A stretch of 64,000 nt of DNA. Origin: Pseudooceanicola marinus (GTDB lineage: Bacteria > Pseudomonadota > Alphaproteobacteria > Rhodobacterales > Rhodobacteraceae). A model generated the notes under the pieces. It saw only the letters and a program-made list of their open reading frames with translations, was not told the DNA's origin and did no database searches. The DNA lies in NCBI RefSeq assembly GCF_020177265.1, contig NZ_JAIVMC010000001.1:744001-808000 (forward strand). Direction: 5' to 3'. Both the position numbers and the translations under genes were made by a program. Below, piece by piece: positions 1 to 64,000 of the stretch. Every line of letters begins with the position of its first letter. The stretch's first letter is position 1.

Positions 1-137
1 CCTGGGGATGACCCCGGGCCGTTCGCTCACTTGTTCCAGCATGTCACAACCTATAGGCGAGACCGTACGCTGTGTCAAACCGGGACAACGGGCGCAGGCT
101 GCAAGGATCCGTTAAGACGCGGCCCTGAAAACGCGAC

Positions 138-161
138 AACCCGCTGCAATTGCAACGGGTT
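138..161 (-). terminator. Putative terminator hairpin after mltG
   Basis: A near-perfect palindrome with arms AACCCGTTGCA / TGCAGCGGGTT (one G-U pair in RNA) lies 39 bases past the mltG stop on the minus strand and is followed by GTCGCGTTTT. The T-tract is imperfect, so the call is tentative. I see no gene in bases 1-199. Confidence 0.4.
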
Positions 162-199
162 GCGCACAGCTCTTCACCTATCGCCGCAGCGGTCCGGAC

Positions 200-1357
200 C
201 TACTGGTTGGCCCGTTCCGCCTCGATCTCACGCCAGCGCGCGACGTTGCGGTTATGCTCGTCCAGGGTCTCTGCAAAGGCGTGACCACCGGTGCCATCGG
301 CCACGAAGTAGACGTAGTCGGTGGCCTCGGGGTTCACCGCCGCCTCGATCGAGGCGCGCCCCGGGTTGGCGATCGGCGTCGGCGGCAGGCCGTCGATGAC
401 ATAGGTGTTGTAGGGCGTCTCGCCGCGCAGTTCGCTCTGGCGCAGGCCCCGGTCCAGGATGCCCTGCCCGTTGGTCACGCCGTAGATCACCGTCGGGTCC
501 GTCTGCAGGCGCATGCCACGCTTCAGCCGGTTCTCGAAGACGGAGGCGACGGCCCGGCGCTCGTCCGGCACGGCGGTCTCCTTCTCGATGATCGAGGCCA
601 TGATCAGCACCTCCTGCGGCGTCGCCAGCGGCAGGTCCTCCACCCGGTTCGACCAGGCTTCGGCCAGGATCGTGCTCTGACGCGCCTGCATCTCCTCGAC
701 AACCTCGGCCACCGGCTCGCCACGCGAGAACTCGTAACTGTCGGGTGCCAGACTGCCCTCGGCCGGGATCTCCTCGATGGTGCCCTGCAGCTCCTCGATG
801 GAGTTCAGAAGCTGCACAACCTGCCAGGAGGTCACGCCCTCGGCCATCTGCAGGCGGAACCGCGTGTCGGCAGAGGCCTGAACCTCGGTGAAGGCCGCGG
901 GCACCTCTTCCACTTCGCCGGGCACGAAACGGGCGCGCTCGACGAAACGGGTGGTGGCCGGATCCAGCTCGCGCACCAGGACGTCCGACTGGCGGACGCC
1001 GACGCGATAGACGATCTCGGTGCCACAGGTGGAGGCACCGCCCCGGGTCACGATGTCGACGATCTCTTCCATCGAGGCACCGGCGGGCACGAGGAAGGCC
1101 CCCGCCTTCAGGTCATCGGCCTTCTCGGCATAGTCGGCGCCGATCCGGAAGATCGAGGCATGGGTCACCGCGCCCTGCTCTTCCAGGTTGGCACTGACAA
1201 CGCGCATGTTGGAGCCGCGATCCACCTGAAGGCAAATCGCCTCCGCCAGCGGACCCGGCTCCACGTATTGCCGCTGCCCCCAGATCAGGGCGCCCGCCAG
1301 CAGGAAGACGCCCACGATCAGCAGGGTGAAGCCGTTGGAGGCCACGGATTTCCACAT
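200..1357 (-). CDS. mltG: Endolytic murein transglycosylase MltG
   Basis: 385-residue membrane-anchored lytic transglycosylase of the YceG/MltG family, which cleaves nascent glycan strands at the inner membrane and sets their length. One N-terminal transmembrane segment (about residues 9-27) precedes a periplasmic domain. The family hallmarks are in order: LAPDSYEF near 204, the catalytic-glutamate motif SIIEKET near 256-262, LQTDPTVIYG near 284, and YNTY with GLPPTPIANPG near 315-330. The ATG at 1357 lies two bases after the fabF stop, so the gene is translated as the distal cistron of a fabF-mltG unit. That pairing is common in this bacterial group. Length matches the family, and I see no missing catalytic residue. 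Confidence 0.95.
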   Translation of the reverse strand: MWKSVASNGFTLLIVGVFLLAGALIWGQRQYVEPGPLAEAICLQVDRGSNMRVVSANLEEQGAVTHASIFRIGADYAEKADDLKAGAFLVPAGASMEEIVDIVTRGGASTCGTEIVYRVGVRQSDVLVRELDPATTRFVERARFVPGEVEEVPAAFTEVQASADTRFRLQMAEGVTSWQVVQLLNSIEELQGTIEEIPAEGSLAPDSYEFSRGEPVAEVVEEMQARQSTILAEAWSNRVEDLPLATPQEVLIMASIIEKETAVPDERRAVASVFENRLKRGMRLQTDPTVIYGVTNGQGILDRGLRQSELRGETPYNTYVIDGLPPTPIANPGRASIEAAVNPEATDYVYFVADGTGGHAFAETLDEHNRNVARWREIEAERANQ

Positions 1358-1359
1358 GA

Positions 1360-2619
1360 TCAGCGCACCTTGCCGAAGACCAGCGAGGCGTTGGTGCCGC
1401 CGAAGCCGAAGCTGTTGGACAGGGCCACGTCGATCTTGCGTTCCACCTTCGCATTGGGCGCCAGGTCCATCTTGGTCTCGACCGCGAGGTTTTCGAGGTT
1501 GATGGTCGGCGGCGCCACCTGGTCACGGATCGCCAGGATCGAGAAGATCGCCTCGATCGCGCCAGCCGCCCCCAGAAGGTGGCCGGTGGCGGATTTCGTC
1601 GAGGACATGGTGACTTCGGAGGCGTGATCACCCATCAGGCGCTCCACCGCGCCCAACTCGATGGTGTCGGCCATGGTCGAGGTGCCATGCGCGTTGACGT
1701 AATCCACGTCGGCGGCGGTCAGGCCTGCGCGCTTTAGCGCCATTTCCATGCAGCGCCGCGCGCCGTCGCCGTCCTCGGAGGGCGCGGTGATGTGGTAGGC
1801 GTCGCCCGACAGGCCGTAGCCCAGGTATTCACCGTAGATCTTCGCGCCACGGGCCACGGCGTGTTCGTATTCTTCCAGCACGACGATGCCCGCGCCCTCG
1901 CCCATGACGAATCCGTCACGGTCGGCGTCATAGGGGCGGCTGGCCTTCTCGGGCTCGTCCGGGCGCTTGGTGGACAGGGCCTTGCAGGCGTTGAAGCCCG
2001 CGATGCCGATCTTGCAGATCGCGGCCTCGGCGCCACCGGCAACCATCACGTCCGCGTCGCCCCACTGGATCAGCCGGGCGGCGTCACCGATGGCATGGGC
2101 GCCCGTCGAACAGGCGGTCACGACCGAATGGTTCGGGCCCCTGAAGCCGTACTTGATCGACACCTGACCGGAGATCAGGTTGATCAGCGCGCCGGGGACA
2201 AAGAAGGGCGACACGCGGCGCGGGCCCTTTTCTTCCATCATCACGGCGGTGTTGGCGATGGAGTTCAGACCACCGATGCCAGAGCCGATCAGGACGCCGG
2301 TGCGTTCCAGGGCCTCGGTGTCTTCGGGGGTCCAGCCGGCGTCCTCGACGGCCATCTGCGCGGCCGCCAGGCCGAACAGGATGAAGGTGTCGATCTTGCG
2401 CTGTTCCTTCGGGGCCAGCCACTGGTCGGCGTTGAAGGTGCCGTCGGTGCCATCCCCGCGCGGGACCTCGCAGGCATAGGTGGTGGCCAGGCCTTCGGTA
2501 TCAAACTGGGTGATCGGACCGGCGCCCGATTTGCCTTCCAGGATCCGGCTCCAGCTTTCCTCGACTCCGCAGGCCAGCGGGGTCACCAGGCCCAGACCGG
2601 TAACAACGACACGACGCAT
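1360..2619 (-). CDS. fabF: Beta-ketoacyl-ACP synthase II (FabF)
   Basis: 419-residue KAS II, the condensing enzyme that extends acyl-ACP with malonyl-ACP in type II fatty-acid synthesis in the cytoplasm. The Cys-His-His triad is complete: Cys170 in VVTACSTGAH, His311 in NAHGTST and His347 in ATGHLLGAAGA. The start is the ATG at 2619 (protein MRRVVVTGLG), preceded by AAAGGGG eight bases upstream. A longer in-frame reading upstream is low-complexity and has no ribosome site. fabF is followed directly by mltG, and acpP, fabG and fabD lie upstream on the same strand, with a hypothetical gene between fabF and acpP. The whole block reads as the fatty-acid cluster. Confidence 0.96.
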   Translation of the reverse strand: MRRVVVTGLGLVTPLACGVEESWSRILEGKSGAGPITQFDTEGLATTYACEVPRGDGTDGTFNADQWLAPKEQRKIDTFILFGLAAAQMAVEDAGWTPEDTEALERTGVLIGSGIGGLNSIANTAVMMEEKGPRRVSPFFVPGALINLISGQVSIKYGFRGPNHSVVTACSTGAHAIGDAARLIQWGDADVMVAGGAEAAICKIGIAGFNACKALSTKRPDEPEKASRPYDADRDGFVMGEGAGIVVLEEYEHAVARGAKIYGEYLGYGLSGDAYHITAPSEDGDGARRCMEMALKRAGLTAADVDYVNAHGTSTMADTIELGAVERLMGDHASEVTMSSTKSATGHLLGAAGAIEAIFSILAIRDQVAPPTINLENLAVETKMDLAPNAKVERKIDVALSNSFGFGGTNASLVFGKVR

Positions 2620-2816
2620 GTATTCTGCCCCTTTGATTTGCTCTCCGCCCGCTCTTACCCGAGGGCGCGCCCCCGGGGCAAGACTTCCGCGTTTACCCTG
2701 ACGGTTTTGGGCAGGCAAAAGCAGGGGATTGCGCCCTGGATCCGGCGTGGCGGGGGGCGCTGCTCCCGTCCCGGCCGGGGCCGCCCCTCCCCGGGATCCT
2801 TGGGGCAAGGAGAAGA

Positions 2817-3500
2817 TCAGGCCGGCGGAGCTTCGGCCACGTAGTCGCGCAGGAAGGCGGCCAGGGCGGGCTGGCGGTCGCCGATGGCCAGGGCGATCTC
2901 ACCGGCCAGGCGGCGGTCGGTCGCGTCGGGGGCGCCCTCCGCCCGGATCGCGGTCAGGCTTTCGCCGTCGGCCCACATCTGCATCGCATGCGGCAGATCC
3001 CGGGCCCCGTGCCAGCCGGCATGGCCGCCGGCCAGTTGCACCGCCACGAAGGGCCGCTCGGCCGGCACACGGTCCAGGCAGAGGCGGGCCAGACCGTCGC
3101 CCGCACCGTCCAGCCAGGCCCCCATGGCCGCCAGCGCCGCCATGTCCTCGTCCCGCAGCCGCCGGTCCGCCGGCAACCAGGGGTGAGCGTGATCCGCCGC
3201 CTCCAGCGACAGCCCGCGGAACCGCGCGCCCGCGTCGCTCTGGCGTTGCGCGCAGAACAGCGCCTGGGCGTAGAACTCCAGAACCGGCTCGCTCTGCGGG
3301 GCGATCTCCACCAGCCAGGGCAGCGCCGCGTAGCTGACGGGATAGAGCTCCTCCTGGTGGTGCAGCTCTTCCCAGAAGAGATGCTGCGCCTCTTCCGCGT
3401 CCCATCGGGCCGCCAGACGGCCCAGTTGCCCAGGCACATCGCGCACCCCGTAGGGGCCGTAAAGCCGGGTCCAGATCGGGTCAGACAGCTCAAGCCGCAT
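2817..3500 (-). CDS. Hypothetical protein between acpP and fabF
   Basis: 227-residue protein of unknown function; I do not recognise a named domain. It is soluble, Ala/Glu/Leu-rich and looks alpha-helical, with no signal peptide or membrane segment. A conspicuous patch is HLFWEELHHQEELYPVSYAA followed by LPWLVEIAP, near residues 40-70. I recall similar Tyr-Pro-x-Ser-Tyr-Ala-Ala segments in uncharacterised helical-repeat proteins, but that is only an impression. The ATG at 3500 has a strong AAGGAGG seven bases upstream. An ATG six codons earlier overlaps that ribosome site and is rejected. The gene interrupts the acpP-fabF interval and is separated from acpP by a terminator, so it probably has its own promoter. 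Confidence 0.7.
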   Translation of the reverse strand: MRLELSDPIWTRLYGPYGVRDVPGQLGRLAARWDAEEAQHLFWEELHHQEELYPVSYAALPWLVEIAPQSEPVLEFYAQALFCAQRQSDAGARFRGLSLEAADHAHPWLPADRRLRDEDMAALAAMGAWLDGAGDGLARLCLDRVPAERPFVAVQLAGGHAGWHGARDLPHAMQMWADGESLTAIRAEGAPDATDRRLAGEIALAIGDRQPALAAFLRDYVAEAPPA

Positions 3501-3551
3501 GATCCCGCCCTCCTTCAAACCTGTTGGCAGACCTTTTGGTCCTGCTCATGC

Positions 3552-3585
3552 AAAAGGGGCCCCCACCATCGGCAGGAGCCCCTTT
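3552..3585 (-). terminator. Terminator after acpP
   Basis: On the minus strand the arms AAAGGGGC and GGCCCCTTTT form a G/C-rich stem with an internal loop, followed by a short T-run. It lies about 50 bases beyond the acpP stop and separates acpP from the downstream hypothetical gene. Confidence 0.6.
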
Positions 3586-3631
3586 CGATCTTGCTGCGAC
3601 GGCGGAATGCACGTCGCCCCCGTCACTGGCC

Positions 3632-3865
3632 TCAGGCCGCGTCGGAGATGAATTTCACTGCGTCGCCGAAGGTCTGGATGTTCTCGGCGGCGTCATCGGG
3701 GATCTCGATGCCGAACTCTTCTTCGAAGGCCATGACCAGTTCGACGGTATCCAGGCTGTCTGCGCCCAGGTCGTCGATGAACGAGGCGTTCTCGGTCACT
3801 TTTTCTTCTTCCACGCCGAGATGCTCGACAACGATTTTCTTCACGCGCTCTGCGACATCGCTCAT
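3632..3865 (-). CDS. acpP: Acyl carrier protein
   Basis: 77-residue acidic acyl carrier protein. Holo-ACP carries growing acyl chains on a 4'-phosphopantetheine arm for all Fab enzymes and for lipid A and phospholipid synthesis. The attachment site is Ser37 within [11 protein letters not shown], the canonical DSL motif. The ATG at 3865 follows GAGGGGAAGACCT. A long open frame upstream of it is non-coding leader. It is flanked by its own promoter and terminator, as expected for a gene that must be expressed far above its neighbours. Confidence 0.98.
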
Positions 3866-4016
3866 AGGTCTTCCCCTCACGTCACATGGGCCAACGGCCC
3901 GTTTCTTGCCTCGCCCCGGCGGGGCAGCTTCCAATGCCCTTGCGGGCTCTTCCGCCCCGCATCGCGAGGCGCGGGGCCATGGCCCCGAAGGACCCTTACC
4001 CGCAAAATCTGCGCCG

Positions 4017-4044
4017 CCTATAGCACATGGTTTCGGTAACGCAA
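4017..4044 (-). promoter_or_regulatory. Candidate acpP promoter
   Basis: On the minus strand, TTGCGT at 4044-4039 and TATAGG at 4022-4017 are separated by 16 bases. They lie about 150 bases upstream of the acpP ATG, just before a GC-rich leader. The match is moderate (the -10 is better than the -35). The 381-base gap 3866-4246 otherwise holds only this promoter region and the fabG terminator. Confidence 0.4.
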
Positions 4045-4192
4045 ACGCTTTCGGGGCGTATTCCCCAGCTGGGACCTCACGCCCGGCTCCGCAAGACGTG
4101 AGGCCCCTGCAAATGCGTCGCTTCGCCTCCCATGCGCCCGGAATTTCAGCGCCAGGTTCAAGGCACACTCCCACACAACTCCTCACCACGCA

Positions 4193-4222
4193 AAAGAAAA
4201 CCCCGGGCACGCGGCCCGGGGC
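4193..4222 (-). terminator. Terminator after fabG
   Basis: On the minus strand, a stem of about eight G/C pairs (GCCCCGGG / CCCGGGG) around CCGCGTG is followed by TTTTCTTTTG. It lies just past the fabG stop codon and is a clear intrinsic terminator. Confidence 0.8.
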
Positions 4223-4246
4223 TCGATCACGCGGCGCGGGGCCGGA

Positions 4247-4984
4247 TCACAGCATGGCCATGCCGCCGTTGACATGCAGCGTGCTGCCGGTGACGTAGCC
4301 CGCCTCGGGGCTGGCCAGGTAGAGAACGGCGGCCGCGATCTCCTCGGGCGTGCCCATGCGGCCGGCGGGAATCTGCGCGTCGATCTTGGCCTTCTGGTCG
4401 TCATTCAGTTTCTCGGTCATCGCGGTGGCGATGAAACCGGGCGCCACGCAGTTGGCGGTGATGCCTCGACTGGCGACCTCATAGGCGATGGACTTGGTCA
4501 TGCCGACCATGCCGGCCTTGGCGGCGGCATAGTTCACCTGGCCCGGGTTGCCGGTGGCGCCGACGATCGAGCTGATGTTGACGATGCGGCCCCAGCGGGA
4601 CTTCATCATCGGGCGCATCACACCACGGCACAGGCGCATGGTGGCGGTCAGGTTGATGTCGATCACCGACTGCCAGTCCTCGTCGCTCATCCGCATGAAG
4701 ATCTGATCGCGGGTGATCCCGGCGTTGTTGACCAGAATGTCGAGGCCACCCATGGCGGCGATGGCCGCCTTGGGCAGGTTGTCCACGGCTTCGGCGTCAG
4801 AGAGGTTGCAGGGCAGCACATGGGCGCGCTCGCCCAGTTCCGCCGCCAGCTCCTGCAGGGGGGCCTCGCGCGTGCCGCTCAGGCCGACCGTTGCGCCTGC
4901 ACCATGCAGCGCCTTGGCAATCGCGCCGCCGATACCACCGCTTGCGCCGGTCACCAGCGCCACCTTGCCCGTCAGATCAAACAT
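4247..4984 (-). CDS. fabG: 3-oxoacyl-ACP reductase FabG
   Basis: 245-residue NADPH-dependent short-chain dehydrogenase that reduces 3-ketoacyl-ACP in fatty-acid elongation. It shows the dinucleotide motif TGASGGIG (12-19), NNAG (86-89), and the catalytic set Asn111, Ser139, Tyr152 and Lys156 (NYAAAKAG). The C-terminal GSTLHVNGGMAML is typical of FabG. It lies between fabD upstream and acpP downstream, all on the minus strand. A strong terminator follows it, so fabD-fabG may form a unit separate from acpP. Confidence 0.97.
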   Translation of the reverse strand: MFDLTGKVALVTGASGGIGGAIAKALHGAGATVGLSGTREAPLQELAAELGERAHVLPCNLSDAEAVDNLPKAAIAAMGGLDILVNNAGITRDQIFMRMSDEDWQSVIDINLTATMRLCRGVMRPMMKSRWGRIVNISSIVGATGNPGQVNYAAAKAGMVGMTKSIAYEVASRGITANCVAPGFIATAMTEKLNDDQKAKIDAQIPAGRMGTPEEIAAAVLYLASPEAGYVTGSTLHVNGGMAML

Positions 4985-5041
4985 TCTTCAAACTCCTTTA
5001 CCACAGGGCGTTGGCACGGGGCGTGCCACCCTGCCCATTGC

Positions 5042-5067
5042 TGGCTGAAATATACTCTGCGGCCCGG
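5042..5067 (-). repeat. Degenerate copy of a dispersed GAGTATTT element
   Basis: Read on the minus strand, this fabD-fabG spacer contains GAGTATATTTCAGCCA. It matches, with one inserted base, the GAGTATTTTCAGCCA of the element at 59789-59845. Other copies are at 8848-8875, 13151-13220 and 14722-14740. Confidence 0.5.
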
Positions 5068-5093
5068 CGACTGATGCCCCCGGGCCGGTCAAC

Positions 5094-6032
5094 TCACTCG
5101 GCGGGGGTCATCACCGCGCGTACCTCGTCGGGGGTACCGACCTGCTTGCAGGCGATGGACTTCTCGATGCGGCGGATCATGCCCGACAGGGCCTTGCCCG
5201 CGCCGATCTCCCAGATCTCGGTCACGCCCTGCCCGGCCATCCAGGCCACGCTTTCGCGCCAGCGGACCGACCCGGTGACCTGCTCGACCAGCAGCGCCTT
5301 GATCTCGGCGGGGTCGGTGACGGCCTCGGCGCGCACGTTGGCGACCAGGGGCACGGCGGGGGCGTTGAATTCCACGCCGGCCAGAGCCTCCTGCATCGCC
5401 TCGGCGGCAGGCTGCATCAGGGCGCAGTGGAAGGGGGCGGAGACGGGCAACAGCACGGCGCGCTTGGCGCCGCGGCCCTTGGCGATCTCCACCGCACGTT
5501 CAACGGCGGCCTTGTTGCCGGAGATCACGACCTGGCTGGGATCGTTGTCGTTCGCAGCCTGGCAAACCTCGCCCTGGGCCGCTTCTGCCGCAACCGCAGC
5601 GGCGGTGTCGAAATCGAGGCCCAGAAGCGCGGCCATGGCGCCTTCGCCCACGGGCACGGCGGCCTGCATGGCGCGGCCCCGGATGCGCAGCAGACGCGCG
5701 GCATCTGCGACGGAGAGGCTGCCGGCAGCGGCCAGGGCGGAATATTCGCCCAGCGAATGGCCCGCGACGAAGGCCGCGCTGTCCAGCGTCAGCCCCTCGG
5801 CCTCCAGCGCGCGGAAGGCGGCCAGCGAGGTCGCCATCAACGCCGGCTGGGCGTTCTCGGTCAGGGTCAGCTCCTCGGCCTCACCGGACCAGATCAGCGC
5901 TGACAGGTCCTGGCCCAGGGCCTCGTTCACATCGTCGAAAACGGCCTGCGCCTGGGGATAGCTCTCCGCCAGGGCCTGGCCCATCCCGATGGTCTGTGCC
6001 CCCTGCCCGGGGAAGACAAATGCACGGCTCAT
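5094..6032 (-). CDS. fabD: Malonyl-CoA:ACP transacylase FabD
   Basis: 312-residue acyltransferase that loads malonate from CoA onto ACP, supplying the extender unit for the condensing enzymes. The nucleophile Ser93 lies in GHSLGEYSAL, the partner His202 in SAPFHCALMQPA, and the oxyanion loop FPGQGAQ at 7-13. Length and motifs are standard. The ATG at 6032 has a GAAGGAGGC-type ribosome site upstream. It is the first gene of the fatty-acid block on this strand, and the 352-base gap upstream (6033-6384) must hold its promoter. I could not pick out a convincing -35/-10 pair there and see nothing else in that gap. Confidence 0.97.
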   Translation of the reverse strand: MSRAFVFPGQGAQTIGMGQALAESYPQAQAVFDDVNEALGQDLSALIWSGEAEELTLTENAQPALMATSLAAFRALEAEGLTLDSAAFVAGHSLGEYSALAAAGSLSVADAARLLRIRGRAMQAAVPVGEGAMAALLGLDFDTAAAVAAEAAQGEVCQAANDNDPSQVVISGNKAAVERAVEIAKGRGAKRAVLLPVSAPFHCALMQPAAEAMQEALAGVEFNAPAVPLVANVRAEAVTDPAEIKALLVEQVTGSVRWRESVAWMAGQGVTEIWEIGAGKALSGMIRRIEKSIACKQVGTPDEVRAVMTPAE

Positions 6033-6384
6033 GACCGCCTCCTTCTTCCGTGTTTACGGTATTCTCTCGCGTTCAGTTGCGCCGCCAGATAGCCGCTGCG
6101 GCCCTGCATGGCAATCGAAAGCGGTGCCGCAGAGCGGCGAAGGCGGGCCTGCGCCGGGGCACCCGTTGACGTAGGGGCCTGCCGTGGCTGCGCCCTTCCG
6201 CGGGTCACGTGTTGCTCACGCCCCAGTCACGTTGGCAGCAGGCGAACCGGCATGGATGCACAACAGCTGCGCGGGCCATGGGAATTGTGCCATGCTGCAC
6301 TGCAGATAAATTCGGGCTGAACCATCATTGCCATCCGTGCCGCCCCTGCCGCCGCCGGATCGAGATCGAGACCGAGGACAGCCG

Positions 6385-7611
6385 ATGCCCCTTTCAGATT
6401 CCCCCGCTCACTACGGCGCGGTCACCCGTGCCATCCACTGGCTGACCGCGCTGCTGATCCTGCTGGCCTGGCCCCTAGGCCTTTACGCCCACGCCCTGGC
6501 CGAGGAGATCCCGCATCTGACCGGCGCCGAACAGGCTGCGCGGGTGACGCTGACCGCCACGCTGTTCTCTGTGCACAAGACCATGGGCGTGGCCGTGGTG
6601 CTGGTGTCGGTCCTGCGCCTGCTCTGGGCTTGGGTCCAGCCGCGCCCCGGGCTGGTCAACGGCGACCACAAGGCCGAGGCCCTGGCGGCGGAAACCGTGC
6701 ACTACCTCCTCTACGCGCTGCTGATCGCCGTGCCGGTGACGGGCTGGATCCACCATGCCGCGACCGCAGGCTTCGCGCCGATCCTGTGGCCCTTCGGCCA
6801 ATCCCTGCCCTTCGTGCCGCAAAGCGAGACCGTCGCGGCCCTGTTCACCACGCTGCACTGGGCGTTGGCCTGGGCCCTGGCGGTGGTGCTGGTGCTGCAT
6901 ATCGCCGGCGCGCTGAAACACCATGTGATCGACCGGGACGCCACCCTGCGCCGCATGCTGCGCGGCGCCGCCGTGGAAGGCAGCGCGGCCCAGCCCGGCC
7001 ACGCCCTGCCCGCCGGGGCGGCCCTGGTGCTGCTGCTGGCCGTGGCCGGCGCCGGCATCGCCCTGCGCCCCTCCGCCCCCGAGGCCGCCGGCAGCACCCC
7101 TGCCCCCGCGCTTCAGCAAGCCGAGGGCGGCGACTGGCAGGTGACCGAAGGCGCCCTGTCGCTGGCGGTCACCCAGTTCGGCAATGTCGTCGAAGGCCAG
7201 TTCGCCGACTGGACCGCCGAGATCGAATGGGACGAGGACGCGGCCCCCGGCGTCGCGGGCCATGTCACGGTGACCGTCTCGATCCCCTCGCTGACGCTTG
7301 GCTCCGTCACCTCCCAGGCGCTTGGCGGCGACTTCCTGGCCGCTGAAGAGTACCCCACGGCCATCTTCGACGCCGACCTGGTGAAGCTGGAGGACGGCGG
7401 CCAGCGCGCCGAGGGCACCCTGGCCCTGCGCGGCGAAACCGCGCCCCTCGCCTTCCCCTTCAACCTGGCGATCGACGGCGACACCGCCACCGCCTCGGCC
7501 GACTTCACCCTCGACCGCCGCGACTTTGGCGTGGGCGCGGGGATGACCGACGAAAGCTCGGTCGCCTTTGCCGTCTCCGGCGGGTTCGAGCTGACCGCGA
7601 TCCGCGACTGA
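6385..7611 (+). CDS. Cytochrome b561 fused to a YceI-like domain
   Basis: 408-residue fusion. Residues about 1-215 form a four-helix cytochrome b561 with histidines suited to bis-haem ligation (AIHWLTALL, VHKTMGVAV, VHYLLYALL, LHWALAWAL with a further His). A further transmembrane segment follows near 215-235. Residues about 235-408 are a YceI-type lipocalin-like barrel, predicted to face the periplasm. In related systems YceI proteins bind isoprenoid lipids and b561 moves electrons to or from quinone, so a quinone-linked redox or sensing role is plausible but inferred. The ATG at 6385 is chosen because it starts at the conserved region; upstream in-frame sequence is Pro/Arg junk. A stand-alone YceI gene lies convergently just downstream. 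Confidence 0.88.
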   Translation: MPLSDSPAHYGAVTRAIHWLTALLILLAWPLGLYAHALAEEIPHLTGAEQAARVTLTATLFSVHKTMGVAVVLVSVLRLLWAWVQPRPGLVNGDHKAEALAAETVHYLLYALLIAVPVTGWIHHAATAGFAPILWPFGQSLPFVPQSETVAALFTTLHWALAWALAVVLVLHIAGALKHHVIDRDATLRRMLRGAAVEGSAAQPGHALPAGAALVLLLAVAGAGIALRPSAPEAAGSTPAPALQQAEGGDWQVTEGALSLAVTQFGNVVEGQFADWTAEIEWDEDAAPGVAGHVTVTVSIPSLTLGSVTSQALGGDFLAAEEYPTAIFDADLVKLEDGGQRAEGTLALRGETAPLAFPFNLAIDGDTATASADFTLDRRDFGVGAGMTDESSVAFAVSGGFELTAIRD

Positions 7612-7646
7612 CCGGGGCCTCCCTCCCCCTTCTCAGCCTGCGATGG

Positions 7647-7675
7647 AAAGGGCGGCCTTCGGGTCGCCCTTTTTC
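7647..7675 (+). terminator. Terminator after the b561-YceI gene
   Basis: AAAGGGCGG-CCTTCGGGT-CGCCCTTTTT forms a stem of AAGGGCG/CGCCCTT closed by a TTCG-containing loop and followed by a T-run, 36 bases past the stop. Confidence 0.8.
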
Positions 7676-7990
7676 CTGTCGGTCAGGGTCATGGCAAAGT
7701 CGTTCCAGTGTCGGCGCCGGCGGACCCTGCCGTACGGACGCGTCACGCGCAAAAGCCATGGCAACAACGCGGCACGGGCGTGCTGGTGCGCTGCCCCTGC
7801 CCCCCGTCACCGCCATGCAATCATGAGACATTCCGCGGCCCGCCCAACGACGGCCGCGGCGTCCGGGCAACCCTGGGATCTGTGAGCGAGGTCAGCGCGC
7901 CCAGCTTACCCAGGCCGAGCCAGCAGCAATCCAGGACCTGGCGCCGGTCCACTCTCGGCAAGGCGCCCTCGACGCCCTTGTCCTCAAACC

Positions 7991-8019
7991 AAAAGGGCCG
8001 CCCCTTTCGGGACGGCCCT
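7991..8019 (-). terminator. Terminator after yceI
   Basis: On the minus strand GGGCCGTCCC, a GAAA tetraloop and GGGGCGGCCC form a ten-pair stem (one G-U) followed by TTTTGG. The stretch between this and the terminator at 7647 (7676-7990) shows nothing I can support. Confidence 0.85.
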
Positions 8020-8076
8020 CTCCGGCGGCCAGCAGTGGGGATGCACTCCCGACCGCCGGACCCTGATGTCAGGGGA

Positions 8077-8652
8077 TCACTCGGCCTGCATGGCCTCGAT
8101 GGAGATCTCGATTTCCACCTCGTCGCTGACGTAGGGGGCGAACATGCCCATGTCATAGTCGGAGCGCAGGACGGTGGTGGTGGCGTCGAAGCCGGCCCAC
8201 TGCTTGCCTTCCATCGGGTGCTCGCCCAGCTGGTTCAGCTTGGCGTCCAGCACGACTTCGTTGGTCACGCCATTGATGGTCAGGTCGCCGGTGATCAGGC
8301 CGGTGTCCTCACCCGTCACTTCGATCGAGGTCGAGGTGAAGGACACGTTGTCGTTTTCGTCGGCGCCGAAGAAGTCACCGGTCAGGAAGTGCTCGGTGCG
8401 GGCGTCGATGCCGGTCAGCAGCGAGGAGGCCGGGAAGGCCACTTCGACGGAGGAGGCAGCGGGATCTTCGGCGTCGAACATGATCGTGCCGTCGAAGCCC
8501 GAGAACATGCCGAAACCGGTGGAGAAGCCCAGGTGGTTGTAGTGGAACACGATCTGGGTGTGGGTGTTGTCCAGCGTGTATTCCACCGGCTCCGCAACGG
8601 CGGCGGTCGCGGCGGCAAGCGTCAGGGCGGAGCCGAGCAGCAGTTTCTTCAT
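8077..8652 (-). CDS. Periplasmic YceI family protein
   Basis: 191-residue secreted YceI barrel protein. A signal peptide (MKKLLLGSALTLAAATAAVA) with cleavage near residue 20-21 is followed by the YceI fold, beginning with YTLDNTHTQIVFHYNHLGFS and containing GFDGTI and GDLTINGVTNEV. YceI proteins bind long-chain isoprenoids or amphiphiles in the periplasm. No enzymatic activity is implied. It converges with the b561-YceI fusion, so free and membrane-tethered versions of the same domain sit side by side, which suggests a shared ligand. It has its own terminator. Confidence 0.9.
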   Translation of the reverse strand: MKKLLLGSALTLAAATAAVAEPVEYTLDNTHTQIVFHYNHLGFSTGFGMFSGFDGTIMFDAEDPAASSVEVAFPASSLLTGIDARTEHFLTGDFFGADENDNVSFTSTSIEVTGEDTGLITGDLTINGVTNEVVLDAKLNQLGEHPMEGKQWAGFDATTTVLRSDYDMGMFAPYVSDEVEIEISIEAMQAE

Positions 8653-8847
8653 GGGGTCCTATCCTCCTTCGGGGGATGCGTTTTTCGATGGGGCCAAGGT
8701 TGCTGCGATGCCGCGTAATCGCAATTCCACAGAACCCCACAGGGTCTGTGGATCTGTGAACATCGTGACGCGGAATGCCGCCTATTCGTGCGCCGCTTGC
8801 CACGGTTGTAGGCTGACGGGACGAACCGGGCGGGGCCAGCGCCCGCG

Positions 8848-8875
8848 CCCCCGGAATACTTCCGGCAAAAGAGGA
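8848..8875 (+). repeat. Degenerate copy of a dispersed GAGTATTT element
   Basis: CCCCCGGAATACTTCCGGCA followed by AAAGAGGAG resembles the core of the element family seen at 13151 and 59789 (C-rich tract, then CGGRGTATTT, then GGCA). It lies in the 407-base yceI-rpsF intergenic region. Confidence 0.35.
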
Positions 8876-8993
8876 GACATCGCGCCAGCGCCAGCGATCC
8901 GGCTGCCGCAGGTCACGGCGCTTGCCCTTTGGGTGGAAGGGCTGTAAGGGGAGGCCTCCTTCCGCAGGATATATGAACCGCGCAGTCTCTCGT

Positions 8994-9024
8994 GGACGGG
9001 TCGCGGAAGGACATGGGACCCGCC
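8994..9024 (+). promoter_or_regulatory. Hairpin in the rpsF leader
   Basis: GG-A-CGGGTC pairs with GACCCG-C-CC around a 14-base loop (GCGGAAGGACATGG), giving a stem with one internal A/C mismatch about 35 bases before the rpsF start. In many bacteria an S6:S18 complex binds a leader hairpin of rpsF for autoregulation. This is a candidate for such an element, but I cannot confirm the required loop nucleotides. Confidence 0.35.
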
Positions 9025-9059
9025 CTTTGAAATGCGCCTCGACAGAAACAGGAGTGCAC

Positions 9060-9413
9060 ATGCCGCTTTACGAGCATGTCTTCATCGCGCGCCAGGACCT
9101 TTCCAACGCGCAGGCCGAAGGTCTCATCGAACATTTCGGCGCCGTCCTTTCCGACAACGGCGGTAAGCTGGTTGATCAGGAATACTGGGGCGTCAAGACG
9201 ATGGCCTACAAGATCAACAAGAACCGCAAGGGCCACTACGCCTTCCTGAAGTCGGACGCCCCGTCGGCGGCCATTCAGGAAATGGAACGCCTGATGCGTC
9301 TGCATGACGACGTGATGCGCGTCCTGACCATCAAGGTCGACGAGCACGCCGAGGGCCCCTCGGTCCAGATGCAGAAACGCGACGAGCGCGAAGAGCGCCG
9401 CGGTCGCCGCTGA
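9060..9413 (+). CDS. rpsF: 30S ribosomal protein S6
   Basis: 117-residue S6, a component of the small-subunit platform that binds 16S rRNA together with S18. It begins MPLYEHVFIARQDLS and carries WGVKTMAYKINKNRKGHYAF, typical of alphaproteobacterial S6. The start is the ATG at 9060, preceded by CAGGAG. Upstream in-frame sequence is leader, not protein. It heads the rpsF-rpsR-rplI operon, with 26 bases to rpsR. The charged tail (RDEREERRGRR) is normal for the group. Confidence 0.97.
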   Translation: MPLYEHVFIARQDLSNAQAEGLIEHFGAVLSDNGGKLVDQEYWGVKTMAYKINKNRKGHYAFLKSDAPSAAIQEMERLMRLHDDVMRVLTIKVDEHAEGPSVQMQKRDEREERRGRR

Positions 9414-9439
9414 TCAGCCTGACAGAAAGGACATAAACC

Positions 9440-9667
9440 ATGGCCGCAAAACCGTTTTTCCGTCGCCGGAAGGTCTGCCCGTTCTCCGGTGAGAACGCGC
9501 CCAAGATCGACTACAAGGACACCCGTCTGCTGCAGCGCTACATCTCCGAGCGTGGCAAGATCGTGCCCTCCCGCATCACCGCCGTCTCGGCAAAGAAGCA
9601 GCGTGAACTGGCCCGTGCCATCAAGCGTGCCCGCTTCCTCGCCCTGCTGCCCTACGCCGTGAAGTAA
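9440..9667 (+). CDS. rpsR: 30S ribosomal protein S18
   Basis: 75-residue basic S18, the partner of S6 on the 30S platform. It carries [20 protein letters not shown] and the conserved [11 protein letters not shown]-type segment (here [20 protein letters not shown]), ending ALLPYAVK. The cysteine at the CPF motif is retained, so this looks like a zinc-capable or C+ remnant form. It lies between rpsF and rplI with short spacers and a clear GAAAGGA ribosome site. Confidence 0.97.
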
Positions 9668-9679
9668 GGAGCGATACCA

Positions 9680-10294
9680 ATGGAAGTCATCCTTCTCGAA
9701 CGCGTCGCCAAGCTCGGCCAGATGGGCGACGTCGTCTCCGTCAAGCCCGGCTACGCCCGCAACTACCTGCTGCTGCAGGGCAAGGCGCTGACCGCCTCCA
9801 AGGAAAACATTGCTCACTTCGAAGCGCAGAAAGCGCAGCTCGAAGCGAACAACCTGGAGACCAAGAAAGAAGCCGAAGCCCTGGGCGAGAAACTCGACGG
9901 TCAGAAGTTCGTCGTGATTCGCGCAGCCTCCGACGGCGGCAACCTCTACGGCTCCGTGTCTCCGCGTGACGTGGCAAACGTCGCCACCGAGAACGGCTAC
10001 ACCGTCGAGCGCAAGCAGGTCATCATCCCCGATCCCATCAAGGAACTGGGCCTGCACACCGCCGTCGTGCACCTGCACCCGGAAGTGGAAGTCGAAGTGA
10101 TCCTGAACGTCGCGCGTTCCCCCGAGGAAGCCGAGATCCAGGCACAGGGCAAGTCCATCCAGGAACTGGCTGCCGAGGAAGAAGCCGCCGCAGAGTTCGA
10201 GATCTCCGAACTCTTCGACGACCTCGGCTCCGCCGCCTCCGACGACGACGAGGGCGACGCCCCCGCCGCAACGACCTCGGAGGACGAGGACTGA
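9680..10294 (+). CDS. rplI: 50S ribosomal protein L9
   Basis: 204-residue L9, which binds 23S rRNA at the base of the L1 stalk and helps keep frame. The N-terminal domain [19 protein letters not shown] with [12 protein letters not shown] is canonical, followed by the long connecting helix and the C-terminal domain. It is about 55 residues longer than E. coli L9 because of a strongly acidic tail rich in Glu, Asp and Ala, a feature I associate with alphaproteobacterial L9. It is the last gene of the rpsF operon. AAGGAG lies ten bases before the ATG. Confidence 0.97.
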
Positions 10295-10331
10295 TCCTCG
10301 CCCGTTCGGCCCGTCACCGGGCAATCATCCA

Positions 10332-10361
10332 GACCGCGTCCCCCCGGGGGCGCGGTTTTTT
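10332..10361 (+). terminator. Terminator of the rpsF-rpsR-rplI operon
   Basis: GACCGCGTCCCCC pairs with GGGGGCGCGGTT and is followed by TTTTTT, 37 bases after the rplI stop. It is a strong intrinsic terminator. Confidence 0.9.
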
Positions 10362-10416
10362 CATGGGCGAGAGGCAACAGCCAGCCTGGCCCCTTCCCCT
10401 ATCGACGCGTATTGAT

Positions 10417-10489
10417 TTTCAGTGCGCAGCGGCACACAAACCTGCACGCCTGTGCAAATCACATTTTTTATTGTGCAATTTCAGTGCAC
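10417..10489 (+). promoter_or_regulatory. Repeated operator-like motifs upstream of gcd
   Basis: This AT-rich stretch holds TTTCAGTGC twice (10417-10425 and 10479-10487) and two TGTGCAA half-sites, TGTGCAAATCACA at 10451 and TGTGCAATTTCA at 10472, exactly 21 bases apart (two helical turns). GTGCA-ATTTCAG-TGCAC is also palindromic. Spacing and repetition suggest binding of a dimeric regulator at the gcd promoter. The regulator is unknown. Confidence 0.4.
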
Positions 10490-10650
10490 TATAGATATGA
10501 CTTGTTTAACGCAACATTTGACACTGACAACAAACGGCGCAACTCCCTGCGCAGGACACGCACAGTCTCGGGCCGCATTCCAGGCCTGACCTGCGACGGG
10601 TTTTGTGCAACCGGGGCCATTTTCCCTCGCCCCTACCGACGGAGTATTTC

Positions 10651-13053
10651 ATGTCCGAACCAGAGCTCCCCCGCGCCTCGCGCGCCGGGGTCATATTCAC
10701 AATCATAATCGGCGCGCTCTTCGCCCTGGCCGGGCTGGGCCTGGCCGTGGGCGGCGGGATGCTGATCGCGCGCGGCGGCAGCTGGTACTACCTGCTGATG
10801 GGTCTGGCCGTCCTGGCCACCGGGATCGAACTGATCCGCGGCAAGACCTCCGGCGCCGCCATCTACCTGGTCGCCTTCGTGGCCACCGTCATCTGGGCCT
10901 TCTGGGAAGCGGGCCTCGACTTCTGGCCGCTGCATGCGCGGATCTTCACCTTCCTCTGCGCGCTTTTCGTACTGTTCCTGATCGAGCCGATCATCGAACG
11001 CCGCGCCGGTCTGCGCGCGCGCAGCGGCACCTGGTACGGCGCCGCAGTGGTGGCGCTGGTCGCCATCCTTGGCATGGGCTACGGCATGTTCCTGCCGCAC
11101 GGCAAGCACTACGCCGAGGCCCCCACGGGTCAGACCTCGGCCCCCGACATGCCCGGCGACTGGTCCAACTACGGCGGCACCCCGAACGAAGACCGGTTCG
11201 TCGCCGCCGACCAGATCAACCGCGACACCGTCGAGCAGCTGGAAGTCGCCTGGACCTTCCGGACCGGCGAGATCCCCGAATCCACCGGCGGCGGGTTGGA
11301 AGACCAGAATACCCCGATGCAGGTCGGCGATACGCTCTACCTCTGCACCGCGGCCAACACCGTGATCGCGCTGGAAAGCGGCACCGGGGTCGAGAAATGG
11401 CGCCACGAGTTCCCCACCGACACCCGCACCTGGGTGCGCTGCCGCGGGCTGGCCTATTTCGACGCCTCCGCGCCGCTGCCGGAACCCGAAGCGCCCGACA
11501 GCAGTCCTGTCACGCCCCTGGCCACCGATCCGGCCACCTGTGAACAGCGCATCTTCATGAACACCATCGACGCCGTTCTGGTGGCGCTGGATGCCGAAAC
11601 CGGCGTGCTCTGCGAAGACTTCGGCGATGCAGGCATGATCGACCTGAAAGAGGGGCTGGGCGATGCCGAGGCGCCGCTCTACTCGCTGACCTCCGCGCCG
11701 CTGGTGGCAGGCACCACCGTCGTCGTCGGCGGCCGTGTCGCCGACAACGTGGCCCTCGACATGCCCGGCGGCGTGATGCGCGGCTTCGACGTGATGACCG
11801 GCGAGATGAAATGGGCCTTCGACCCCGGCAACCCCGAGGATCGCGATGCCCCGGCAGAGGGCGAGATCTTCACCCGCTCGACCCCCAATGTCTGGGCGCC
11901 GATGACCTATGACGCCTGGTCGAACACCGTCTTCATGCCCGTGGGCGGCGCGGCCATCGACCTCTGGGGCGTTGATCGCACGCCGGAGGACGAACGGTAC
12001 GGCGCCTCGATGCTGGCCCTGGACGCCACCACCGGGAACGAGAAGTGGGTCTACCAGACCGTGCACCACGACCTGTGGGACTTCGACGTGCCGATGCAGC
12101 CGACGCTGATCGACTTCGACGGCACGCCCGCGCTGACCTTCGGCACCAAGGCCGGCCAGATCTTCGTGCTGGACCGCCTGACCGGCCAGCCATTGACCGA
12201 GGTCGAGGAGATCGACGTGCAGCCCGCCACGATCCCCGGAGAGCCCTATGCCCTGAAGCAGCCGCTATCGGTCGGCATGCCGCAGATTGGCGCGCAGACG
12301 CTGGAAGAACGCGACATGTGGGGCGCCACGCCCTTTGACCAGCTGATGTGCCGCGTGATCTTCAAGGGCTATCGCTACGAGGGTCTCTTCACCGCGCCGG
12401 ACACCGATTACTCGCTGTCCTTCCCGGGCTCCCTGGGTGGCATGAACTGGGGCGGCCTGTCCTACGACCCGACGGCCAATACGCTGTATGTCAACGACAT
12501 GCGCCTGGGCCTTTATGTCCATATGGAAGAACGTGACGCCAATGCCGAAGCGTCGGACGGCAACGAAGACGTGAACACCGTCATGGGGGCCGTGCCGCTC
12601 ATGGGAACGCCCTACTCGGTGATCAAGGACCGCTTCCTGTCTCCGCTCGGCATTCCCTGCCAGGAGCCGCCCTTCGGCACGCTGACCTCCATCAACATGG
12701 ACACCCAGCAGGTGAACTGGGAAGTGCCGCTCGGCACCGTGCAGGACACCGTCCTCTTCGGCACCAAGATGCACCTGCCGATGCCCGTGGGCATGCCCAC
12801 GATCGGCGGCTCGCTGACCACCCAGGGCGGCCTGGTCTTCTTTGCCGCCACCCAGGACTACTGGCTGCGCGCCTTCGACAGCGCGACCGGGGAACAGGTC
12901 TGGAAGGCGCGCCTGCCCGTGGGCAGCCAGGGCACGCCGATGTCCTATGTCTCGCCCGAGACCGGCAAGCAGTACATCGTGATCTCCGCCGGTGGCGCGC
13001 GCCAGTCGCCCGACCGCGGCGACTACGTGATCGCCTACGCCCTGCCGGAGTGA
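10651..13053 (+). CDS. gcd: Membrane-bound PQQ-dependent glucose dehydrogenase family
   Basis: 800-residue quinoprotein dehydrogenase of the glucose/quinate/shikimate family. Residues about 1-145 contain five transmembrane helices. The remainder is the periplasmic PQQ beta-propeller, with repeats such as DWSNYGGTPNEDRF (start of the barrel), TTGNEKWVYQTVHHDLWDFD and GMNWGGLSYDP. Such enzymes oxidise aldose sugars in the periplasm and pass electrons to ubiquinone. Length equals that of E. coli Gcd, so glucose is the default substrate, but quinate is not excluded. The ATG at 10651 follows GGAGTATTTC. No pqq biosynthesis gene is in the window, so the cofactor must come from elsewhere. Confidence 0.9.
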   Translation: MSEPELPRASRAGVIFTIIIGALFALAGLGLAVGGGMLIARGGSWYYLLMGLAVLATGIELIRGKTSGAAIYLVAFVATVIWAFWEAGLDFWPLHARIFTFLCALFVLFLIEPIIERRAGLRARSGTWYGAAVVALVAILGMGYGMFLPHGKHYAEAPTGQTSAPDMPGDWSNYGGTPNEDRFVAADQINRDTVEQLEVAWTFRTGEIPESTGGGLEDQNTPMQVGDTLYLCTAANTVIALESGTGVEKWRHEFPTDTRTWVRCRGLAYFDASAPLPEPEAPDSSPVTPLATDPATCEQRIFMNTIDAVLVALDAETGVLCEDFGDAGMIDLKEGLGDAEAPLYSLTSAPLVAGTTVVVGGRVADNVALDMPGGVMRGFDVMTGEMKWAFDPGNPEDRDAPAEGEIFTRSTPNVWAPMTYDAWSNTVFMPVGGAAIDLWGVDRTPEDERYGASMLALDATTGNEKWVYQTVHHDLWDFDVPMQPTLIDFDGTPALTFGTKAGQIFVLDRLTGQPLTEVEEIDVQPATIPGEPYALKQPLSVGMPQIGAQTLEERDMWGATPFDQLMCRVIFKGYRYEGLFTAPDTDYSLSFPGSLGGMNWGGLSYDPTANTLYVNDMRLGLYVHMEERDANAEASDGNEDVNTVMGAVPLMGTPYSVIKDRFLSPLGIPCQEPPFGTLTSINMDTQQVNWEVPLGTVQDTVLFGTKMHLPMPVGMPTIGGSLTTQGGLVFFAATQDYWLRAFDSATGEQVWKARLPVGSQGTPMSYVSPETGKQYIVISAGGARQSPDRGDYVIAYALPE

Positions 13054-13091
13054 TCCGGGCCATCTGAGGCATCACCGCCTTGGTGCATGAC

Positions 13092-13126
13092 AAGGGCCTG
13101 TCCGGGAAACCGGGCAGGCCTTTTCC
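13092..13126 (+). terminator. Terminator after gcd
   Basis: AAGGGCCTGTCCGG, then GAAA, then CCGGGCAGGCCTTTT forms a long G/C stem (one G-G step offset) with a T-run, about 40 bases after the gcd stop. Confidence 0.85.
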
Positions 13127-13150
13127 GTCGTGCCACCAGGCCAGGGAGGA

Positions 13151-13220
13151 AGGGGGGCCTTGCCCCCCTCTTGAGCCTGCGGCTCAATTCACCCCCTGCG
13201 AGTATTTTCTCCGAGGTGAA
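13151..13220 (+). repeat. Dispersed GAGTATTT element (copy)
   Basis: AGGGGGGCCTTGCCCCCCT, a small hairpin around GAGCCTGCGGCTC, then GCGAGTATTTTCTCCGAGGTG. Order and core match the element at 59789-59845. Such modular repeats are, as I recall, common between genes in Rhodobacterales; the function is unknown. Confidence 0.55.
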
Positions 13221-13339
13221 GATGGAAGATCGCGGTCAGAGGGCAACCTGTGGTCCAAGCGCCGAGGCTGCACGCCCCTGGTGGAAAAGTCGGCCACGAG
13301 CAGGGCGGCCTTGCGCCTGTTTGTGGGGGACCGCCGGCT

Positions 13340-14770
<1,431 letters not shown>

Positions 14771-14789
14771 GACGAAGCTGGAGAGAGAA

Positions 14790-15269
14790 ATGCTCGACCC
14801 CAGAGACAAGCGGCTGCTGCTGGCCCTGCAACGCGACGCGCGCCGCACCAATGCCGATCTGGCCGAGGAGGTGGGGCTGTCGCTGTCGGCCTGCGCCAAG
14901 CGCGTGGCGCGGCTCTGGTCGGAGGGTTACCTGGCCCGGGCGGTGGCGCTGATCGACCGCCGCCGGTTCCGCAAACCCGTCTCGGCCGCGGTGCTGGTCA
15001 CGCTGACCGCGCCCAAGGCCTCGGTCAGCCAGGACTTCGCCCGCCGGATCACCGCCTGCGAACAGGTCACCCAGGTGCACGCGGTCACGGGGGAATTCGA
15101 CTTCCTGCTGATCGTGCAGGAACGCTCGATCGACGCCTACCACGACTTCGCCCAGGAGGTGTTCGGCGAATGGCCCTCGGTCGCCTCCTACAGGACGAAC
15201 TTCCTGCTGCGATCCTTCAAGAACGAGAACACCCTGCCCGCCTTCTGCCTGACCGAGGTGGAGGACTGA
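14790..15269 (+). CDS. Lrp/AsnC family transcriptional regulator
   Basis: 159-residue feast/famine regulator. The N-terminal winged helix-turn-helix (LDPRDKRLLLALQRDARRTN, then LAEEVGLSLSACAKRVARL) is followed by the RAM ligand-binding domain with ACEQVTQVHAVTGEFDFLLI. These proteins form octamers that sense amino acids. The gene is divergent from the dgdA-type enzyme with a 160-base shared region containing an AT palindrome, so the most likely target is that gene and its own promoter. AGAGAGAA precedes the ATG. The RAM glycine-rich turn (TGEFD) is intact. Confidence 0.92.
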   Translation: MLDPRDKRLLLALQRDARRTNADLAEEVGLSLSACAKRVARLWSEGYLARAVALIDRRRFRKPVSAAVLVTLTAPKASVSQDFARRITACEQVTQVHAVTGEFDFLLIVQERSIDAYHDFAQEVFGEWPSVASYRTNFLLRSFKNENTLPAFCLTEVED

Positions 15270-15272
15270 ATC

Positions 15273-16091
15273 CTACTCGGCCGCCAGCGCCGCCTCATGC
15301 CGCAGAGGATCTAGATCGGCCAGCAGGGGGAACCGCGCTCTCAGCAGGCGCATCTGGAAGGATTTCAGCGGCTTCTCGGGCTTGAAGATCCCCCGGCTGT
15401 CGTTGCTGCCATGGATCGAGCGCAGGTAGTAGAAGCGCATGTCATTCACCACCCGGCTGGGGTGATGGATGGCCAGTTTGCTATGCGACACCAGATAGAC
15501 ATTGCGCGGGCTGTCGGGGCGGGCCAGCAGGGTCAGCCCAAGGTTGGTGTAGGGCACATCCCGGGTGTAGTAGCCATAACCGCCCCCCTTCTCGCTGACC
15601 AGAGAGACCCCGCGAGAGAAGGACAGGAAGCAATAGGGCCGATGCGGCGGCACGCGCGGAATGGCCAGTTCGGCGTCGCGGCGCAGTTCGGTCATGAAAT
15701 CGGCCGAGAGCGCGTCATCATCATCCAGAACGATCTGCGCCACATGATCGTGGCCATGGCCCGCCACCAGTTCCTGCTGGATCTCGCGAAACACCTCGCC
15801 GGCCTTGGCCGGGGGCCTGGGGTAGACGCGCGCCCGATCACCCAGCACATCACAGGCCGCTTCGCGCAAAAGCTTCAGGTGCTCCTTCGGCAGATCGTCG
15901 CTGGTCAGAATGCCCAGGACGAAATCCTTCTCCTCCTGGTCCCGCAGGGAGGCCAGAGCGATCTGGCGGAACATTCTGAACCGCTCGGCAAGACGGTCGG
16001 GGTCAAACAGGATTGCCTTGTCCCTGCTGGCCTTGGACCGCCAGGCCGATGTCCCGAAATAAGAATAGCGCATCTGCACAAATCGCAGCAT
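15273..16091 (-). CDS. Putative rhamnosyltransferase-like glycosyltransferase
   Basis: 272-residue protein resembling the 'putative rhamnosyl transferase' family of alphaproteobacteria. It opens LRFVQMRYSYFGTSAW and carries FRQIALASLRDQEEKDFVLG followed by an acidic DDDDALS segment (near 132-138), which is the likely metal/nucleotide-sugar binding site of a GT-A-type fold. No membrane segment is seen. Sugar and acceptor are unknown; a surface polysaccharide is likely. Two starts are possible: ATG 16091 (GGGACGG upstream) and GTG 16121, ten codons earlier. I prefer the ATG. It is convergent with the Lrp gene and separated by only three bases from its stop. Confidence 0.7.
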   Translation of the reverse strand: MLRFVQMRYSYFGTSAWRSKASRDKAILFDPDRLAERFRMFRQIALASLRDQEEKDFVLGILTSDDLPKEHLKLLREAACDVLGDRARVYPRPPAKAGEVFREIQQELVAGHGHDHVAQIVLDDDDALSADFMTELRRDAELAIPRVPPHRPYCFLSFSRGVSLVSEKGGGYGYYTRDVPYTNLGLTLLARPDSPRNVYLVSHSKLAIHHPSRVVNDMRFYYLRSIHGSNDSRGIFKPEKPLKSFQMRLLRARFPLLADLDPLRHEAALAAE

Positions 16092-16336
16092 CGGATCCGT
16101 CCCAGATCTGATTTGTCCCACGGCGCGCCCGGCGGCGCCTCACCCTGTCCCCAAGGTGTCTGACCAGGCGCCGGACAGACTGACGTTATTAGGCATCATT
16201 TGCCCGACCCCATCAAGTGACCCGAACGTAGACATAGGTACGCCAGGGTCCATCGCCTGGCGCGGCGGCGGTTTGACCTGTCCGGCATAAAACCAGCCTG
16301 CAGCGGGGGGGCGCTAATCCAAGCCTGTCCCGGAAC

Positions 16337-16363
16337 GCAAAAAGCCGCCCCGAGGGGCGGCTT
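16337..16363 (-). terminator. Terminator after tig
   Basis: On the minus strand AAGCCGCCCCTCGGGGCGGCTTTTTG is a near-perfect stem with a T-run, 23 bases past the tig stop. Confidence 0.9.
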
Positions 16364-16386
16364 CCGTAATCCGGGAGGACCGGGGA

Positions 16387-17715
16387 TCACTCGTCTTCGA
16401 GTTCTTCCACGGCTTTCTGCAGGTCTTCCTTGGTGGTTTCCACCTCGGACACCTCGGCCAGCTCGAAGACATAGTCGACGACCTTGTCCTCGAAGATCGG
16501 CGCGCGCAGCTGCTGTTGCATCTGCGGGTTCTGCTGAACGAATTCGAAGAACTGACGTTCCTGGCCCGGGTACTGGCGCGCCTGGTTCATGACCGCCTGG
16601 GTCATTTCCTGATCGGTCACTTCGACCTCGGCCTTCTGCCCCAGCTCGGCCAGCAGCAGGCCCAGTTTCACGCGGCGCTCGGCGAGCTTGTTGTGCTCAT
16701 CCGTCGGCTCGATCTTGTCGTGGTCGTGGCCCTGGTGATCCGGGTGTTCCTCGTGCCACAGCTGGTGCGCGATCTGGCCGGCTTCGGCTTCCACCAGGCT
16801 CGGCGGCAGTTCGAAGGTCACGGTCTCGTCCAGAACGTCCAGCAGCTTGCGCTTCATGACGGCGCGGGCGGCGCCGGCGTATTCGGCTTCCAGGCGCTCG
16901 GCGATCTGAGCCTTCAGCGCGGCGAGGTCTTCAGCGCCGAACTTCTTGGCCAGTTCGTCGTCGATCTCGGCGGCCTTGGGGGCCTTCACTTCCTTGATCT
17001 TGCACTCGAAGACCGCGGCCTTGCCGGCCAGGTTCTCGGCGCCGTATTCCTCGGGGAAGGACACTTCGACGTTCTTCTCGTCGCCGGCCTTCACGCCGAC
17101 CAGCTGTTCCTCGAAACCGGGGATGAAGCTGTTGGAGCCCAGGACCAGCGGGTAGTCCTCGGCGGCACCGCCATCGAAGGCTTCGCCGTCGATCTTGCCC
17201 AGGAAGTCGATGACGACCTGGTCGCCATCTTCGGCTGCGCCGTCCTTGGCTTCGAAGTCCTGCGCGGTCTCGGCCAGGTTGGCCAGGGCCTCTTCCACGG
17301 CGTCGTCACCGGCCTTGGCAACCATCTTTTCCAGCTTGATGGACTTCAGGTCGACCTCGGGGATCTCCGGCAGCTTTTCGTAGGACATCTCGACGACGAC
17401 ATCGTCGCCCTCTTTCCAGGTCTCGCCGTCAACCATGTTGACCGCGGGCTGCATGGCGGGCTTGTCGCCGGTCTCTTCGAAGTGGGCGTTCATGGCGCCG
17501 TCGACGCTTTCCTGCATCGCTTCGCCCAGAACCCGCTGGCCGAACTGCTTCTTCAGCAGAGCCATGGGCACCTTGCCCTTGCGGAAGCCCTTCATTTCGA
17601 CTTCCGGCTGTGCTTCAGCCAGCTTCTCGTTGACCTTGGCATCCAGCTCATCGGCCGTGAGGGTGATCGTGTAGCCGCGTTTCAGCCCCTCATTCAGGGT
17701 CTCGGTGACCTGCAT
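16387..17715 (-). CDS. tig: Trigger factor
   Basis: 442-residue ribosome-associated chaperone and peptidyl-prolyl isomerase. The ribosome-binding signature GFRKGKVP is at 43-50. An FKBP-type domain lies near 150-245 ([21 protein letters not shown]), followed by the helical C-terminal chaperone arms, ending in an acidic Glu-rich tail. The ATG at 17715 follows GGAAGGACAAGCGACG; an ATG six codons upstream is possible but has a poorer site. Monocistronic, with its own terminator. The gap 17716-18002 holds its upstream region and nothing else I can support. Confidence 0.97.
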
Positions 17716-18002
17716 CGTCGCTTGTCCTTCCATACCGGGGGCCGCGTCTCTCGCACGGCCATCGAAATCAGACGCCCTTCTATGAGCAGGCCTGCGCCGT
17801 TGCAAGGTATAAGGCAGCGGAATCCGCCTCTCCCGGCGCCTTTCTGCGCTGGATCGGACCTTTTGGGCCTGGCTTCGATGGTACGGGGCCTGGTGCGCGG
17901 CCCTGGCAGCCGCCCAGCACCGTGGCCGCAGCGGCCCGGGCGGCTGGAACAGGGGCCGCCAAGGCGAATGATCCGGGGCAAATGCCGGGGTGGCGGGACC
18001 GA

Positions 18003-18899
18003 TCAGCCGCTTTCGTAAAGCGTGACCGCCTGGTTCATCTCCCGCAGGGCGACCTCTCCGTGGTAGAGCAGCCGCGACAGCTGCTCCGTCTCCACCGGCC
18101 CGCCCTCGGCGATCTCACGCAGGATCGGGTCCATCCAGTCCCAGATCGCCTGGACCAGCTCCAGCTGCATGTCGACCTCGAAGGTGGGTGGGGGGATGAT
18201 CCCGTCCCAGGCATTGCCCGCGCGCAGCTTGTAGAGGCTGGAGCTGAACAGGGCGACGGTGGACAGCAGCGCCTTGCGGTCCTCCTCGGGCGCGATGCCC
18301 CGCCCGACCATGCAGGCCTCCTTCAGGGCCTTCATGATCAGCATCCGCTGACGACCGGCGATATTCAGCGCCGTCGCAAGTTCCGGGGCGATCAGACCCT
18401 CACCATAAAGACGTTCCATCACCCCGACCGAGGCATTCATCTTTGCCAGGACGGCCGGGTTGCGCGCATGAATGGCCCGCAACGTGGCGCTGCGGCCGCG
18501 ATCGACGTAGAGCGACACCGCCTGCCCGTAGCCGCCCCAAAGCTCATCCACCAGGGCGAGGCTGTCCAGTACCTCGGGTCGCGTCTCCACCGGCAGGCCG
18601 AGCTCCTCATCTCCGAACCGGAGGCCCCGCAGGGTACGGTCGAACAGGCCATGGGCGGCCTCGGCCCGGGCCAGGGCGTTTTCGGTCTGCACATCGGAAT
18701 CGGCCATGCAGGCCAGCATCGCCATGCGCTGCGACAGCATGCGTTGGCGCCCGGCGAGGTTGATCTTGCGCTTCGCGGCCTCCGCCCCGATCAGCGTTTC
18801 CGCCTGCGCCGACGGCGCGGGCGGCAGCACCACGGCCCCCAGGGCCAGGCAGAGGGCAGACAGGACGGCGCAAAGGCGTCGGAACGGCAGGGTTGGCAT
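18003..18899 (-). CDS. Secreted protein with two PilJ-type repeats
   Basis: 298-residue exported protein. After a signal peptide (cleavage near AQA, residue 33), it contains two copies of the PilJ / type IV pili methyl-accepting chemotaxis N-terminal domain. The hallmark helix reads [14 protein letters not shown] at 46-59 and [14 protein letters not shown] at 178-191. In chemoreceptors and nitrate sensors this domain is a periplasmic four-helix sensor module (NIT-like). Here there is no transmembrane or signalling part, so the protein may be a soluble periplasmic sensor or binder. ATG 18899 is preferred over 18905 because GAGGGA is six bases upstream of it and abuts the other. Its neighbours do not fix a role. 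Confidence 0.75.
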
Positions 18900-18976
18900 C
18901 CTCATTCCCTCGGCTGCGGCAGGATGCCGGCAGAGAACCCCAGCCGGGTGGAGATTTCGTTAAGCCGCGCCGGCCC

Positions 18977-20089
18977 CTAGCGCAGGAAGGCGCGGAAGCG
19001 GACCAGGGCGAAGGCGAAAAGCCCTGTGCCGATGCCGGCCAGCGCCAGAAGCTGTGGCCAGACCACCGACAGCCCCGCACCGCGGAACAGGATCGCCTGG
19101 GCAAGGATCGCGAAATGGGTGTTGGGGGCGGCCAGCATGATCGTCTGGATCACCTCCGGCATCGACTCGCGCGGGGTCATGGTGCCCGACAGCACCTGCA
19201 TCGGCAGGAAGACCAGCACCAGCAGCAGCCCGAACTGCGGCATCGATCCCGCCACGGTGGCCAGGAAGATCCCGAGCGCCGTGATCGCGTAAAGCTGCAG
19301 CGCCGTGCCAAAGATGAACAGCGGCAGCGACCCGGGGATCGGCACCGCCAGCAGCCCCTCCACCACCACCCAGATCGCCAAGGCCGAGGCCAGCAGCACC
19401 ACTGCCCCCATCGACCAGATCTTGGCCACCATGATCTCGGTCGCGGTCACCGGCATGACCAGCAGGTGTTCCACCGTGCCGTATTCCCGTTCGCGGATCA
19501 GCGCCGCGCCGGTCAGGACGATCCCCAGCATCGTGATCGAGGTGATCACGTCAGAAATCGCGCCGAACCAGCTTTGGCTGAGATTCGGGTTGAAGCGCGC
19601 GCGCAGCACCAGATCGGCGGTCATCTGCGGCGCGTCGCGGTGGCGGCTGAGAAACTCGTTCACCTCGTAGGTGACGATGCTTTGCACGTAGCCGGTGCCG
19701 GTGAAGGCCTGGGTCATCCGCGTGGCATCGACGTTCAGCTGGATCACCGGCTGCCGCCCGGCCAGCAGATCACGCTGGAAATCCGCCGGGATGGTCAGGG
19801 CGAAAGTTTCCAGCCCGGCGTCCATGCGGGCGTCCATCTCGGCGGTGGAGATCATGTTGGGGGCGGTGAAATAGGGCGGATAGAAGGCCCCGGCGATCCG
19901 CGCCGACAGTTGTGACCCGTCCTCGTCGACGATGGCGATGGCCGCCTTGTTCAGCGTCTCGGGCATCGCCTTGGCCGAGGTATAGATCGACAGCGAAAAC
20001 GAATAGACGATCAGGATCAGCAGGATCGGATCGCGCAGCAGACCGCGCAATTCCTTGATGCCGAGATTCCAGACATTGGCCAGCCGCAT
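18977..20089 (-). CDS. ABC-2 type permease (YhhJ-like)
   Basis: 370-residue ABC-2 membrane permease: one N-terminal transmembrane helix, a large extracytoplasmic domain (about 45-170), then five helices with the ABC-2 motif around REREYGTVEHLLVMPVTATE near 200-220. It is the last gene of an operon whose order, adaptor - double ATPase/permease - permease, equals E. coli yhiI-rbbA-yhhJ. It starts three bases after the stop of the RbbA-like gene. Together with the permease half of that protein it would form the membrane channel. Substrate is unknown; export of small amphiphiles or drugs is the family expectation. Confidence 0.88.
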   Translation of the reverse strand: MRLANVWNLGIKELRGLLRDPILLILIVYSFSLSIYTSAKAMPETLNKAAIAIVDEDGSQLSARIAGAFYPPYFTAPNMISTAEMDARMDAGLETFALTIPADFQRDLLAGRQPVIQLNVDATRMTQAFTGTGYVQSIVTYEVNEFLSRHRDAPQMTADLVLRARFNPNLSQSWFGAISDVITSITMLGIVLTGAALIREREYGTVEHLLVMPVTATEIMVAKIWSMGAVVLLASALAIWVVVEGLLAVPIPGSLPLFIFGTALQLYAITALGIFLATVAGSMPQFGLLLVLVFLPMQVLSGTMTPRESMPEVIQTIMLAAPNTHFAILAQAILFRGAGLSVVWPQLLALAGIGTGLFAFALVRFRAFLR

Positions 20090-20092
20090 CGC

Positions 20093-22846
20093 CTATTTCT
20101 CCTGTTTGCGCAGCAGCAGGGTGCTGAGCAGGATCATCGCCGGGCCGATCACCGCCAGCGCCAGAACGTCCGGCCCCAGTGACGTCAGGTCCAGCGCCTT
20201 GGCGAAGACGCCGCGCGCGATGGTGACGAAATAGGAGGCCGGGAAGACCTGGGCGATCACCGCCCCGCCCCCTTCCAGCGAGGACACCGGGTCGATCATG
20301 CCGGAGTACTGCACCGAGGGGATCATGGTCAGCAGCGCCGTGGCGAAGATCGCGGCGATCTGGCTGCGCATGAAGCTGGACATCACAAGGCCGAAGCCGG
20401 TGGAGGCCAGGGTGAACAGCAGCGCCGCCAGCGTCAGCGTCGCAAAGGAGCCGGAGATCGGCACGCCGAAGACGGTGATCGCCGCCACCACCAGCACCAG
20501 GTAGTTGAGCATCGCCACGATCACGTAGGGCAGCTGCTTGCCCAGGATGAACTCCAGCCGGGTCACCGGGGTGACGTAGAGATTGACGATGGAGCCCATC
20601 TCCTTCTCCCGCACCACGCTGAGGGCAGCCAGCATCGCCGGGATCAGCATCAGCAGCAGCGGGATGACCGCCGGCACCATGGCCGAAAGACTGCGCATGT
20701 CGGGATTGTAGCGATAGCGCATTTCCAGGTCGAAGGCGCTGGCCACGGCGGCATCGCCGTAGACCTCCCGCGCCTTTTCCTGAAGATACCAGGCGTGGAT
20801 GCCCTGAACATAGCCGCTGACCGTCTCGGCGCGCATGGGCATGGCGCCATCGATCCAGGCGGCCACGGCCACGTCACGGCCGCGTTCCAGGTCCGCGGCA
20901 AACCCGGGGGGCACCTCGATCGCCAGGCTGATCTCGCCCGTGCGCATCCGCTGGTCCATGTCCGCGTAGCTGGTCAGGTCGGGCTGCTGAAGGAAATAGC
21001 GCGAGCCGGCGATCTGCTGGACGTAGTCACGGCTGGTGACGGTATTGTCCCGGTCCAGCACGGCGAAGGTCAGATCCTCCACATCCATGTTGATGCCATA
21101 GCCCACCACGAACATCAGCAGGACGGAGCCGAGCACGGCCATGGCGGCGCGGATGCGGTCGCGGGCCAGTTCCAGCGCCTCGCGCCGCGCGTAGGAGAAC
21201 ATCCGACGCAGGCTGAAATGGCGCTGCGCCCCGCCCCTCGCGGCATGCAGCGGCAAAGCCTCGGAGGCGTCCTGCGGCGCGGGATCGGCGCCACTGGCGG
21301 TGGTCAGATGGCCGATGAAGGCCTCCTCCAGCGTTTCGGCGCCCGCCCCCTGCCGGATCCCCTCGGGCGTATCGCTGACCAGCACGCGCCCTGCGTGCAT
21401 CAGCGAGATCCGGTCACAGCGCTCCGCCTCGTTCATGAAGTGGGTCGAGATGAAGATCGTCACCCCGTCGCCGCGCGACAGGTCCGACAGGATCTGCCAG
21501 AAATGATCCCGTGCCACCGGGTCCACGCCCGAGGTCGGCTCATCGAGGATCAGGATGTCGGGGGCATGGATCATAGCGGTTGCCAGCGACATGCGTTGAC
21601 GGATCCCGAGGGGCAGCCCATGGGGATAGCTGTCGCCCACGCTTTGCAGATCAAACCGCTGCAGCATCTCTTCGACTCGCGCCGGGATTTCCTCGGGCGG
21701 CAGGGCGTAGAGCTTGCCGTGCAGTTCCAGGTTCTGCCGCACCGTCAGCTCGCGGTAGAGCGAAAAGGCCTGGCTCATGTAGCCGATGCGCCGCCGGGTG
21801 GTCAGATCGCCCGCCTCCAGCGGCTCACCAAACAGCTCGGCCCGGCCCTCGCTGGGGTCCAGCAGGCCGGTCAGCATCTTCATCGTCGTGGTCTTGCCGC
21901 AGCCGTTGGAGCCGAGGAAGCCGAAGATCTCGCCCTTGGGAATGCGAAAGCTGACATCCTCGACGGCGGTGAAATCGCCAAAGCGCATGGTCAGGTGTTC
22001 GGCCTCGATGGCATAGCCCGCCTCGTCGCCCTCGCGCGGCGGGATCGTCACCGCGTGATGCGCGCCCCGCAGCGCCTCCGGCAGCAGGGCGATGAAGGCG
22101 CCGTCCAGATCCGCCTCGCCGGTCCGCTCCAGCAGGGCCTGGGGCGTGCCGGTGGCCAGCACCCGGCCGTCATGCATGGCACAGAGCCAGTCAAAACGCG
22201 CGGCCTCCTCCATGTAGGCGGTGGCGACGATGACGCTCATCCCCGGGCGGCGGGCGCGGATCACGTCGATCAGGTCCCAGAACTGGCGGCGGGACAGCGG
22301 ATCGACGCCCGTGGTCGGCTCATCCAGGATCAACAGGTCCGGGTCGTGGATCAGGGCACAGCACAGGCCCAGCTTCTGCTTCATCCCGCCCGAGAGCTTG
22401 CCCGCCGGGCGATCGCGGAAGGGCGCAAGGCCAGTGGCGCGCAACAGCTCGTCGATGCGCGCCTCGCGTTCGGCGCGGTCATGACCGAAGAGACGGCCGA
22501 AGAAATCCACGTTCTCGAAGACCGACAGCGTGGCGTAAAGGTTCCGGCCAAGCCCTTGAGGCATATAGGCAATCCGCGGGCAAGAGCGGCTGCGATGGGA
22601 CCGCTTGCGCATGTCGCCCTCCAGCACCCGCAGCTGGCCGTCCTGCATCCGGCGGGCGCCGGCGACCAGCGACAGCAGGCTGGATTTGCCCACGCCATCG
22701 GGCCCGATCAGCCCGGCCATGACGCCCGCGGGAATATCCAGGGTGATGTCGCGCAGCGCCTCCGTCCGCCCGTAGGCCAGGCTGACGCCCTGCAGTTGCA
22801 CCACCGGGGGCGACGTCCCCGCGCCCTCCGCCGGGGTCTGGGTCAT
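20093..22846 (-). CDS. rbbA: RbbA-like double ABC ATPase fused to ABC-2 permease
   Basis: 917-residue three-part protein. The first ATPase has Walker [10 protein letters not shown] (48-56), signature [12 protein letters not shown] and Walker [14 protein letters not shown]. The second has [10 protein letters not shown], a degenerate signature ([12 protein letters not shown] in place of LSGGQ) and [13 protein letters not shown]. From about residue 545 an ABC-2 permease with six helices follows ([20 protein letters not shown]). E. coli RbbA has the same layout and nearly the same length and was described as ribosome-associated, but the operon context argues for an exporter. The ATG overlaps the adaptor stop by four bases (ATGA). 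The asymmetry of the two ATPase signatures is notable. Confidence 0.88.
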
Positions 22847-23958
22847 TGCCCGTCCCCGTCGGCCAGGCCGGTGACATCATCGGGGCGGTGGTCGGGCACC
22901 AGGGGCGGCAGGTCGGCGGGCCAGTCGGCCTGCGGATCGACACGCACATAGGTCACGCCCGGCAGGCCAGTCTTCACGAACTCGCTGTATTCGTTCAGCA
23001 GATCCACGTCGACCTTAGCGCGCACGCGGAACATCAGCTTCTCGCGCTCGATCTCGGTCTCGACCGTTTTCGGGGTGAACTGCGCCACGTCCGCGACGAA
23101 GGAAATGGTGGCCGGAACGGAGTAGTTCGGCACCGCATCCAGCAGGATCCGTGCCTCCGTATCCAGGCCGATCCGGCCCGCCTGCGCCGTGGGCAGGAAG
23201 AAGGACATGTAGACGTCGCTCAGATCCACCATGTTGATGACGCGCCCCCCGGCGGCCACGATCTCCCCCTCGCGCGCCACCAGGTACTGCACGCGCCCGT
23301 CACGCGGGGCGACCAGATCATTGTCCTCGATCTGCACCTGTATCAGGTCGATCTGCGCCTGCGCGGCCTCGACGGCGGCCTGGGCATCGACGACAGCGGC
23401 CTGGGCGGAGTTGATTCCCGCCTCGGCAGCGGCGGACTGGGCCTCGGAGGCGGCAATGGCGGCCTTGGCGCTCAGCGCCGCGGCACGGGCACTGTCCAGC
23501 GTCGCATCCGAGACGGTCGCGTTCTGTGCCAGGACCTCGGTGCGTTCGTATTGTTTCTGCGCTGCGTCGTAGGAGGCCTGCGCCTCCTCGATCTGGGCAT
23601 CCGCCGCGCGCTTTTCGGCTTCGGCCTGACGCACCCGGATGCGGGCGCTGTCGACGCTCAGTTCGGTGCGGGTCAGCTGCGCCTCGGCCTGTTTCAATGA
23701 GGCCTCCAGCTGGCGGCTGTCGAGACGCGCCAGCAGCTGCCCCTCGCTGACCAGTTCGCCCTCGTTCACCAGGATTTCCGCGATACGTCCCGGGGCCTTG
23801 GCGGCCACGTCGATCTCCACCGCCTCCAGCCGACCGTTGCCCTGGGCGATGCCGGGCGTGGCATCGGCGCCGTTCAGATCGGTCCACAGGACGTAGGCCA
23901 CGACCGCCGCGACGACGACAAGGCCGGGGATCAGGAATTTCGAGGAAGACTTCGCCAT
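22843..23958 (-). CDS. HlyD-family membrane fusion protein (YhiI-like)
   Basis: 371-residue periplasmic adaptor: one N-terminal transmembrane helix (about 8-25), a biotinyl-lipoyl-like half ([20 protein letters not shown], near 44-63), a long Ala/Gln/Glu-rich coiled coil (about 80-205) and the returning half ([20 protein letters not shown]). It would link the inner-membrane ABC exporter encoded by the next two genes to an outer-membrane channel, which is not in this window. It is the first gene of the operon and overlaps the ATPase gene by four bases. An AAAGGA ribosome site precedes the ATG. Confidence 0.92.
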
Positions 23959-24084
23959 GGGGGAGATCCTTTGCAGCGCGAGGTAGCCTCAGCCTAGCGC
24001 CTCTGCATTGCAGCATTCAACCGCGCAGGGGGTCGCAGGGGCAGATTTCCGAACCGCGCAGTTCAGCCACTCCCCCGCCTTGCG

Positions 24085-25005
24085 TCACCCCGGCGCCGGC
24101 CGGTCCCCGGCCTCCCAATCGGCCAGCAGCCGGCGCACTTCCCGCAGGAAGATCCGCGCGGCGGACCCCGCCTGCACCGGCCCCAGGGTCATGGCGTAGA
24201 TGTCGAAGATCACCTCGGGCGCCAGGTCCAGCACCTCGAAGCCGGAGGTGTTCTGGAAGTGGATGGTGAACTCATCCGCCAGCGACGCGGTTTCCAGCGC
24301 CTGGCACAGCGGCGGCACCAGGCTGAGGGAATTGACCGTCACCTGGGCGGAGAAATCCACGTCATGGCCCGCCAGCGCCTGGGCCAGCACCTTGCCCACC
24401 GGACCGCGCAGGGTCGACCCCAGCAAAGTGACGCCCGACAGGTCCTCCACCGGGACCGGCCCCGGCCCGGCCAGCGGGCTGCCCGGCGGTACCAGCAGGC
24501 GCAGCCGCCCCTGCCCCAGCCGTTCCAACCGCACATCCTCCGCCTGCACGCGGCCCGCGACGATGCACAGGTCCACCTGCCCCGCGCGCAGCGCCGCCAG
24601 TTGTTGCGCCAGGGTGCCCACGTCCAGCGTCATCGCCAGCCCTGGCAGCGCTTCCAGCGCGTGGGCCACGGCGCGGGGCACGAAATGCGGGGTCAGCATG
24701 TTCACCGTCATCAGCGACAGGGTCTGCCCCTCCCCCTGGCGCAGGGCCTCGATGCGATTCTCCAACCGGGTGACGCCATCGAAGAGAAAGCGGCTCTCGC
24801 CGTAGATCGCGTCGGCCTCCGCCGTGGGCATCACCCGCCCCTTGTCCAGGACGAACAGCGACAACCCCAGCGCCGCCTCGAAATCGCGCAGGTGGCGCGA
24901 CACCGTGGGCTGCGACAAACGCAACGACCGGGCGGCCGCCGAGATGGAGTCGTTTTCATAGACCGCGCAGAAAACCTGCAACCTTTGCAAGGTGATAGGC
25001 CGCAT
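24085..25005 (-). CDS. LysR-family regulator of the TRAP/D-aminoacylase module
   Basis: 306-residue LysR-type regulator. The N-terminal helix-turn-helix is in LQRLQVFCAVYENDSISAAA and RSLRLSQPTVSRHLRDFE; the rest is a periplasmic-binding-like effector domain. It is divergent from the TRAP transporter gene dctM, and the intergenic region contains the palindrome GTTTTT-CC-AAAAAC. It most likely controls the transporter and deacylase in response to their substrate and represses itself. The effector is unknown. Standard length, ATG start. Confidence 0.92.
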   Translation of the reverse strand: MRPITLQRLQVFCAVYENDSISAAARSLRLSQPTVSRHLRDFEAALGLSLFVLDKGRVMPTAEADAIYGESRFLFDGVTRLENRIEALRQGEGQTLSLMTVNMLTPHFVPRAVAHALEALPGLAMTLDVGTLAQQLAALRAGQVDLCIVAGRVQAEDVRLERLGQGRLRLLVPPGSPLAGPGPVPVEDLSGVTLLGSTLRGPVGKVLAQALAGHDVDFSAQVTVNSLSLVPPLCQALETASLADEFTIHFQNTSGFEVLDLAPEVIFDIYAMTLGPVQAGSAARIFLREVRRLLADWEAGDRPAPG

Positions 25006-25026
25006 ACCCTGGCGCCTCCTAAAGAT

Positions 25027-25040
25027 GTTTTTCCAAAAAC
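25027..25040. promoter_or_regulatory. Candidate LysR operator
   Basis: GTTTTTCCAAAAAC is a perfect palindrome with six-base arms and a two-base centre, 22 bases from the lysR start and in front of dctM. It contains the T-N11-A spacing expected of LysR sites. Confidence 0.55.
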
Positions 25041-25188
25041 CTATAGAAGAACACTATGGGTGCTCCAAATCTTTTCTATTTTCCGGGCGGCATTGCTGGG
25101 CAAGCGTATGGTCCAGACAGAGGGCGCCGGCAGAGCGCCCGAAACGCGCCCCGCAATCACCGGGGCCAGGGAACGACAGGGACGCGAC

Positions 25189-26475
25189 GTGCCAGCCGCC
25201 ATCATACTCGCCTTCACCACGCTTGCGCTGCTTGCGGGATCGGCCATCGCCTATGTCATTGGCGCCTCGGCGATCCTGACCTTCATCGCCGCCGGGCGCG
25301 AGAGCTTCATGGCGGTGCTGCCCCAGCGCCTGTTCAGCCAGCTGGACAGCTTCGCCTTTCTCGCCATGCCGCTCTTCATCTTCGCGGGCGACCTGATGAA
25401 CCGGGGCGGGCTGGCCTCGGCGCTGATCGACTTCTGCATGAGCTTCCTCGGGCGCCTGAAGGGGGGCCTGGGCCATGTGAACGTGGCAACTTCAGTCTTC
25501 TTCGCGGGGGTCTCGGGGTCGGCGGTCAGCGACGCCGCGGCACTTGGCAACTCGCTGGTGCCGGAGATGCGCCGCCGGGGCTATTCGCTCGACTATGCCG
25601 CCGCCATCACCGGGGCCTCCTCGATCATCGGGCCGATCATCCCGCCCAGCTCGATCCTGATCTTCTACGGCGCCCTGATGGAAACCAATGTCACCACGCT
25701 CTTTGCCGCCGGGATCGTGCCGGGCCTCTTGCTGGCGGCGATGCTGATGGCGATGAACGCCTTCTACGCCTGGCGCGACGACCATCCCGGCGGTCGCGAT
25801 GCCGAGGTGCCGCGCTTCTTCCCCTCGCTGATCCGTGCGCTTCCGGCGATGCTTCTGCCGGTGATCATCCTGGGCGGCACGCTCTTCGGCTTCATGACCC
25901 CGGCCGAGGCGGCAGCGGTGGCGGTGATCGCGGCGCTGGTCATCGGCCTGGGCTACGGCAAGCTGGGCTGGCGCGACATCGGTGCCAGCCTGGAACGGAC
26001 CGGGGTGATGCTGGGCGGGCTTTTCATCATCCTCTGCGCCATCTCGACCTTCAGCTACCTGGCCGCCCTGCTGCAATGGCCGCAGGCGATTCAGGCTGTG
26101 ATCGAGGGCTGGGGCCTGGGCCCGATCCAGTACCTGATCCTGATCAACGTGATCTTCCTCTGCGCCGGCATGGTGATGGACGTGAAGGCCGCCGTCGCCC
26201 TTTTCGCTCCGATCTTCGTTCCCGTGGCCCTGGCCATGGGCGTGGATCCCGTCCACCTCGGCATCGTCATCTGTTTCAACATCACCATCGGGCTGCTTTC
26301 GCCGCCCCTTGGCGGTGTCCTGCTGATCCTCGCGACCACGGTAAAGATGGACTACTGGCGCCTGATGCGTGCCACCTTCCCCTTCTTCCTGGCCGAGGTC
26401 GTGTTGCTGATCGTGCTGACCTACATGCCCGATCTGACCCTGGCCCTGCCCCGCGCCCTGGGGCTGGCCCAATAA
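25189..26475 (+). CDS. TRAP transporter large permease (DctM)
   Basis: 428-residue TRAP large subunit with about 12 transmembrane segments, the ion-coupled transport channel. Typical segments are LFSQLDSFAFLAMPLFIFAG, ASIMG-type LVPEMRRRGYS, and GASSIIGPIIPPSSILIFYG. I choose the GTG at 25189 because it starts just before the first helix and gives the usual family length. An ATG at 25108 would add 27 hydrophilic residues. It is the first gene of an M-P-Q-deacylase operon, an inverted order compared with the common P-Q-M. Expression is probably under the divergent LysR. Confidence 0.88.
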   Translation: MPAAIILAFTTLALLAGSAIAYVIGASAILTFIAAGRESFMAVLPQRLFSQLDSFAFLAMPLFIFAGDLMNRGGLASALIDFCMSFLGRLKGGLGHVNVATSVFFAGVSGSAVSDAAALGNSLVPEMRRRGYSLDYAAAITGASSIIGPIIPPSSILIFYGALMETNVTTLFAAGIVPGLLLAAMLMAMNAFYAWRDDHPGGRDAEVPRFFPSLIRALPAMLLPVIILGGTLFGFMTPAEAAAVAVIAALVIGLGYGKLGWRDIGASLERTGVMLGGLFIILCAISTFSYLAALLQWPQAIQAVIEGWGLGPIQYLILINVIFLCAGMVMDVKAAVALFAPIFVPVALAMGVDPVHLGIVICFNITIGLLSPPLGGVLLILATTVKMDYWRLMRATFPFFLAEVVLLIVLTYMPDLTLALPRALGLAQ

Positions 26476-26534
26476 GCCTGAAAAACCGATCTCCCAACAT
26501 CGCAACAAACCAAAGACCAACAGAGGAGCCTACA

Positions 26535-27518
26535 ATGACCTTTTTCAAAGCCACTCTCGGCGCCAGCGTCCTGGCCCTGATCGCCGCCACTGCCCAGGCC
26601 AGCGAAGTGAAGATCGCCATGAACGGCGTCGACGATCCCGAAACCAATGCCGAGGCGGCCTTCGCCCATGGCTTCGCCGATGCGCTGGAGGGCAGTGAGT
26701 TCGACGTCTCTATCTTCCCCTCGGGCACCCTGGGCTCCGAGGATGAACGCTTCGACCAGGTGGCCCAGGGCCTGGTGGAGGTGAACCTGGCGACGGTGTC
26801 CACCACCTACGGCATGTCGCCTCTGGTCAAGGGCGTGGCCCTGCCCTTCTTCTTCGCCGACAACGAGGAATTCGACGCGATCATCAACGACACCGCCATC
26901 CTGGAGGAGATGAACGCACCGCTGGTCGAGAACGGCGTGCGCATCGTCGGCTTCAACTACATCGGCTCCTCCATCGGGATCCACAACGCCAAGAAGCCCA
27001 TCGCCACGGTCGAGGACATGAGCGACCTTCGCTTCCGCGCTCTGAACAAGGAACAGCTGGCCTTCCAGGAAGCTCTGGGCGCCACCGGCACCATCGTCGC
27101 CTGGTCGGAAGTGGCCAATGCCATCCAGACCGGCGTCGCCGACGGCTACTTCAACGCGCCCAACAGCGCCATCCGCACGGGCCACACCGATTTCCTGACC
27201 CATTTCACCCCCGCCGGCATCTCCCCCTCGACCCGCGTCGCGCTGATCTCCGAAGATTGGTACGCCAGCCTGTCGGAAGAGGAGAAGACCGAGATCGACG
27301 CCGCCATCGACGCGGGCATCGAGGCCAACCGCGCCTGGGTCGCCGACTGGTCCGTGTCGGTGCGCGAAAAGCACGAAGGCCTGGGCGTGACCTACACCGA
27401 GCTGGCCGAGGGCGAGCGCGAGAAGATGGCCGACCTGTCGGAAACCGTCTGGGAAAGCACCATGACGGCTGAGGACCTGGCGGCCTGGAAAGACGCCAAG
27501 GCCACGGTCACCGAGTAA
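26535..27518 (+). CDS. TRAP transporter solute-binding protein (DctP)
   Basis: 327-residue periplasmic binding protein of the DctP family. The signal peptide (1-22, ending AQA) is followed by the binding domain with TLGSEDERFDQVAQGLVEVN and the conserved arginine in MSDLRFRALN, which in this family usually clamps a carboxylate of the ligand. It would deliver substrate to the DctQ/DctM channel. Given the adjacent N-acyl-D-amino-acid deacylase, an acylated D-amino acid is a reasonable ligand guess. AGAGGAGCC precedes the ATG. Sixty bases separate it from dctM. Confidence 0.92.
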   Translation: MTFFKATLGASVLALIAATAQASEVKIAMNGVDDPETNAEAAFAHGFADALEGSEFDVSIFPSGTLGSEDERFDQVAQGLVEVNLATVSTTYGMSPLVKGVALPFFFADNEEFDAIINDTAILEEMNAPLVENGVRIVGFNYIGSSIGIHNAKKPIATVEDMSDLRFRALNKEQLAFQEALGATGTIVAWSEVANAIQTGVADGYFNAPNSAIRTGHTDFLTHFTPAGISPSTRVALISEDWYASLSEEEKTEIDAAIDAGIEANRAWVADWSVSVREKHEGLGVTYTELAEGEREKMADLSETVWESTMTAEDLAAWKDAKATVTE

Positions 27519-27543
27519 GCGACAACGAAAGAGGACGGCTCCC

Positions 27544-28077
27544 ATGCAGAAAACGGCGCGTGTCATGATCGGGATCTCCAACGGGCTGGACCGTGTCGCC
27601 ACGGTCCTGTCGGGGATCGCCATCGTCGTGCTCGTGGGGGCCGTCATGTTGCAGGTGGTGGCGCGCTACATCTTCCAGCAGCCCCCCGCCTGGACCGAGG
27701 AACTGGCGCGCTACGCGATGATCTGGGCGGGCCTGCTGGGCGCCACCATGAGCTTCAAGCGGCGGTTCGACCCGGCCCTGTTCAACGGCACCACCACGAC
27801 GAAGGGCCTGCTGGCCGTCGCCGCCGAGATCATGAAATCGGCGGTGGTGTTGATCTACCTGCTGCCGATCCTGTGGCACGTATTCTACGGCCCCGGCATG
27901 AACCCCGCGCGCGGTTTCCTGCTGCGCCACAGCCGGTCGATGGCCGATGCCCTGCCCTTCTCCACCGTCTGGGTCGCCGTGGCCGTGCCGCTGATGATCC
28001 TCTTCACCCTGTTCCACCTTGTCGCACGCTGGTGCGGCGAGGATGGGCCGCCGCAGCCGGACAACGACGCGACGTAA
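27544..28077 (+). CDS. TRAP transporter small permease (DctQ)
   Basis: 177-residue TRAP small subunit with four predicted transmembrane helices. It contains the family segment WTEELARYAMIWAGLLGATM at about 56-75 that follows the first periplasmic loop. It pairs with DctM to form the membrane complex. It sits third in the operon, 25 bases after the binding protein and 28 before the deacylase. AAGAGGAC precedes the ATG. Sequence is otherwise ordinary for the family. Confidence 0.9.
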   Translation: MQKTARVMIGISNGLDRVATVLSGIAIVVLVGAVMLQVVARYIFQQPPAWTEELARYAMIWAGLLGATMSFKRRFDPALFNGTTTTKGLLAVAAEIMKSAVVLIYLLPILWHVFYGPGMNPARGFLLRHSRSMADALPFSTVWVAVAVPLMILFTLFHLVARWCGEDGPPQPDNDAT

Positions 28078-28105
28078 TTCCCCAATCCTTTCAAGGAGTT
28101 TCTCC

Positions 28106-29557
28106 ATGCACGCAGATCAGATCATCCGCGGGGCAGAGATCATCGACGGCACCGGCGCCCCGCGCCGCCGCGGCGATGTCGCGATCACCGACGACCGGAT
28201 CGTCGCCACGGGCCCCCTGGACCACTGGACCGCCGGCCGCGAGATCGAGGCCCATGGCCGTATCGTCGCACCGGGCTTCATCGATCCCCACGTGCACCAT
28301 GACGCCGCGCTGTTCACCCAGCCCGACATGGAATTCATGACCAACCAGGGGGTGACCACCGTCATCAACGGCAACTGCGGCTTTTCCATCGCGCCGGTGA
28401 AACGGCCCGAGAACCTGCCCGAACAGCTGCGGATGATCGCCGAACGCCCCGATCTGGTCTTCGGCACCTACGGCGAATACCACGCCCGCATCGCCACCGA
28501 GCCGCCGGCGGTCAACGCCGCCTGCCTGATCGGCCAGTCCACCCTGCGCGCCAATGCCCTGGACGACCTGACCAAACCCGCCACCCGGGCCGAGCTGCAT
28601 GTCATGGCCGCCCTTCTGGACGAGGCCCTGGGCGAAGGCGCCATCGGCGTCTCCACCGGGCCGTTCTACCCGCCGTCCCGCGCCTCCACCACCGAGGAGC
28701 TGATCGAGCTGGGCCGCGTCGCCCAGCGCCATGGCAAGCTTTACGTCACCCATATGCGCGACGAGGGCGACCGGGTGGTCGAGGCGCTGGAGGAAACCTT
28801 CGAGGTGGGGCGGCAAAGCTGCTGCGGCGTACATGTCTCGCATCACAAATGCGCCGGGCTGGCCAATCACGGCATGTCCGAGACGACACTGAAGATGATC
28901 GACGATTTCATCGCGGATCACGACGGCGGTCTGGACACCACCCCCTGGGTGGCCTCGTCGACCATCCTCAACTCGGGCCGGCACAAGCAGGCGACCCGCG
29001 TCATCGTCGCCGAAAGCGAACCCTACCCCGAAATGGCTGGCCGTGATCTCGATGACATCGCCCGGGAATGGAACACCGATCTGGACGGCGCCATGGAACG
29101 GCTGCTGCCCGCCACCGGCATCTTCTTCATCATGGCCGAGGAGGACGTGCAGCGCATCCTCAGCTATGACCGCACAATCATCTGTTCCGACGGCATTCCC
29201 ACGGGCAAGCACCCGCACCCCCGGGTCTGGGGCACCTTCCCCCGTGTCCTGGGCCACTACGCCCGCGATGTCGGCCTGTTCAGCCTGGAGACGGCGGTGA
29301 AACGCATGACCTCGATGCCCGCCGACCGGTTCGGCCTGGGCGGGCGCGGGCGGATCGCCGTGGGCGCTTTCGCCGACCTGGTGATCTTCGACGCCGCCAC
29401 GATCCGCGAGGGGGCCACCTTCGACAACCCGATACAGCCGGCGACGGGGATCGACCGGGTCTTCGTCAATGGCACGGAGGTCTTCGCCTTCGGCCAGAAG
29501 ACCGGCGCGCGCCCCGGTCGCCCGCTGACCCAGACCGCGCCGACCCAGGTGGTCTGA
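28106..29557 (+). CDS. N-acyl-D-amino-acid deacylase
   Basis: 483-residue amidohydrolase of the D-aminoacylase family, the same length as the Alcaligenes enzymes. Metal-site residues are visible: His62 and His64 in DPHVHHD, Cys91 in INGNCGFS, His216 in YVTHMRDE, His246 in SHHKCAG, and the Asp of ICSDGIP near 370. The fold would be a TIM barrel with a small beta domain. The reaction releases free D-amino acids from N-acyl-D-forms; whether it prefers D-Glu, D-Asp or neutral residues cannot be read from sequence. It is the last gene of the TRAP operon, so uptake and cleavage look coupled. AAGGAG precedes the ATG. Confidence 0.88.
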   Translation: MHADQIIRGAEIIDGTGAPRRRGDVAITDDRIVATGPLDHWTAGREIEAHGRIVAPGFIDPHVHHDAALFTQPDMEFMTNQGVTTVINGNCGFSIAPVKRPENLPEQLRMIAERPDLVFGTYGEYHARIATEPPAVNAACLIGQSTLRANALDDLTKPATRAELHVMAALLDEALGEGAIGVSTGPFYPPSRASTTEELIELGRVAQRHGKLYVTHMRDEGDRVVEALEETFEVGRQSCCGVHVSHHKCAGLANHGMSETTLKMIDDFIADHDGGLDTTPWVASSTILNSGRHKQATRVIVAESEPYPEMAGRDLDDIAREWNTDLDGAMERLLPATGIFFIMAEEDVQRILSYDRTIICSDGIPTGKHPHPRVWGTFPRVLGHYARDVGLFSLETAVKRMTSMPADRFGLGGRGRIAVGAFADLVIFDAATIREGATFDNPIQPATGIDRVFVNGTEVFAFGQKTGARPGRPLTQTAPTQVV

Positions 29558-29582
29558 TCCGGGTGGTCTGACGCGACGGGAC

Positions 29583-29603
29583 GGGCCGCCCGCTCGGCGG
29601 CCC
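29583..29603 (+). terminator. Possible terminator after the deacylase gene
   Basis: GGGCCGCC and GGCGGCCC form an eight-pair stem around CGCTC, 26 bases past the stop. No T-run follows, so this may be a factor-dependent site or simple structure. Confidence 0.3.
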
Positions 29604-29811
29604 AACCCCGGCATATCCCCGCGCCGGGGGCCGGGTCGTCCCGTTTGCGCAAAGTCAGGCCCGCGACGCCCCGACCTCATCGGTCACTACAGCCGAGACA
29701 TGCCCGGTATTGAGATCACTTCCAACTTGACCCCCTCCTGTCTTTCCCGGCACTAGGCACCCCGATCAAGACAGGCGGTCCATTTCGACCGCATGGGGGG
29801 AGGACCATTCC

Positions 29812-31137
29812 GTGGCGAGATCTGACAAGAACCGGGACGCGGCACTGCGTGTCGCGGTCCGCAAAGTGAAGCGCGCGCTGAAGCGTCGCATAGCCCTGCG
29901 TCGGCGGCGGCGCAGCCCGGCAAAGTTCGTCGGTGTCACTGGCAGTTCGGCCAAATCGACCACCGTGACCCTCCTGTCCCATGTCCTCGCCTCGCAGGGG
30001 CCGACCCGGATGCAGGTCTTCTACAACAGCTACTTCCCGGTGCTGGAATCCATGCTGCAACTGAAGGGAGACGAAGCCTTCTCCGTCAACGAGCTGGGCG
30101 CGGGCACGGAGGGTTTCGGCGCGGCCGCCCAGATGATCGGTCCTGATCTTGCCATCGTCACGATGATCAGCATGGAACATCGATCAATCTACAAGACGGA
30201 GGACAACATCACCCGGGAAAAGGCCCAGCTGGTCGAGGCCCTGCGCCCGGGCGGCATCGCCCTGCTGAACGGGGATGACCCCCAGGCAATGACCATGGCC
30301 GAAACCGCCGAAGGACGGCAGGCCCGCGTGGTGACTTTCGGCCAGGGAGACGAAGTGGGCTATCGCGCCACCCGGATCCACGCCGCCTGGCCGGACCGGC
30401 TGAGCCTATCGCTCGAATGGGCGGGTGGCACGCTTGACCTGAAGACGCAGTTCGTCGGCAGCCATTTCTGGCTGCCCGTTACCGCGGCCGCCGCCGCCGC
30501 GCTGGAGCTGGGCGTCCCGCCCGCGGTCGTGGCCGAACGGATCGCCGGGGTGAAACCGCTGCAAAATCGCTGCGACACGCTGCAGATAGACGGCGGGCCG
30601 AATTTCATCCTCGACACGGCCAAGGCCCCGGCCCGCACCCTGTCGCTGACCCTCGACATGCTGCGCAACGCCCGCGCCCCCTTCAAACGCTTCATTCTCT
30701 ACGGCGTTTCGGATTTCGGCGGCAACAACCGCCAGCAATACTCGCGGATCTACAGCGCGGCCCGCGAGGTCGCGGACGAGGTCATCATCCTCGGGGATCG
30801 CGCCAAACATGCCCGCGCCTCCGAGGAGGACATCGCCGCCGGTCGCTTCCGCAGCTTCCCGGATGTGACGTCGCTGACGCACTACCTCAAGGAAACGGCC
30901 CGCCCGGACGAGCTGATCCTGCTGAAGGCATCGGGCAACCTGCATCTGGAACGCGCCGCCCTGGCCTTCCGCGAGGAGGTGAACTGCTGGGAAGAGAAAT
31001 GCGGGCGCACCCACCCCTGTCACGACTGCCGGGCCCTGACCGAAGGCTATTCGCCTCTCGCCGCACGGCGGCAGCGCAACAGCAGCTTCCATCCCCGCGA
31101 CCCGAACAACCCGCTCTATCAGCGGCTGGAAAGCTGA
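29812..31137 (+). CDS. MurF-like Mur ligase of unknown substrate
   Basis: 441-residue ATP-dependent amide ligase with the Mur architecture. A very basic N-terminus (residues 1-37, many Arg/Lys) precedes an atypical P-loop GVTGSSAKSTT at 41-51, where Mur enzymes normally have GxxGKT/S. MurF-like features follow: NELGAGTEGFG, VTMISMEHRS, ALLNGDD, GSHFWLPVTAAAAA and ILDTAKAPARTLSL in the place of the MurF DSYNANP loop. The C-terminus adds four cysteines (392, 397, 403, 406) spaced like a metal site. It is alone, outside a cell-wall cluster, so it is unlikely to be the housekeeping MurF. A GTG start at 29812 has GGGGGGAGGA upstream. The substrate is unknown. Confidence 0.72.
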   Translation: MARSDKNRDAALRVAVRKVKRALKRRIALRRRRRSPAKFVGVTGSSAKSTTVTLLSHVLASQGPTRMQVFYNSYFPVLESMLQLKGDEAFSVNELGAGTEGFGAAAQMIGPDLAIVTMISMEHRSIYKTEDNITREKAQLVEALRPGGIALLNGDDPQAMTMAETAEGRQARVVTFGQGDEVGYRATRIHAAWPDRLSLSLEWAGGTLDLKTQFVGSHFWLPVTAAAAAALELGVPPAVVAERIAGVKPLQNRCDTLQIDGGPNFILDTAKAPARTLSLTLDMLRNARAPFKRFILYGVSDFGGNNRQQYSRIYSAAREVADEVIILGDRAKHARASEEDIAAGRFRSFPDVTSLTHYLKETARPDELILLKASGNLHLERAALAFREEVNCWEEKCGRTHPCHDCRALTEGYSPLAARRQRNSSFHPRDPNNPLYQRLES

Positions 31138-31376
31138 CGATTGGCCACCTGGGGCGCCGGACGCGATGTCGTCCGGCTGCCTTTCCAATCGTCACTGGCG
31201 CGCCGGAGACGTGCCCAGGCCGGACTTGCGGCGGCGGGGACCACATTTTGACGGCAGGACCGGTTGCGCCTGCGGCACCGCCATGATCTTGACGCGGCGG
31301 GCGCCTCTTGGCGGCGCCCCTCTCCTCCGTTTCACGGCCCGCCCGGCGCGGCGGTCCGACAGCCAGGTCCGATCCC

Positions 31377-32579
31377 ATGAACGATACCGCGCAACGCTCT
31401 CCGGCGTCCTCTCCTTCCTCTCCCCCGGGTTCCGCCGAGACCAGGGGCCCCGATCCGCAGATCACCCGGGCCGCCTGGGCGACACGGGCGGTCTTCTTCG
31501 CCACTGGCTTCATCACCTCCTGCTGGGCGCCGCTGATCCCCTTCGTGAAGACCCGCGTCGGCGCGGATGAAAGCACCTTCGGCCTGCTGTTACTGTGCCT
31601 GGGCGGCGGGGCGCTGCTGGCGATGCCGCTGGCGGGGGCCCTGGCGGCGAAGCTGGGCGCGCGGGCGGTGATCGCCGCCGCCGGACTGGCGATGATCCCC
31701 ATGCTGCCGCTGCTGACCCTCATGCCGAGCGTGCTCCTGCTGGGCGTGGCCCTGGGCCTCTTCGGGGCCTTCCTCAACAGCGTCGACGTGGCGATGAACA
31801 TCCACGCGGTGGAGGTCGAACGCCGCGCCGCGCGCCCGATCATGTCGGGGCTGCATGCGCTTTACAGCGTCGGCTCCTTCTCCGGCGCGGGGGCCATGGC
31901 GCTGATGCTGCTGGCGGGGCTGGCCCCGTCGCTGGCCGCGACCCTGGGCGCTGCTGCGGCCGCCGCGGCGCTGCTGCTGGCGCTGCGGGGCCTCTTGCGT
32001 GCACGCGGCGGCACGGACACCCCGGCCTTCGCCTGGCCGCGCGGCGTCGTCCTGCTGCTGGCGGCCCTGTCGGGGATCTCCTTCCTGGTGGAGGGTGCGA
32101 TGCTGGACTGGGGCGCGCTGCTGGCGATCGAACGGCAGCTGCTGCCGGTCGAAGGCGCCGGGCTGGGCTACATGGTCTTCGCCGCCGCCATGGTCACCGC
32201 ACGGCTGATCGGCGACCGGGTGATTTCCCGGCTGGGCCAGATGCCCGTCCTGCTGGGCGGCAGCCTGCTGGCCGTCGCGGGCATCGCCCTGCTGATCGCT
32301 GCGCCCTGGTCGCCCCTGGCGCTGGCGGGCTATGCGCTGACCGGTTTCGGCGTGGCCAACATGGTGCCCATCTTCTTCAGCGCCGCCGGACGGCAACGGG
32401 TGATGCCGCCCGCCCTGGCCATCGCCTCGATCAGTACCACCGGCTATGCCGGGGTCCTGATGGGACCGGCCGTGCTGGGCTTCGCCGCCGAGGCCACCAG
32501 CCTGGCCACCACCTTCGGCGCGCTGGCCCTAGTGCTGCTCCTGATCCCGGCCAGCGCCCGCGCGGTCACGCGCCTCTAG
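31377..32579 (+). CDS. MFS transporter
   Basis: 400-residue major facilitator protein with 12 predicted helices after a 30-residue Ser/Pro-rich N-terminus. Helix 1 (VFFATGFITSCWAPLIPFVK) and the loop 2-3 region (AAKLGARAVIAAAG) resemble the YbjJ-like group. Short Arg-rich loops and a central cytoplasmic loop are present. The substrate cannot be read from sequence. The ATG at 31377 begins just before the first helix; the earlier frame is not protein-like. It lies downstream of the MurF-like ligase with a 239-base gap that contains nothing I recognise, so co-function is uncertain. Confidence 0.82.
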   Translation: MNDTAQRSPASSPSSPPGSAETRGPDPQITRAAWATRAVFFATGFITSCWAPLIPFVKTRVGADESTFGLLLLCLGGGALLAMPLAGALAAKLGARAVIAAAGLAMIPMLPLLTLMPSVLLLGVALGLFGAFLNSVDVAMNIHAVEVERRAARPIMSGLHALYSVGSFSGAGAMALMLLAGLAPSLAATLGAAAAAAALLLALRGLLRARGGTDTPAFAWPRGVVLLLAALSGISFLVEGAMLDWGALLAIERQLLPVEGAGLGYMVFAAAMVTARLIGDRVISRLGQMPVLLGGSLLAVAGIALLIAAPWSPLALAGYALTGFGVANMVPIFFSAAGRQRVMPPALAIASISTTGYAGVLMGPAVLGFAAEATSLATTFGALALVLLLIPASARAVTRL

Positions 32580-32588
32580 CCCCCTTTT

Positions 32589-32626
32589 CCCCCTTCGCCG
32601 AAGCCAGATGGGACCAGCGAAGGGGG
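32589..32626 (+). terminator. Stem-loop between MFS gene and the SOS cassette
   Basis: CCCCCTTCGC and GCGAAGGGGG are perfect ten-base complements with an 18-base loop, directly after the MFS stop. There is no T-run, but the position suggests transcriptional insulation of the mutasome. Confidence 0.4.
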
Positions 32627-32651
32627 TTGGCCGAAGGGGAGACATGATCTA

Positions 32652-32666
32652 GAACAAATAAGGAAC
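32652..32666 (+). promoter_or_regulatory. LexA (SOS) box upstream of imuA
   Basis: GAACAAATAAGGAAC is a perfect GAAC-N7-GAAC alphaproteobacterial LexA site, 140 bases before the imuA ATG and within an AT-rich patch suited to a promoter. Confidence 0.9.
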
Positions 32667-32805
32667 GCCCGATGCAGCGAGTCGCCGGTCCAAGGGGATC
32701 CCCCGGGCCTGCGCCCCCTGCGCCTGCACCCGGCCCGTTCTGCCTGTCCGTTACCCGTCCGCCTGTCTTCGCGCCCCGTTCACCCTGTTCCGTCGCATCC
32801 CGCCC

Positions 32806-33444
32806 ATGTCCTCGCTGCCGCCGTCCCTGCCTGCCAAGCCCGCCGCGCACCGCGGCCCCGCCCCGGTCTTCGCCAGCGCCTTTCCCCTGCGCCCCGCCCG
32901 GGTGCACGAGGTCTGCGGCGCCGGCGCCACCGCCTTTGCCGCACTGACCTGTGCCCGCGCCCGGGCCGGCGCGCTGATCTGGATCCGCGAGACCTGGATG
33001 CGCGACCAGCTGAACCCCCTCGGCCTGGCGGATTTCTTCGACCCGTCGCGGCTGATCCTGGCCCGCGCCCCCGATGCCGTCGACGCCCTGGCCGTGGCCG
33101 AGGAGGCGCTGCGCGACAGCGCCGTCGCCCTCGTCCTGCTGGAGGTCACCCGCCCCCTGGACCTGCGCGAGGGGCGGCGGCTGCAGCTGGCGGCCAAGAC
33201 GGGAGGCAGCACGGGGCTCTGCCTGATCCCCGAGGGCATGGGATCGAACGCCGCCGAGACCCGCTGGCGGGTGCAGCCGCATTGGGCCGCCCCGCCCGAA
33301 GGCCGCGGCGCCGCGCCCCGCTCGGACTCGACTCTGCTGCGCTGGCAGCTTATCAAGAACAAATCGGGAACACTTGGAGCCTGGGATGTCTGCTGGAACC
33401 GGACGACGTATCGCCTCGATGTGGTTTCCCCGGCTGCCGAGTGA
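32806..33444 (+). CDS. imuA: Mutasome protein ImuA
   Basis: 212-residue RecA/SulA-like protein of the damage-inducible mutasome ImuA-ImuB-DnaE2. Recognisable parts are LRPARVHEVCGAGATAFAAL near 28-47, IWIRETWMRDQLNPLGLADF, and DSTLLRWQLIKNKSG near the end, the usual ImuA C-terminus. It supports error-prone translesion synthesis together with the next two genes, possibly through RecA. Its 3' end overlaps imuB by 59 bases and hosts a second LexA box. The ATG at 32806 has only a weak ribosome site, so a different start within the first 30 codons is possible. Confidence 0.88.
   Translation: MSSLPPSLPAKPAAHRGPAPVFASAFPLRPARVHEVCGAGATAFAALTCARARAGALIWIRETWMRDQLNPLGLADFFDPSRLILARAPDAVDALAVAEEALRDSAVALVLLEVTRPLDLREGRRLQLAAKTGGSTGLCLIPEGMGSNAAETRWRVQPHWAAPPEGRGAAPRSDSTLLRWQLIKNKSGTLGAWDVCWNRTTYRLDVVSPAAE
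33357..33371 (+). promoter_or_regulatory. Second LexA box, inside imuA and 14 bases before imuB
   Basis: GAACAAATCGGGAAC is again a perfect GAAC-N7-GAAC. It lies in the 3' coding part of imuA and ends 14 bases before the imuB ATG. Spacer and flanks (AGAACAAAT) resemble the first box. Confidence 0.75.
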
Positions 33445-34939
33445 CCGGGTACTGCGCGCCACTCCGCTGGAGGGGCCCTTCGCGCTGACCCTGCGCGAGG
33501 GCAACACCGAGCGGATCCACTGCCTGAACCCGGCTGCCGAGGCCGCCGGGCTGGCCCGCGGCATGGGGCTGGCCGATGCCCGGGCCTTCTGCCCCGCGCT
33601 GATGACCGACCCCGCCCGCCCCGATCGCGAGGCGCGCTTCCTGGAGGTGCTGCGACGCTGGGCCATGCGCTATTGCCCCTGGGTGGGCACCGACGGCGCG
33701 GACGGGCTGGTGCTGGACGTGACCGGCTCGGCCCATCTGATGGGCGGCGAAGAGGCAATGCTGGACGACATGGCGACCCGGGCGGCCCGCTCGGGCCTGA
33801 CCCTGCGCGCAGGCCTCGCCGACACGCGCGGCGCCGCCTGGGCCCTGGCCCATCACGCGCGCGGCGCCACCGCCCGCGCCGCCCCGGGCGAGACCGCCCA
33901 GGCCCTGGCCCCCCTGCCCGTCACCGCCCTGCGGCTGGATCCGGCGGAGATCGCGGGCCTCGAACGGCTGGGCCTGCGCACCGTGGGCGCGCTGGAGGCT
34001 GCGGCCCGCGCGCCCCTCGCCCGCCGCTTCGGCCCCGGCCTTCTGGTGCGGCTCGATCAGGCCATGGGCCGCCAGGGCGAGGCCGTCAGCCCCGCCGGCG
34101 AGGCACCGCATTACGCCACCCGCCTGACGCTGCCCGAACCCATCGGGCTGGAGGCCGACGTGATGGAGGGCACCCGACGGCTGCTGGAGCGGCTCTGCGA
34201 AAAGCTCGACCATCAGGAAACCGGCGCGCGCACGCTCTGCCTGACCCTGCGCCGGGTCGACCGCGACAGCCGCCAGGTGGAGCTGCGGCTGGCCGCGCCG
34301 ATGCGCGATCCGGTGCGCATCCTGCCCCTGTTCCGCCGCGGGCTGGAGGAGGTGGATGCGGGCTATGGCATCGACCAGATGCGGCTGGAGGCCACGCTGG
34401 TGGAGCCGCTGCCCGCACGCCAGCTGTCGCCCCGTGCCACGGGGGGCGACCGGGCGCGCGTCGAGGATCTGATCACCCGTATCGGCACCCGTATCGGGCT
34501 GGAGAACGTGCAGCGGTTCCGCCCCGCCGACAGCCATATCCCCGAACGCGCCTTCCAGGTGGTGCCGGCGGCCTTCGCCGGGCCGGAAGCGGGGCCCGAG
34601 ATGGGGCCAGAAATGGGGGCGGAGGCCGAGCCCCACACCGCCAACCGCGCCGGGGCCTGGGCCGCCCCGCGCCCGCGTCCGCTGCGCCTTTTCCCGCCCG
34701 AACCCATCGCGGGCCACGGGCCACGCCCGCCCGTCCCGCTGCGCTGGCGGCGCATGTCCCTGACCCCGGTGCGGGTCACCGGGCCGGAACGGATCGCGCC
34801 GGAATGGTGGTTCGACCTGCCCGGCTGGCGCCGCGGCCTGCGCGATTACTGGACGGTGGACACCCGCGAAGGACGCCGGCTGTGGCTGTTCCACACGCCG
34901 CAGGATCCCGCCTGGTTCGTCGAAGGGGAGTTCGCATGA
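33386..34939 (+). CDS. imuB: Mutasome Y-family polymerase-like protein ImuB
   Basis: 517-residue DinB/UmuC homologue. In this family the polymerase domain has usually lost its catalytic acids and acts as a hub linking the beta clamp and DnaE2. It opens RRIASMWFPRLPSDRVLR and shows the helix-hairpin-helix region LERLGLRTVGALEAAARAPL at about 193-212. The C-terminal part has RPLRLFPPEPI, resembling a clamp-binding segment, and LPGWRRGLRDYWTVDTREGR. The ATG at 33386 has GGAG six bases upstream. The stop overlaps dnaE2 as ATGA. It is the central gene of the cassette and has a LexA box just in front. Confidence 0.92.
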   Translation: MSAGTGRRIASMWFPRLPSDRVLRATPLEGPFALTLREGNTERIHCLNPAAEAAGLARGMGLADARAFCPALMTDPARPDREARFLEVLRRWAMRYCPWVGTDGADGLVLDVTGSAHLMGGEEAMLDDMATRAARSGLTLRAGLADTRGAAWALAHHARGATARAAPGETAQALAPLPVTALRLDPAEIAGLERLGLRTVGALEAAARAPLARRFGPGLLVRLDQAMGRQGEAVSPAGEAPHYATRLTLPEPIGLEADVMEGTRRLLERLCEKLDHQETGARTLCLTLRRVDRDSRQVELRLAAPMRDPVRILPLFRRGLEEVDAGYGIDQMRLEATLVEPLPARQLSPRATGGDRARVEDLITRIGTRIGLENVQRFRPADSHIPERAFQVVPAAFAGPEAGPEMGPEMGAEAEPHTANRAGAWAAPRPRPLRLFPPEPIAGHGPRPPVPLRWRRMSLTPVRVTGPERIAPEWWFDLPGWRRGLRDYWTVDTREGRRLWLFHTPQDPAWFVEGEFA

Positions 34940-37900
34940 CCGCCACGCCCCATGCCGCGCCGCCCGCCCCACGGAAGCCGGGCGCCCCCTGCGCCCCCGC
35001 CGAAGCCGATGCCGCCGCACCCTCCAGGCCAGGGGACATAGCGCCCTGCCCCTCGGACAACTCCTGTCCGGGGCCTGAACGGGAGGGGGCCGGGCCGCCC
35101 GAAGCTGCACCCGAGGCTCCCGCCGAGCGCGATCCGGAGGACAGCCCCTGGCCCGACAGCGCCCGTGCCGCCACCGAGGCCACCCCGGATCCCGCCGCGC
35201 CGGGCGGCAGCGCGCCACGCGCCGAGGTCACCTCTGCGCCCCATCCCGGCCCGGGCGGCCATGGCGACGCGCCCCCGGCCTATGCGGAGCTCTGTACCAC
35301 CTCCAACTTCACCTTCCTCACCGGGGCCTCCCACCCCGAAGAGCTGGTGACACGGGCCGCCGAACTGGGGCTGTCGGCCCTCGCCATCACCGACCGCAAC
35401 TCGCTGGCCGGGGTGGTGCGCGCCTGGTCGGCGCTGAAGGAGCTGAAACGCGCCGCCGAGGAGGCAGCAGAGGCCGCCGACGACAGCCCCGCCACCGGCC
35501 CGCAGGTGCGGTCGCACACCCGCGTCGATCCGTCCTCGCGCACCGCCCTACCCGCCAAACCGGCGCTTGCGCGCCCGCAGGTGCCGCGCCTGCCGCGGCT
35601 GATCACCGGCTGCCGGCTGGTGCTGCGCGACTGCCCCGTCGACTGGATCGCCCTGCCGCGTGACCGCGCCGCCTATGAACGGCTGTCGCAACTGCTGACC
35701 CTGGGCAAGCGGCGGGCCGAAAAGGGCGACTGCCTGCTGGGGCTGGATGACCTGCTGACCCACGGCCAGGGGATGATCCTGATCGCCCTGCCGCCACGCG
35801 ATCTGGCGGCCGCCCGCCGCCCCGTGGCCCAGGTGCAGCGGCGCTTTCCGGGCCATGTCTTCCTGGGCGCGGCGCCGCGCTACGACGGCTCCGACCAGGG
35901 GTGGTTCGACGCCTGCGCCCAGGCCGCCCTGGCGACCTCGGCGCCGATGGTGGCCGTGGGCGACGTGCTGATGCACCACGGGGCGCGGCGGCAGCTGGCC
36001 GATGTGCTGACCTGCCTGCGCGAGGGGCTAACCATCGACCACATCGGCACCCGCGCCCAGCCCAATGCCGAACGCCGTCTGAAGGCACCCGCCGACATGG
36101 CGCGCCTCTACCGCCGCCACCCCGCCGCCCTGCGTCGCACCACCGAGATCGCCGCGCGCTGTGCCTTCGACCTCTCCGATCTCAGTTACGAATACCCCGA
36201 TGAGGTGTCCGAGGGCGGCGAGGCGCCCCAGGACCGGCTCGACCGGCTGGTGCGCGCGGGCCTGCGCCGGCGCTGCCCCGATGGCATCCCCGACCGCTAT
36301 CACGCCCTGGCGGAGAAAGAGCTGTCGGTGGTCGAGGAGCTGGGCTTTGCCGCCTATTTCCTGACCGTGCACGACATCGTCGCCTATGCCCGCTCCGTCG
36401 GGATCCTCTGCCAGGGGCGCGGCTCAGCGGCCAACTCGATCCTGTGCTGGGCGCTTGGCATCACCGATGTCAGCCCGGACATGATCGGCATGGTCTTCGA
36501 ACGCTTCGTCTCGCGCCACCGGGGCGAGCCGCCGGACATCGACGTGGATTTCGAACATGAACGCCGCGAGGAGGTGATCCAGTGGATCTACGACCGCTAC
36601 GGGCGGGACCGTGCCGGGCTCTGCGCCACGGTGATCCACTTCCGCTCGCGCGCCGCGATCCGCGAGGTGGGCAAGGTCATGGGCCTTTCGCAGGATGTGA
36701 CGGCGGCGCTGGCGGGCCAGATCTGGGGCATGTCGGGCAAGGGCGCCGACCCGGACCGCATGCGAGAACTGGGCCTTGATCCCTCCGACCGCAGGCTGGC
36801 GCAGACCATCCGCCTGATCGGCGAGATCATCGGCTTCCCCCGCCATCTGTCGCAGCACGTGGGTGGCTTCATCATCACCCGGGGCCGGCTCGACGCGCTC
36901 TGCCCGATCGAGAACGCGGCGATGGAAAACCGCACCGTGATCGAATGGGACAAGGACGATATCGACGCCCTCGGCATCCTGAAGGTCGATGTCCTGAGCC
37001 TCGGCATGCTGACCTGCCTGCGCAAGAGCTTCGATCTGCTGTCGGAACATGAAAAGCGCCAGCTGACCCTGGATACCGTCCCGCAGGAGGACCCCGAGAC
37101 CTACGGCATGCTGTGCCGCGCCGATGCGATCGGGGTCTTCCAGGTGGAAAGCCGGGCGCAGATGAACTTCCTGCCGCGAATGCAGCCCCGCACCTTCTAT
37201 GACCTGGTGATCGAGGTGGCCATCGTGCGCCCCGGGCCGATCCAGGGCGGCATGGTGCAGCCCTATATCCGCCGCCGTCAGGGGCTGGAGGCGCCCGAAC
37301 CCTTCGGCCCCGCCCTGGCGGAGGTGACGGCCAAGACCCTGGGCGTGCCTCTGTTCCAGGAACAGGCGATGCAGATCGCCGTGGTGGGCGCCGGTTTCAC
37401 CCCCGAGGAGGCCGACCGGCTGCGCCGGTCGCTGTCCACCTTCCGCCGCATGGGCACCATCGGCGTCTTCCGCGACAAGTTCGTGGGCGGCATGCTGGCC
37501 AATGGCTATGACCCGGAGATCGCCGCGCTGTGTTTCAGCCAGATCGAGGGCTTCGCCGACTACGGCTTTCCCGAAAGTCACGCGGCGGCCTTTGCCATGC
37601 TGACCTACGTGTCCTCCTGGCTGAAACGCCACCACCCGGCGGTCTTCGCCTGCGCCCTGCTGAACTCACAGCCCATGGGGTTCTACGCCCCCGCGCAGAT
37701 CGTGCGCGACGCCCGCGAGCACGGGATCGAGGTGCGGCCCATCTGCGTCAACGCCTCCCACTGGGACAACAGGCTGGAACGGCGCACCGACGGCGCGCTG
37801 GCCCTGCGGCTGGGGTTCCGCCAGATCAAGGGTTTCCGCGAGGAGGACGCAGGCTGGATCGTGGCGGCGCGCGGCAACGGCTACCCCGATCCCGAAAGCC

Positions 37901-38637
37901 TGTGGCTGCGCGCCGGCCTCGCCCCTTCGGTGCTGGAGAAACTGGCCGAGGCCGACGCCTTCGCCGGCCAGGGGCTGACCCGCCGCGATGCCCTGTGGGA
38001 GGTGAAGGCGATCCGCGCGCCGAAACCCCTGCCGCTGTTTGACGATGCGCTGGATGGCGAAGGCGGGGTGGAGCCGAAGGTGGAGCTGCCCGCGATGCAC
38101 CTGGGCGAGGAAGTGGTGGAAGATTACGTTTCCATGCGCCTTTCGCTCCGCGCCCACCCGATGGAGCTGCTGCGCCCCTCGCTGCCCGACACCCTGCCCC
38201 ATGGAGAGCTGGCCACCACGCCTCCGGGCCGCGTGACGATCTGCGGGCTGGTCATCACCCGGCAGCGGCCCGGCACCGCCTCGGGCGTCATCTTCCTGAC
38301 GCTGGAGGATGAAAGCGGGGTCGCCAACGTGGTGGTCTGGCCCAAGCTTTACGAGGCCTACCGCCGCGCGGTGATGGGCGGGCGTCTGCTGCGGGTGAGC
38401 GGGTATATCCAGCGCGAGGGGATCGTGGTGCATGTGATCGCCCAGCGGATCGAGGACCTGTCGCCGCGCCTGGGCGAGCTGGGCCACCCGCTGAGCGACC
38501 AGGTGGGCGTGACCCGGCCGGAGGCCGACGACGCGCCGCGCCGCCCCGACGTGCCCCGCCCGGCCCGCACCAAACCCACGGCCAACCACCCCCGCGAACA
38601 GGCCAAGCGGCTGTTTCCCAGTCGGGATTTCCACTGA
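34936..38637 (+). CDS. dnaE2: Error-prone DNA polymerase DnaE2 (ImuC)
   Basis: 1233-residue C-family polymerase for damage-induced translesion synthesis. Domains in order: a PHP domain from about 116 (YAELCTTSNFTFLTGASHPE), a polymerase core with PDIDVDFEHERREEVI and DIDALGILKVDVLSLGML, finger/HhH region (ADAFAGQGLTRRDALWEVKA), and a C-terminal OB fold (RVTICGLVITRQRPGTASGV). Two oddities stand out. First, a Pro/Ala/Glu-rich N-terminal extension of about 115 residues has no internal ATG/GTG before the PHP domain. Second, a low-complexity insert of about 50 residues (near 170-220) sits within the PHP domain. Both make it longer than usual DnaE2 proteins (about 1050-1100). The start overlaps imuB. 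Confidence 0.94.
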   Translation: MTATPHAAPPAPRKPGAPCAPAEADAAAPSRPGDIAPCPSDNSCPGPEREGAGPPEAAPEAPAERDPEDSPWPDSARAATEATPDPAAPGGSAPRAEVTSAPHPGPGGHGDAPPAYAELCTTSNFTFLTGASHPEELVTRAAELGLSALAITDRNSLAGVVRAWSALKELKRAAEEAAEAADDSPATGPQVRSHTRVDPSSRTALPAKPALARPQVPRLPRLITGCRLVLRDCPVDWIALPRDRAAYERLSQLLTLGKRRAEKGDCLLGLDDLLTHGQGMILIALPPRDLAAARRPVAQVQRRFPGHVFLGAAPRYDGSDQGWFDACAQAALATSAPMVAVGDVLMHHGARRQLADVLTCLREGLTIDHIGTRAQPNAERRLKAPADMARLYRRHPAALRRTTEIAARCAFDLSDLSYEYPDEVSEGGEAPQDRLDRLVRAGLRRRCPDGIPDRYHALAEKELSVVEELGFAAYFLTVHDIVAYARSVGILCQGRGSAANSILCWALGITDVSPDMIGMVFERFVSRHRGEPPDIDVDFEHERREEVIQWIYDRYGRDRAGLCATVIHFRSRAAIREVGKVMGLSQDVTAALAGQIWGMSGKGADPDRMRELGLDPSDRRLAQTIRLIGEIIGFPRHLSQHVGGFIITRGRLDALCPIENAAMENRTVIEWDKDDIDALGILKVDVLSLGMLTCLRKSFDLLSEHEKRQLTLDTVPQEDPETYGMLCRADAIGVFQVESRAQMNFLPRMQPRTFYDLVIEVAIVRPGPIQGGMVQPYIRRRQGLEAPEPFGPALAEVTAKTLGVPLFQEQAMQIAVVGAGFTPEEADRLRRSLSTFRRMGTIGVFRDKFVGGMLANGYDPEIAALCFSQIEGFADYGFPESHAAAFAMLTYVSSWLKRHHPAVFACALLNSQPMGFYAPAQIVRDAREHGIEVRPICVNASHWDNRLERRTDGALALRLGFRQIKGFREEDAGWIVAARGNGYPDPESLWLRAGLAPSVLEKLAEADAFAGQGLTRRDALWEVKAIRAPKPLPLFDDALDGEGGVEPKVELPAMHLGEEVVEDYVSMRLSLRAHPMELLRPSLPDTLPHGELATTPPGRVTICGLVITRQRPGTASGVIFLTLEDESGVANVVVWPKLYEAYRRAVMGGRLLRVSGYIQREGIVVHVIAQRIEDLSPRLGELGHPLSDQVGVTRPEADDAPRRPDVPRPARTKPTANHPREQAKRLFPSRDFH

Positions 38638-38667
38638 CGCCCCGCGCGGCGCTGCCGCCACCGAGGC

Positions 38668-39549
38668 TCAGGCGATGCGCAGCATGTAGCGCGTGCTGAT
38701 CCAGCCGGTCACGCCCAGGGCGCCGCCGGCCTCCGCTCCCTCGGGCACCGCCAGCACCTCGACGAAGGCCCAGTCCGGCACGCGCGACAGCACCTTGACC
38801 CGCGTCCCGCGCAGAAGTTGCCCCGGTGGATCGACCAGTTCGGCCCCGATCCGCCCCTCCCCACGGAAATTCAGCCGCGAGGCCGTGGTCTCCCAGACGG
38901 CGTCCTCCTCGCCCTCGTCCGCCTGGCCCAGAAGGTCGCGGAAGGTCTCCAGCGGGAAGGCCGGGCCGGGGTCGGTCTTCCAGCCACGGGTGTCAATCTC
39001 CTCATGGCTGACGATGTCGGTGATGGCGTAGCTGTCGATCAGCGCGCTGGTGATCCGGCGCAGCACCGTCAACTGTTCTGGGGTGTAAAGCGGCCAGGCG
39101 AAGCTGCCCGGACCGATGCGGCCATGGGGCGCGGTCAGGAAGCCGCCGTAGTCCTCCAGCTCTGCCGTGGTGCGCCTGTGCCCGTAGCCGTCGACCCAGA
39201 GGTCCGGCCCCAGGGGTTTCAGGTAGCCGGGGTTCAGGATCTCGATCCCGACGGCATGGCTGTTCAGCCCCGACAGACCGCCGTGGTGCGACGGACCGGC
39301 ATGCCAGGCCCGGCGGTTGAAGGGCGCGATCTGCCAGGTGGTGCCGTCACGGTCGACCACCAGATGCGCAGAAGTGCCGGTGTTGCCGGTCCCACCCGCG
39401 CGGCCCATCAGCCAGTCGCGCGCGCCTGCGCCGCTCCAGCCGGTGGTGTAGTGCATGACGATGAGGGTGGGATCGATCCGCACGGAGCGGCTGAGGTTGG
39501 AACTGGTGCCGTACCAGAATTCTTCAAAACGATGGTTCTTGATAGCCAT
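38668..39549 (-). CDS. N-acetylmuramoyl-L-alanine amidase (Amidase_2)
   Basis: 293-residue zinc amidase of the AmpD/T7-lysozyme type that cuts the MurNAc to L-Ala bond of peptidoglycan. Expected zinc ligands are His33 (VMHYTTG), His181 (VSHEEID) and Asp192 (GWKTDPGPAF), with Glu103 and Lys190 as likely helpers. A C-terminal SH3-like domain (RGTRVKVLSRVPDWAFVEVL and GVTGWISTRYML) may bind wall. No signal peptide is seen from ATG 39549, the start with GAGGG upstream. A longer frame upstream has basic, non-signal character. It may act on muropeptides in the cytoplasm or be released by lysis. No phage genes surround it. Confidence 0.88.
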   Translation of the reverse strand: MAIKNHRFEEFWYGTSSNLSRSVRIDPTLIVMHYTTGWSGAGARDWLMGRAGGTGNTGTSAHLVVDRDGTTWQIAPFNRRAWHAGPSHHGGLSGLNSHAVGIEILNPGYLKPLGPDLWVDGYGHRRTTAELEDYGGFLTAPHGRIGPGSFAWPLYTPEQLTVLRRITSALIDSYAITDIVSHEEIDTRGWKTDPGPAFPLETFRDLLGQADEGEEDAVWETTASRLNFRGEGRIGAELVDPPGQLLRGTRVKVLSRVPDWAFVEVLAVPEGAEAGGALGVTGWISTRYMLRIA

Positions 39550-39774
39550 GAAAAGGCCCTCGCAATGCAGGTTGAAAAAGGTCTTGAACGTAAAGGATCC
39601 CGGCCGGCGGAAATTGCCGACGGGCGTGCGGGCCGGAAAATGCGCCCGGCCCGATGTGGGAAGCCTAGGGGCAGTCGGGCCCCTGTGGCAAAGCAAATCG
39701 CCCCGCCCGCGACCAAAGCCCGGGCCCCGCCAGGCTGTGCGACGGCGCCGGGCGCGCGGCCCGTGCCGCGACGC

Positions 39775-40416
39775 TCAGCTGTCCTGAAGTTCCTGCTTCA
39801 GCATCTTGCGAATGCGCTTGCGCTCGCGCCGGCCCGACACCTGCTCGGTCTGCGGGTAGACCGGGACCACGTCCCAGGGATCCTGATCGACCTTCAGGCG
39901 GAAGCGGCGGCGGGCCGCGATTTCCAGGTCGTCCCCGCCGAAGGCGCAGGTGACCATGATCTCGAAATCGCGGATCCGGTCGCGCAGCTCCGACAGGTCA
40001 TCGGGCAGGTCCTCGTTCCGCTCCACCGTGATGTCGAGGATGTTGCGGAAGGTGCCCAGCCCCATGAAATCACCGCGGTTCAGCGGGCCCTGGCTGGTGA
40101 TCCCCTCGGGGCGCTCCTCGTCGTCGCCGGATTTCTGCAGGATGTCCCGGTCGGTGACGGTGGCGGTGTATTCGCTGCCATCGGTCATCCGCAGGGTGCA
40201 GTAGACCCCCTGCCCGTAGATCGGTTCCTGGCTCATGTTCGACATCAGGATCAGCGCATCCAGATCCGATCCGGCGCCCCGGTTGATGATGACACGCGGT
40301 TTGCGCGCCCGCATGTAACTACCCACGAAGATCTGGAGATAGATCAGCCAGACCCCCAGCATCCCGACATTGGTAAGCACGTTCAGCGCCGAGCTGTATT
40401 CCTTCAGCCAGTCCAT
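39775..40416 (-). CDS. Hypothetical membrane-anchored protein
   Basis: 213-residue protein that I do not recognise. One transmembrane helix lies near residues 12-34 (VLTNVGMLGVWLIYLQIFVG), followed by a Lys/Arg flank and a soluble domain of mixed beta character (KPRVIINRGAGSDLDALILM, GQGVYCTLRMTDGSEY, FEIMVTCAFGGDDLEIAARR). The end is very basic (GRRERKRIRKMLKQEL). By the positive-inside rule the domain probably faces the cytoplasm. The ATG at 40416 has GGGAG seven bases upstream. It lies between the amidase and the ABC importer on the same strand. The 62-base gap to the permease gene leaves co-transcription possible. Confidence 0.75.
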   Translation of the reverse strand: MDWLKEYSSALNVLTNVGMLGVWLIYLQIFVGSYMRARKPRVIINRGAGSDLDALILMSNMSQEPIYGQGVYCTLRMTDGSEYTATVTDRDILQKSGDDEERPEGITSQGPLNRGDFMGLGTFRNILDITVERNEDLPDDLSELRDRIRDFEIMVTCAFGGDDLEIAARRRFRLKVDQDPWDVVPVYPQTEQVSGRRERKRIRKMLKQELQDS

Positions 40417-40478
40417 GGGTCTCCCGTCCGTCTTTGCATGGGGCAGACCAACGCCCCCGAACGGGTTCCGTTCCCCGA

Positions 40479-41954
40479 TCAGCCCTGACCGCGCGTCCCT
40501 TCGATCCGCAAACGGCTGTCGGGCTGCAACCGCCCGCGCAACCGGCGTGACAGGGCATCCACCGCCAGGGTCAGCGCCACGGTGACCAACAGCAGCGCCA
40601 TGACGCGATCCAGCCGCAGCTCTGCCACGTTGGTCTGCACGTAGAATCCCAGGGTGCCGAGGCCCAGCACGCCCATGATGGCGCTTTCGCGCAGGATGAT
40701 CTCCCACCGGTAGAGACAGAGCGCGCGAAAGTTGCCCATCAGGCGCGGGAACAGCTCCCACCCCCAGAGGGTGAGGCCGCGCGGGGCATCCGGGCGCAGC
40801 GGCAGCGTGGCGGCCTGGCGGCCCATCAGGTGGGCGATGATCGCCCCGTTGTGCAGGCCAAGCGCCAGCACGGCCGGCAACATCGAGGGGCCGAGGATCT
40901 GCAGGAAGACGAAGGCCAGCATGTATTCCGGGGTGGAGCGCAGCAGCACCAGCGCCCCGTGGCCCAGAATCGCGCCCAGACGGCCCGCCACCCGCGGCAC
41001 GATCATCGGGAAGGCCAGGGCCGCCAGCCCGCCCGCCAGCACCAGCGCCAGCTGGCCCAGCACCAACGTGTCCACCACGCCCGGCCAGGCCTGTTGCACG
41101 AACACCCGGTCGAGCCAGCCGGTCCAGTCCGCCCCGGAGCGCAGCGGGGCCGGCACGATGTCCGACAGGAACCGTGCCAGCGCCCCCGATCCCATCGGCG
41201 GCACCTCGACCCGCAGCAGCGCCCAGACCGAGGCCAGCAGATAGACCGGCATCAGCCGCCAGCGCGCCCAGTGGCGGATCGGCAGGATTAACAAGAAGAA
41301 GACCGCCAGCACCACCACGGCGCGGTCGTATTCAGCCTGGCGGAACCAGGTTTCCAGCTGGAACCCCAGCGTCGGCAGGCCGATGAAGCCCAGCACGGCG
41401 GAGCTGCGCATGCCGCATTCCAGCCGGTAAAGCGTATAGGCCGCCATCTGCGGCAGCACGGCGGGGTAGCGGACCCAGACCAGCCGGGTGACCGCCCCCA
41501 GCCCCGCAGGCAGCGCCTGTTCGCCGCCCCGCCCGGCCTCGTCGAGATATTCGGAGAGGACCTTGGCGAAGATGCCCGCGTAGGGCAGCCCGATGGCCAG
41601 CACGCCGGTCAGCGGCGACAGGCCGGTGATGTTCATCAGCAAAAGCGCCCAGAACAGCTCATGCAAGGCGCGAATGGCGACGCAGAGGAACCGCACCGGC
41701 CCGAGGTGGTAAAGCGGCGCCAGAACCAGTCCCGCCACCGCGCCCAGCCCCACGCCGCACAGCGCGAAGGCCAGGGTCAGAACGGCCCCATTGAGCAGCG
41801 ACAGCGGGTCCGACAGGTCGGGGTGCAGGATCCCCTGCCCGATCGCCGCCAGCGTCATCCAGGGATCGGGACGCGGCGCCGACAGATCCGCCAGCACCAG
41901 CGCCAGCACCGTGGCCGCCAGGAAGCCCAGCGAGATGCGCCGCGCCACGCTCAC
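40479..41954 (-). CDS. PhnE-type ABC permease, two domains fused
   Basis: 491-residue importer permease in which two BPD_transp_1 (PhnE-like) domains are joined. Each half has about six helices and an EAA-type loop: RYPAVLPQMAAYTLYRLECG with SAVLGFIGLPTLGF in the first, and ELFPRLMGNFRALCLYRWEI with SAIMGVLGLGTLGF in the second. It would be the channel for the adjacent PhnC-like ATPase and PhnD-like binding protein. A GTG start at 41954 overlaps the ATPase stop (GTGA). Although the family is named for phosphonate, the neighbours here are selD and mnmH, which points to selenium oxyanions. Substrate is inferred. Confidence 0.88.
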   Translation of the reverse strand: MSVARRISLGFLAATVLALVLADLSAPRPDPWMTLAAIGQGILHPDLSDPLSLLNGAVLTLAFALCGVGLGAVAGLVLAPLYHLGPVRFLCVAIRALHELFWALLLMNITGLSPLTGVLAIGLPYAGIFAKVLSEYLDEAGRGGEQALPAGLGAVTRLVWVRYPAVLPQMAAYTLYRLECGMRSSAVLGFIGLPTLGFQLETWFRQAEYDRAVVVLAVFFLLILPIRHWARWRLMPVYLLASVWALLRVEVPPMGSGALARFLSDIVPAPLRSGADWTGWLDRVFVQQAWPGVVDTLVLGQLALVLAGGLAALAFPMIVPRVAGRLGAILGHGALVLLRSTPEYMLAFVFLQILGPSMLPAVLALGLHNGAIIAHLMGRQAATLPLRPDAPRGLTLWGWELFPRLMGNFRALCLYRWEIILRESAIMGVLGLGTLGFYVQTNVAELRLDRVMALLLVTVALTLAVDALSRRLRGRLQPDSRLRIEGTRGQG

Positions 41955-42610
41955 GCGTAAAGATCCATCAGCCGGTCACGCGGACAGTCGGCCACGGGCG
42001 CATCCAGCACGATCCGCCCCCCTTTCAGGCCGAGGATGCGCGTGGCGGTCTGCCGCGCCAGGGTCACGTCATGCAGCGCCAGCACGGAGGTGGGGAAACT
42101 TGCCGCCAGGTCCTCCAGCAGGGCCGCGGCCTGGGACGGATCCAAGGCGGAGACGGGTTCATCCCCCAGCACCACCTCGCCGCCGCGCAAGAGCGCCCGC
42201 GCCAGCGCAACGCGCTGCCGCTGCCCGCCCGACAGCTGCGCGACCCGACGTCGGCCCATGCCGGTCAGGCCCACGCGGGTCAGCACCTGCTCCACCTGCG
42301 CCCGCTCATCGGCGGAGGGGCGCAGCAGGATACGCAGGTTTCGGGCCGTGCCGGCGTCGTCCAGCCGTCCCATCCAGACGTTGTGAAAGACCGACAGCGG
42401 CCCGACCAGCCCGTGATCCTGCGGCACCAGGGCCACGCGCCGCGCCGTCAGCCGCTGCGCCAGCGCCGCCAGCAGGGTGGATTTCCCCACGCCGCTGCGC
42501 CCCAGAAGCGCGATCCGCTCTCCGGGCTCTATCGTCAGGGTCACATCGCTGAGAACGGGGGTCTCCCCCCATCCCAGACGCTCCCCCGAGAGGGAGACGA
42601 GCGCCGCCAT
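41951..42610 (-). CDS. PhnC-like ABC importer ATPase
   Basis: 219-residue nucleotide-binding subunit: Walker A GRSGVGKST near 37-45, signature LSGGQRQRVALARALL near 131, Walker B VVLGDEPVSALDP, and the H-loop in VLALHDVTLAR. It powers import through the fused permease. The start ATG shares one base with the stop of the binding-protein gene (TGATG) and its own stop overlaps the permease start, so the three genes are translationally coupled. Its length, at the short end for PhnC, is normal for the group. Confidence 0.9.
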   Translation of the reverse strand: MAALVSLSGERLGWGETPVLSDVTLTIEPGERIALLGRSGVGKSTLLAALAQRLTARRVALVPQDHGLVGPLSVFHNVWMGRLDDAGTARNLRILLRPSADERAQVEQVLTRVGLTGMGRRRVAQLSGGQRQRVALARALLRGGEVVLGDEPVSALDPSQAAALLEDLAASFPTSVLALHDVTLARQTATRILGLKGGRIVLDAPVADCPRDRLMDLYA

Positions 42611-43455
42611 CAGTCGATGATGTCGAGCGCGCGGGCCGTGTCCTCGATCGGCTGGTAAAGACCGTTGTCGGCCTCGATGAACGCGGACCGTGGGAAGGTC
42701 GCCAGCAGATCCTCGTCGGTCAGCGACAGCAGCGCCTCCTGCACCTTGGCGGTGAAACCCGCGCCGAAGCGGCCATCGACATCGCCGCGGATGGTCCAGT
42801 TGTAATCGGGGTACGGCGGGGTCTGCCAGATCACGGTGGTCTGGTCGACCTCCGGCGCGCCCTCGCTCTCGGCCAGTCCGTACACCGAGTAATTCAGCGC
42901 GCCGACCTCATAGGCGCCCGAGCCCACCAGTCGCAGGGTCTGGCCGTGGTCACCGGAAAAGCCCACGTCGGAGAAGAGATCCTCCGGCGCCTCGCCGGTC
43001 TCCTCGCGGATATAATATTCGGGCATCAGGCGGCCCGAGGTCGAGCCCTGCGCGCCGAAGGTGAAGCTGCGCCCGGCGATGTCGGGGAAGTCTTCCGACG
43101 GCTGCAGCCCGGTGGCATCGTTGGCGATGAAATAGGTGACGAACTCCGCATCCTCGGCGCCTTGCGCGATGGCGGTGGAGCCGGGCACCAGGGCGCGGGC
43201 CTGCACGCCCGACAGGCCGCCGAACCAGCCCAGCTGGATCTGGTCGTTGCGGAAGGCGGTGACCGCGGCGGCGTAGGATTTCACCGGCACGTATTGCACC
43301 TCGACCCCCAGCTCGTCGGAGAGGTAATCGGCCACGGCGCCGAAACGTTCGACCAGGCGGCTTTCATCGTCATCGGGGATGGCGGAGAAATAGAGCGTAT
43401 CGGCAGCCGCCGGCGTCGCGGCGGCGGTCATCAGCAGGAAGGCAAGACGTTTCAT
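42610..43455 (-). CDS. PhnD-like oxyanion-binding protein, probable selenium importer
   Basis: 281-residue periplasmic binding protein of the PhnD superfamily. A signal peptide ends near AAA (residue 18), followed by YFSAIPDDDESRLVERFGAV, a ligand loop QLGWFGGLSGVQARALVPG and FTFGAQGSTSGRLMPEYYIR. PhnD-type pockets bind tetrahedral oxyanions or phosphonates. I recall that a subset encoded next to selenium genes is annotated as putative selenate-binding, and here selD-mnmH lie directly upstream on the same strand, 95 bases away. I therefore infer selenate/selenite-type uptake; phosphite or phosphonate remains possible. The ribosome site is weak. Confidence 0.85.
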   Translation of the reverse strand: MKRLAFLLMTAAATPAAADTLYFSAIPDDDESRLVERFGAVADYLSDELGVEVQYVPVKSYAAAVTAFRNDQIQLGWFGGLSGVQARALVPGSTAIAQGAEDAEFVTYFIANDATGLQPSEDFPDIAGRSFTFGAQGSTSGRLMPEYYIREETGEAPEDLFSDVGFSGDHGQTLRLVGSGAYEVGALNYSVYGLAESEGAPEVDQTTVIWQTPPYPDYNWTIRGDVDGRFGAGFTAKVQEALLSLTDEDLLATFPRSAFIEADNGLYQPIEDTARALDIID

Positions 43456-43550
43456 CGGGAAAACTCATCACTTGGGTTGCATTTGGGGCGCCATGCCCCG
43501 CGAAGGTGGAAGGCCCCTTGCCGAGGCGCGTTCTGTCCCGGCCCGCGGGC

Positions 43551-44597
43551 TCAGGCAAAGCGGATGCCCTGGCCCGCGGCCATGCGGCCCACGGGGGCGG
43601 CGGCGTCGAACCCATGCTGGCGGAAGGTGGCCAGCACCTCTTCGACCGCCTCGGGCGCGCACGACACCAGCAGCCCCCCCGAGGTCTGCGGATCGCAGAC
43701 CAGCGCGCGGTCGAGATCCGACAGCCCGTCGAGGGTGACTTGCGCGCCGTAGCTGGCCCAGTTGCGCCCCGAGGCGCCGGTGATGTTGCCCGCATCCGCC
43801 AGATCGCGCGCCGAGGACAAGAGCGGCACCCGGGCCCAGTCGATCTGAGCCTGCACGCCGGAGCCACGCGCCATTTCCAGCCCGTGACCCGCAAGACCGA
43901 AACCGGTCACGTCGGTCATCGCATGGACGCCGGACAGCGCCGCCAGGTCGGGGCCCGGCGTGTTCAGCCGGGTCATCGTGGCGATCATCTCGGCGTACTG
44001 GTCGTCCGACAGCAGTTCCTTCTTGAAGGCCGCCGAATAGATGCCGACACCCAGCGGCTTGCCGAGGATCAGCACGTCGCCCTCCTGCGCCTGGTCGTTC
44101 TGTTTCATCTGCGCCAGATCGACGAGGCCGATGGCAACAAGGCCGTAGATCGGCTCGACCGAGTCGATGGTATGGCCGCCGGCGACGGGAATGCCTGCCT
44201 CGGCAGCCGCCTTGGCGCCGCCCTCCAGGATCTTGCCGATGGTCTCGCCCGGCAGGGCGTTGACCGGCATGCCAACCACCGCCAGGGCGAACAGCGGCCG
44301 CCCGCCCATGGCGTAGACATCGGAAATGGCGTTGGTCGCGGCGATACGGCCGAAATCCTCCGGGTCGTCGACGATAGGCATGAAGAAATCGGTGGTGGCG
44401 ACGATCGCCTGGGTCTCGGAGATCTTGTAGACCGCCGCGTCATCCGCGCTGCCGATGCCCACCAGCAACTCCGGCGGCACCGGCAGGGCCTTGGTGCCCT
44501 TCAGCAGGTCCGACAGCACGCCGGGCGCGATCTTGCAGCCGCAGCCGCCGCCGTGGCTGAGGGAGGTCAGGCGGGGGGTCTTCACGGGATCGGTCAT
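43551..44597 (-). CDS. selD: Selenophosphate synthase SelD
   Basis: 348-residue selenide, water dikinase, which makes selenophosphate from selenide and ATP. The active-site loop GGGCGCK has Cys19 and Cys21 with Lys22. The residue that is selenocysteine in some SelD proteins is ordinary Cys here (TGC codons). Other hallmarks are VGIGSADDAAVYKI, ATTDFFMPIVDDPEDFGRIA and DVTGFGLAGHGLEMA. The start overlaps the mnmH stop (ATGA), so selD and mnmH form one unit. Without selA or selB in view, the visible user of selenophosphate is MnmH, that is tRNA modification. The importer genes follow downstream. Confidence 0.95.
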   Translation of the reverse strand: MTDPVKTPRLTSLSHGGGCGCKIAPGVLSDLLKGTKALPVPPELLVGIGSADDAAVYKISETQAIVATTDFFMPIVDDPEDFGRIAATNAISDVYAMGGRPLFALAVVGMPVNALPGETIGKILEGGAKAAAEAGIPVAGGHTIDSVEPIYGLVAIGLVDLAQMKQNDQAQEGDVLILGKPLGVGIYSAAFKKELLSDDQYAEMIATMTRLNTPGPDLAALSGVHAMTDVTGFGLAGHGLEMARGSGVQAQIDWARVPLLSSARDLADAGNITGASGRNWASYGAQVTLDGLSDLDRALVCDPQTSGGLLVSCAPEAVEEVLATFRQHGFDAAAPVGRMAAGQGIRFA

Positions 44598-45673
44598 TCG
44601 GTGTCTCCTCTAGCGGGCGTTGCGGCCAGGTCGGCGACCTGCGCCGCGATCCGGGCGGCCAGCTCGGGCAAAGCCTGCGGATCCAGGCGCGGGGCGGTCA
44701 GCGGGGTCACCGTCGTCGGGTCCATCCGCGCACGGTGACGGGCATAGCTGGGATCATAGCGCAGCTCCATCAGGCTGCGGGCCAGCGCGGCGAAGGCGCC
44801 CGCGCGGGCCTCGGCGTGCCAGGCCTCGATCTGCTCGGCGGCCACGTAGGGGCGAAGGGTGTCGAGGATCTGGTGCAGCCGGGCCTTGTCCTCGGTGACA
44901 TCGGCATAGGCACGCGCCAGGTAGGCGGCACGTTCGTCCAGCGGCGCCTCCAGCACGATGCGCGGCGCGGCCTTCATCGCGGTCCAGAGGGAGGGCGGCA
45001 GGCGGCATTCGCCGACCTTGGAGCTTTCGGCCTCCACCACCACGGGCCGCGTCGGATCCAGCCGGGCCACCTGCATGGCCAGCGCCGTCTCAAAGCCGCG
45101 CTGCTGCGGCTGCGGGCCCATGGCGCCGAACAGCGATCCACGATGGTTCGCCAGCCCTTCCAGGTCCAGCACTTGCAGGCCCTGATCTGGCAGCATGTTC
45201 AGAAGTTCGGTCTTGGCCGATCCGGTATTGCCGTCCAGCAGAACCACCGGCGCCGGGAAGGGATCGTCGTAAAGCGCCTGCACCACCAGCCCGCGAAAGG
45301 CCTTGTAGCCTCCCTCGATCGTCTCCACCCGCCAGCCGATCTGGCGCAGGATCGTGGCGAAGGAGCCGGAGCGCTGCCCGCCGCGCCAGCAGTAGATCAG
45401 CGGCTGCCAGCCGCCGTCGCGATCCTGCAGCTTCTCCTCGATATGCCGCGCGGCATTGCGTGCCACCAGCGCGCCGCCGATCTTGCGCGCATCAAATGGC
45501 GAGACCTGCTTGTAGATCGTCCCGACCCGGGCACGCTCCTCGTCGTCCAGCACCGGCATGCTGAGCGCACCGGGCACGTGGTCGTCGGCGTATTCCGCCG
45601 GCGCCCGCACGTCGATGATGTCGTCGAAACCGTGATCAAAAAGATCGCTAAGGGATGTGAGCTTGATCGCCAT
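44594..45673 (-). CDS. mnmH: tRNA 2-selenouridine synthase MnmH (SelU)
   Basis: 359-residue enzyme that exchanges sulfur for selenium at the wobble uridine of certain tRNAs via a geranylated intermediate. An N-terminal rhodanese domain has catalytic Cys95 in YCWRGGQRS. A P-loop domain follows with GNTGSAKT at 148-155 and EAESSKVGECRLP. Length is close to E. coli YbbB/SelU. The ATG at 45673 is preferred; an ATG six codons upstream is possible. It heads the mnmH-selD unit and is divergent from tRNA-Leu. Confidence 0.95.
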   Translation of the reverse strand: MAIKLTSLSDLFDHGFDDIIDVRAPAEYADDHVPGALSMPVLDDEERARVGTIYKQVSPFDARKIGGALVARNAARHIEEKLQDRDGGWQPLIYCWRGGQRSGSFATILRQIGWRVETIEGGYKAFRGLVVQALYDDPFPAPVVLLDGNTGSAKTELLNMLPDQGLQVLDLEGLANHRGSLFGAMGPQPQQRGFETALAMQVARLDPTRPVVVEAESSKVGECRLPPSLWTAMKAAPRIVLEAPLDERAAYLARAYADVTEDKARLHQILDTLRPYVAAEQIEAWHAEARAGAFAALARSLMELRYDPSYARHRARMDPTTVTPLTAPRLDPQALPELAARIAAQVADLAATPARGDTE

Positions 45674-45856
45674 TCCCGCCAGATAGCGCATGCCCGCGTC
45701 CAGGCAAAGCGCGGAGCGCAGGCAGCGGCGTATGGCGGACGCCGCCGCCGCGAAACGGAGCGTCGCCTGAGGCCCGCGATGCGATTTCCGCTTCAAACCG
45801 GCGGGGCGCTTTGCTACAGACCACGTCACGCGATGGCCCGAGGGCCGTGGCCGGTT

Positions 45857-45940
45857 GCGGGTGTGGCGGAATTGGTAGACGCACCAGATTTAGGTTCTGG
45901 CGCCTTTGGCGTGGGGGTTCGAGTCCCTTCACCCGCACCA
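45857..45940 (+). tRNA. tRNA-Leu (anticodon UAG)
   Basis: Acceptor GCGGGTG pairs with CACCCGC, followed by A and an encoded CCA. The anticodon stem CCAGA/TCTGG closes the loop TTTAGGT, giving anticodon UAG (Leu). D-arm TGGCGGAATTGGTAGACGCA, long variable arm GCGCCTTTGGCGT and T-arm GGGGTTCGAGTCCC are all typical of a class II leucine tRNA. Confidence 0.97.
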
Positions 45941-45970
45941 CTTTGATTTTAAGATTCTTTAAACGGCATT

Positions 45971-46019
45971 CTGCTCTGAGACAAAGCGGCAGCTGACTCA
46001 TTGGCAGTTTGTCTCGCAG
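45971..46019. repeat. Large inverted repeat downstream of tRNA-Leu
   Basis: GAGACAAA (45978-45985) and TTTGTCTC (46008-46015) are perfect complements. Outside them CTGC and GCAG continue the stem after a three-base bulge. The loop is 22 bases and contains CAGCTG. It starts 30 bases past the tRNA. Apart from this, the 358-base gap to 46298 shows nothing I can name. Confidence 0.5.
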
Positions 46020-46298
46020 TTCCCACACCTTTTCGCGGCCTGCCCAAATCCACCGTCTCAGCAACGCGGCTCAACGTGCAGCAGCATGGCATTCGCCTCC
46101 CTTAAATGTAGCGATCGGTTGCAACCGCAATCCAAGCGGGTGCGAATAGAAATCGACCTAGCCGATGGCCGCGCCAGGCCGGTGCTGAAACCAATCATGC
46201 CCCCCCTCGTGGTGACATTTGCGTTACCCATGAGCGCGCGGCTTGCCCTGGGCGGCGCCGTCGGGGAAAACCGCCGCGTAGCCCCTCACGGAGTGCGC

Positions 46299-46610
46299 AT
46301 GCTGCGTTACGTCACCCTCTGTGCCGCCCTTGTGGCCCTGCTCCTGACGGCCCTCGCGCCGCTTCAGGCGCAATCCGCGTCGGGCTGTGCAAGCAGTCCC
46401 TCGGTGGCAGAGACGGACGTCTGCCTGGCGCCGGGGGTGCCCCCTTCGCCGCGGGCGCCGGCCAAGAACCCCTGTTTCAACTGCGCCCTGCCCTCAGTCG
46501 CCGCTCTTCCTGAGATGCCCCGAACGATGGCCCCGATGCAGGTCTCCACCGACGCACCGCTTGCGCCTGGGCGGGTCATCCGACCGGATCGCAAACCACC
46601 GCGCGCCTGA
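46299..46610 (+). CDS. Small secreted protein with four cysteines
   Basis: 103-residue predicted exported protein. The signal peptide (MLRYVTLCAALVALLLTALA, cleavage near residue 27) is followed by a Pro/Ala-rich mature part with cysteines in SGCASS, DVCLAPG and a CxxC-type pair NPCFNCAL. No known domain is recognised; the CxxC could bind metal or form a disulfide. GGAG lies eight bases before the ATG. Upstream in-frame codons to 46086 look non-coding. It precedes doxX by 84 bases on the same strand, so the pair may be co-transcribed with the VOC gene. Confidence 0.65.
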   Translation: MLRYVTLCAALVALLLTALAPLQAQSASGCASSPSVAETDVCLAPGVPPSPRAPAKNPCFNCALPSVAALPEMPRTMAPMQVSTDAPLAPGRVIRPDRKPPRA

Positions 46611-46694
46611 TCTCCATTCCCTTTTCGCGGCACCACCGGTGCCCAGATTTTCGCGACGCCTCAGGGCGATCGCACCCAATGGAGATATGACAAG

Positions 46695-47141
46695 ATGACT
46701 TCCACTACCGGAAAACCGACCCTGCTTTTGCCTTTCCTGGGCCCGCTCTATCGCCAAACGGCGCCGCTGACCGAGCTCTGGCTGCGCGTGATCAGTGGCG
46801 TGGCGCTGATGGTCCATGGCTGGCCCAAGATCCAGAACCCGACGGGCGCCGCCGACATGGTCTCCGGCCTGGGCTTCGCGCCCGGCTGGTTCTGGTCGAT
46901 CCTGCTGTCGGTGACCGAGTTCACCGGCGGGCTGCTGCTGGCCCTCGGCCTGCTGACCCGCCTGGCAGCGGGCGGCACCACCGTGATCCTGCTGGTCACG
47001 GTCTACTTCCACTGGGTCGTCCTGGAACAGGGCTATAGCGGGGCGGAGCTGTCGCTGATCTGGTCGGCGGTGACCCTGACCTTCCTGGCGAAGGGCGGCG
47101 GGCGCTACTCCGTTGATCGCCTGATCGGGCGCGAGCTGTGA
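46695..47141 (+). CDS. DoxX family membrane protein
   Basis: 148-residue integral membrane protein with four helices. The family start ELWLRVISGVALMVHGWPKI is at about 27-46, followed by GLGFAPGWFWSILLSVTEFT with GGLLLALGLLTRLAA. DoxX/YphA proteins are linked to redox or quinone processes and small-molecule tolerance, but no reaction is fixed. It overlaps the next gene by one base (TGATG), so doxX and the VOC gene are translationally coupled. GGAGATATGACAAG precedes the ATG. Confidence 0.88.
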   Translation: MTSTTGKPTLLLPFLGPLYRQTAPLTELWLRVISGVALMVHGWPKIQNPTGAADMVSGLGFAPGWFWSILLSVTEFTGGLLLALGLLTRLAAGGTTVILLVTVYFHWVVLEQGYSGAELSLIWSAVTLTFLAKGGGRYSVDRLIGREL

Positions 47142-48007
47142 TGCGGCGGCGCGAGATGCTGACGGGGGCGGGCGCTGCGGCGCTTGCCTCCACCCTGCCC
47201 CGGGGCGCCTCGGCGGCCAACAGCCTGCCGGTCGAGGCGCCGGTGCATGTCGGCGCGGTCGGACTGCGCAGCCGCGACGCCGAGGCGCTGGCCGCCTGGT
47301 ACAACGCCGCCGTGGGTCTGCAGGAGATCAGCCGGGACGGTGCCACGATCTGGCTGGGCGCCGGCGGCACGCCCCTGCTGGCCCTGACCGAGGTCGACGG
47401 GCTGGCCCTGGCCGGCCCGCAGGAGGCGGGGCTCTTCCACACCGCCTTCCTGCTGCCCTCCCGCCGGGACCTGGCCCAATGGATCGCCATGGCCATCGAC
47501 CAGCGCCTGCCGGTCAGCGGCACCGCCGACCACCGCGTCAGCGAGGCGATCTACCTGACCGATCCGGAAGGAAACGGGGTCGAGATCTACGCCGACCGCC
47601 CGCAGGAGACCTGGACCTGGGTCGACGGGGAGGTGCAGATGGGCACCTATGCGCTGGACGTGGACGGTATCATGGGCGCGCTTGGCCTGCTGCCGCCGCT
47701 CTGGCGCGGCGCCCCGGCTGGCACCTGCATTGGCCATGTGCACCTGAAGGTGGGCGATGCCACACGGGCGGGCCGGTGGTGGCGTGACACCATGGGATTC
47801 GACGCGGTCAGCACCCGTGACGACGCCGTCTTCCTGTCGACCGGCGGCTACCACCACCACGTGGCGGTCAACGAATGGGTCAGCGCCGGGGCCGGGCGCC
47901 GGTCGGAACATGAGACCGGGCTGGATTTCGTGGAACTGCAAAGCCGCGACGCCGCGACAGGCGGCCTCTTCGAGGACGACTGGGGCACCAGGATCAGGCT
48001 CGTCTGA
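47141..48007 (+). CDS. Tat-exported double VOC (glyoxalase/extradiol dioxygenase-like) protein
   Basis: 288-residue protein with two VOC modules. It opens MRRREMLTGAGAAALASTLP, a twin-arginine-type signal with cleavage near ASA, so it is probably exported folded with a metal bound. Module 1 (about 30-150) has VHVGAVGLRSRDAEALAAWY, HTAFLLPSR and NGVEIYAD. Module 2 (about 170-288) has GHVHLKVGD, YHHHVAVNEW and LDFVELQS. The His/His/Glu layout equals that of CatE-type catechol-2,3-dioxygenases. An exported enzyme of this kind is unusual. An upstream GTG is also possible, but the ATG at 47141 couples to doxX. Confidence 0.82.
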   Translation: MRRREMLTGAGAAALASTLPRGASAANSLPVEAPVHVGAVGLRSRDAEALAAWYNAAVGLQEISRDGATIWLGAGGTPLLALTEVDGLALAGPQEAGLFHTAFLLPSRRDLAQWIAMAIDQRLPVSGTADHRVSEAIYLTDPEGNGVEIYADRPQETWTWVDGEVQMGTYALDVDGIMGALGLLPPLWRGAPAGTCIGHVHLKVGDATRAGRWWRDTMGFDAVSTRDDAVFLSTGGYHHHVAVNEWVSAGAGRRSEHETGLDFVELQSRDAATGGLFEDDWGTRIRLV

Positions 48008-48330
48008 GAGCGTGACAGCACGGGAAGGGCTCCGCCGGGGCTCTTCCCCGGGTCGGTCGGCTGACCGAGGTGCAGCGCGCGATAGTCTCCGGACATGCCC
48101 AGAGCTGCTGCGCGTGCGACGGGAAACACATCCACCGGTCCCCAGGGCGCAAGGGAAACACCCGGGAGCCGGCAGATAGGGAACGTGTAACAACTACCTT
48201 CCCCGGCCCTGCGGTCGGGGATGGTGGATCTGGGTCTGGCGCAGGCACCCCACATGCCGTCGTCACACCCGATTGGATCAGGGGCCGGAGTTACTCGGTC
48301 CCGGATAGAGGCCCAACTTCAGGCCCAGTA

Positions 48331-49191
48331 TCAGACCTTGTTCAGGCTCAACGTTCCTTCAGGGATCATCCCTGCGTCCTGAAGGGTTGCAACCAGGTCC
48401 AGAGCCGCGGTCCGCTCACTCGTTGAAGAGGCTGCGCCCAGTTGCTCCTGGCACCAGGCCTGAAGCGCGGAGGGCGTGGCCTTCGCGTCCTCCGGAGCGA
48501 ACTGCGCCGGCTCCGAGGCCATGGTGGCGGTCGAAGGGGTTTCTGCCCCGTCTTCGAGCGCCCGTGCGGTCGCATCATCGACGAAGATATCGCCCTCGAT
48601 CCCGGCGAAGGCCCGGATGCGGTTGATGCGCTCTTCGGTGCAGTCCAGCAGCGCCGCCATGGCGGAGGTCTTGCCCATGGGCTTGGTCGAACCGACATAG
48701 CCATAGGGCACGCAGTCGGAGCGTTTCAGCACCCGGTTCATGATCGGGTCGATCACGGTGACGATGTCGGTGATGCCCGACTCCCGTGCAAACTCCAGCG
48801 AGCCGGCCATCAGTTCACAGGTGGCGTAGCTGACGGAGTTGCGGGATTTCCCGCCGCTCAGCCGGTCGGTATCCACGCAGAACCGCGTCGATTCCCAGAG
48901 CGTGGGGCTGCGCAGCGGCGGCTCACCGTCCAGGATGTCCGAGAAGACATCCGACAGCATATGCGGGCCGGTTGTCTGCAGCGCCCGGACACAGGCCACC
49001 ACATGCCCGTCATCGTCCAGGCCCAGCACGTAGGCCGGATCAAGGGAATCGAATTCATCGATCTCCTTGCCATCCTTGACCACCACGTCCCATCCTAGGC
49101 GGTCCTTGAAAACACGCGCACGCAGCGCGAACATCTCGTCAATCAGGTTGCTGTAGCGATGCCGATTGAGTCCGTCGACAATTAGGATCAT
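48331..49191 (-). CDS. LuxI-family acyl-homoserine-lactone synthase
   Basis: 286-residue autoinducer synthase. All key residues of the family are visible: Arg24, Phe28 and Trp34 (ALRARVFKDRLGW), Asp45 and Asp48 (EIDEFDSLD), Arg69 (VACVRAL), Phe83 and Glu100/Arg103 (LWESTRF). It joins S-adenosylmethionine to an acyl chain from acyl-ACP. A C-terminal extension of about 70 residues beyond the usual 210-220 is Ala/Glu-rich and of unknown role. GGAGGGG precedes the ATG. It follows luxR on the same strand, and the 107-base gap contains two palindromes. The 323-base region 48008-48330 after its stop shows nothing I can support. Confidence 0.95.
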   Translation of the reverse strand: MILIVDGLNRHRYSNLIDEMFALRARVFKDRLGWDVVVKDGKEIDEFDSLDPAYVLGLDDDGHVVACVRALQTTGPHMLSDVFSDILDGEPPLRSPTLWESTRFCVDTDRLSGGKSRNSVSYATCELMAGSLEFARESGITDIVTVIDPIMNRVLKRSDCVPYGYVGSTKPMGKTSAMAALLDCTEERINRIRAFAGIEGDIFVDDATARALEDGAETPSTATMASEPAQFAPEDAKATPSALQAWCQEQLGAASSTSERTAALDLVATLQDAGMIPEGTLSLNKV

Positions 49192-49204
49192 TCTGACCCC
49201 TCCA

Positions 49205-49220
49205 ATTCATTCCCATGAAT
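49205..49220. promoter_or_regulatory. Palindrome close to the luxI start
   Basis: ATTCAT-TCCC-ATGAAT is a perfect inverted repeat with six-base arms, 14 bases upstream of the luxI ATG and next to its ribosome site. It may be an operator or a leader hairpin affecting translation. Confidence 0.4.
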
Positions 49221-49252
49221 GAAGGAGTATGCGGATCGCCGCAGCCATTCTA

Positions 49253-49268
49253 TTAGGGAAATCCCTTA
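49253..49268. promoter_or_regulatory. Candidate lux-box-like palindrome upstream of luxI
   Basis: TTAGGGAAATCCCTTA is a palindrome with one mismatch, about 60-77 bases upstream of the luxI ATG, a position suited to LuxR activation. It does not match the classical lux box closely. Confidence 0.4.
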
Positions 49269-49298
49269 CCCTGCCCCAGAGCTAGGAAACAAAGGGCA

Positions 49299-50000
49299 TC
49301 AGCCGGGATGAATCAGTCCGAGGCTGATCGCGCGGCCCACAGCCTGGGCGGTGGTCAGCGCCCCCAGCTTGGTTCGGCTGGAGCGCAGATGCACCTCCAC
49401 CGTCCGGCTGGAAATCGCGAGGATATCCCCGACATCCTGCTGGGTCTTTCCCGCCGCGATCCATTGCAGCACATCGGTTTCGCGCTGCGACAGGGCCGGA
49501 TGGGTCAGCCGGCGCACCATGTCGTGGGATTGCACAACATGATCGTGCAGGTGCACCGCCGCCGCCTGAAGCTCTGACAGGATGCTGGATTTCAGCAGCT
49601 GCCATTCCCGTTCGGAACAGTCCCGGGTGACGCTGAACAGCCCAATGTCGCCGTAGGGCCCGCGCACCGGGATGGTCAGCCCCTGCTTGGAAATTCCGAA
49701 ATCATGCGCCGCATGAAAGATCGTGTCGAAGGACTCTTCCCGATGCAGGCGTTTCCAATCCACCGGGGCGATACTTCGGCTGGCGGCCAGCAACGTCGGA
49801 TCCCTGTGCTGGAAATTCTGATCGACATAAAGCTGCTGCCATTCGTCGGGATAATTGACGAAACCATGCACCGTCTGCGCAATCGGGTTCACCCCGGCAT
49901 AGGCCGCGTAATCGAGCTCATGCGTGTCACACACGGTATCCAGAAACTGCCTGAGATCATTCGCAGGCGCGTCGCGTTTACTGAGGTCGATGACAGCCAA
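49299..50000 (-). CDS. LuxR-family quorum-sensing regulator
   Basis: 233-residue LuxR regulator. The autoinducer-binding domain shows Trp54, Tyr58, Asp67 and Pro68 (EWQQLYVDQNFQHRDP) and the conserved GLTIPVRGPYG. The C-terminal LuxR helix-turn-helix is about 168-222 (LSQRETDVLQWIAAGKTQQD, then RTVEVHLRSSRTKLGA). It likely senses the product of the downstream luxI. The only start before the conserved region is a TTG at 50000 with GAGAG just upstream; the frame has a stop five codons before. This rare start may keep LuxR levels low. A 32-base inverted repeat lies 24 bases upstream. Confidence 0.92.
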   Translation of the reverse strand: MAVIDLSKRDAPANDLRQFLDTVCDTHELDYAAYAGVNPIAQTVHGFVNYPDEWQQLYVDQNFQHRDPTLLAASRSIAPVDWKRLHREESFDTIFHAAHDFGISKQGLTIPVRGPYGDIGLFSVTRDCSEREWQLLKSSILSELQAAAVHLHDHVVQSHDMVRRLTHPALSQRETDVLQWIAAGKTQQDVGDILAISSRTVEVHLRSSRTKLGALTTAQAVGRAISLGLIHPG

Positions 50001-50023
50001 AAGTCTCTCGCGTTAACGGTAGG

Positions 50024-50055
50024 GTCCCAACACCAAGTTTCCGACACTTTGGGAC
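50024..50055. promoter_or_regulatory. Inverted repeat upstream of luxR
   Basis: GTCCCAA and TTGGGAC are perfect seven-base complements with an 18-base spacer (50024-50030 and 50049-50055), centred about 40 bases upstream of the luxR TTG start. It is a candidate operator for regulation of luxR. Confidence 0.45.
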
Positions 50056-50194
50056 AGCTCTTCTATGAATTGTCGGGATCGGACCGCAACGCAACCGAAA
50101 AGGCATCTTGCACTGGCCTGACGTGGCCCCGTTACCACGAAATGGGAACAATCCCGACGGAATGAAACGGCCGGGCGCCGCCTGCCTTGCCGCA

Positions 50195-51757
50195 TCAGTC
50201 ACCCTGCAATGCGCGCAGGACCTGTGGCAGCATCTCCGGCAGGTCTTCCGCGATCAGGCCGGGGCCGAAACGGCGGGCGCAGTCGGCATGCAGCCAGGCG
50301 CCGGTCGCGGCGGCCTCCAGCGGGGCGAACCCGCGGGCCAGAAGGCCGCAAATGATCCCCGACAGAACGTCCCCGGCCCCGGCCGTAGCCAGCCAGGGAC
50401 AGGCCCGCTCGCGCTGCGCCGCGTTGACGCGCGCCGTGCCATCCGGCGCGGCGATCACCGTGTCGGCCCCCTTCAGCAGGACAACGCAGCCGGCCCGGTC
50501 CGCCGCCTGCCGCACCACATCCAGCTTCGACAGGGCCGGGCCGCGATCCGCGGGCGCCTTGGCGGCCTCCGCCAGGTCCGGGAAAAGACGGGCAAACTCG
50601 CCCCAATGGGGCGTCAGAACCACCGCCTGCCCGCGTGTCTCGGCCAGAAGCGCCTCCGGATTCTCGGCAAACAGGCTGAGGGCATCGGCGTCCAGCACCG
50701 TGCGCCGTCCGGCGGCCAGGGCCGTCAGGACCAGCGCACGCGCGCGGTCGTCCGTACCCAGCCCGGGGCCGAGGCAGATGGACGTATAGCGCGGGTCGTC
50801 CGCCAGCAGCGTGCCGAGCGCGTCGGCGTCCGGGATCCGAGCCAGCATCAGCGCGGTGATCTGCGATGCCACCTCCATCTGCGCGGCAGGCGGGACGCCC
50901 AGGGTCACCAGGCCGGCGCCCATGCGCAGCGCCGCGCGGGCCGACAGACGGGCGGCACCGGTGCGCCCCGCCCCGCCCGTCAGTACCAGCGCATGACCGG
51001 ATGTGAACTTGTGCCCCGCCGGGTCCTTGTGCGCGACCCGGCGGCACGCCTCCCCCTCGACCAGCTGCGCGACGGGCCCGCCGGCCCGCTCCGCGTCCCG
51101 GTCCCCGTCCAGGCCGATGTCGGCCACCACCAACGCGGGGCTCAGCGCCGCGCCCTGCCCCAGCACGTGCCCCGGCTTGGCGGTATGGAAGGTCACCGTC
51201 AGATCCACGGCACCTGCATCGACGCCACCCAGCATCCGACCGCTGTCGGCATCCAGACCGGAAAGGATGTCGACCGCCACGCGCCGCTGCGCCGCCGCCA
51301 GGACCTGCCGCAGAGCTGAGGCCAGATCCGCCGACAGGGGCCGCGCCAGACCGGTGCCGAAAAGCGCATCCACCGCCAGGTCCACCGGCGCGGCATCGAG
51401 ACGCCCCAGCACGCTGTCCAGCTCCAGCACGGCGCCCCGCTCTGCCCATTGCGCATGCATCTCGGCCGCATCGCCTGAAAGGCGGGCAGGATCGCCCAGC
51501 AGGCCGAGCTCCACCTGCCAGCCGCAGTCGACAAGATGTCTTGCCACGACAAAACCATCGCCACCGTTGTTGCCTGGCCCGCAGAGAATCGCCGCACGCG
51601 GGCGGGACGCCTCGCAAAGCTCTGGCCAATAACGATAAATCTCCGACACCACCGAACTGCCGGCGGTCTCCATGAGGTCCAGCCCCCGGCATTCTCCGGC
51701 GGCCATGGCCGCCTCTTCCACGGCCCGCATCTGTGTTCCGGTCAGGAGATTTGACAT
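50195..51757 (-). CDS. nnr: Bifunctional NAD(P)HX epimerase/dehydratase
   Basis: 520-residue metabolite-repair enzyme. The N-terminal half is the YjeF/NAXE epimerase (LCGPGNNGGDGFVVARHL and VDALFGTGLARPL). The C-terminal half is the ADP-dependent NAXD dehydratase with GPGLGTDDRA, VLDADALSLF, LTPHWGEFARLFP and LATAGAGDVLSGIICGLLA. Together they restore hydrated NADH and NADPH. Start ATG 51757 (MSNLLTGTQMRAVEEAAM) is chosen because it begins the conserved N-terminus, with GGGAAAG upstream. It is divergent from glnB and upstream of luxR on the same strand with a 194-base gap, so luxR is probably independent. Confidence 0.95.
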   Translation of the reverse strand: MSNLLTGTQMRAVEEAAMAAGECRGLDLMETAGSSVVSEIYRYWPELCEASRPRAAILCGPGNNGGDGFVVARHLVDCGWQVELGLLGDPARLSGDAAEMHAQWAERGAVLELDSVLGRLDAAPVDLAVDALFGTGLARPLSADLASALRQVLAAAQRRVAVDILSGLDADSGRMLGGVDAGAVDLTVTFHTAKPGHVLGQGAALSPALVVADIGLDGDRDAERAGGPVAQLVEGEACRRVAHKDPAGHKFTSGHALVLTGGAGRTGAARLSARAALRMGAGLVTLGVPPAAQMEVASQITALMLARIPDADALGTLLADDPRYTSICLGPGLGTDDRARALVLTALAAGRRTVLDADALSLFAENPEALLAETRGQAVVLTPHWGEFARLFPDLAEAAKAPADRGPALSKLDVVRQAADRAGCVVLLKGADTVIAAPDGTARVNAAQRERACPWLATAGAGDVLSGIICGLLARGFAPLEAAATGAWLHADCARRFGPGLIAEDLPEMLPQVLRALQGD

Positions 51758-51883
51758 AACTTTCCCAAACTGCACAAATTTTACGCTCATCGCCACTTTT
51801 TCGCGCGGCATTTTCGCGCCATCTCTGGCCTCTCCGCCGGTTTCCCTCTAGCCAATTGTGAGGGCGCTGCGAAAGTGGTCTGA

Positions 51884-52252
<369 letters not shown>

Positions 52253-52279
52253 GAGACTCAAAACCGAAGGGAAAAGGGA

Positions 52280-53686
52280 ATGAGCAAGGACAAGGTTCTG
52301 AAGCTGATCGCTGACGAGGATATCGCCTACGTCGACATCCGCTTCACCGACACGCGCGGCAAGCTGCAGCACGTCACCGTGATGGCAGATCAGGTCGACG
52401 AAGACTTCCTCGACGAAGGCTTCATGTTCGACGGGTCGTCCATCGCCGGCTGGAAGTCGATCGAAGCATCCGACATGAAACTGATGCCCGACACCGAGTC
52501 GGTCTACATCGACCCCTTCTATGCCGAGAAGACCCTGTGCGTTCACTGCACGGTCGTCGAGCCCGACACCATGGAGCCCTACGAGCGTGATCCGCGCGGC
52601 ACCGCTCAGAAGGCCGAAGCCTACCTGAAATCCTCCGGTATCGGCGATGCCGCCTTCATGGGCCCGGAAGCTGAATTCTTCCTGTTCGACAACGTCAAGT
52701 ACTCGGTCGCCATGAACAAGGTGTCCTACGAGGTCGACGCGCTGGACGCCGCCTGGAACACCGACACCGACTACGAGATGGGCAACACCGGCCACCGTCC
52801 CGGCGTCAAGGGCGGCTACTTCCCGGTCAACCCGATCGACGATGGCCAGGACATCCGTGCCGAGATGCTCTCGACCATGAAGCGTCTGGGCATGAAGGTC
52901 GACAAGCACCACCACGAAGTGGCGTCCTGCCAGCACGAGCTGGGCCTGATCTTCGACAGCCTGACCAAGCAGGCCGACGAACTGCAGAAGTACAAGTACG
53001 TCATCCACAACGTGGCCCAGGCCTACGGCAAGTCGGCCACCTTCATGCCGAAGCCGATCGCCGGCGACAACGGCACCGGCATGCACGTGAACATGTCGAT
53101 CTGGAAGGACGGCAAGCCGCTCTTCGCAGGTGACAAGTATGCCGACCTGTCCGACGAAGCCCTGTTCTTCATCGGCGGCATCCTGAAGCACGCGAAGGCC
53201 CTGAACGCCTTCACCAACCCGTCCACCAACTCCTACAAGCGCCTGATTCCCGGCTTCGAAGCCCCGGTTCTGCGCGCCTACTCGGCCCGCAACCGTTCCG
53301 GCTGCGTCCGTATTCCGTGGGCGGAATCCCCCAAGGCCAAGCGCGTCGAAGCTCGCTTCCCCGACCCCTCGGCCAACCCCTACCTGTGCTTCGCGGCCCT
53401 GCTGATGGCTGGCCTCGACGGCATCAAGAACAAGATCCATCCCGGCGACGCGATGGACAAGAACCTGTACGACCTGCCGCCCGAAGAGCTGGCCGACATC
53501 CCGACCGTCTGCGGCTCGCTGCGCGAAGCCCTGACCGAGCTGGAAGCCGACATGGACTTCCTGCTGGCCGGCGACGTCTTCACCAAGGACCAGATCGAAG
53601 GCTACATCGGCCTGAAGATGGAAGAGCTGGAAATGTACGAGCACACCCCGCACCCCGTGGAATACGCTCTGTACTACTCCTGCTGA
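52280..53686 (+). CDS. glnA: Glutamine synthetase type I
   Basis: 468-residue GSI that condenses glutamate and ammonia with ATP. Signature stretches are [19 protein letters not shown], the metal-site region [18 protein letters not shown](MS), and KNRSG-type [16 protein letters not shown]. The adenylylation site is Tyr397 in [10 protein letters not shown], so activity is probably controlled by GlnE. It is co-transcribed with glnB and ends in a strong terminator. The codon use is notably regular, as expected for a highly expressed gene. Confidence 0.98.
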
Positions 53687-53710
53687 TCCCCATCACAGGG
53701 ACAGTGACGG

Positions 53711-53738
53711 AAGGGGCGCCCGACAGGGCGCCCCTTTT
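53711..53738 (+). terminator. Terminator of glnB-glnA
   Basis: AAGGGGCGCCC, loop GACA and GGGCGCCCCTT form an eleven-pair stem followed by TT, 24 bases past the glnA stop. Confidence 0.9.
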
Positions 53739-53879
53739 GCGTTGCACCCCTGCCCTGTGCGGAGCGCTGCGGCGTGCCCTGCCCCATACTGCAGCCGATC
53801 TGAGGCCCCAGGGGCACGCGCCGCGGCGCCGGGACGGGCATGCGGGGCATCGTGACGCGCACCACCCGCCCGCCTCGAA

Positions 53880-53897
53880 CCTATCCATTGGGATAGG
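53880..53897. repeat. Short perfect hairpin downstream of glnA
   Basis: CCTATCC-ATTG-GGATAGG has seven-base perfect arms. It lies in the 648-base gap between glnA and the next gene; no function is known. Confidence 0.4.
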
Positions 53898-54010
53898 CCG
53901 ATCCTACCAAAGGACCCTTGGGATGAGCCTGCGCGTCATTGACGCCAAACTCGCCGCGGCGGGCCCTAATCACGGCAAAAGGGTTAATTCTACCGCCACA
54001 TTCCCGCCAT

Positions 54011-54217
54011 ATTGCGGCACGAAGCGGGATCGAAAGCGCGCCTTTGCCGCAGTTTCGTCCGCATTTTACACGCGAGGCGTGTATCCGATTCTGTCTGCTA
54101 TCCTGACCCTGAAGCGCATCAATGGCCCAAGTCGCTGTATACAGGGCCAACCGGCCCAATTGCGGCGCGAAGACGGCAACACCGCCACACCCATGCCGCA
54201 CTGTGGCGCGAACCGGG
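54011..54217 (+). repeat. Three imperfect direct repeats in the glnA-54335 gap
   Basis: ATTGCGGCACGAAGCGGG (54011-54028), ATTGCGGCGCGAAGACGG (54159-54176) and ACTGTGGCGCGAACCGGG (54200-54217) are variants of one 18-base unit. Copies 1 and 3 are also preceded by ACCGCCACA (53992 and 54181). A perfect palindrome TACACGC-GAG-GCGTGTA lies between copies 1 and 2 (54067-54083). The spacing is irregular, so this is not a CRISPR. Regulation of the next gene is possible. Confidence 0.5.
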
Positions 54218-54334
54218 CCGATCGCCACGAAAATTCCTAACCAACTGTGAATTTCTCGCCTTTCCGTCCAACTTCCTCCCGATTCGGCCGCCAAAGTGCA
54301 AACAATCGAGAGCAAACCACGGAAAGACAGTTCC

Positions 54335-55342
54335 ATGTCTCATACCGCCCAATGCCACCAAGCCGGCCTGATCTTCACCGACGACAGTGACGTGACGGTC
54401 GAACATCTGCTGGACCCGGTGAAATTCGTCCTCAGCGCCTTCGGGCAGCAGGGTGATGTCGTGCAGGTCGATTTCGACCAGGCCGCCATCGCCTCGCAAT
54501 CGGTGCTGGTCGAGCTTCAGATCTTCGACGCGCCCGAAGCGGATCCCGATACCCTGCGCGTGCTGTCCTCCGGTCCGCGCACCCACCTCAGCGACGCCTC
54601 GCGTCAGGCTCTGGAAAGCCCGACGTTCTGGATCCACGTCTCTGTCTGCGACACCTCCTACGATGACGACCGCCATCCCGAGGCCTCCAAGGCCCTGCTG
54701 GCCGAGCTCGTGCATCGTCTGATCGCCGAGACCGGCGCGCCCTTCGTGCAGTGGCTGGACCGCGAGACCGTGCTGACCTCCGCCCGCTTCCAGTCGGCCT
54801 TCACGCCGATCTCGATGCGCGACACCGATGTCAGCCCGCTGCAGCACCCGATGCATCCCAGCCGCGCCGGCGGCACGGCCAGCGCCATGGCCTCGACCCC
54901 GGTGCGGCCGACCCTGGCGGCATCGGTCTTCCCCGAGATCCAGTCGGAAACCGGGCACCTGGACGAACGCTTCGACGCGCTCCGCGAAGAGCTGAAGGCG
55001 CGGCGCCAGAACACCTGGGTCGGCACCGACCCCGCCGGCGTCACCAGCCGCTCCATGTCCTCCGAGGACGAGCTGCGCGAGGTCTTCCGCGCCGACCTGG
55101 AACTGGACGAGGAAGACGATCCCAAGCGCCTGGAACACAAGGTCGCCACCTATACGGTTAATGCCGCTGTGGCGCTGGTGAACCCGCCCGTCGCCGGGGC
55201 CCTGCTGGCCTACAACTTGATCAAGGGCGAAGATTTCCGCATCTCGACCCATGCCATGACCCTCTCGGCCGTCTTCGCCGTCGTGGGCACCGGCGCGACA
55301 CAGGCGATGGCTGAAACCCTGGCCTGGCTGCCCCTGATCTGA
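54335..55342 (+). CDS. Hypothetical protein with C-terminal hydrophobic segments
   Basis: 335-residue protein that I do not recognise. The N-terminal part (about 1-150) looks like a folded alpha/beta domain (EHLLDPVKFVLSAFGQQGDV, FWIHVSVCDTSYDDDRHPEA, FVQWLDRETVLTSARFQSAF). A flexible Ser/Pro/Thr linker follows (about 160-200), then a charged region (DELREVFRADLELDEEDDPK) and a C-terminal hydrophobic part (about 270-335) that could form one or two membrane segments (VNAAVALVNPPVAGALLAYN). The ATG at 54335 has GGAAAG upstream. Its unusual repeat-rich upstream region suggests regulated expression. It has its own terminator. Function unknown. Confidence 0.78.
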   Translation: MSHTAQCHQAGLIFTDDSDVTVEHLLDPVKFVLSAFGQQGDVVQVDFDQAAIASQSVLVELQIFDAPEADPDTLRVLSSGPRTHLSDASRQALESPTFWIHVSVCDTSYDDDRHPEASKALLAELVHRLIAETGAPFVQWLDRETVLTSARFQSAFTPISMRDTDVSPLQHPMHPSRAGGTASAMASTPVRPTLAASVFPEIQSETGHLDERFDALREELKARRQNTWVGTDPAGVTSRSMSSEDELREVFRADLELDEEDDPKRLEHKVATYTVNAAVALVNPPVAGALLAYNLIKGEDFRISTHAMTLSAVFAVVGTGATQAMAETLAWLPLI

Positions 55343-55401
55343 GGCAGCCGGTGGCCCCCGATGGGGCCGCTCTCGATTTCCCTTCTCCGCCCCCTCGGAC
55401 A

Positions 55402-55428
55402 CCGCCTGCCTCGGCAGGCGGTTTTTTC
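55402..55428 (+). terminator. Terminator after the 54335 gene
   Basis: ACCGCCTGCC, loop TC and GGCAGGCGGT form a ten-pair stem followed by TTTTTCTTG, about 60 bases past the stop. Confidence 0.9.
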
Positions 55429-55456
55429 TTGTTCGGCGCTCAGTGGAGCCCGGCGG

Positions 55457-56236
55457 TCAGGCGCGGATCATGAAGGTATGGATGCCGAAGGCCACCGCGC
55501 GGCTCTCGGGCAGGCGCCACAGGCTCTGGCGCTCGCTGCGGATATAGGCGCCGTCCTCGGGGTGGCGCTGCGCGGGCGGCGCGCTTTCCGACACCGGCGC
55601 AAAAAGCGTGGGCGCCGCGTAGCGCAGGTGGTTGGCCCGCCACAGCGGGCGCCCGGGCTGGATCCCGTCAAAGAGGCGCTGCACGCGCCGCGCCAGCATC
55701 TCGTCATAGACCGGCACCGGCACATGGATGCGCAGCAGGGGCTGAAGAAATTTCTCGGACAGGGTCCAGCTGGCGGGAAAGCACAGCACGGCGCCGGTCA
55801 GCACGTGTTCCTCGCCGCGTTTCTCCATCAGGCAGAAGTCCTGCTGCACCAGCCGCCCGATCAGGGCCAGTAGCGCCTCGGGCGCGGGATCCGTGCCCGG
55901 TGCCAGTGAAACGCGAGCACCATCAGGACGGGTGACATGGCTGTCCCCGACCTCGTAATCGGGCCGCGCGCGCAGCGCCTCCAGCACCTCGGCCAGAAGC
56001 TCCTCGGCCGCAGGGCGGGCGGCGAGGTCGCAGGCCAGCACCTTGTCGGGAAAGGTCGTCAGGAGGGCCTCGCGCTCGGCCATCTGGGCGCCGAAGGCCT
56101 CATCCACCAGGATCCAGTCGGCGGGATCCATGGGGGCCGCGCCAGGTAGGCGCGTGGGCACCTCGAAGGGCAGGCTGGATTGCAGGATCTCCCATGTCGT
56201 CAGGTTGCCCTGTCGCTCCCTGATCTCACCGCTCAT
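55457..56236 (-). CDS. DUF3445 haem-dependent oxidative N-demethylase family
   Basis: 259-residue protein of the DUF3445/HDOD family. The conserved core is easy to see: LVQQDFCLMEKRGEEHVLTG at about 130-149, AVLCFPASWTLSEKFLQPLL, RIHVPVPVYDEMLARRVQRL and PLWRANHLRY. Members studied elsewhere bind a haem through a PAS-like fold and demethylate amines such as dimethylamine. In marine Roseobacters this fits methylated-amine use, but no other methylamine gene is nearby. ATG 56236 (GGAG upstream) is preferred over a GTG three codons earlier. Confidence 0.88.
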   Translation of the reverse strand: MSGEIRERQGNLTTWEILQSSLPFEVPTRLPGAAPMDPADWILVDEAFGAQMAEREALLTTFPDKVLACDLAARPAAEELLAEVLEALRARPDYEVGDSHVTRPDGARVSLAPGTDPAPEALLALIGRLVQQDFCLMEKRGEEHVLTGAVLCFPASWTLSEKFLQPLLRIHVPVPVYDEMLARRVQRLFDGIQPGRPLWRANHLRYAAPTLFAPVSESAPPAQRHPEDGAYIRSERQSLWRLPESRAVAFGIHTFMIRA

Positions 56237-56481
56237 CCCTGACACTCCACTCGTTGGTCATCTGGCGCCGAGGCTATGCGCTCCACCATCGACAGACCAG
56301 ACGTGCAGGGCGAAAGGCACCGGTGACGCAGCGCCGCGATGCGGGACTGCCATTGCCGACGGCGGGGAGAGGCCCGACAGCATCACGCGCTTCTGATCGC
56401 CCTCTCGGTCCCGTGGCTTGACCGGCGCGCGCCCGGCGCAAAAGGTCTGCGCCATATCGCCCCCGAACCGGACCCTGCCCC

Positions 56482-56955
56482 ATGGCCCCACAGATCACCT
56501 TCGCCCGCCTGCCCGAGGTCCCTCTGGCCGAGATCACGGCGCAGATGAACGATCCTCGCGTCGGGGTTCACATGCCGCTTCTGCAAGGGACATGGGACGA
56601 AGCGACCACGCGCCGCTTCGTCGCAGCGAAGGAAGCCTGCTGGGCCCGCGACGGTTTGGGACATTGGGCCTTTCTGGGCGACGGTCAGTACCTTGGTTGG
56701 GGCGGGTTCCAGAAGGAGGGCACGGAATGGGATTTCGGGCTGGTCCTGACACCGGAGCATTTCGGCTCCGGGCTGCGGATCGCCCATCAGGCGCTGGCCT
56801 TTGCCCGGGCCGATCCGCGCATTCCCTTCGTCACCTTCCTGCTGCCGCCCAGCCGGCGGAGCCTCGGCGCGCTGGCCCGACTGGGCGCGCGCGAGCTGGG
56901 ACCGGTCCGCTATGACGGCGAGACCTTCCTGAAATACCGCCTCGACACCGCCTGA
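56482..56955 (+). CDS. GNAT family N-acetyltransferase
   Basis: 157-residue GNAT-fold acyltransferase. The acetyl-CoA binding motif A is represented by HFGSGLRIAHQALAFARAD at about 93-111, after the beta strand GTEWDFGLVLTP, and the C-terminal SRRSLGALARLGARELGPVR is the usual B region. It resembles the RimJ/RimL-like subgroup that modifies small molecules or N-termini. Substrate unknown. It is a single gene between DUF3445 (opposite strand) and bioY (opposite strand). The ATG at 56482 has a weak ribosome site. Confidence 0.8.
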   Translation: MAPQITFARLPEVPLAEITAQMNDPRVGVHMPLLQGTWDEATTRRFVAAKEACWARDGLGHWAFLGDGQYLGWGGFQKEGTEWDFGLVLTPEHFGSGLRIAHQALAFARADPRIPFVTFLLPPSRRSLGALARLGARELGPVRYDGETFLKYRLDTA

Positions 56956-56987
56956 GCACACCGGCTGTTTGCCCGAGGCGCCCAAGC

Positions 56988-57015
56988 AAAAGGGGCGCCC
57001 CGCAGGACGCCCCCC
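56988..57015 (-). terminator. Terminator after bioY
   Basis: On the minus strand GGGGCG, a ten-base loop and CGCCCC followed by TTTTG form an intrinsic terminator 24 bases past the bioY stop. It may also serve the convergent GNAT gene. Confidence 0.75.
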
Positions 57016-57038
57016 ATGATCTTGCGATCTGGTCCGGA

Positions 57039-57644
57039 TCAGCCGCGGGCGCGGCCCACCAGTTTCCAGGCCAGCGGCAGCACCAGGGCGGCCAGCGCCA
57101 GCTTCAGCGCGTCGCCGAAGATGAAGGGCGTCAGGCCCCAGGCGACGATCGGCTGGTCCCAGCCGTAGAGCGCGCCCAGCCAGGCCAGGCCGGGGATGTA
57201 GAGCACGACATTGCCGATCAGCATTGCCAGAGCCATCCACAGGACCGACCGGTCCCAGCCGCGGCGCGCCAGCACGCCCAGCACGACGGTGGCCATCACG
57301 TAGCCCAGCAGGTAGCCGCCGGTGGAGCCCATCATGTAGCTGACGCCGTTCAGGTCGGCGGTCGAGCTTTGGAATACGTCGAAGCCCAGCATGCCGATCA
57401 GCATGTAGCCCATGATCGTCACCAGGCCGAGGCGTGCGCCATAGGCCGCGCCGAGGCCCAGCACGGCAAAGGTGCCCATGCCGATGGCGACGGGGGAGCC
57501 AGGCACCGGCACCTGGATCTTGGCCATGATCGTCAGCAGGGCGATGCCCATGACGACCAGAACGGCCTGTTTCAGACGCAGCGCGGTGCCTTCGGTCGGG
57601 CCGAAGGTTTCGCTCAGCACCTGTTCATTCATAGCGTGGGACAT
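57039..57644 (-). CDS. bioY: Biotin transporter BioY
   Basis: 201-residue substrate-binding S component for biotin uptake, with about six helices. Family segments are TIMAKIQVPVPGSPV near 38-52, GMGTFAVLGLGAAYGARLG, and GSTGGYLLGYVMATVVLG near 106-123. It works alone or with an ECF energising module; no BioM/BioN is adjacent. The first ATG at 57644 (MSHAMNEQ) is used; a Met four codons later is possible. Upstream are TGCAA-based palindromes instead of the BioR box TTATNNATAA that I would expect in alphaproteobacteria. Confidence 0.93.
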   Translation of the reverse strand: MSHAMNEQVLSETFGPTEGTALRLKQAVLVVMGIALLTIMAKIQVPVPGSPVAIGMGTFAVLGLGAAYGARLGLVTIMGYMLIGMLGFDVFQSSTADLNGVSYMMGSTGGYLLGYVMATVVLGVLARRGWDRSVLWMALAMLIGNVVLYIPGLAWLGALYGWDQPIVAWGLTPFIFGDALKLALAALVLPLAWKLVGRARG

Positions 57645-57734
57645 GGGTTCGTCCTCTCCATTGCCTCCAGTGTCATCACTTCACTGATGCCCGAAGCCGC
57701 AGCGCAGCGCAAGTTTTGAGCAGCATCGGAGCGG

Positions 57735-57795
57735 CTGCAAATTGCAAAGCCGTCCGGGCAAGCCCGCACGGAACTGCAAAGTCTGCAAAGTTTGC
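57735..57795. promoter_or_regulatory. TGCAA-based operator cluster upstream of bioY
   Basis: TGCAA-A-TTGCA (57735-57745) and TGCAAA-G-TTTGCA (57783-57795) are perfect palindromes. CTGCAAAGT is also repeated in tandem at 57773 and 57782. The cluster lies about 90-150 bases upstream of bioY and ends 38 bases from the stop of the DUF6314 gene. Confidence 0.5.
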
Positions 57796-57833
57796 ATGGC
57801 CTGGAACAGCGCCCGCCCTGCCCCCAGGATCTT

Positions 57834-58256
57834 TCAGCCGCGCTGATGCAGGCTCTCCATCCGGTAGTCCTTGCGCGGACCGCGCACCTCCCAGGTGCAG
57901 CGCCAGCGGGGCCAGTCGGCGAAATCGTAAACCACGTCGTAGACATCCGGCGGACAATCGTGATGCGCCTCTGCCGCGGCGCCGGAAGGATCGAAGTCAT
58001 GGAAATAGCGGCCATCCTCGAAGAGGACCGTGATCCGCGCGCCCAGCCCCTGCCAGAGGTAGCGCCGCGTCGCGCTCAACGCCGGCCCGTCGCCCAGGCG
58101 CAGCTGGCCGGTCTCCTCCCAGATCAGCCCCCCCGCGGGATCGGGGCGCAGGTCCGCCCGGCCGTCGAACCGACCGGTGGTGCCCGCCCGCCGGTCGGTG
58201 ATGATCCGCGAGATCCGCCAGCCCCCCGCGAAGGCATCGATGTTCCGCACGGTCAT
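57834..58256 (-). CDS. DUF6314 family protein
   Basis: 140-residue soluble protein resembling DUF6314. It starts FAGGWRISRIITDRRAGTTG, continues with RFDGRADLRPD, LIWEETGQLRLGD, YLWQGLGARITVLFEDGRYF and ends YDFADWPRWRCTWEVRGPRK. The pattern looks like a small beta-barrel (lipocalin-like), function unknown. AAGGAG lies nine bases before the ATG at 58256. It is divergent from purB with a 153-base gap and upstream of bioY on the same strand, so the TGCAA sites lie between them. Confidence 0.82.
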   Translation of the reverse strand: MTVRNIDAFAGGWRISRIITDRRAGTTGRFDGRADLRPDPAGGLIWEETGQLRLGDGPALSATRRYLWQGLGARITVLFEDGRYFHDFDPSGAAAEAHHDCPPDVYDVVYDFADWPRWRCTWEVRGPRKDYRMESLHQRG

Positions 58257-58409
58257 GGCCCGCTCCTTCTGCTGCCCCGCCCTCTCTATCCCGACCACCA
58301 ACCCGAGAAAAGAAGCGCCGCACGCCCGCATGACCCCACGGCGCTTGTCCCGACGCCCGGCCTCGCTTATGAGGCCCCCAAACCTTGCCTGGCCAGAAGG
58401 ATGCTGCCG

Positions 58410-59717
58410 ATGATCCCCCGTTATGCCCGCAAAGAGATGACCGACATCTGGGAGCCCGCCACCAAGTTCAAGATCTGGTACGAGATCGAGGCCCATGCCT
58501 GCGACGCCCAGGCCGATCTGGGCGTCATCCCGCGCGAGAATGCCGACGCCGTGTGGAAGGCCAAGGACGTGGAATTCGACGTGGCCCGCATCGACGAGAT
58601 CGAGGCCGTCACCAAGCATGACGTCATCGCCTTCCTGACCCACCTGGCCGAGCACGTCGGCTCCGAAGAGGCGCGTTTCGTCCACCAGGGCATGACCTCC
58701 TCCGACGTGCTGGACACCTGCCTGAACGTGCAGCTGGTGCGCGCCGCCGACCTGCTGCTGGCCGACATGGACAAGGTGCTGGCCGCACTGAAGAAACGCG
58801 CGATGGAGCACAAGATGACCGTGCGCGTCGGCCGCTCCCACGGGATCCACGCAGAGCCGACCACCATGGGCCTGACCTTCGCCCGTTTCTACGCCGAGAT
58901 GGACCGCAACAAGGCCCGCCTGCAGGCCGCCCGCGAAGAAGTCGCCACCGGCGCCATCTCCGGCGCGGTCGGCACCTTCGCCAACATCGACCCGGCGGTA
59001 GAGGAGCACGTCTGCGCCAAGCTGGGCCTGAAGCCGGAGCCGATCTCCACCCAGGTGATCCCGCGTGACCGCCACGCCATGTTCTTCGCGACCCTGGGCG
59101 TCATCGCCAGCTCGATCGAGAACGTCGCGATCGAGATCCGCCACATGCAGCGCACCGAGGTTCTGGAAGGCGCCGAGTTCTTCTCGATGGGCCAGAAGGG
59201 TTCCTCGGCGATGCCGCACAAGAAGAACCCGGTGCTGACCGAGAACCTGACGGGCCTCGCCCGCCTCGTCCGCATGACCGTCATTCCGGCGATGGAGAAC
59301 GTGGCGCTGTGGCACGAGCGGGACATCTCGCATTCCTCAGTCGAACGCGGCATCGGCCCCGACGCCACCGTGACCCTGGACTTCGCGCTGAACCGTCTGG
59401 CGGGCGTCGTCGACAAGATGATCATCTATCCCGAGAACATGCTGGCGAACATGAACAAGTTCCCCGGCCTGGTGATGTCACAGCGCGTCCTGCTGGCCCT
59501 GACGCAGGCCGGCGTGTCGCGCGAAGACGCCTATTCCATGGTGCAGCGCAACGCGCTGAAGGTCTGGGAAGAACGTCTGGACTTCCGCGAGCTGCTGCTG
59601 GCCGACGAGGAGGTCGTGGCGGCTTTGGGCGTCGACGGCATCAACGAGAAGTTCGACATGGATTACCACACCAAGCACGTCGACACGATCTTCCGCCGGG
59701 TCTTCGGCGAGAGCTGA
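58410..59717 (+). CDS. purB: Adenylosuccinate lyase
   Basis: 435-residue fumarase/aspartase-superfamily enzyme acting twice in purine synthesis (SAICAR to AICAR and adenylosuccinate to AMP). The signature loop GSSAMPHKKNP lies at 264-274, with the catalytic loop serine at its start. HGMTSSD-type VHQGMTSSDVLDT (91-103) and GRSHGIHAEPTTMG (141-154, catalytic His) are intact. ATG 58410 is chosen with AGAAGG nine bases upstream; an in-frame ATG three codons earlier is possible. Ends in a terminator-like hairpin. Confidence 0.97.
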   Translation: MIPRYARKEMTDIWEPATKFKIWYEIEAHACDAQADLGVIPRENADAVWKAKDVEFDVARIDEIEAVTKHDVIAFLTHLAEHVGSEEARFVHQGMTSSDVLDTCLNVQLVRAADLLLADMDKVLAALKKRAMEHKMTVRVGRSHGIHAEPTTMGLTFARFYAEMDRNKARLQAAREEVATGAISGAVGTFANIDPAVEEHVCAKLGLKPEPISTQVIPRDRHAMFFATLGVIASSIENVAIEIRHMQRTEVLEGAEFFSMGQKGSSAMPHKKNPVLTENLTGLARLVRMTVIPAMENVALWHERDISHSSVERGIGPDATVTLDFALNRLAGVVDKMIIYPENMLANMNKFPGLVMSQRVLLALTQAGVSREDAYSMVQRNALKVWEERLDFRELLLADEEVVAALGVDGINEKFDMDYHTKHVDTIFRRVFGES

Positions 59718-59743
59718 TCGCCACGACAGGGTGTGATTTGCAG

Positions 59744-59769
59744 CGGCGCCTCCTCGGGGGCGCCGTTTG
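59744..59769 (+). terminator. Terminator after purB
   Basis: CGGCGCC and GGCGCCG with an eight-base loop, followed by TTTGCATTT, 26 bases past the purB stop. Confidence 0.7.
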
Positions 59770-59788
59770 CATTTGCGGGACCGACAAA

Positions 59789-59845
59789 AGGGGGCGCTGC
59801 CCCCCGCCCCGCCTGCGGCGCGGCGCCTCCCGGGAGTATTTTCAG
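59789..59845 (+). repeat. Dispersed GAGTATTT element (best copy)
   Basis: AGGGGGCGCTGCCCCCCGCC, then the hairpin GCCTGCGGCGCGGC, then CCCGGGAGTATTTTCAGCCA. Same modular order as 13151-13220; the core is also found at 5042-5067 (minus). Confidence 0.6.
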
Positions 59846-59949
59846 CCATCCTATGGGAGCAGGGACGGCGCAGGCAGCGCCGGAGCGCCCGGGATTTCCG
59901 GATTCGGCACAGCTGTGTTACGTTGGGGGCATTAGACGGAGGATTTGCC

Positions 59950-60105
59950 ATGAAGACCCTGCTCGTCACCACCCTTCTCACCTTCACCATCGCAGCGCCC
60001 CTGCAGGCCGCCTGCAGCTGGCATGAACAGCAGGCCAGCACCTGCGGCGAGGGCCTGAAGTGGAACGCCGAAAGTCAAAGCTGCGAGAAGATCGTCACCG
60101 GCTGA
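59950..60105 (+). CDS. 51-residue secreted Cys-containing peptide
   Basis: A very short exported protein: signal peptide about 1-20 (ending LQA), then a mature part of about 31 residues, ACSWHEQQASTCGEGLKWNA followed by ESQSCEKIVTG. It has three cysteines, a Trp and a Gly-rich turn reminiscent of chitin/peritrophin-like minimal motifs. GGAGG lies seven bases before the ATG. It is a stand-alone gene between purB and fliG. Homologues are, as far as I recall, frequent in Roseobacters near purB; no role is known. Confidence 0.72.
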   Translation: MKTLLVTTLLTFTIAAPLQAACSWHEQQASTCGEGLKWNAESQSCEKIVTG

Positions 60106-60183
60106 GGCGAGGCTTCGCCGCGATTTCAGCCTTTCTTCATGCTTCCCTGATTAGGTGCGACCCGCACGCTGAATGAGGGGATC

Positions 60184-61242
60184 ATGGGCGATCTGGCACC
60201 GCTGGCGCAGTTTGCGCCCTCTCCGGCCTCGCCGGGGCAGATGACTCGCAAACAGAAGGCCGCGGTGATCATCCGGCTGCTGCTCAGCCATGGGCTCGAC
60301 GTGCCGCTGAAGGAACTGCCGGACGAGGTGCAGGCGGAGCTGACCCTGCTTCTGGGCAGCATGCGCCACATCGACCGAAGCACGCTGTCCGGCGTGGTCG
60401 ACGAGTTCGTCGAGGAGCTGGAGGCCCTGGGCCTGACCTTCCCCCGCGGCGTCGCCGGGGCGCTGTCGGTGCTGGACGGCAAGATTTCCCCCCATACGGC
60501 GGCGCGGCTGCGCAAGGAGGCCGGGGTGCGCCAGACCGGCGATCCCTGGGACCGCGTGCGCGCCCTGGACCTGAAGAAGCTGCAACCGATCGCGGAGGGC
60601 GAGTCGATCGAGATCGCCGCCGTGATGCTCTCGAAGCTCGATACCGGCAAGGCGGCGGAACTGCTGTCGAAACTGCCCGGGCCAAGGGCCCGGCGCATCG
60701 CCTATGCGATCTCACTGACGTCGGGCATCTCGCCCGAGGCGCTGGACCGGATCGGCCTGTCGCTGGCCAGCCAGCTGGACGCCCAGCCCGACAGCGTCTT
60801 CGACAAGGATCCCGTCGAACGGGTGGGCGCGATCCTCAACTTCTCGACCGCCGCCACCCGCGACGACGTGCTGGAAGGTCTCGACGAGACCGACAGCGAC
60901 TTTGCCGAGCGGGTGCGCAAGGCGATCTTCACCTTCACCAACATTCCCGCCCGCGTGGCCCCGCGCGACATCCCCAAGGTGGTGCGCCAGGTGGATCCCG
61001 GCATGCTGGTCACGGCGCTCGCCGCCTGCAACGGCGCGGAGGAAACGGCCACGGCGGACTACGTGCTGGGCAACATGTCAGCCCGCCTGGCCGACAGCCT
61101 GCGCGAAGAGGTGAACGACCGCGGCAAGGTGAAAGCGAAGGACGCGGAAGAGGCGATGAACTCCGTGGTGTCGGCCATCCGCGAACTTGAAGCGGCCGGC
61201 GAGTTGTTGCTGCTGGCGGGAGACGAGGACGAAGAGGGCTGA
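60184..61242 (+). CDS. fliG: Orphan, divergent FliG-like protein
   Basis: 352-residue protein with the FliG layout. The N-terminal domain (MTRKQKAAVIIRLLLSHGLD, DEVQAELTLLLGSMRHIDRS) and the middle/C-terminal armadillo parts (AAVMLSKLDTGKAAELLSKL; GMLVTALAACNGAEETATAD; SARLADSLREEV then AMNSVVSAIRELEAAGEL) are recognisable. FliG is the rotor protein that couples stator to switch. The usual EHPQ signature is replaced by EGESIEIAAVM near 138. It is not in a flagellar cluster here, so it may be a second, altered FliG. GAGGGG precedes the ATG. Confidence 0.82.
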   Translation: MGDLAPLAQFAPSPASPGQMTRKQKAAVIIRLLLSHGLDVPLKELPDEVQAELTLLLGSMRHIDRSTLSGVVDEFVEELEALGLTFPRGVAGALSVLDGKISPHTAARLRKEAGVRQTGDPWDRVRALDLKKLQPIAEGESIEIAAVMLSKLDTGKAAELLSKLPGPRARRIAYAISLTSGISPEALDRIGLSLASQLDAQPDSVFDKDPVERVGAILNFSTAATRDDVLEGLDETDSDFAERVRKAIFTFTNIPARVAPRDIPKVVRQVDPGMLVTALAACNGAEETATADYVLGNMSARLADSLREEVNDRGKVKAKDAEEAMNSVVSAIRELEAAGELLLLAGDEDEEG

Positions 61243-61564
61243 GCGCAGGGGGGCTGCCCTCGACAGGGCGCGCGCCGTTCCGCCCATGCCAGACCATCGA
61301 CGCCAGATCGCCATCGCCCCTGCAACTCTTGGCCGGGCGCAACGTCGTCGCAAGCTGTCCTCTCTTTGCCTAGGTGCGATGACCCCACCTGCGGCCCTCC
61401 TGGACAGGAGGCCGGGACCATCACCTTCGACCACACCATGCCTTCTATTTGCCGCAAGTCTCCCGGCGACTGAGCCACGTCCCGTCAGTCTCCTAGGAAT
61501 AAACTCTGCGATGGAGAGGGAGGAGGGCTGGAGTTGAGCCGGCACGGCTCAAGAGAGGGCAGAA

Positions 61565-61671
61565 GCCCGGCTTTGCTGCTTACACCCTCGAAATGTCGGT
61601 CTCATAGGTTCGACGCCGGGCCGCTTGCATCGCAGAAGCAGGGGGCACCACAAACGCCGGCAAAGCCGGGC
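61565..61671. repeat. 12-base inverted repeat pair in the fliG-eamA gap
   Basis: GCCCGGCTTTGC (61565-61576) and GCAAAGCCGGGC (61660-61671) are perfect complements 83 bases apart. The 606-base gap 61243-61848 otherwise contains no gene or RNA I can support. Confidence 0.4.
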
Positions 61672-61848
61672 CCATGCCTTCGCCCTCCGACCGCATGCCG
61701 CGCGATGTCTTCCCCTGTCGTCTCGGTCGTTTCACACCAGCCTACAGGGTCCCCCACTTCCGTTCTACGCTGGCCCCGCAGCCGCCGCGCTCTGGACACG
61801 CCTGCACGCGGCCCCTACCGTCCGCCGGACCCGCGACCCGAGGCCCCC

Positions 61849-62793
61849 ATGTCCAATGATCCCACCCACACCGGCCGCGCCATCCTGCTGATGCTGATGG
61901 CGATCTTCTGCTTCACCTCGATGGATGCCTGCGCCAAGGCCATCGCGGCCGAAAGCAACACGGTCATGGCGCTCTGGGCGCGCTACACCGGCCAGGTCGT
62001 GCTGGTGCTGGCCATCGTCGCGCCGCGATTGCGGCAGGTTGCGCGCACCCAGTTCCCGAAACTGCAGATCTTCCGCTCGGTCTGTCAGCTGACGGCAACC
62101 TCGGCCTTCTTCCTGGGGCTGAACCACCTCGGTCTGGCGGAAAGCACGGCGATCATGGACGTGAACCCTGTGCTCATCACCCTGGGCGCGGCGCTGTTCC
62201 TCGGCGAACGGCTGGGCCCGCGCCGCCTGGCGGCCATCGGCGCGGCCCTGGTGGGGGCCATGATCATCATCCGGCCCGGAAGCGCCGTCTTCTCGCCCGC
62301 GGCCCTCTTCCCGCTGACCGCCGCCCTGGCCTATGCCGGCTTCGCCCTGGCCACCCGCCACATCGGCCACCGCGAGGATCCCTGGACCTCGCTGCTCTAC
62401 TCCGCCCTGCTGGGCTCGCTGGTGCTATCGATGCTGCTGCCGGCCTACTGGGATCTGCCCTCGCTGAAGGTCGCCCTGCTGATGCTGGCGCTGGCCGGGC
62501 TGGGCACCTCGGCGCAGCTGCTGCTGATCCGCTCGCTGTCGCTGGGCGAGGCGGCGATGCTGGCGCCTTTCTCCTACGCCGGGCTGATCTCGGCCACCTT
62601 CTGGGGGATCGTCGTCTTCGGCGAATACCCCGACCGGGCGACGGTGATCGGTGCGCTTGTGATCGTCAGCGCCGGGGTCTATGTCTGGCACCGCGAAACC
62701 CGCGCCGCCCGCGCGCCGGCGCTGGCAGAGGTGAAGGTGGCCCCGGCGCCGGAGACCCCGGTCCCGCCCGACAGCGCGGATCCCCGGGACTAG
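61849..62793 (+). CDS. EamA/DMT-family transporter
   Basis: 314-residue drug/metabolite transporter with two EamA repeats (about 10 helices): LLMLMAIFCFTSMDACAKAI in the first, and LFPLTAALAYAGFALATRHI in the second. Conserved loops include AESTAIMDVNPVLITLGAAL with FLGERLG at 95-130 and a repeat-2 counterpart with FGEYPD. The C-terminal tail is Pro/Glu-rich and cytoplasmic. Substrate unknown. The ATG at 61849 (GAGG upstream) begins just before the first helix. It is followed after 50 bases by the LpxL-like gene. Confidence 0.88.
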   Translation: MSNDPTHTGRAILLMLMAIFCFTSMDACAKAIAAESNTVMALWARYTGQVVLVLAIVAPRLRQVARTQFPKLQIFRSVCQLTATSAFFLGLNHLGLAESTAIMDVNPVLITLGAALFLGERLGPRRLAAIGAALVGAMIIIRPGSAVFSPAALFPLTAALAYAGFALATRHIGHREDPWTSLLYSALLGSLVLSMLLPAYWDLPSLKVALLMLALAGLGTSAQLLLIRSLSLGEAAMLAPFSYAGLISATFWGIVVFGEYPDRATVIGALVIVSAGVYVWHRETRAARAPALAEVKVAPAPETPVPPDSADPRD

Positions 62794-62843
62794 GCGCGGC
62801 GACCGTCCCGACCCGAGACAGAGCCCGAGAGACCGCCCGCCCC

Positions 62844-63779
62844 ATGGCCAAGCCCGTCGTCACCGACCCCGCCCAGTTGCCCCCCGCACAGCGCCTCGGC
62901 CAATACCTGGTCAACCTCGGCCTCGGCGGCATGGTGCGCCTTGGCTTGGCGCTGCCCTATCGGGTCCGGGTGCCCCTGGTCGGCTGGCTGGTGTCGCGCC
63001 TTGTGGCGCCGCTGGCGGGCTACAACCGCCGCATCCGTGACAACCTGGCGCTGGTGCGCCCGGACCTGTCGCCGGAGGAGGTGCGGCGCATGGAACGGGC
63101 CGTCACCGACAACGCCGGCCGCACCCTGATCGAGATCTACTCGGGCCCCGAGTTCAAGGCGCGCCTGGCCGATGCCACTCTCGACGGGCCGGGCCTGGCC
63201 GCGCTGGACGCCGCGCGCGCCGCCGGGCGGCCCGTCATCCTGGTCTCCGGTCACTTCGGCAACTATGACGCCTTCCGCGCCAAGATCGCCGCGCGCTATG
63301 GTGATGTCGGCGCCCTGTACAGGCCGCTGAACAACCTCTTCTTCAACCGCCACTACGTGCGGGCGATGGAATCCATCGCCACGCCACTGTTCCCCCGCGG
63401 GCGCCGCGGGCTGGCAGAGATGGTGAAATACCTGCGCGGCGGCCATATCGTGGCGCTGCTGTCGGACCAGTATTTCGGCCAGGGCGCCGACCTTACCTTC
63501 TTTGGCCGCCCGGCGAAGACCGCCACCTCGGCCACCGAGATGGCGCTGAAATACGACGCCGAGATCCTGCCGATCTACGGCATCCGCCAGCCTGACGGGC
63601 TGTCCTTCCACATCCGGGTGGAGGCGCCCCTGCCCCACAGCGATCCGGAAACCATGTCCCAGGCGCTGAACGACTCGCTGGAAGAGATGACGCGGGCGCA
63701 TCCCGAGCAATGGTTCTGGGTGCATCGGCGCTGGAAACAGAAAACGCCGAAACAGCCCAAGACCCGTAGCGACGGCTGA
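62844..63779 (+). CDS. Lysophospholipid/lipid A acyltransferase (LpxL/HtrB-like)
   Basis: 311-residue member of the LpxL/LpxM-type acyltransferases, which add secondary fatty acids to lipid A, using acyl-ACP, at the inner membrane. The catalytic H(x4)D motif is SGHFGNYD (His137, Asp142). ALYRPLNNLFFNR and SDQYFGQGADLTFFGRPAKT are the substrate-binding blocks, and PEQWFWVHRRWK closes the domain. One N-terminal membrane segment lies near 20-50. No other lipid A gene is nearby. A bidirectional terminator follows. Confidence 0.9.
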   Translation: MAKPVVTDPAQLPPAQRLGQYLVNLGLGGMVRLGLALPYRVRVPLVGWLVSRLVAPLAGYNRRIRDNLALVRPDLSPEEVRRMERAVTDNAGRTLIEIYSGPEFKARLADATLDGPGLAALDAARAAGRPVILVSGHFGNYDAFRAKIAARYGDVGALYRPLNNLFFNRHYVRAMESIATPLFPRGRRGLAEMVKYLRGGHIVALLSDQYFGQGADLTFFGRPAKTATSATEMALKYDAEILPIYGIRQPDGLSFHIRVEAPLPHSDPETMSQALNDSLEEMTRAHPEQWFWVHRRWKQKTPKQPKTRSDG

Positions 63780-63813
63780 GCGACCGGCGCCCCACCACGT
63801 TCGCGGACATGCA

Positions 63814-63845
63814 AAAGGCGCCTGCCGGTCGGCACGCGCCTTTTT
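63814..63845. terminator. Bidirectional terminator
   Basis: AAAAGGCGC and GCGCCTTTTT flank a 14-base inner region that can also pair (TGCCGGTCGGCA). T-runs are present on both strands, so it serves the lpxL-like gene (plus) and the gene entering from the right edge (minus). Confidence 0.85.
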
Positions 63846-63868
63846 CGTCAGCAAGCAACGGGATCGGA

Positions 63869-64000
63869 TCAGGGCAGACGGGCAGCCGCCTCGATCGGGC
63901 CCATGCCGGCGCGCTGCACCAGCACGGCACCGGGGCGGTCCTGGACGGGATCGAAGGCCAGTTTCAGCGGGGCGCGCCCGTCCCAGTCGGCCACCGGGCG
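63869..64000 (-). CDS. C-terminus of an unidentified protein (cut by the window edge)
   Basis: The last 43 codons of a minus-strand gene enter from the right: RPVADWDGRAPLKLAFDPVQ, then DRPGAVLVQRAGMGPIEAAA, then RLP and TGA. The frame is open to the window edge and has coding character (clean codon pattern, terminator just beyond). I cannot assign a family from this tail. Confidence 0.6.
   Translation of the reverse strand, partial: RPVADWDGRAPLKLAFDPVQDRPGAVLVQRAGMGPIEAAARLP

Follow-up and report, generated by a model that had tools for sequence, protein, structure and literature searches.

A probable selenium oxyanion importer encoded with selD and mnmH in Pseudooceanicola marinus

Five genes on one strand

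The window analyzed here, a stretch of 64,000 nucleotides from Pseudooceanicola marinus, carries on its - strand five genes of interest. The gene mnmH (44594..45673, - strand) encodes a tRNA 2-selenouridine synthase of 359 aa, which scored 461.8 bits against NF008752 (cut-off 266) and 363.8 bits against TIGR03167 (cut-off 219.75). The protein thus passes the equivalog cut-off, and it retains the motifs YCWRGGQRS and GNTGSAKT, and with them the rhodanese Cys and the P-loop. It overlaps by 4 bases (ATGA) with selD (43551..44597, - strand), which encodes a stand-alone selenophosphate synthetase of 348 aa in the Cys form, above the equivalog cut-off (NF002098, 527.1 bits, cut-off 299; TIGR00476, 426.4 bits, cut-off 125). 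The sequence GCGCK occupies SelD residues 18-22, and its Cys is presumably the catalytic one. A gap of 95 bases, as read from the gene coordinates (43456..43550, - strand), follows selD. No promoter-like or terminator-like site was found in this gap, and the scans for both, covering positions 40300-46000, gave nothing above shuffled sequence.

The next gene (42610..43455, - strand) encodes a periplasmic substrate-binding protein of 281 aa, the N-terminus of which was judged by eye to be signal-peptide-like. Its structure model reached a pLDDT of 92.9, and the top three matches by E-value in a fold search were PhnD1 7s6g, 5lq8 and 5lq5. The gene of the ATP-binding subunit (41951..42610, - strand, 219 aa) overlaps the preceding one by 1 base (TGATG), and its product matched PF00005 with 92.0 bits (cut-off 25) and presented the Walker A, LSGGQ and Walker B motifs. 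Finally, the permease gene (40479..41954, - strand, 491 aa) overlaps that of the ATPase by 4 bases (GTGA). No Pfam family matched the permease at the limit used. The one-domain PhnE model TIGR01097 matched it in two stretches, with 183.7 bits and thus below the cut-off of 216.7, and the protein therefore reads as a fusion of two PhnE-like domains in one chain. The layout agrees with a preliminary description of this DNA, which had noted the 4-base overlap of mnmH and selD, a translationally coupled importer on the same strand 95 bases after selD, the two-domain permease, and Cys rather than selenocysteine in SelD.

Family assignment of the importer

Family calls were based on NCBIfam profiles with curated cut-offs, and Pfam was also run. 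The binding protein passed TIGR04553, "putative selenate ABC transporter", with 346.6 bits, 97 bits above the cut-off of 250. It also passed TIGR01098, a broader phosphate/phosphite/phosphonate subfamily (151.4 bits, cut-off 112.05). None of the equivalog cut-offs of PhnD, PhnC and PhnE was reached by the importer subunits, the binding protein scoring 125.4 bits against PhnD TIGR03431 (cut-off 261.1) and the ATPase 149.8 bits against PhnC TIGR02315 (cut-off 266.1). The importer shares its class and gene types with PhnCDE of the E. coli type, but all three subunits miss the cut-offs of that system, and the genome has its own PhnD elsewhere. In the one PtxB/PhnD2 row that was compared (5lv1), the fold, the STS motif, the His and the capping Tyr were as in the window protein; however, this protein scored 148.5 bits, below the TIGR04553 cut-off, and its pocket presents Y, A and Q where the window's family has F, N and D/N. 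The PtxB-type pocket is therefore absent from the window protein, which has F105 and D217, as in PhnD1.

The selenium label for this importer is not new, since it is already a tentative NCBIfam name (type hypoth_equivalog). No experiment behind the TIGR04553 name was found, the literature search for the name being empty, and we found no literature joining a selenate or phosphonate ABC transporter with selD or selenophosphate. Relatives of the ATPase and the permease adjoin the binding protein in 77 of 80 named loci, which are the best 80 of at least 584 relatives.

Genes near the importer and its relatives

A sample of 299 genomes of the phylum contained 24 carriers of a TIGR04553-type binding protein, the window included. 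The gene selD was present in 22/24 carriers and in 62/275 non-carriers (Fisher p 1.4e-11), and mnmH in 21/24 and 50/275, respectively; such Fisher values overstate the association, as related genomes are not independent. PhnD proper was also mildly enriched with selD (24/51 vs 60/248, p 0.0018). The TIGR04553-type gene lay within 10 kb of selD in 9 of the 22 genomes with both (8/21 when the window is excluded), whereas true PhnD was within 12 kb of selD in 0/25 places. One complete genome (G143) kept a member of the family with no match to selD, mnmH or selA. It would count as a counter-example, but the binding protein stands alone there in the fetched stretch, with no ATPase or permease found nearby.

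The 80 named loci, being the best of at least 584 relatives, are close kin of the window, and the other branch of the family is represented mainly in the 299-genome sample. Among these 80, selenium genes (selD, mnmH or selenoneine genes) were found near the importer in 37, with tblastn counts of 34 for selD, 21 for senB, 13 for mnmH and 11 for senA. Eight SenB, SenA, MnmH and SelD representatives were scanned, and each passed an NCBIfam cut-off of its own family. In the same best-80 set, selD was located elsewhere in the genome in 40 of the 43 cases without a local selenium gene, and in all three genomes where the local selenium genes were limited to senB, senA or mnmH. It was thus present in 77/80 genomes of the set, the three misses being metagenome-assembled genomes. 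The first 12 named relatives (L032-L043) showed no selenium gene in the fetched flank (incomplete at one end for L033, L035 and L042), and selD was present in 11 of these 12 genomes. Considering all 104 loci, 44 join the importer to selD, mnmH, senA or senB, in 20 different order strings, some of which are cut short by contig ends.

The survey of gene neighbourhoods suggested by the preliminary description thus revealed a linkage to selenium genes. Co-occurrence with selD, closeness to it and the 20 gene orders together support a link of the importer to selenium and its predicted role in selenium import.

The window contained no match to PhnF, PhnG, PhnH or a query presumed by its position to be PhnI, and the earlier statement that no phosphonate catabolic gene lies in it holds for these four C-P lyase queries. 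Consistent clustering of close homologues with phosphonate genes, named beforehand as the observation that would speak against selenium, was looked for with C-P lyase genes and not seen: PhnG, PhnH and the presumed PhnI occurred near the importer in 1/104 loci (L074), where a further PhnD-like set of binding protein, ATPase and permease sits between the PhnF and PhnG matches. Another contig of the same genome, outside the view of the preliminary description, carries a C-P lyase locus with PhnF, PhnG, PhnH and PhnK, and a PhnD (311 bits) about 5 kb away.

Some minor observations were also made. Two loci counted as having no selenium neighbour (L046 and L110) each present a contig-end fragment that clusters with fused SelD. 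A plasmid search with the SelD fusion returned 4 records at 80% query cover or more among much noise, and was left out of the evidence. Neighbour cluster 4 was set aside as shadow reading frames on the strand opposite the binding protein gene.

Binding pocket and probable substrate

In an alignment of 105 rows, the pocket residues Y61, S138, T139, S140 and H170 were found in 105/105 sequences, F105 in 104 and Y218 in 103, and D217 occurred as D in 96 or as N in 9. Seven ligand contacts of 7S6G, matched to alignment columns by hand numbering, were identical in the window protein (Y61, S138, T139, S140, H170, D217, Y218). In PhnD1, three oxygens of the ligand receive three hydrogen bonds each, a Tyr caps the fourth position, a fourth oxygen gets one hydrogen bond, and bulky phosphonates are excluded from the small capped pocket (PMC10284923, partial text). 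Since a pocket of this kind holds three oxygens and closes off the fourth position, selenite, which is shaped like phosphite, should fit it better than selenate. Phosphite binding by PhnD1 and PtxB has been credited partly to a P-H contact with Tyr (PMC5700983, partial text); this contact is absent in selenite, and the rationale thus counts against it.

On this evidence, the substrate is probably a selenium oxyanion, and selenite is the ion that we favour, with somewhat better than even confidence. The preliminary description had proposed selenate, selenite or a related anion rather than phosphonate: the selenium linkage supports this choice, and the pocket favours selenite over selenate.

The alternative that survives best, although unlikely, is that phosphite or phosphate is the importer's cargo, as has been suggested for PhnD1, and that its linkage to selenium is indirect. 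The binding protein passes the broad TIGR01098 model and has the same pocket residues as PhnD1, which the literature describes as binding phosphite and phosphate and the role of which is puzzling. PhnD1 binds phosphite, phosphate and methylphosphonate, with affinities of 0.05-4.3 μM for phosphite against 7-182 μM for phosphate; by the ratios of the published table, the affinity for phosphate is lower by a factor of about 6 to 3600 (PMC10284923, partial text). In a broad thermal-shift screen, whose cocktails may or may not contain selenium, it responded to phosphorus-source cocktails only; one PhnD1 was co-purified with phosphate, and the authors proposed a constitutive phosphate transporter (PMC10284923, partial text). 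However, the partner families of the importer are selenium genes in many orders, and C-P lyase genes lie near the importer in a single one of the 104 loci, which has a second PhnD-like set of its own. Also, according to the available part of the same source, phosphite is unusable by four picocyanobacterial strains (Synechococcus WH8102 and MITS9220, Prochlorococcus MED4 and MIT9313), and PhnD1 genes did not rise under phosphorus starvation in the studies that it cites (PMC10284923).

Transport of selenate, as in the NCBIfam name, appears slightly less likely still. The whole selenium linkage applies to it equally, but selenate is tetrahedral like phosphate, the ion held weakly by the family pocket, where its fourth oxygen would find one hydrogen bond (PMC10284923, partial text), and our literature search found no paper containing 'TIGR04553'. 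Another small oxyanion or selenium compound (sulfite, arsenite, an organic selenium form) is very improbable: the related folds AioX and ArrX bind arsenite, arsenate and sulfate, but PhnD1 has a small, capped pocket that excludes bulky phosphonates (PMC10284923, partial text), and no arsenic or sulfur partner was seen among those recurrent neighbours that were identified.

The five genes thus probably constitute one operon for the acquisition and use of selenium, with selenite as the most likely ion. The secreted binding protein would hold the ion, an inorganic oxyanion of selenium (selenite being the likeliest), by its three oxygens and pass it to the single-chain, two-half permease, driven by the ATPase. 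Inside the cell, selenite would be reduced to selenide through general thiol chemistry, as general knowledge suggests, SelD would make selenophosphate, and MnmH would replace the sulphur of the wobble uridine with selenium in some tRNAs. We found in the literature no selenium binding, transport or growth result for any member of the family.

The family seems to extend to picocyanobacteria. PhnD1 of Prochlorococcus and marine Synechococcus has the pocket residues F, N, D and Y in common with the window protein, passes the TIGR04553 cut-off (5LQ5 and 7S6G, 301.0 and 337.1 bits), and falls in the tree between two selenium-linked clades, as sister to the window's clade. What is new here is this apparent joining of PhnD1 to TIGR04553, which rests on score, contact residues and tree position. 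Unlike the window operon, PhnD1 lies beside tesA, with no selenium gene named in the available part of PMC10284923; our statements on picocyanobacterial selD and gene order rest on papers. PhnD1 was reported in 97/97 picocyanobacterial genomes of one database, in a source available in part, and no mention of selenium was found in the part of the PhnD1 literature examined. A cyanobacterial genome was also sought in viral contigs, where none of 7 pattern matches was a relative, in phages, with no match, and in plasmids, where the 30 records listed out of 998 included no cyanobacterium.

Judging from these sequence comparisons, the importer's relatives in ocean cyanobacteria, now seen as phosphorus carriers, may also be selenium importers. 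We go further only tentatively, with a little less than even confidence: PhnD1 could be a selenite scavenger of a selenite-specific ABC importer family, with a pyramidal-XO3 pocket that rejects abundant phosphate, and the family could then hold the first high-affinity transporter dedicated to selenium among prokaryotes. Tight binding of phosphite and weak binding of phosphate would follow if the pocket were built for XO3. If PhnD1 does take selenite, the paradox of most picocyanobacteria keeping a binder for a phosphite that they cannot use would be resolved, and the ocean cycles of both selenium and phosphorus would be affected.

Reviews published in 2022 and 2026 state that no high-affinity transport system specific for selenium is known from prokaryotes (PMC9312934; PMC13188914, both partial texts). 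The TIGR04553-type importer is a strong candidate, testable at once since PhnD1 members have already been purified and crystallised. It shares with YedE, a predicted selenium transporter, a prediction drawn from linkage to selenium genes; unlike our importer, YedE is a ten-helix membrane protein resembling sulfur transporters (PMC5322559, partial text).

The operon and its family assignment

The genes for MnmH, SelD, a periplasmic binding protein, an ATPase and a fused permease run on the minus strand from 45673 down to 40479. The gene overlaps and the 95-base gap reported in the preliminary description were borne out, the overlaps being of 4, 1 and 4 bases. Upstream lies a tRNA-Leu on the opposite strand, and downstream there are a gene that matched neither NCBIfam nor Pfam at the thresholds applied and an amidase; a tblastn search of the 80 named loci surveyed below matched neither of these downstream genes. 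Elsewhere in the window, translations read by eye revealed ORFs resembling a LuxI-type autoinducer synthase and a LuxR-type regulator (48331-50000, minus), and a long ORF (33673-38637, plus) whose latter part resembles the error-prone polymerase DnaE2.

MnmH, SelD and the binding protein had clear NCBIfam family scores. The binding protein exceeded the cut-off of TIGR04553, "putative selenate ABC transporter" (346.6 bits, cut-off 250), and also that of the broad phosphate/phosphite/phosphonate model TIGR01098, and the three importer subunits fell below the cut-offs of the PhnD, PhnC and PhnE models. These scores mean that the core idea, a selenium importer, is already present as a tentative database name, and insofar as the family carries such a name the finding is ordinary. 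Its interest lies in the strong selenium linkage, which extends to the selenoneine genes and joins the lack of a known selenium-specific importer to crystallised, directly testable proteins. Our literature searches found no paper naming 'TIGR04553', and none containing both whole words 'phnD' and 'selD'. In the available extracts, a 'selenate ABC transporter' protein is listed among other genes, in one case with selenite export as a conjecture, and a 2016 survey mentions an ABC ATPase near orphan selD genes of three or more organisms from different phyla (PMC5029168), which is perhaps the ATPase of the present importer.

Association with selenium genes

Among 299 genomes of the phylum, the window's genome included, a TIGR04553 member exceeds the cut-off in 24; 84 have selD, 71 mnmH and 34 selA. 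selD is present in 22 of the 24 carriers versus 62 of the 275 others (Fisher p 1.4e-11), mnmH in 21 versus 50 and selA in 13 versus 21, kinship inflating the significance in each case. Two carriers are without selD. One, G263, is a genome of 78% completeness; in the other, G143, neither an ATPase nor a permease turned up beside the binding protein. The importer lies within 10 kb of selD in 9 of the 22 genomes with both (G000, G019, G054, G070, G138, G174, G202, G207, G271), or 8 of 21 excluding the window. As a control, PhnD proper (TIGR03431) was over its cut-off in 51 of the 299 genomes; selD showed a mild excess there (24/51 versus 60/248 others, p 0.0018), and in genomes holding both, 0 of 25 PhnD places fell within 12 kb of selD. 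Five of the 24 carriers have SenB, in each case no further than about 10 kb from the importer. In a search that covered mnmH, selA and SenB, the window's genome gave neither a selA nor a SenB match, and thus MnmH is the only selenophosphate user found there.

The window's family contributes 13 genomes with selD to this sample. In 11 of them selD is in a long open frame of 704-943 aa, probably a fused form, with no importer over the cut-off, unlike the window and G175, which have a shorter selD frame and the importer. Also, in G271 (L121) a tandem pair of TIGR04553 binding proteins precedes a single ATPase and permease, and the set runs divergently from selD.

Neighbourhoods were then compared for the best 80 of 584 relatives, the named loci, where ATPase and permease adjoin the binding protein in 77. 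tblastn detected a selenium gene in the fetched flank of 37 of these 80 loci (selD 34, mnmH 13, senB 21, senA 11), and of 30 of the 56 with full flanks. All eight scanned representatives (two SenB, two SenA, one MnmH, one stand-alone SelD and two fused SelD, by TIGR00476) were above an NCBIfam cut-off of their own family. Besides the trio, the largest neighbour clusters within 6 kb were SelD (32), SenB (20) and MnmH (11), after antisense shadows (25) had been set aside. Of the 43 remaining loci, which show no selenium gene, 40 belong to genomes with selD elsewhere, as do L062, L072 and L104, where the locus has senB, senA or mnmH but no selD. In total 77 of these 80 genomes hold selD, and the other three (L041, L046, L047) are all metagenome-assembled. 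Several importer-carrying genomes (e.g., G317, G320, G323, G327) have a selD with in-frame TGA, likely selenocysteine forms. At L064, L073 and L047, as at L118 (G143), the family binding protein was found with neither a matching ATPase nor a matching permease nearby.

The preliminary description had proposed a neighbourhood survey for co-occurrence with selD and mnmH. Over 104 loci (the 80 named, five on plasmids and 19 drawn from the 299-genome sample), selenium genes stand beside the importer in 44, giving 20 distinct order strings, some of them truncated where a contig ends; the trio is alone in 56 and the binding protein alone in 4. The window's one-strand order, mnmH-selD-binding protein-ATPase-permease, is absent from these orders, and a Sphaerotilus plasmid has mnmH-ATPase-permease-binding protein-selD. 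Such repeated new orders, together with two different selenophosphate users, favour shared function over the inheritance of one intact segment. The permease is one chain in the window's branch (70 loci, median 505 aa) and two ORFs of 268-284 aa in L122 and L123 of a second branch. On a Rhodobacter plasmid (L115), the importer follows nirBD, nitrate reductase and cobA (nitrate assimilation) on the same strand.

Phosphonate genes

Clustering of close relatives with phosphonate genes, named beforehand as the outcome that would count against a selenium role, was seen at one locus: in a search that took PhnF, PhnG, PhnH and a presumed PhnI of the window's own genome as queries, C-P lyase genes lie near 1 of the 104 loci. 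This locus, L074, alone matched PhnG, PhnH and the presumed PhnI, although distant relatives may escape such single-sequence queries; the presumed PhnI was assigned by its position between PhnH and PhnK and matched no NCBIfam family. Between its PhnF and PhnG matches, L074 holds a further set of PhnD-like protein, ATPase and permease, which stands apart from its selD-mnmH-linked importer. PhnF alone gave weak matches in L055 and L068. On a contig other than the window's (C8; L137-L138), the same genome carries a separate PhnD (311 bits, cut-off 261) about 5 kb from PhnF, PhnG, PhnH and PhnK, and this is a true phosphonate locus.

PhnD1 and the ligand

By sequence, the nearest solved structures are picocyanobacterial PhnD1 of Synechococcus MITS9220 (7s6g, 225 bits) and Prochlorococcus MIT9301 (5lq5, 189 bits), followed at a distance by PtxB (84), HtxB (52) and E. 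coli PhnD (35 bits). PhnD1 entries also rank first by E-value for the predicted model of the window's protein (pLDDT 92.9). With TM-scores of 0.68-0.70 the agreement is moderate, and some chains of apo PtxB and open HtxB score higher (0.74-0.76); a more open conformation of the model than of the ligand-bound crystals would perhaps account for this. Both PhnD1 proteins pass the TIGR04553 cut-off (337.1 and 301.0, on 266-residue stretches of both chains), and PhnD2/PtxB, at 148.5 bits, is below it. A tree of the PhnD subgroup, also suggested in the preliminary description, placed selenium-linked branches on both sides of the PhnD1 pair. In its 114 rows the pair joins the window's clade (support 100/98) and the second branch (families f28, f33, f34, f56; at a guess, Pseudomonas and Burkholderiales kin) falls outside, with a long-branch warning at that branch and a rooting that relies on a PtxB-like outgroup. 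A thinned 41-row tree, its two longest rows removed, agrees (100/97) without the warning. Members linked to selD, mnmH and sen genes are found in the second branch as well (L122-L125), so that in this placement PhnD1 is flanked by selenium-linked relatives.

The PhnD1 authors regard its phosphite affinity as fortuitous and propose a phosphate role (PMC10284923); on this less likely reading the importer family would carry a phosphorus oxyanion. Two results in the portions available of that paper count against selenium: PhnD1 proteins were stabilised in a thermal-shift screen by phosphorus cocktails only, the contents of the cocktails being given in a supplement, and one PhnD1 co-purified with phosphate. 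The same portions report that PhnD1 occurs in each of the 97 picocyanobacterial genomes in one database, beside tesA as conserved neighbour, and is not raised by phosphorus starvation in cited studies. Phosphite is not usable by Synechococcus WH8102 and MITS9220 or Prochlorococcus MED4 and MIT9313; Prochlorococcus MIT9301, which can use it, also has PhnD2 and ptxD (PMC10284923). Words beginning 'selen' number 0 in the accessible text of this paper, of an earlier PhnD1 structure paper and of a review of these proteins, and the literature examined names no selenium ligand.

The pocket bears on a selenium ligand. In 7S6G, as described in the same source, three ligand oxygens receive three hydrogen bonds each and the fourth one, from a capping Tyr (PMC10284923). 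The seven ligand-contacting residues of 7S6G are identical in the window's protein. Over 105 family rows, Y61, S138, T139, S140 and H170 are invariant and F105 (104), N188 (99) and Y218 (103) nearly so, D217 being D in 96 and N in 9. Selenite shares its XO3 shape with phosphite, and selenate shares its shape with phosphate. Scavenging scarce selenium further requires that abundant phosphate be kept out, as the PhnD1 pocket does (7-182 uM, against 0.05-4.3 uM for phosphite; PMC10284923). From the phosphite-like shape and this rejection of phosphate, we infer that the pocket would favour selenite. However, the P-H contact to Tyr in PhnD1-phosphite, as described (PMC5700983), has no equal in selenite, which counts against it.

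As to selenium use in the hosts of PhnD1, the available part of one study finds the selenouridine trait in many cyanobacteria (PMC5322559). Extracts of another give Prochlorococcus marinus and Synechococcus a putative SelD whose front part resembles NADH dehydrogenase, and omit cyanobacterial SelDs where SelDs are called true orthologs (PMC1273633). As there described, this putative SelD has the same build as the fused SelD adjoining the importer in Marinobacter and others.
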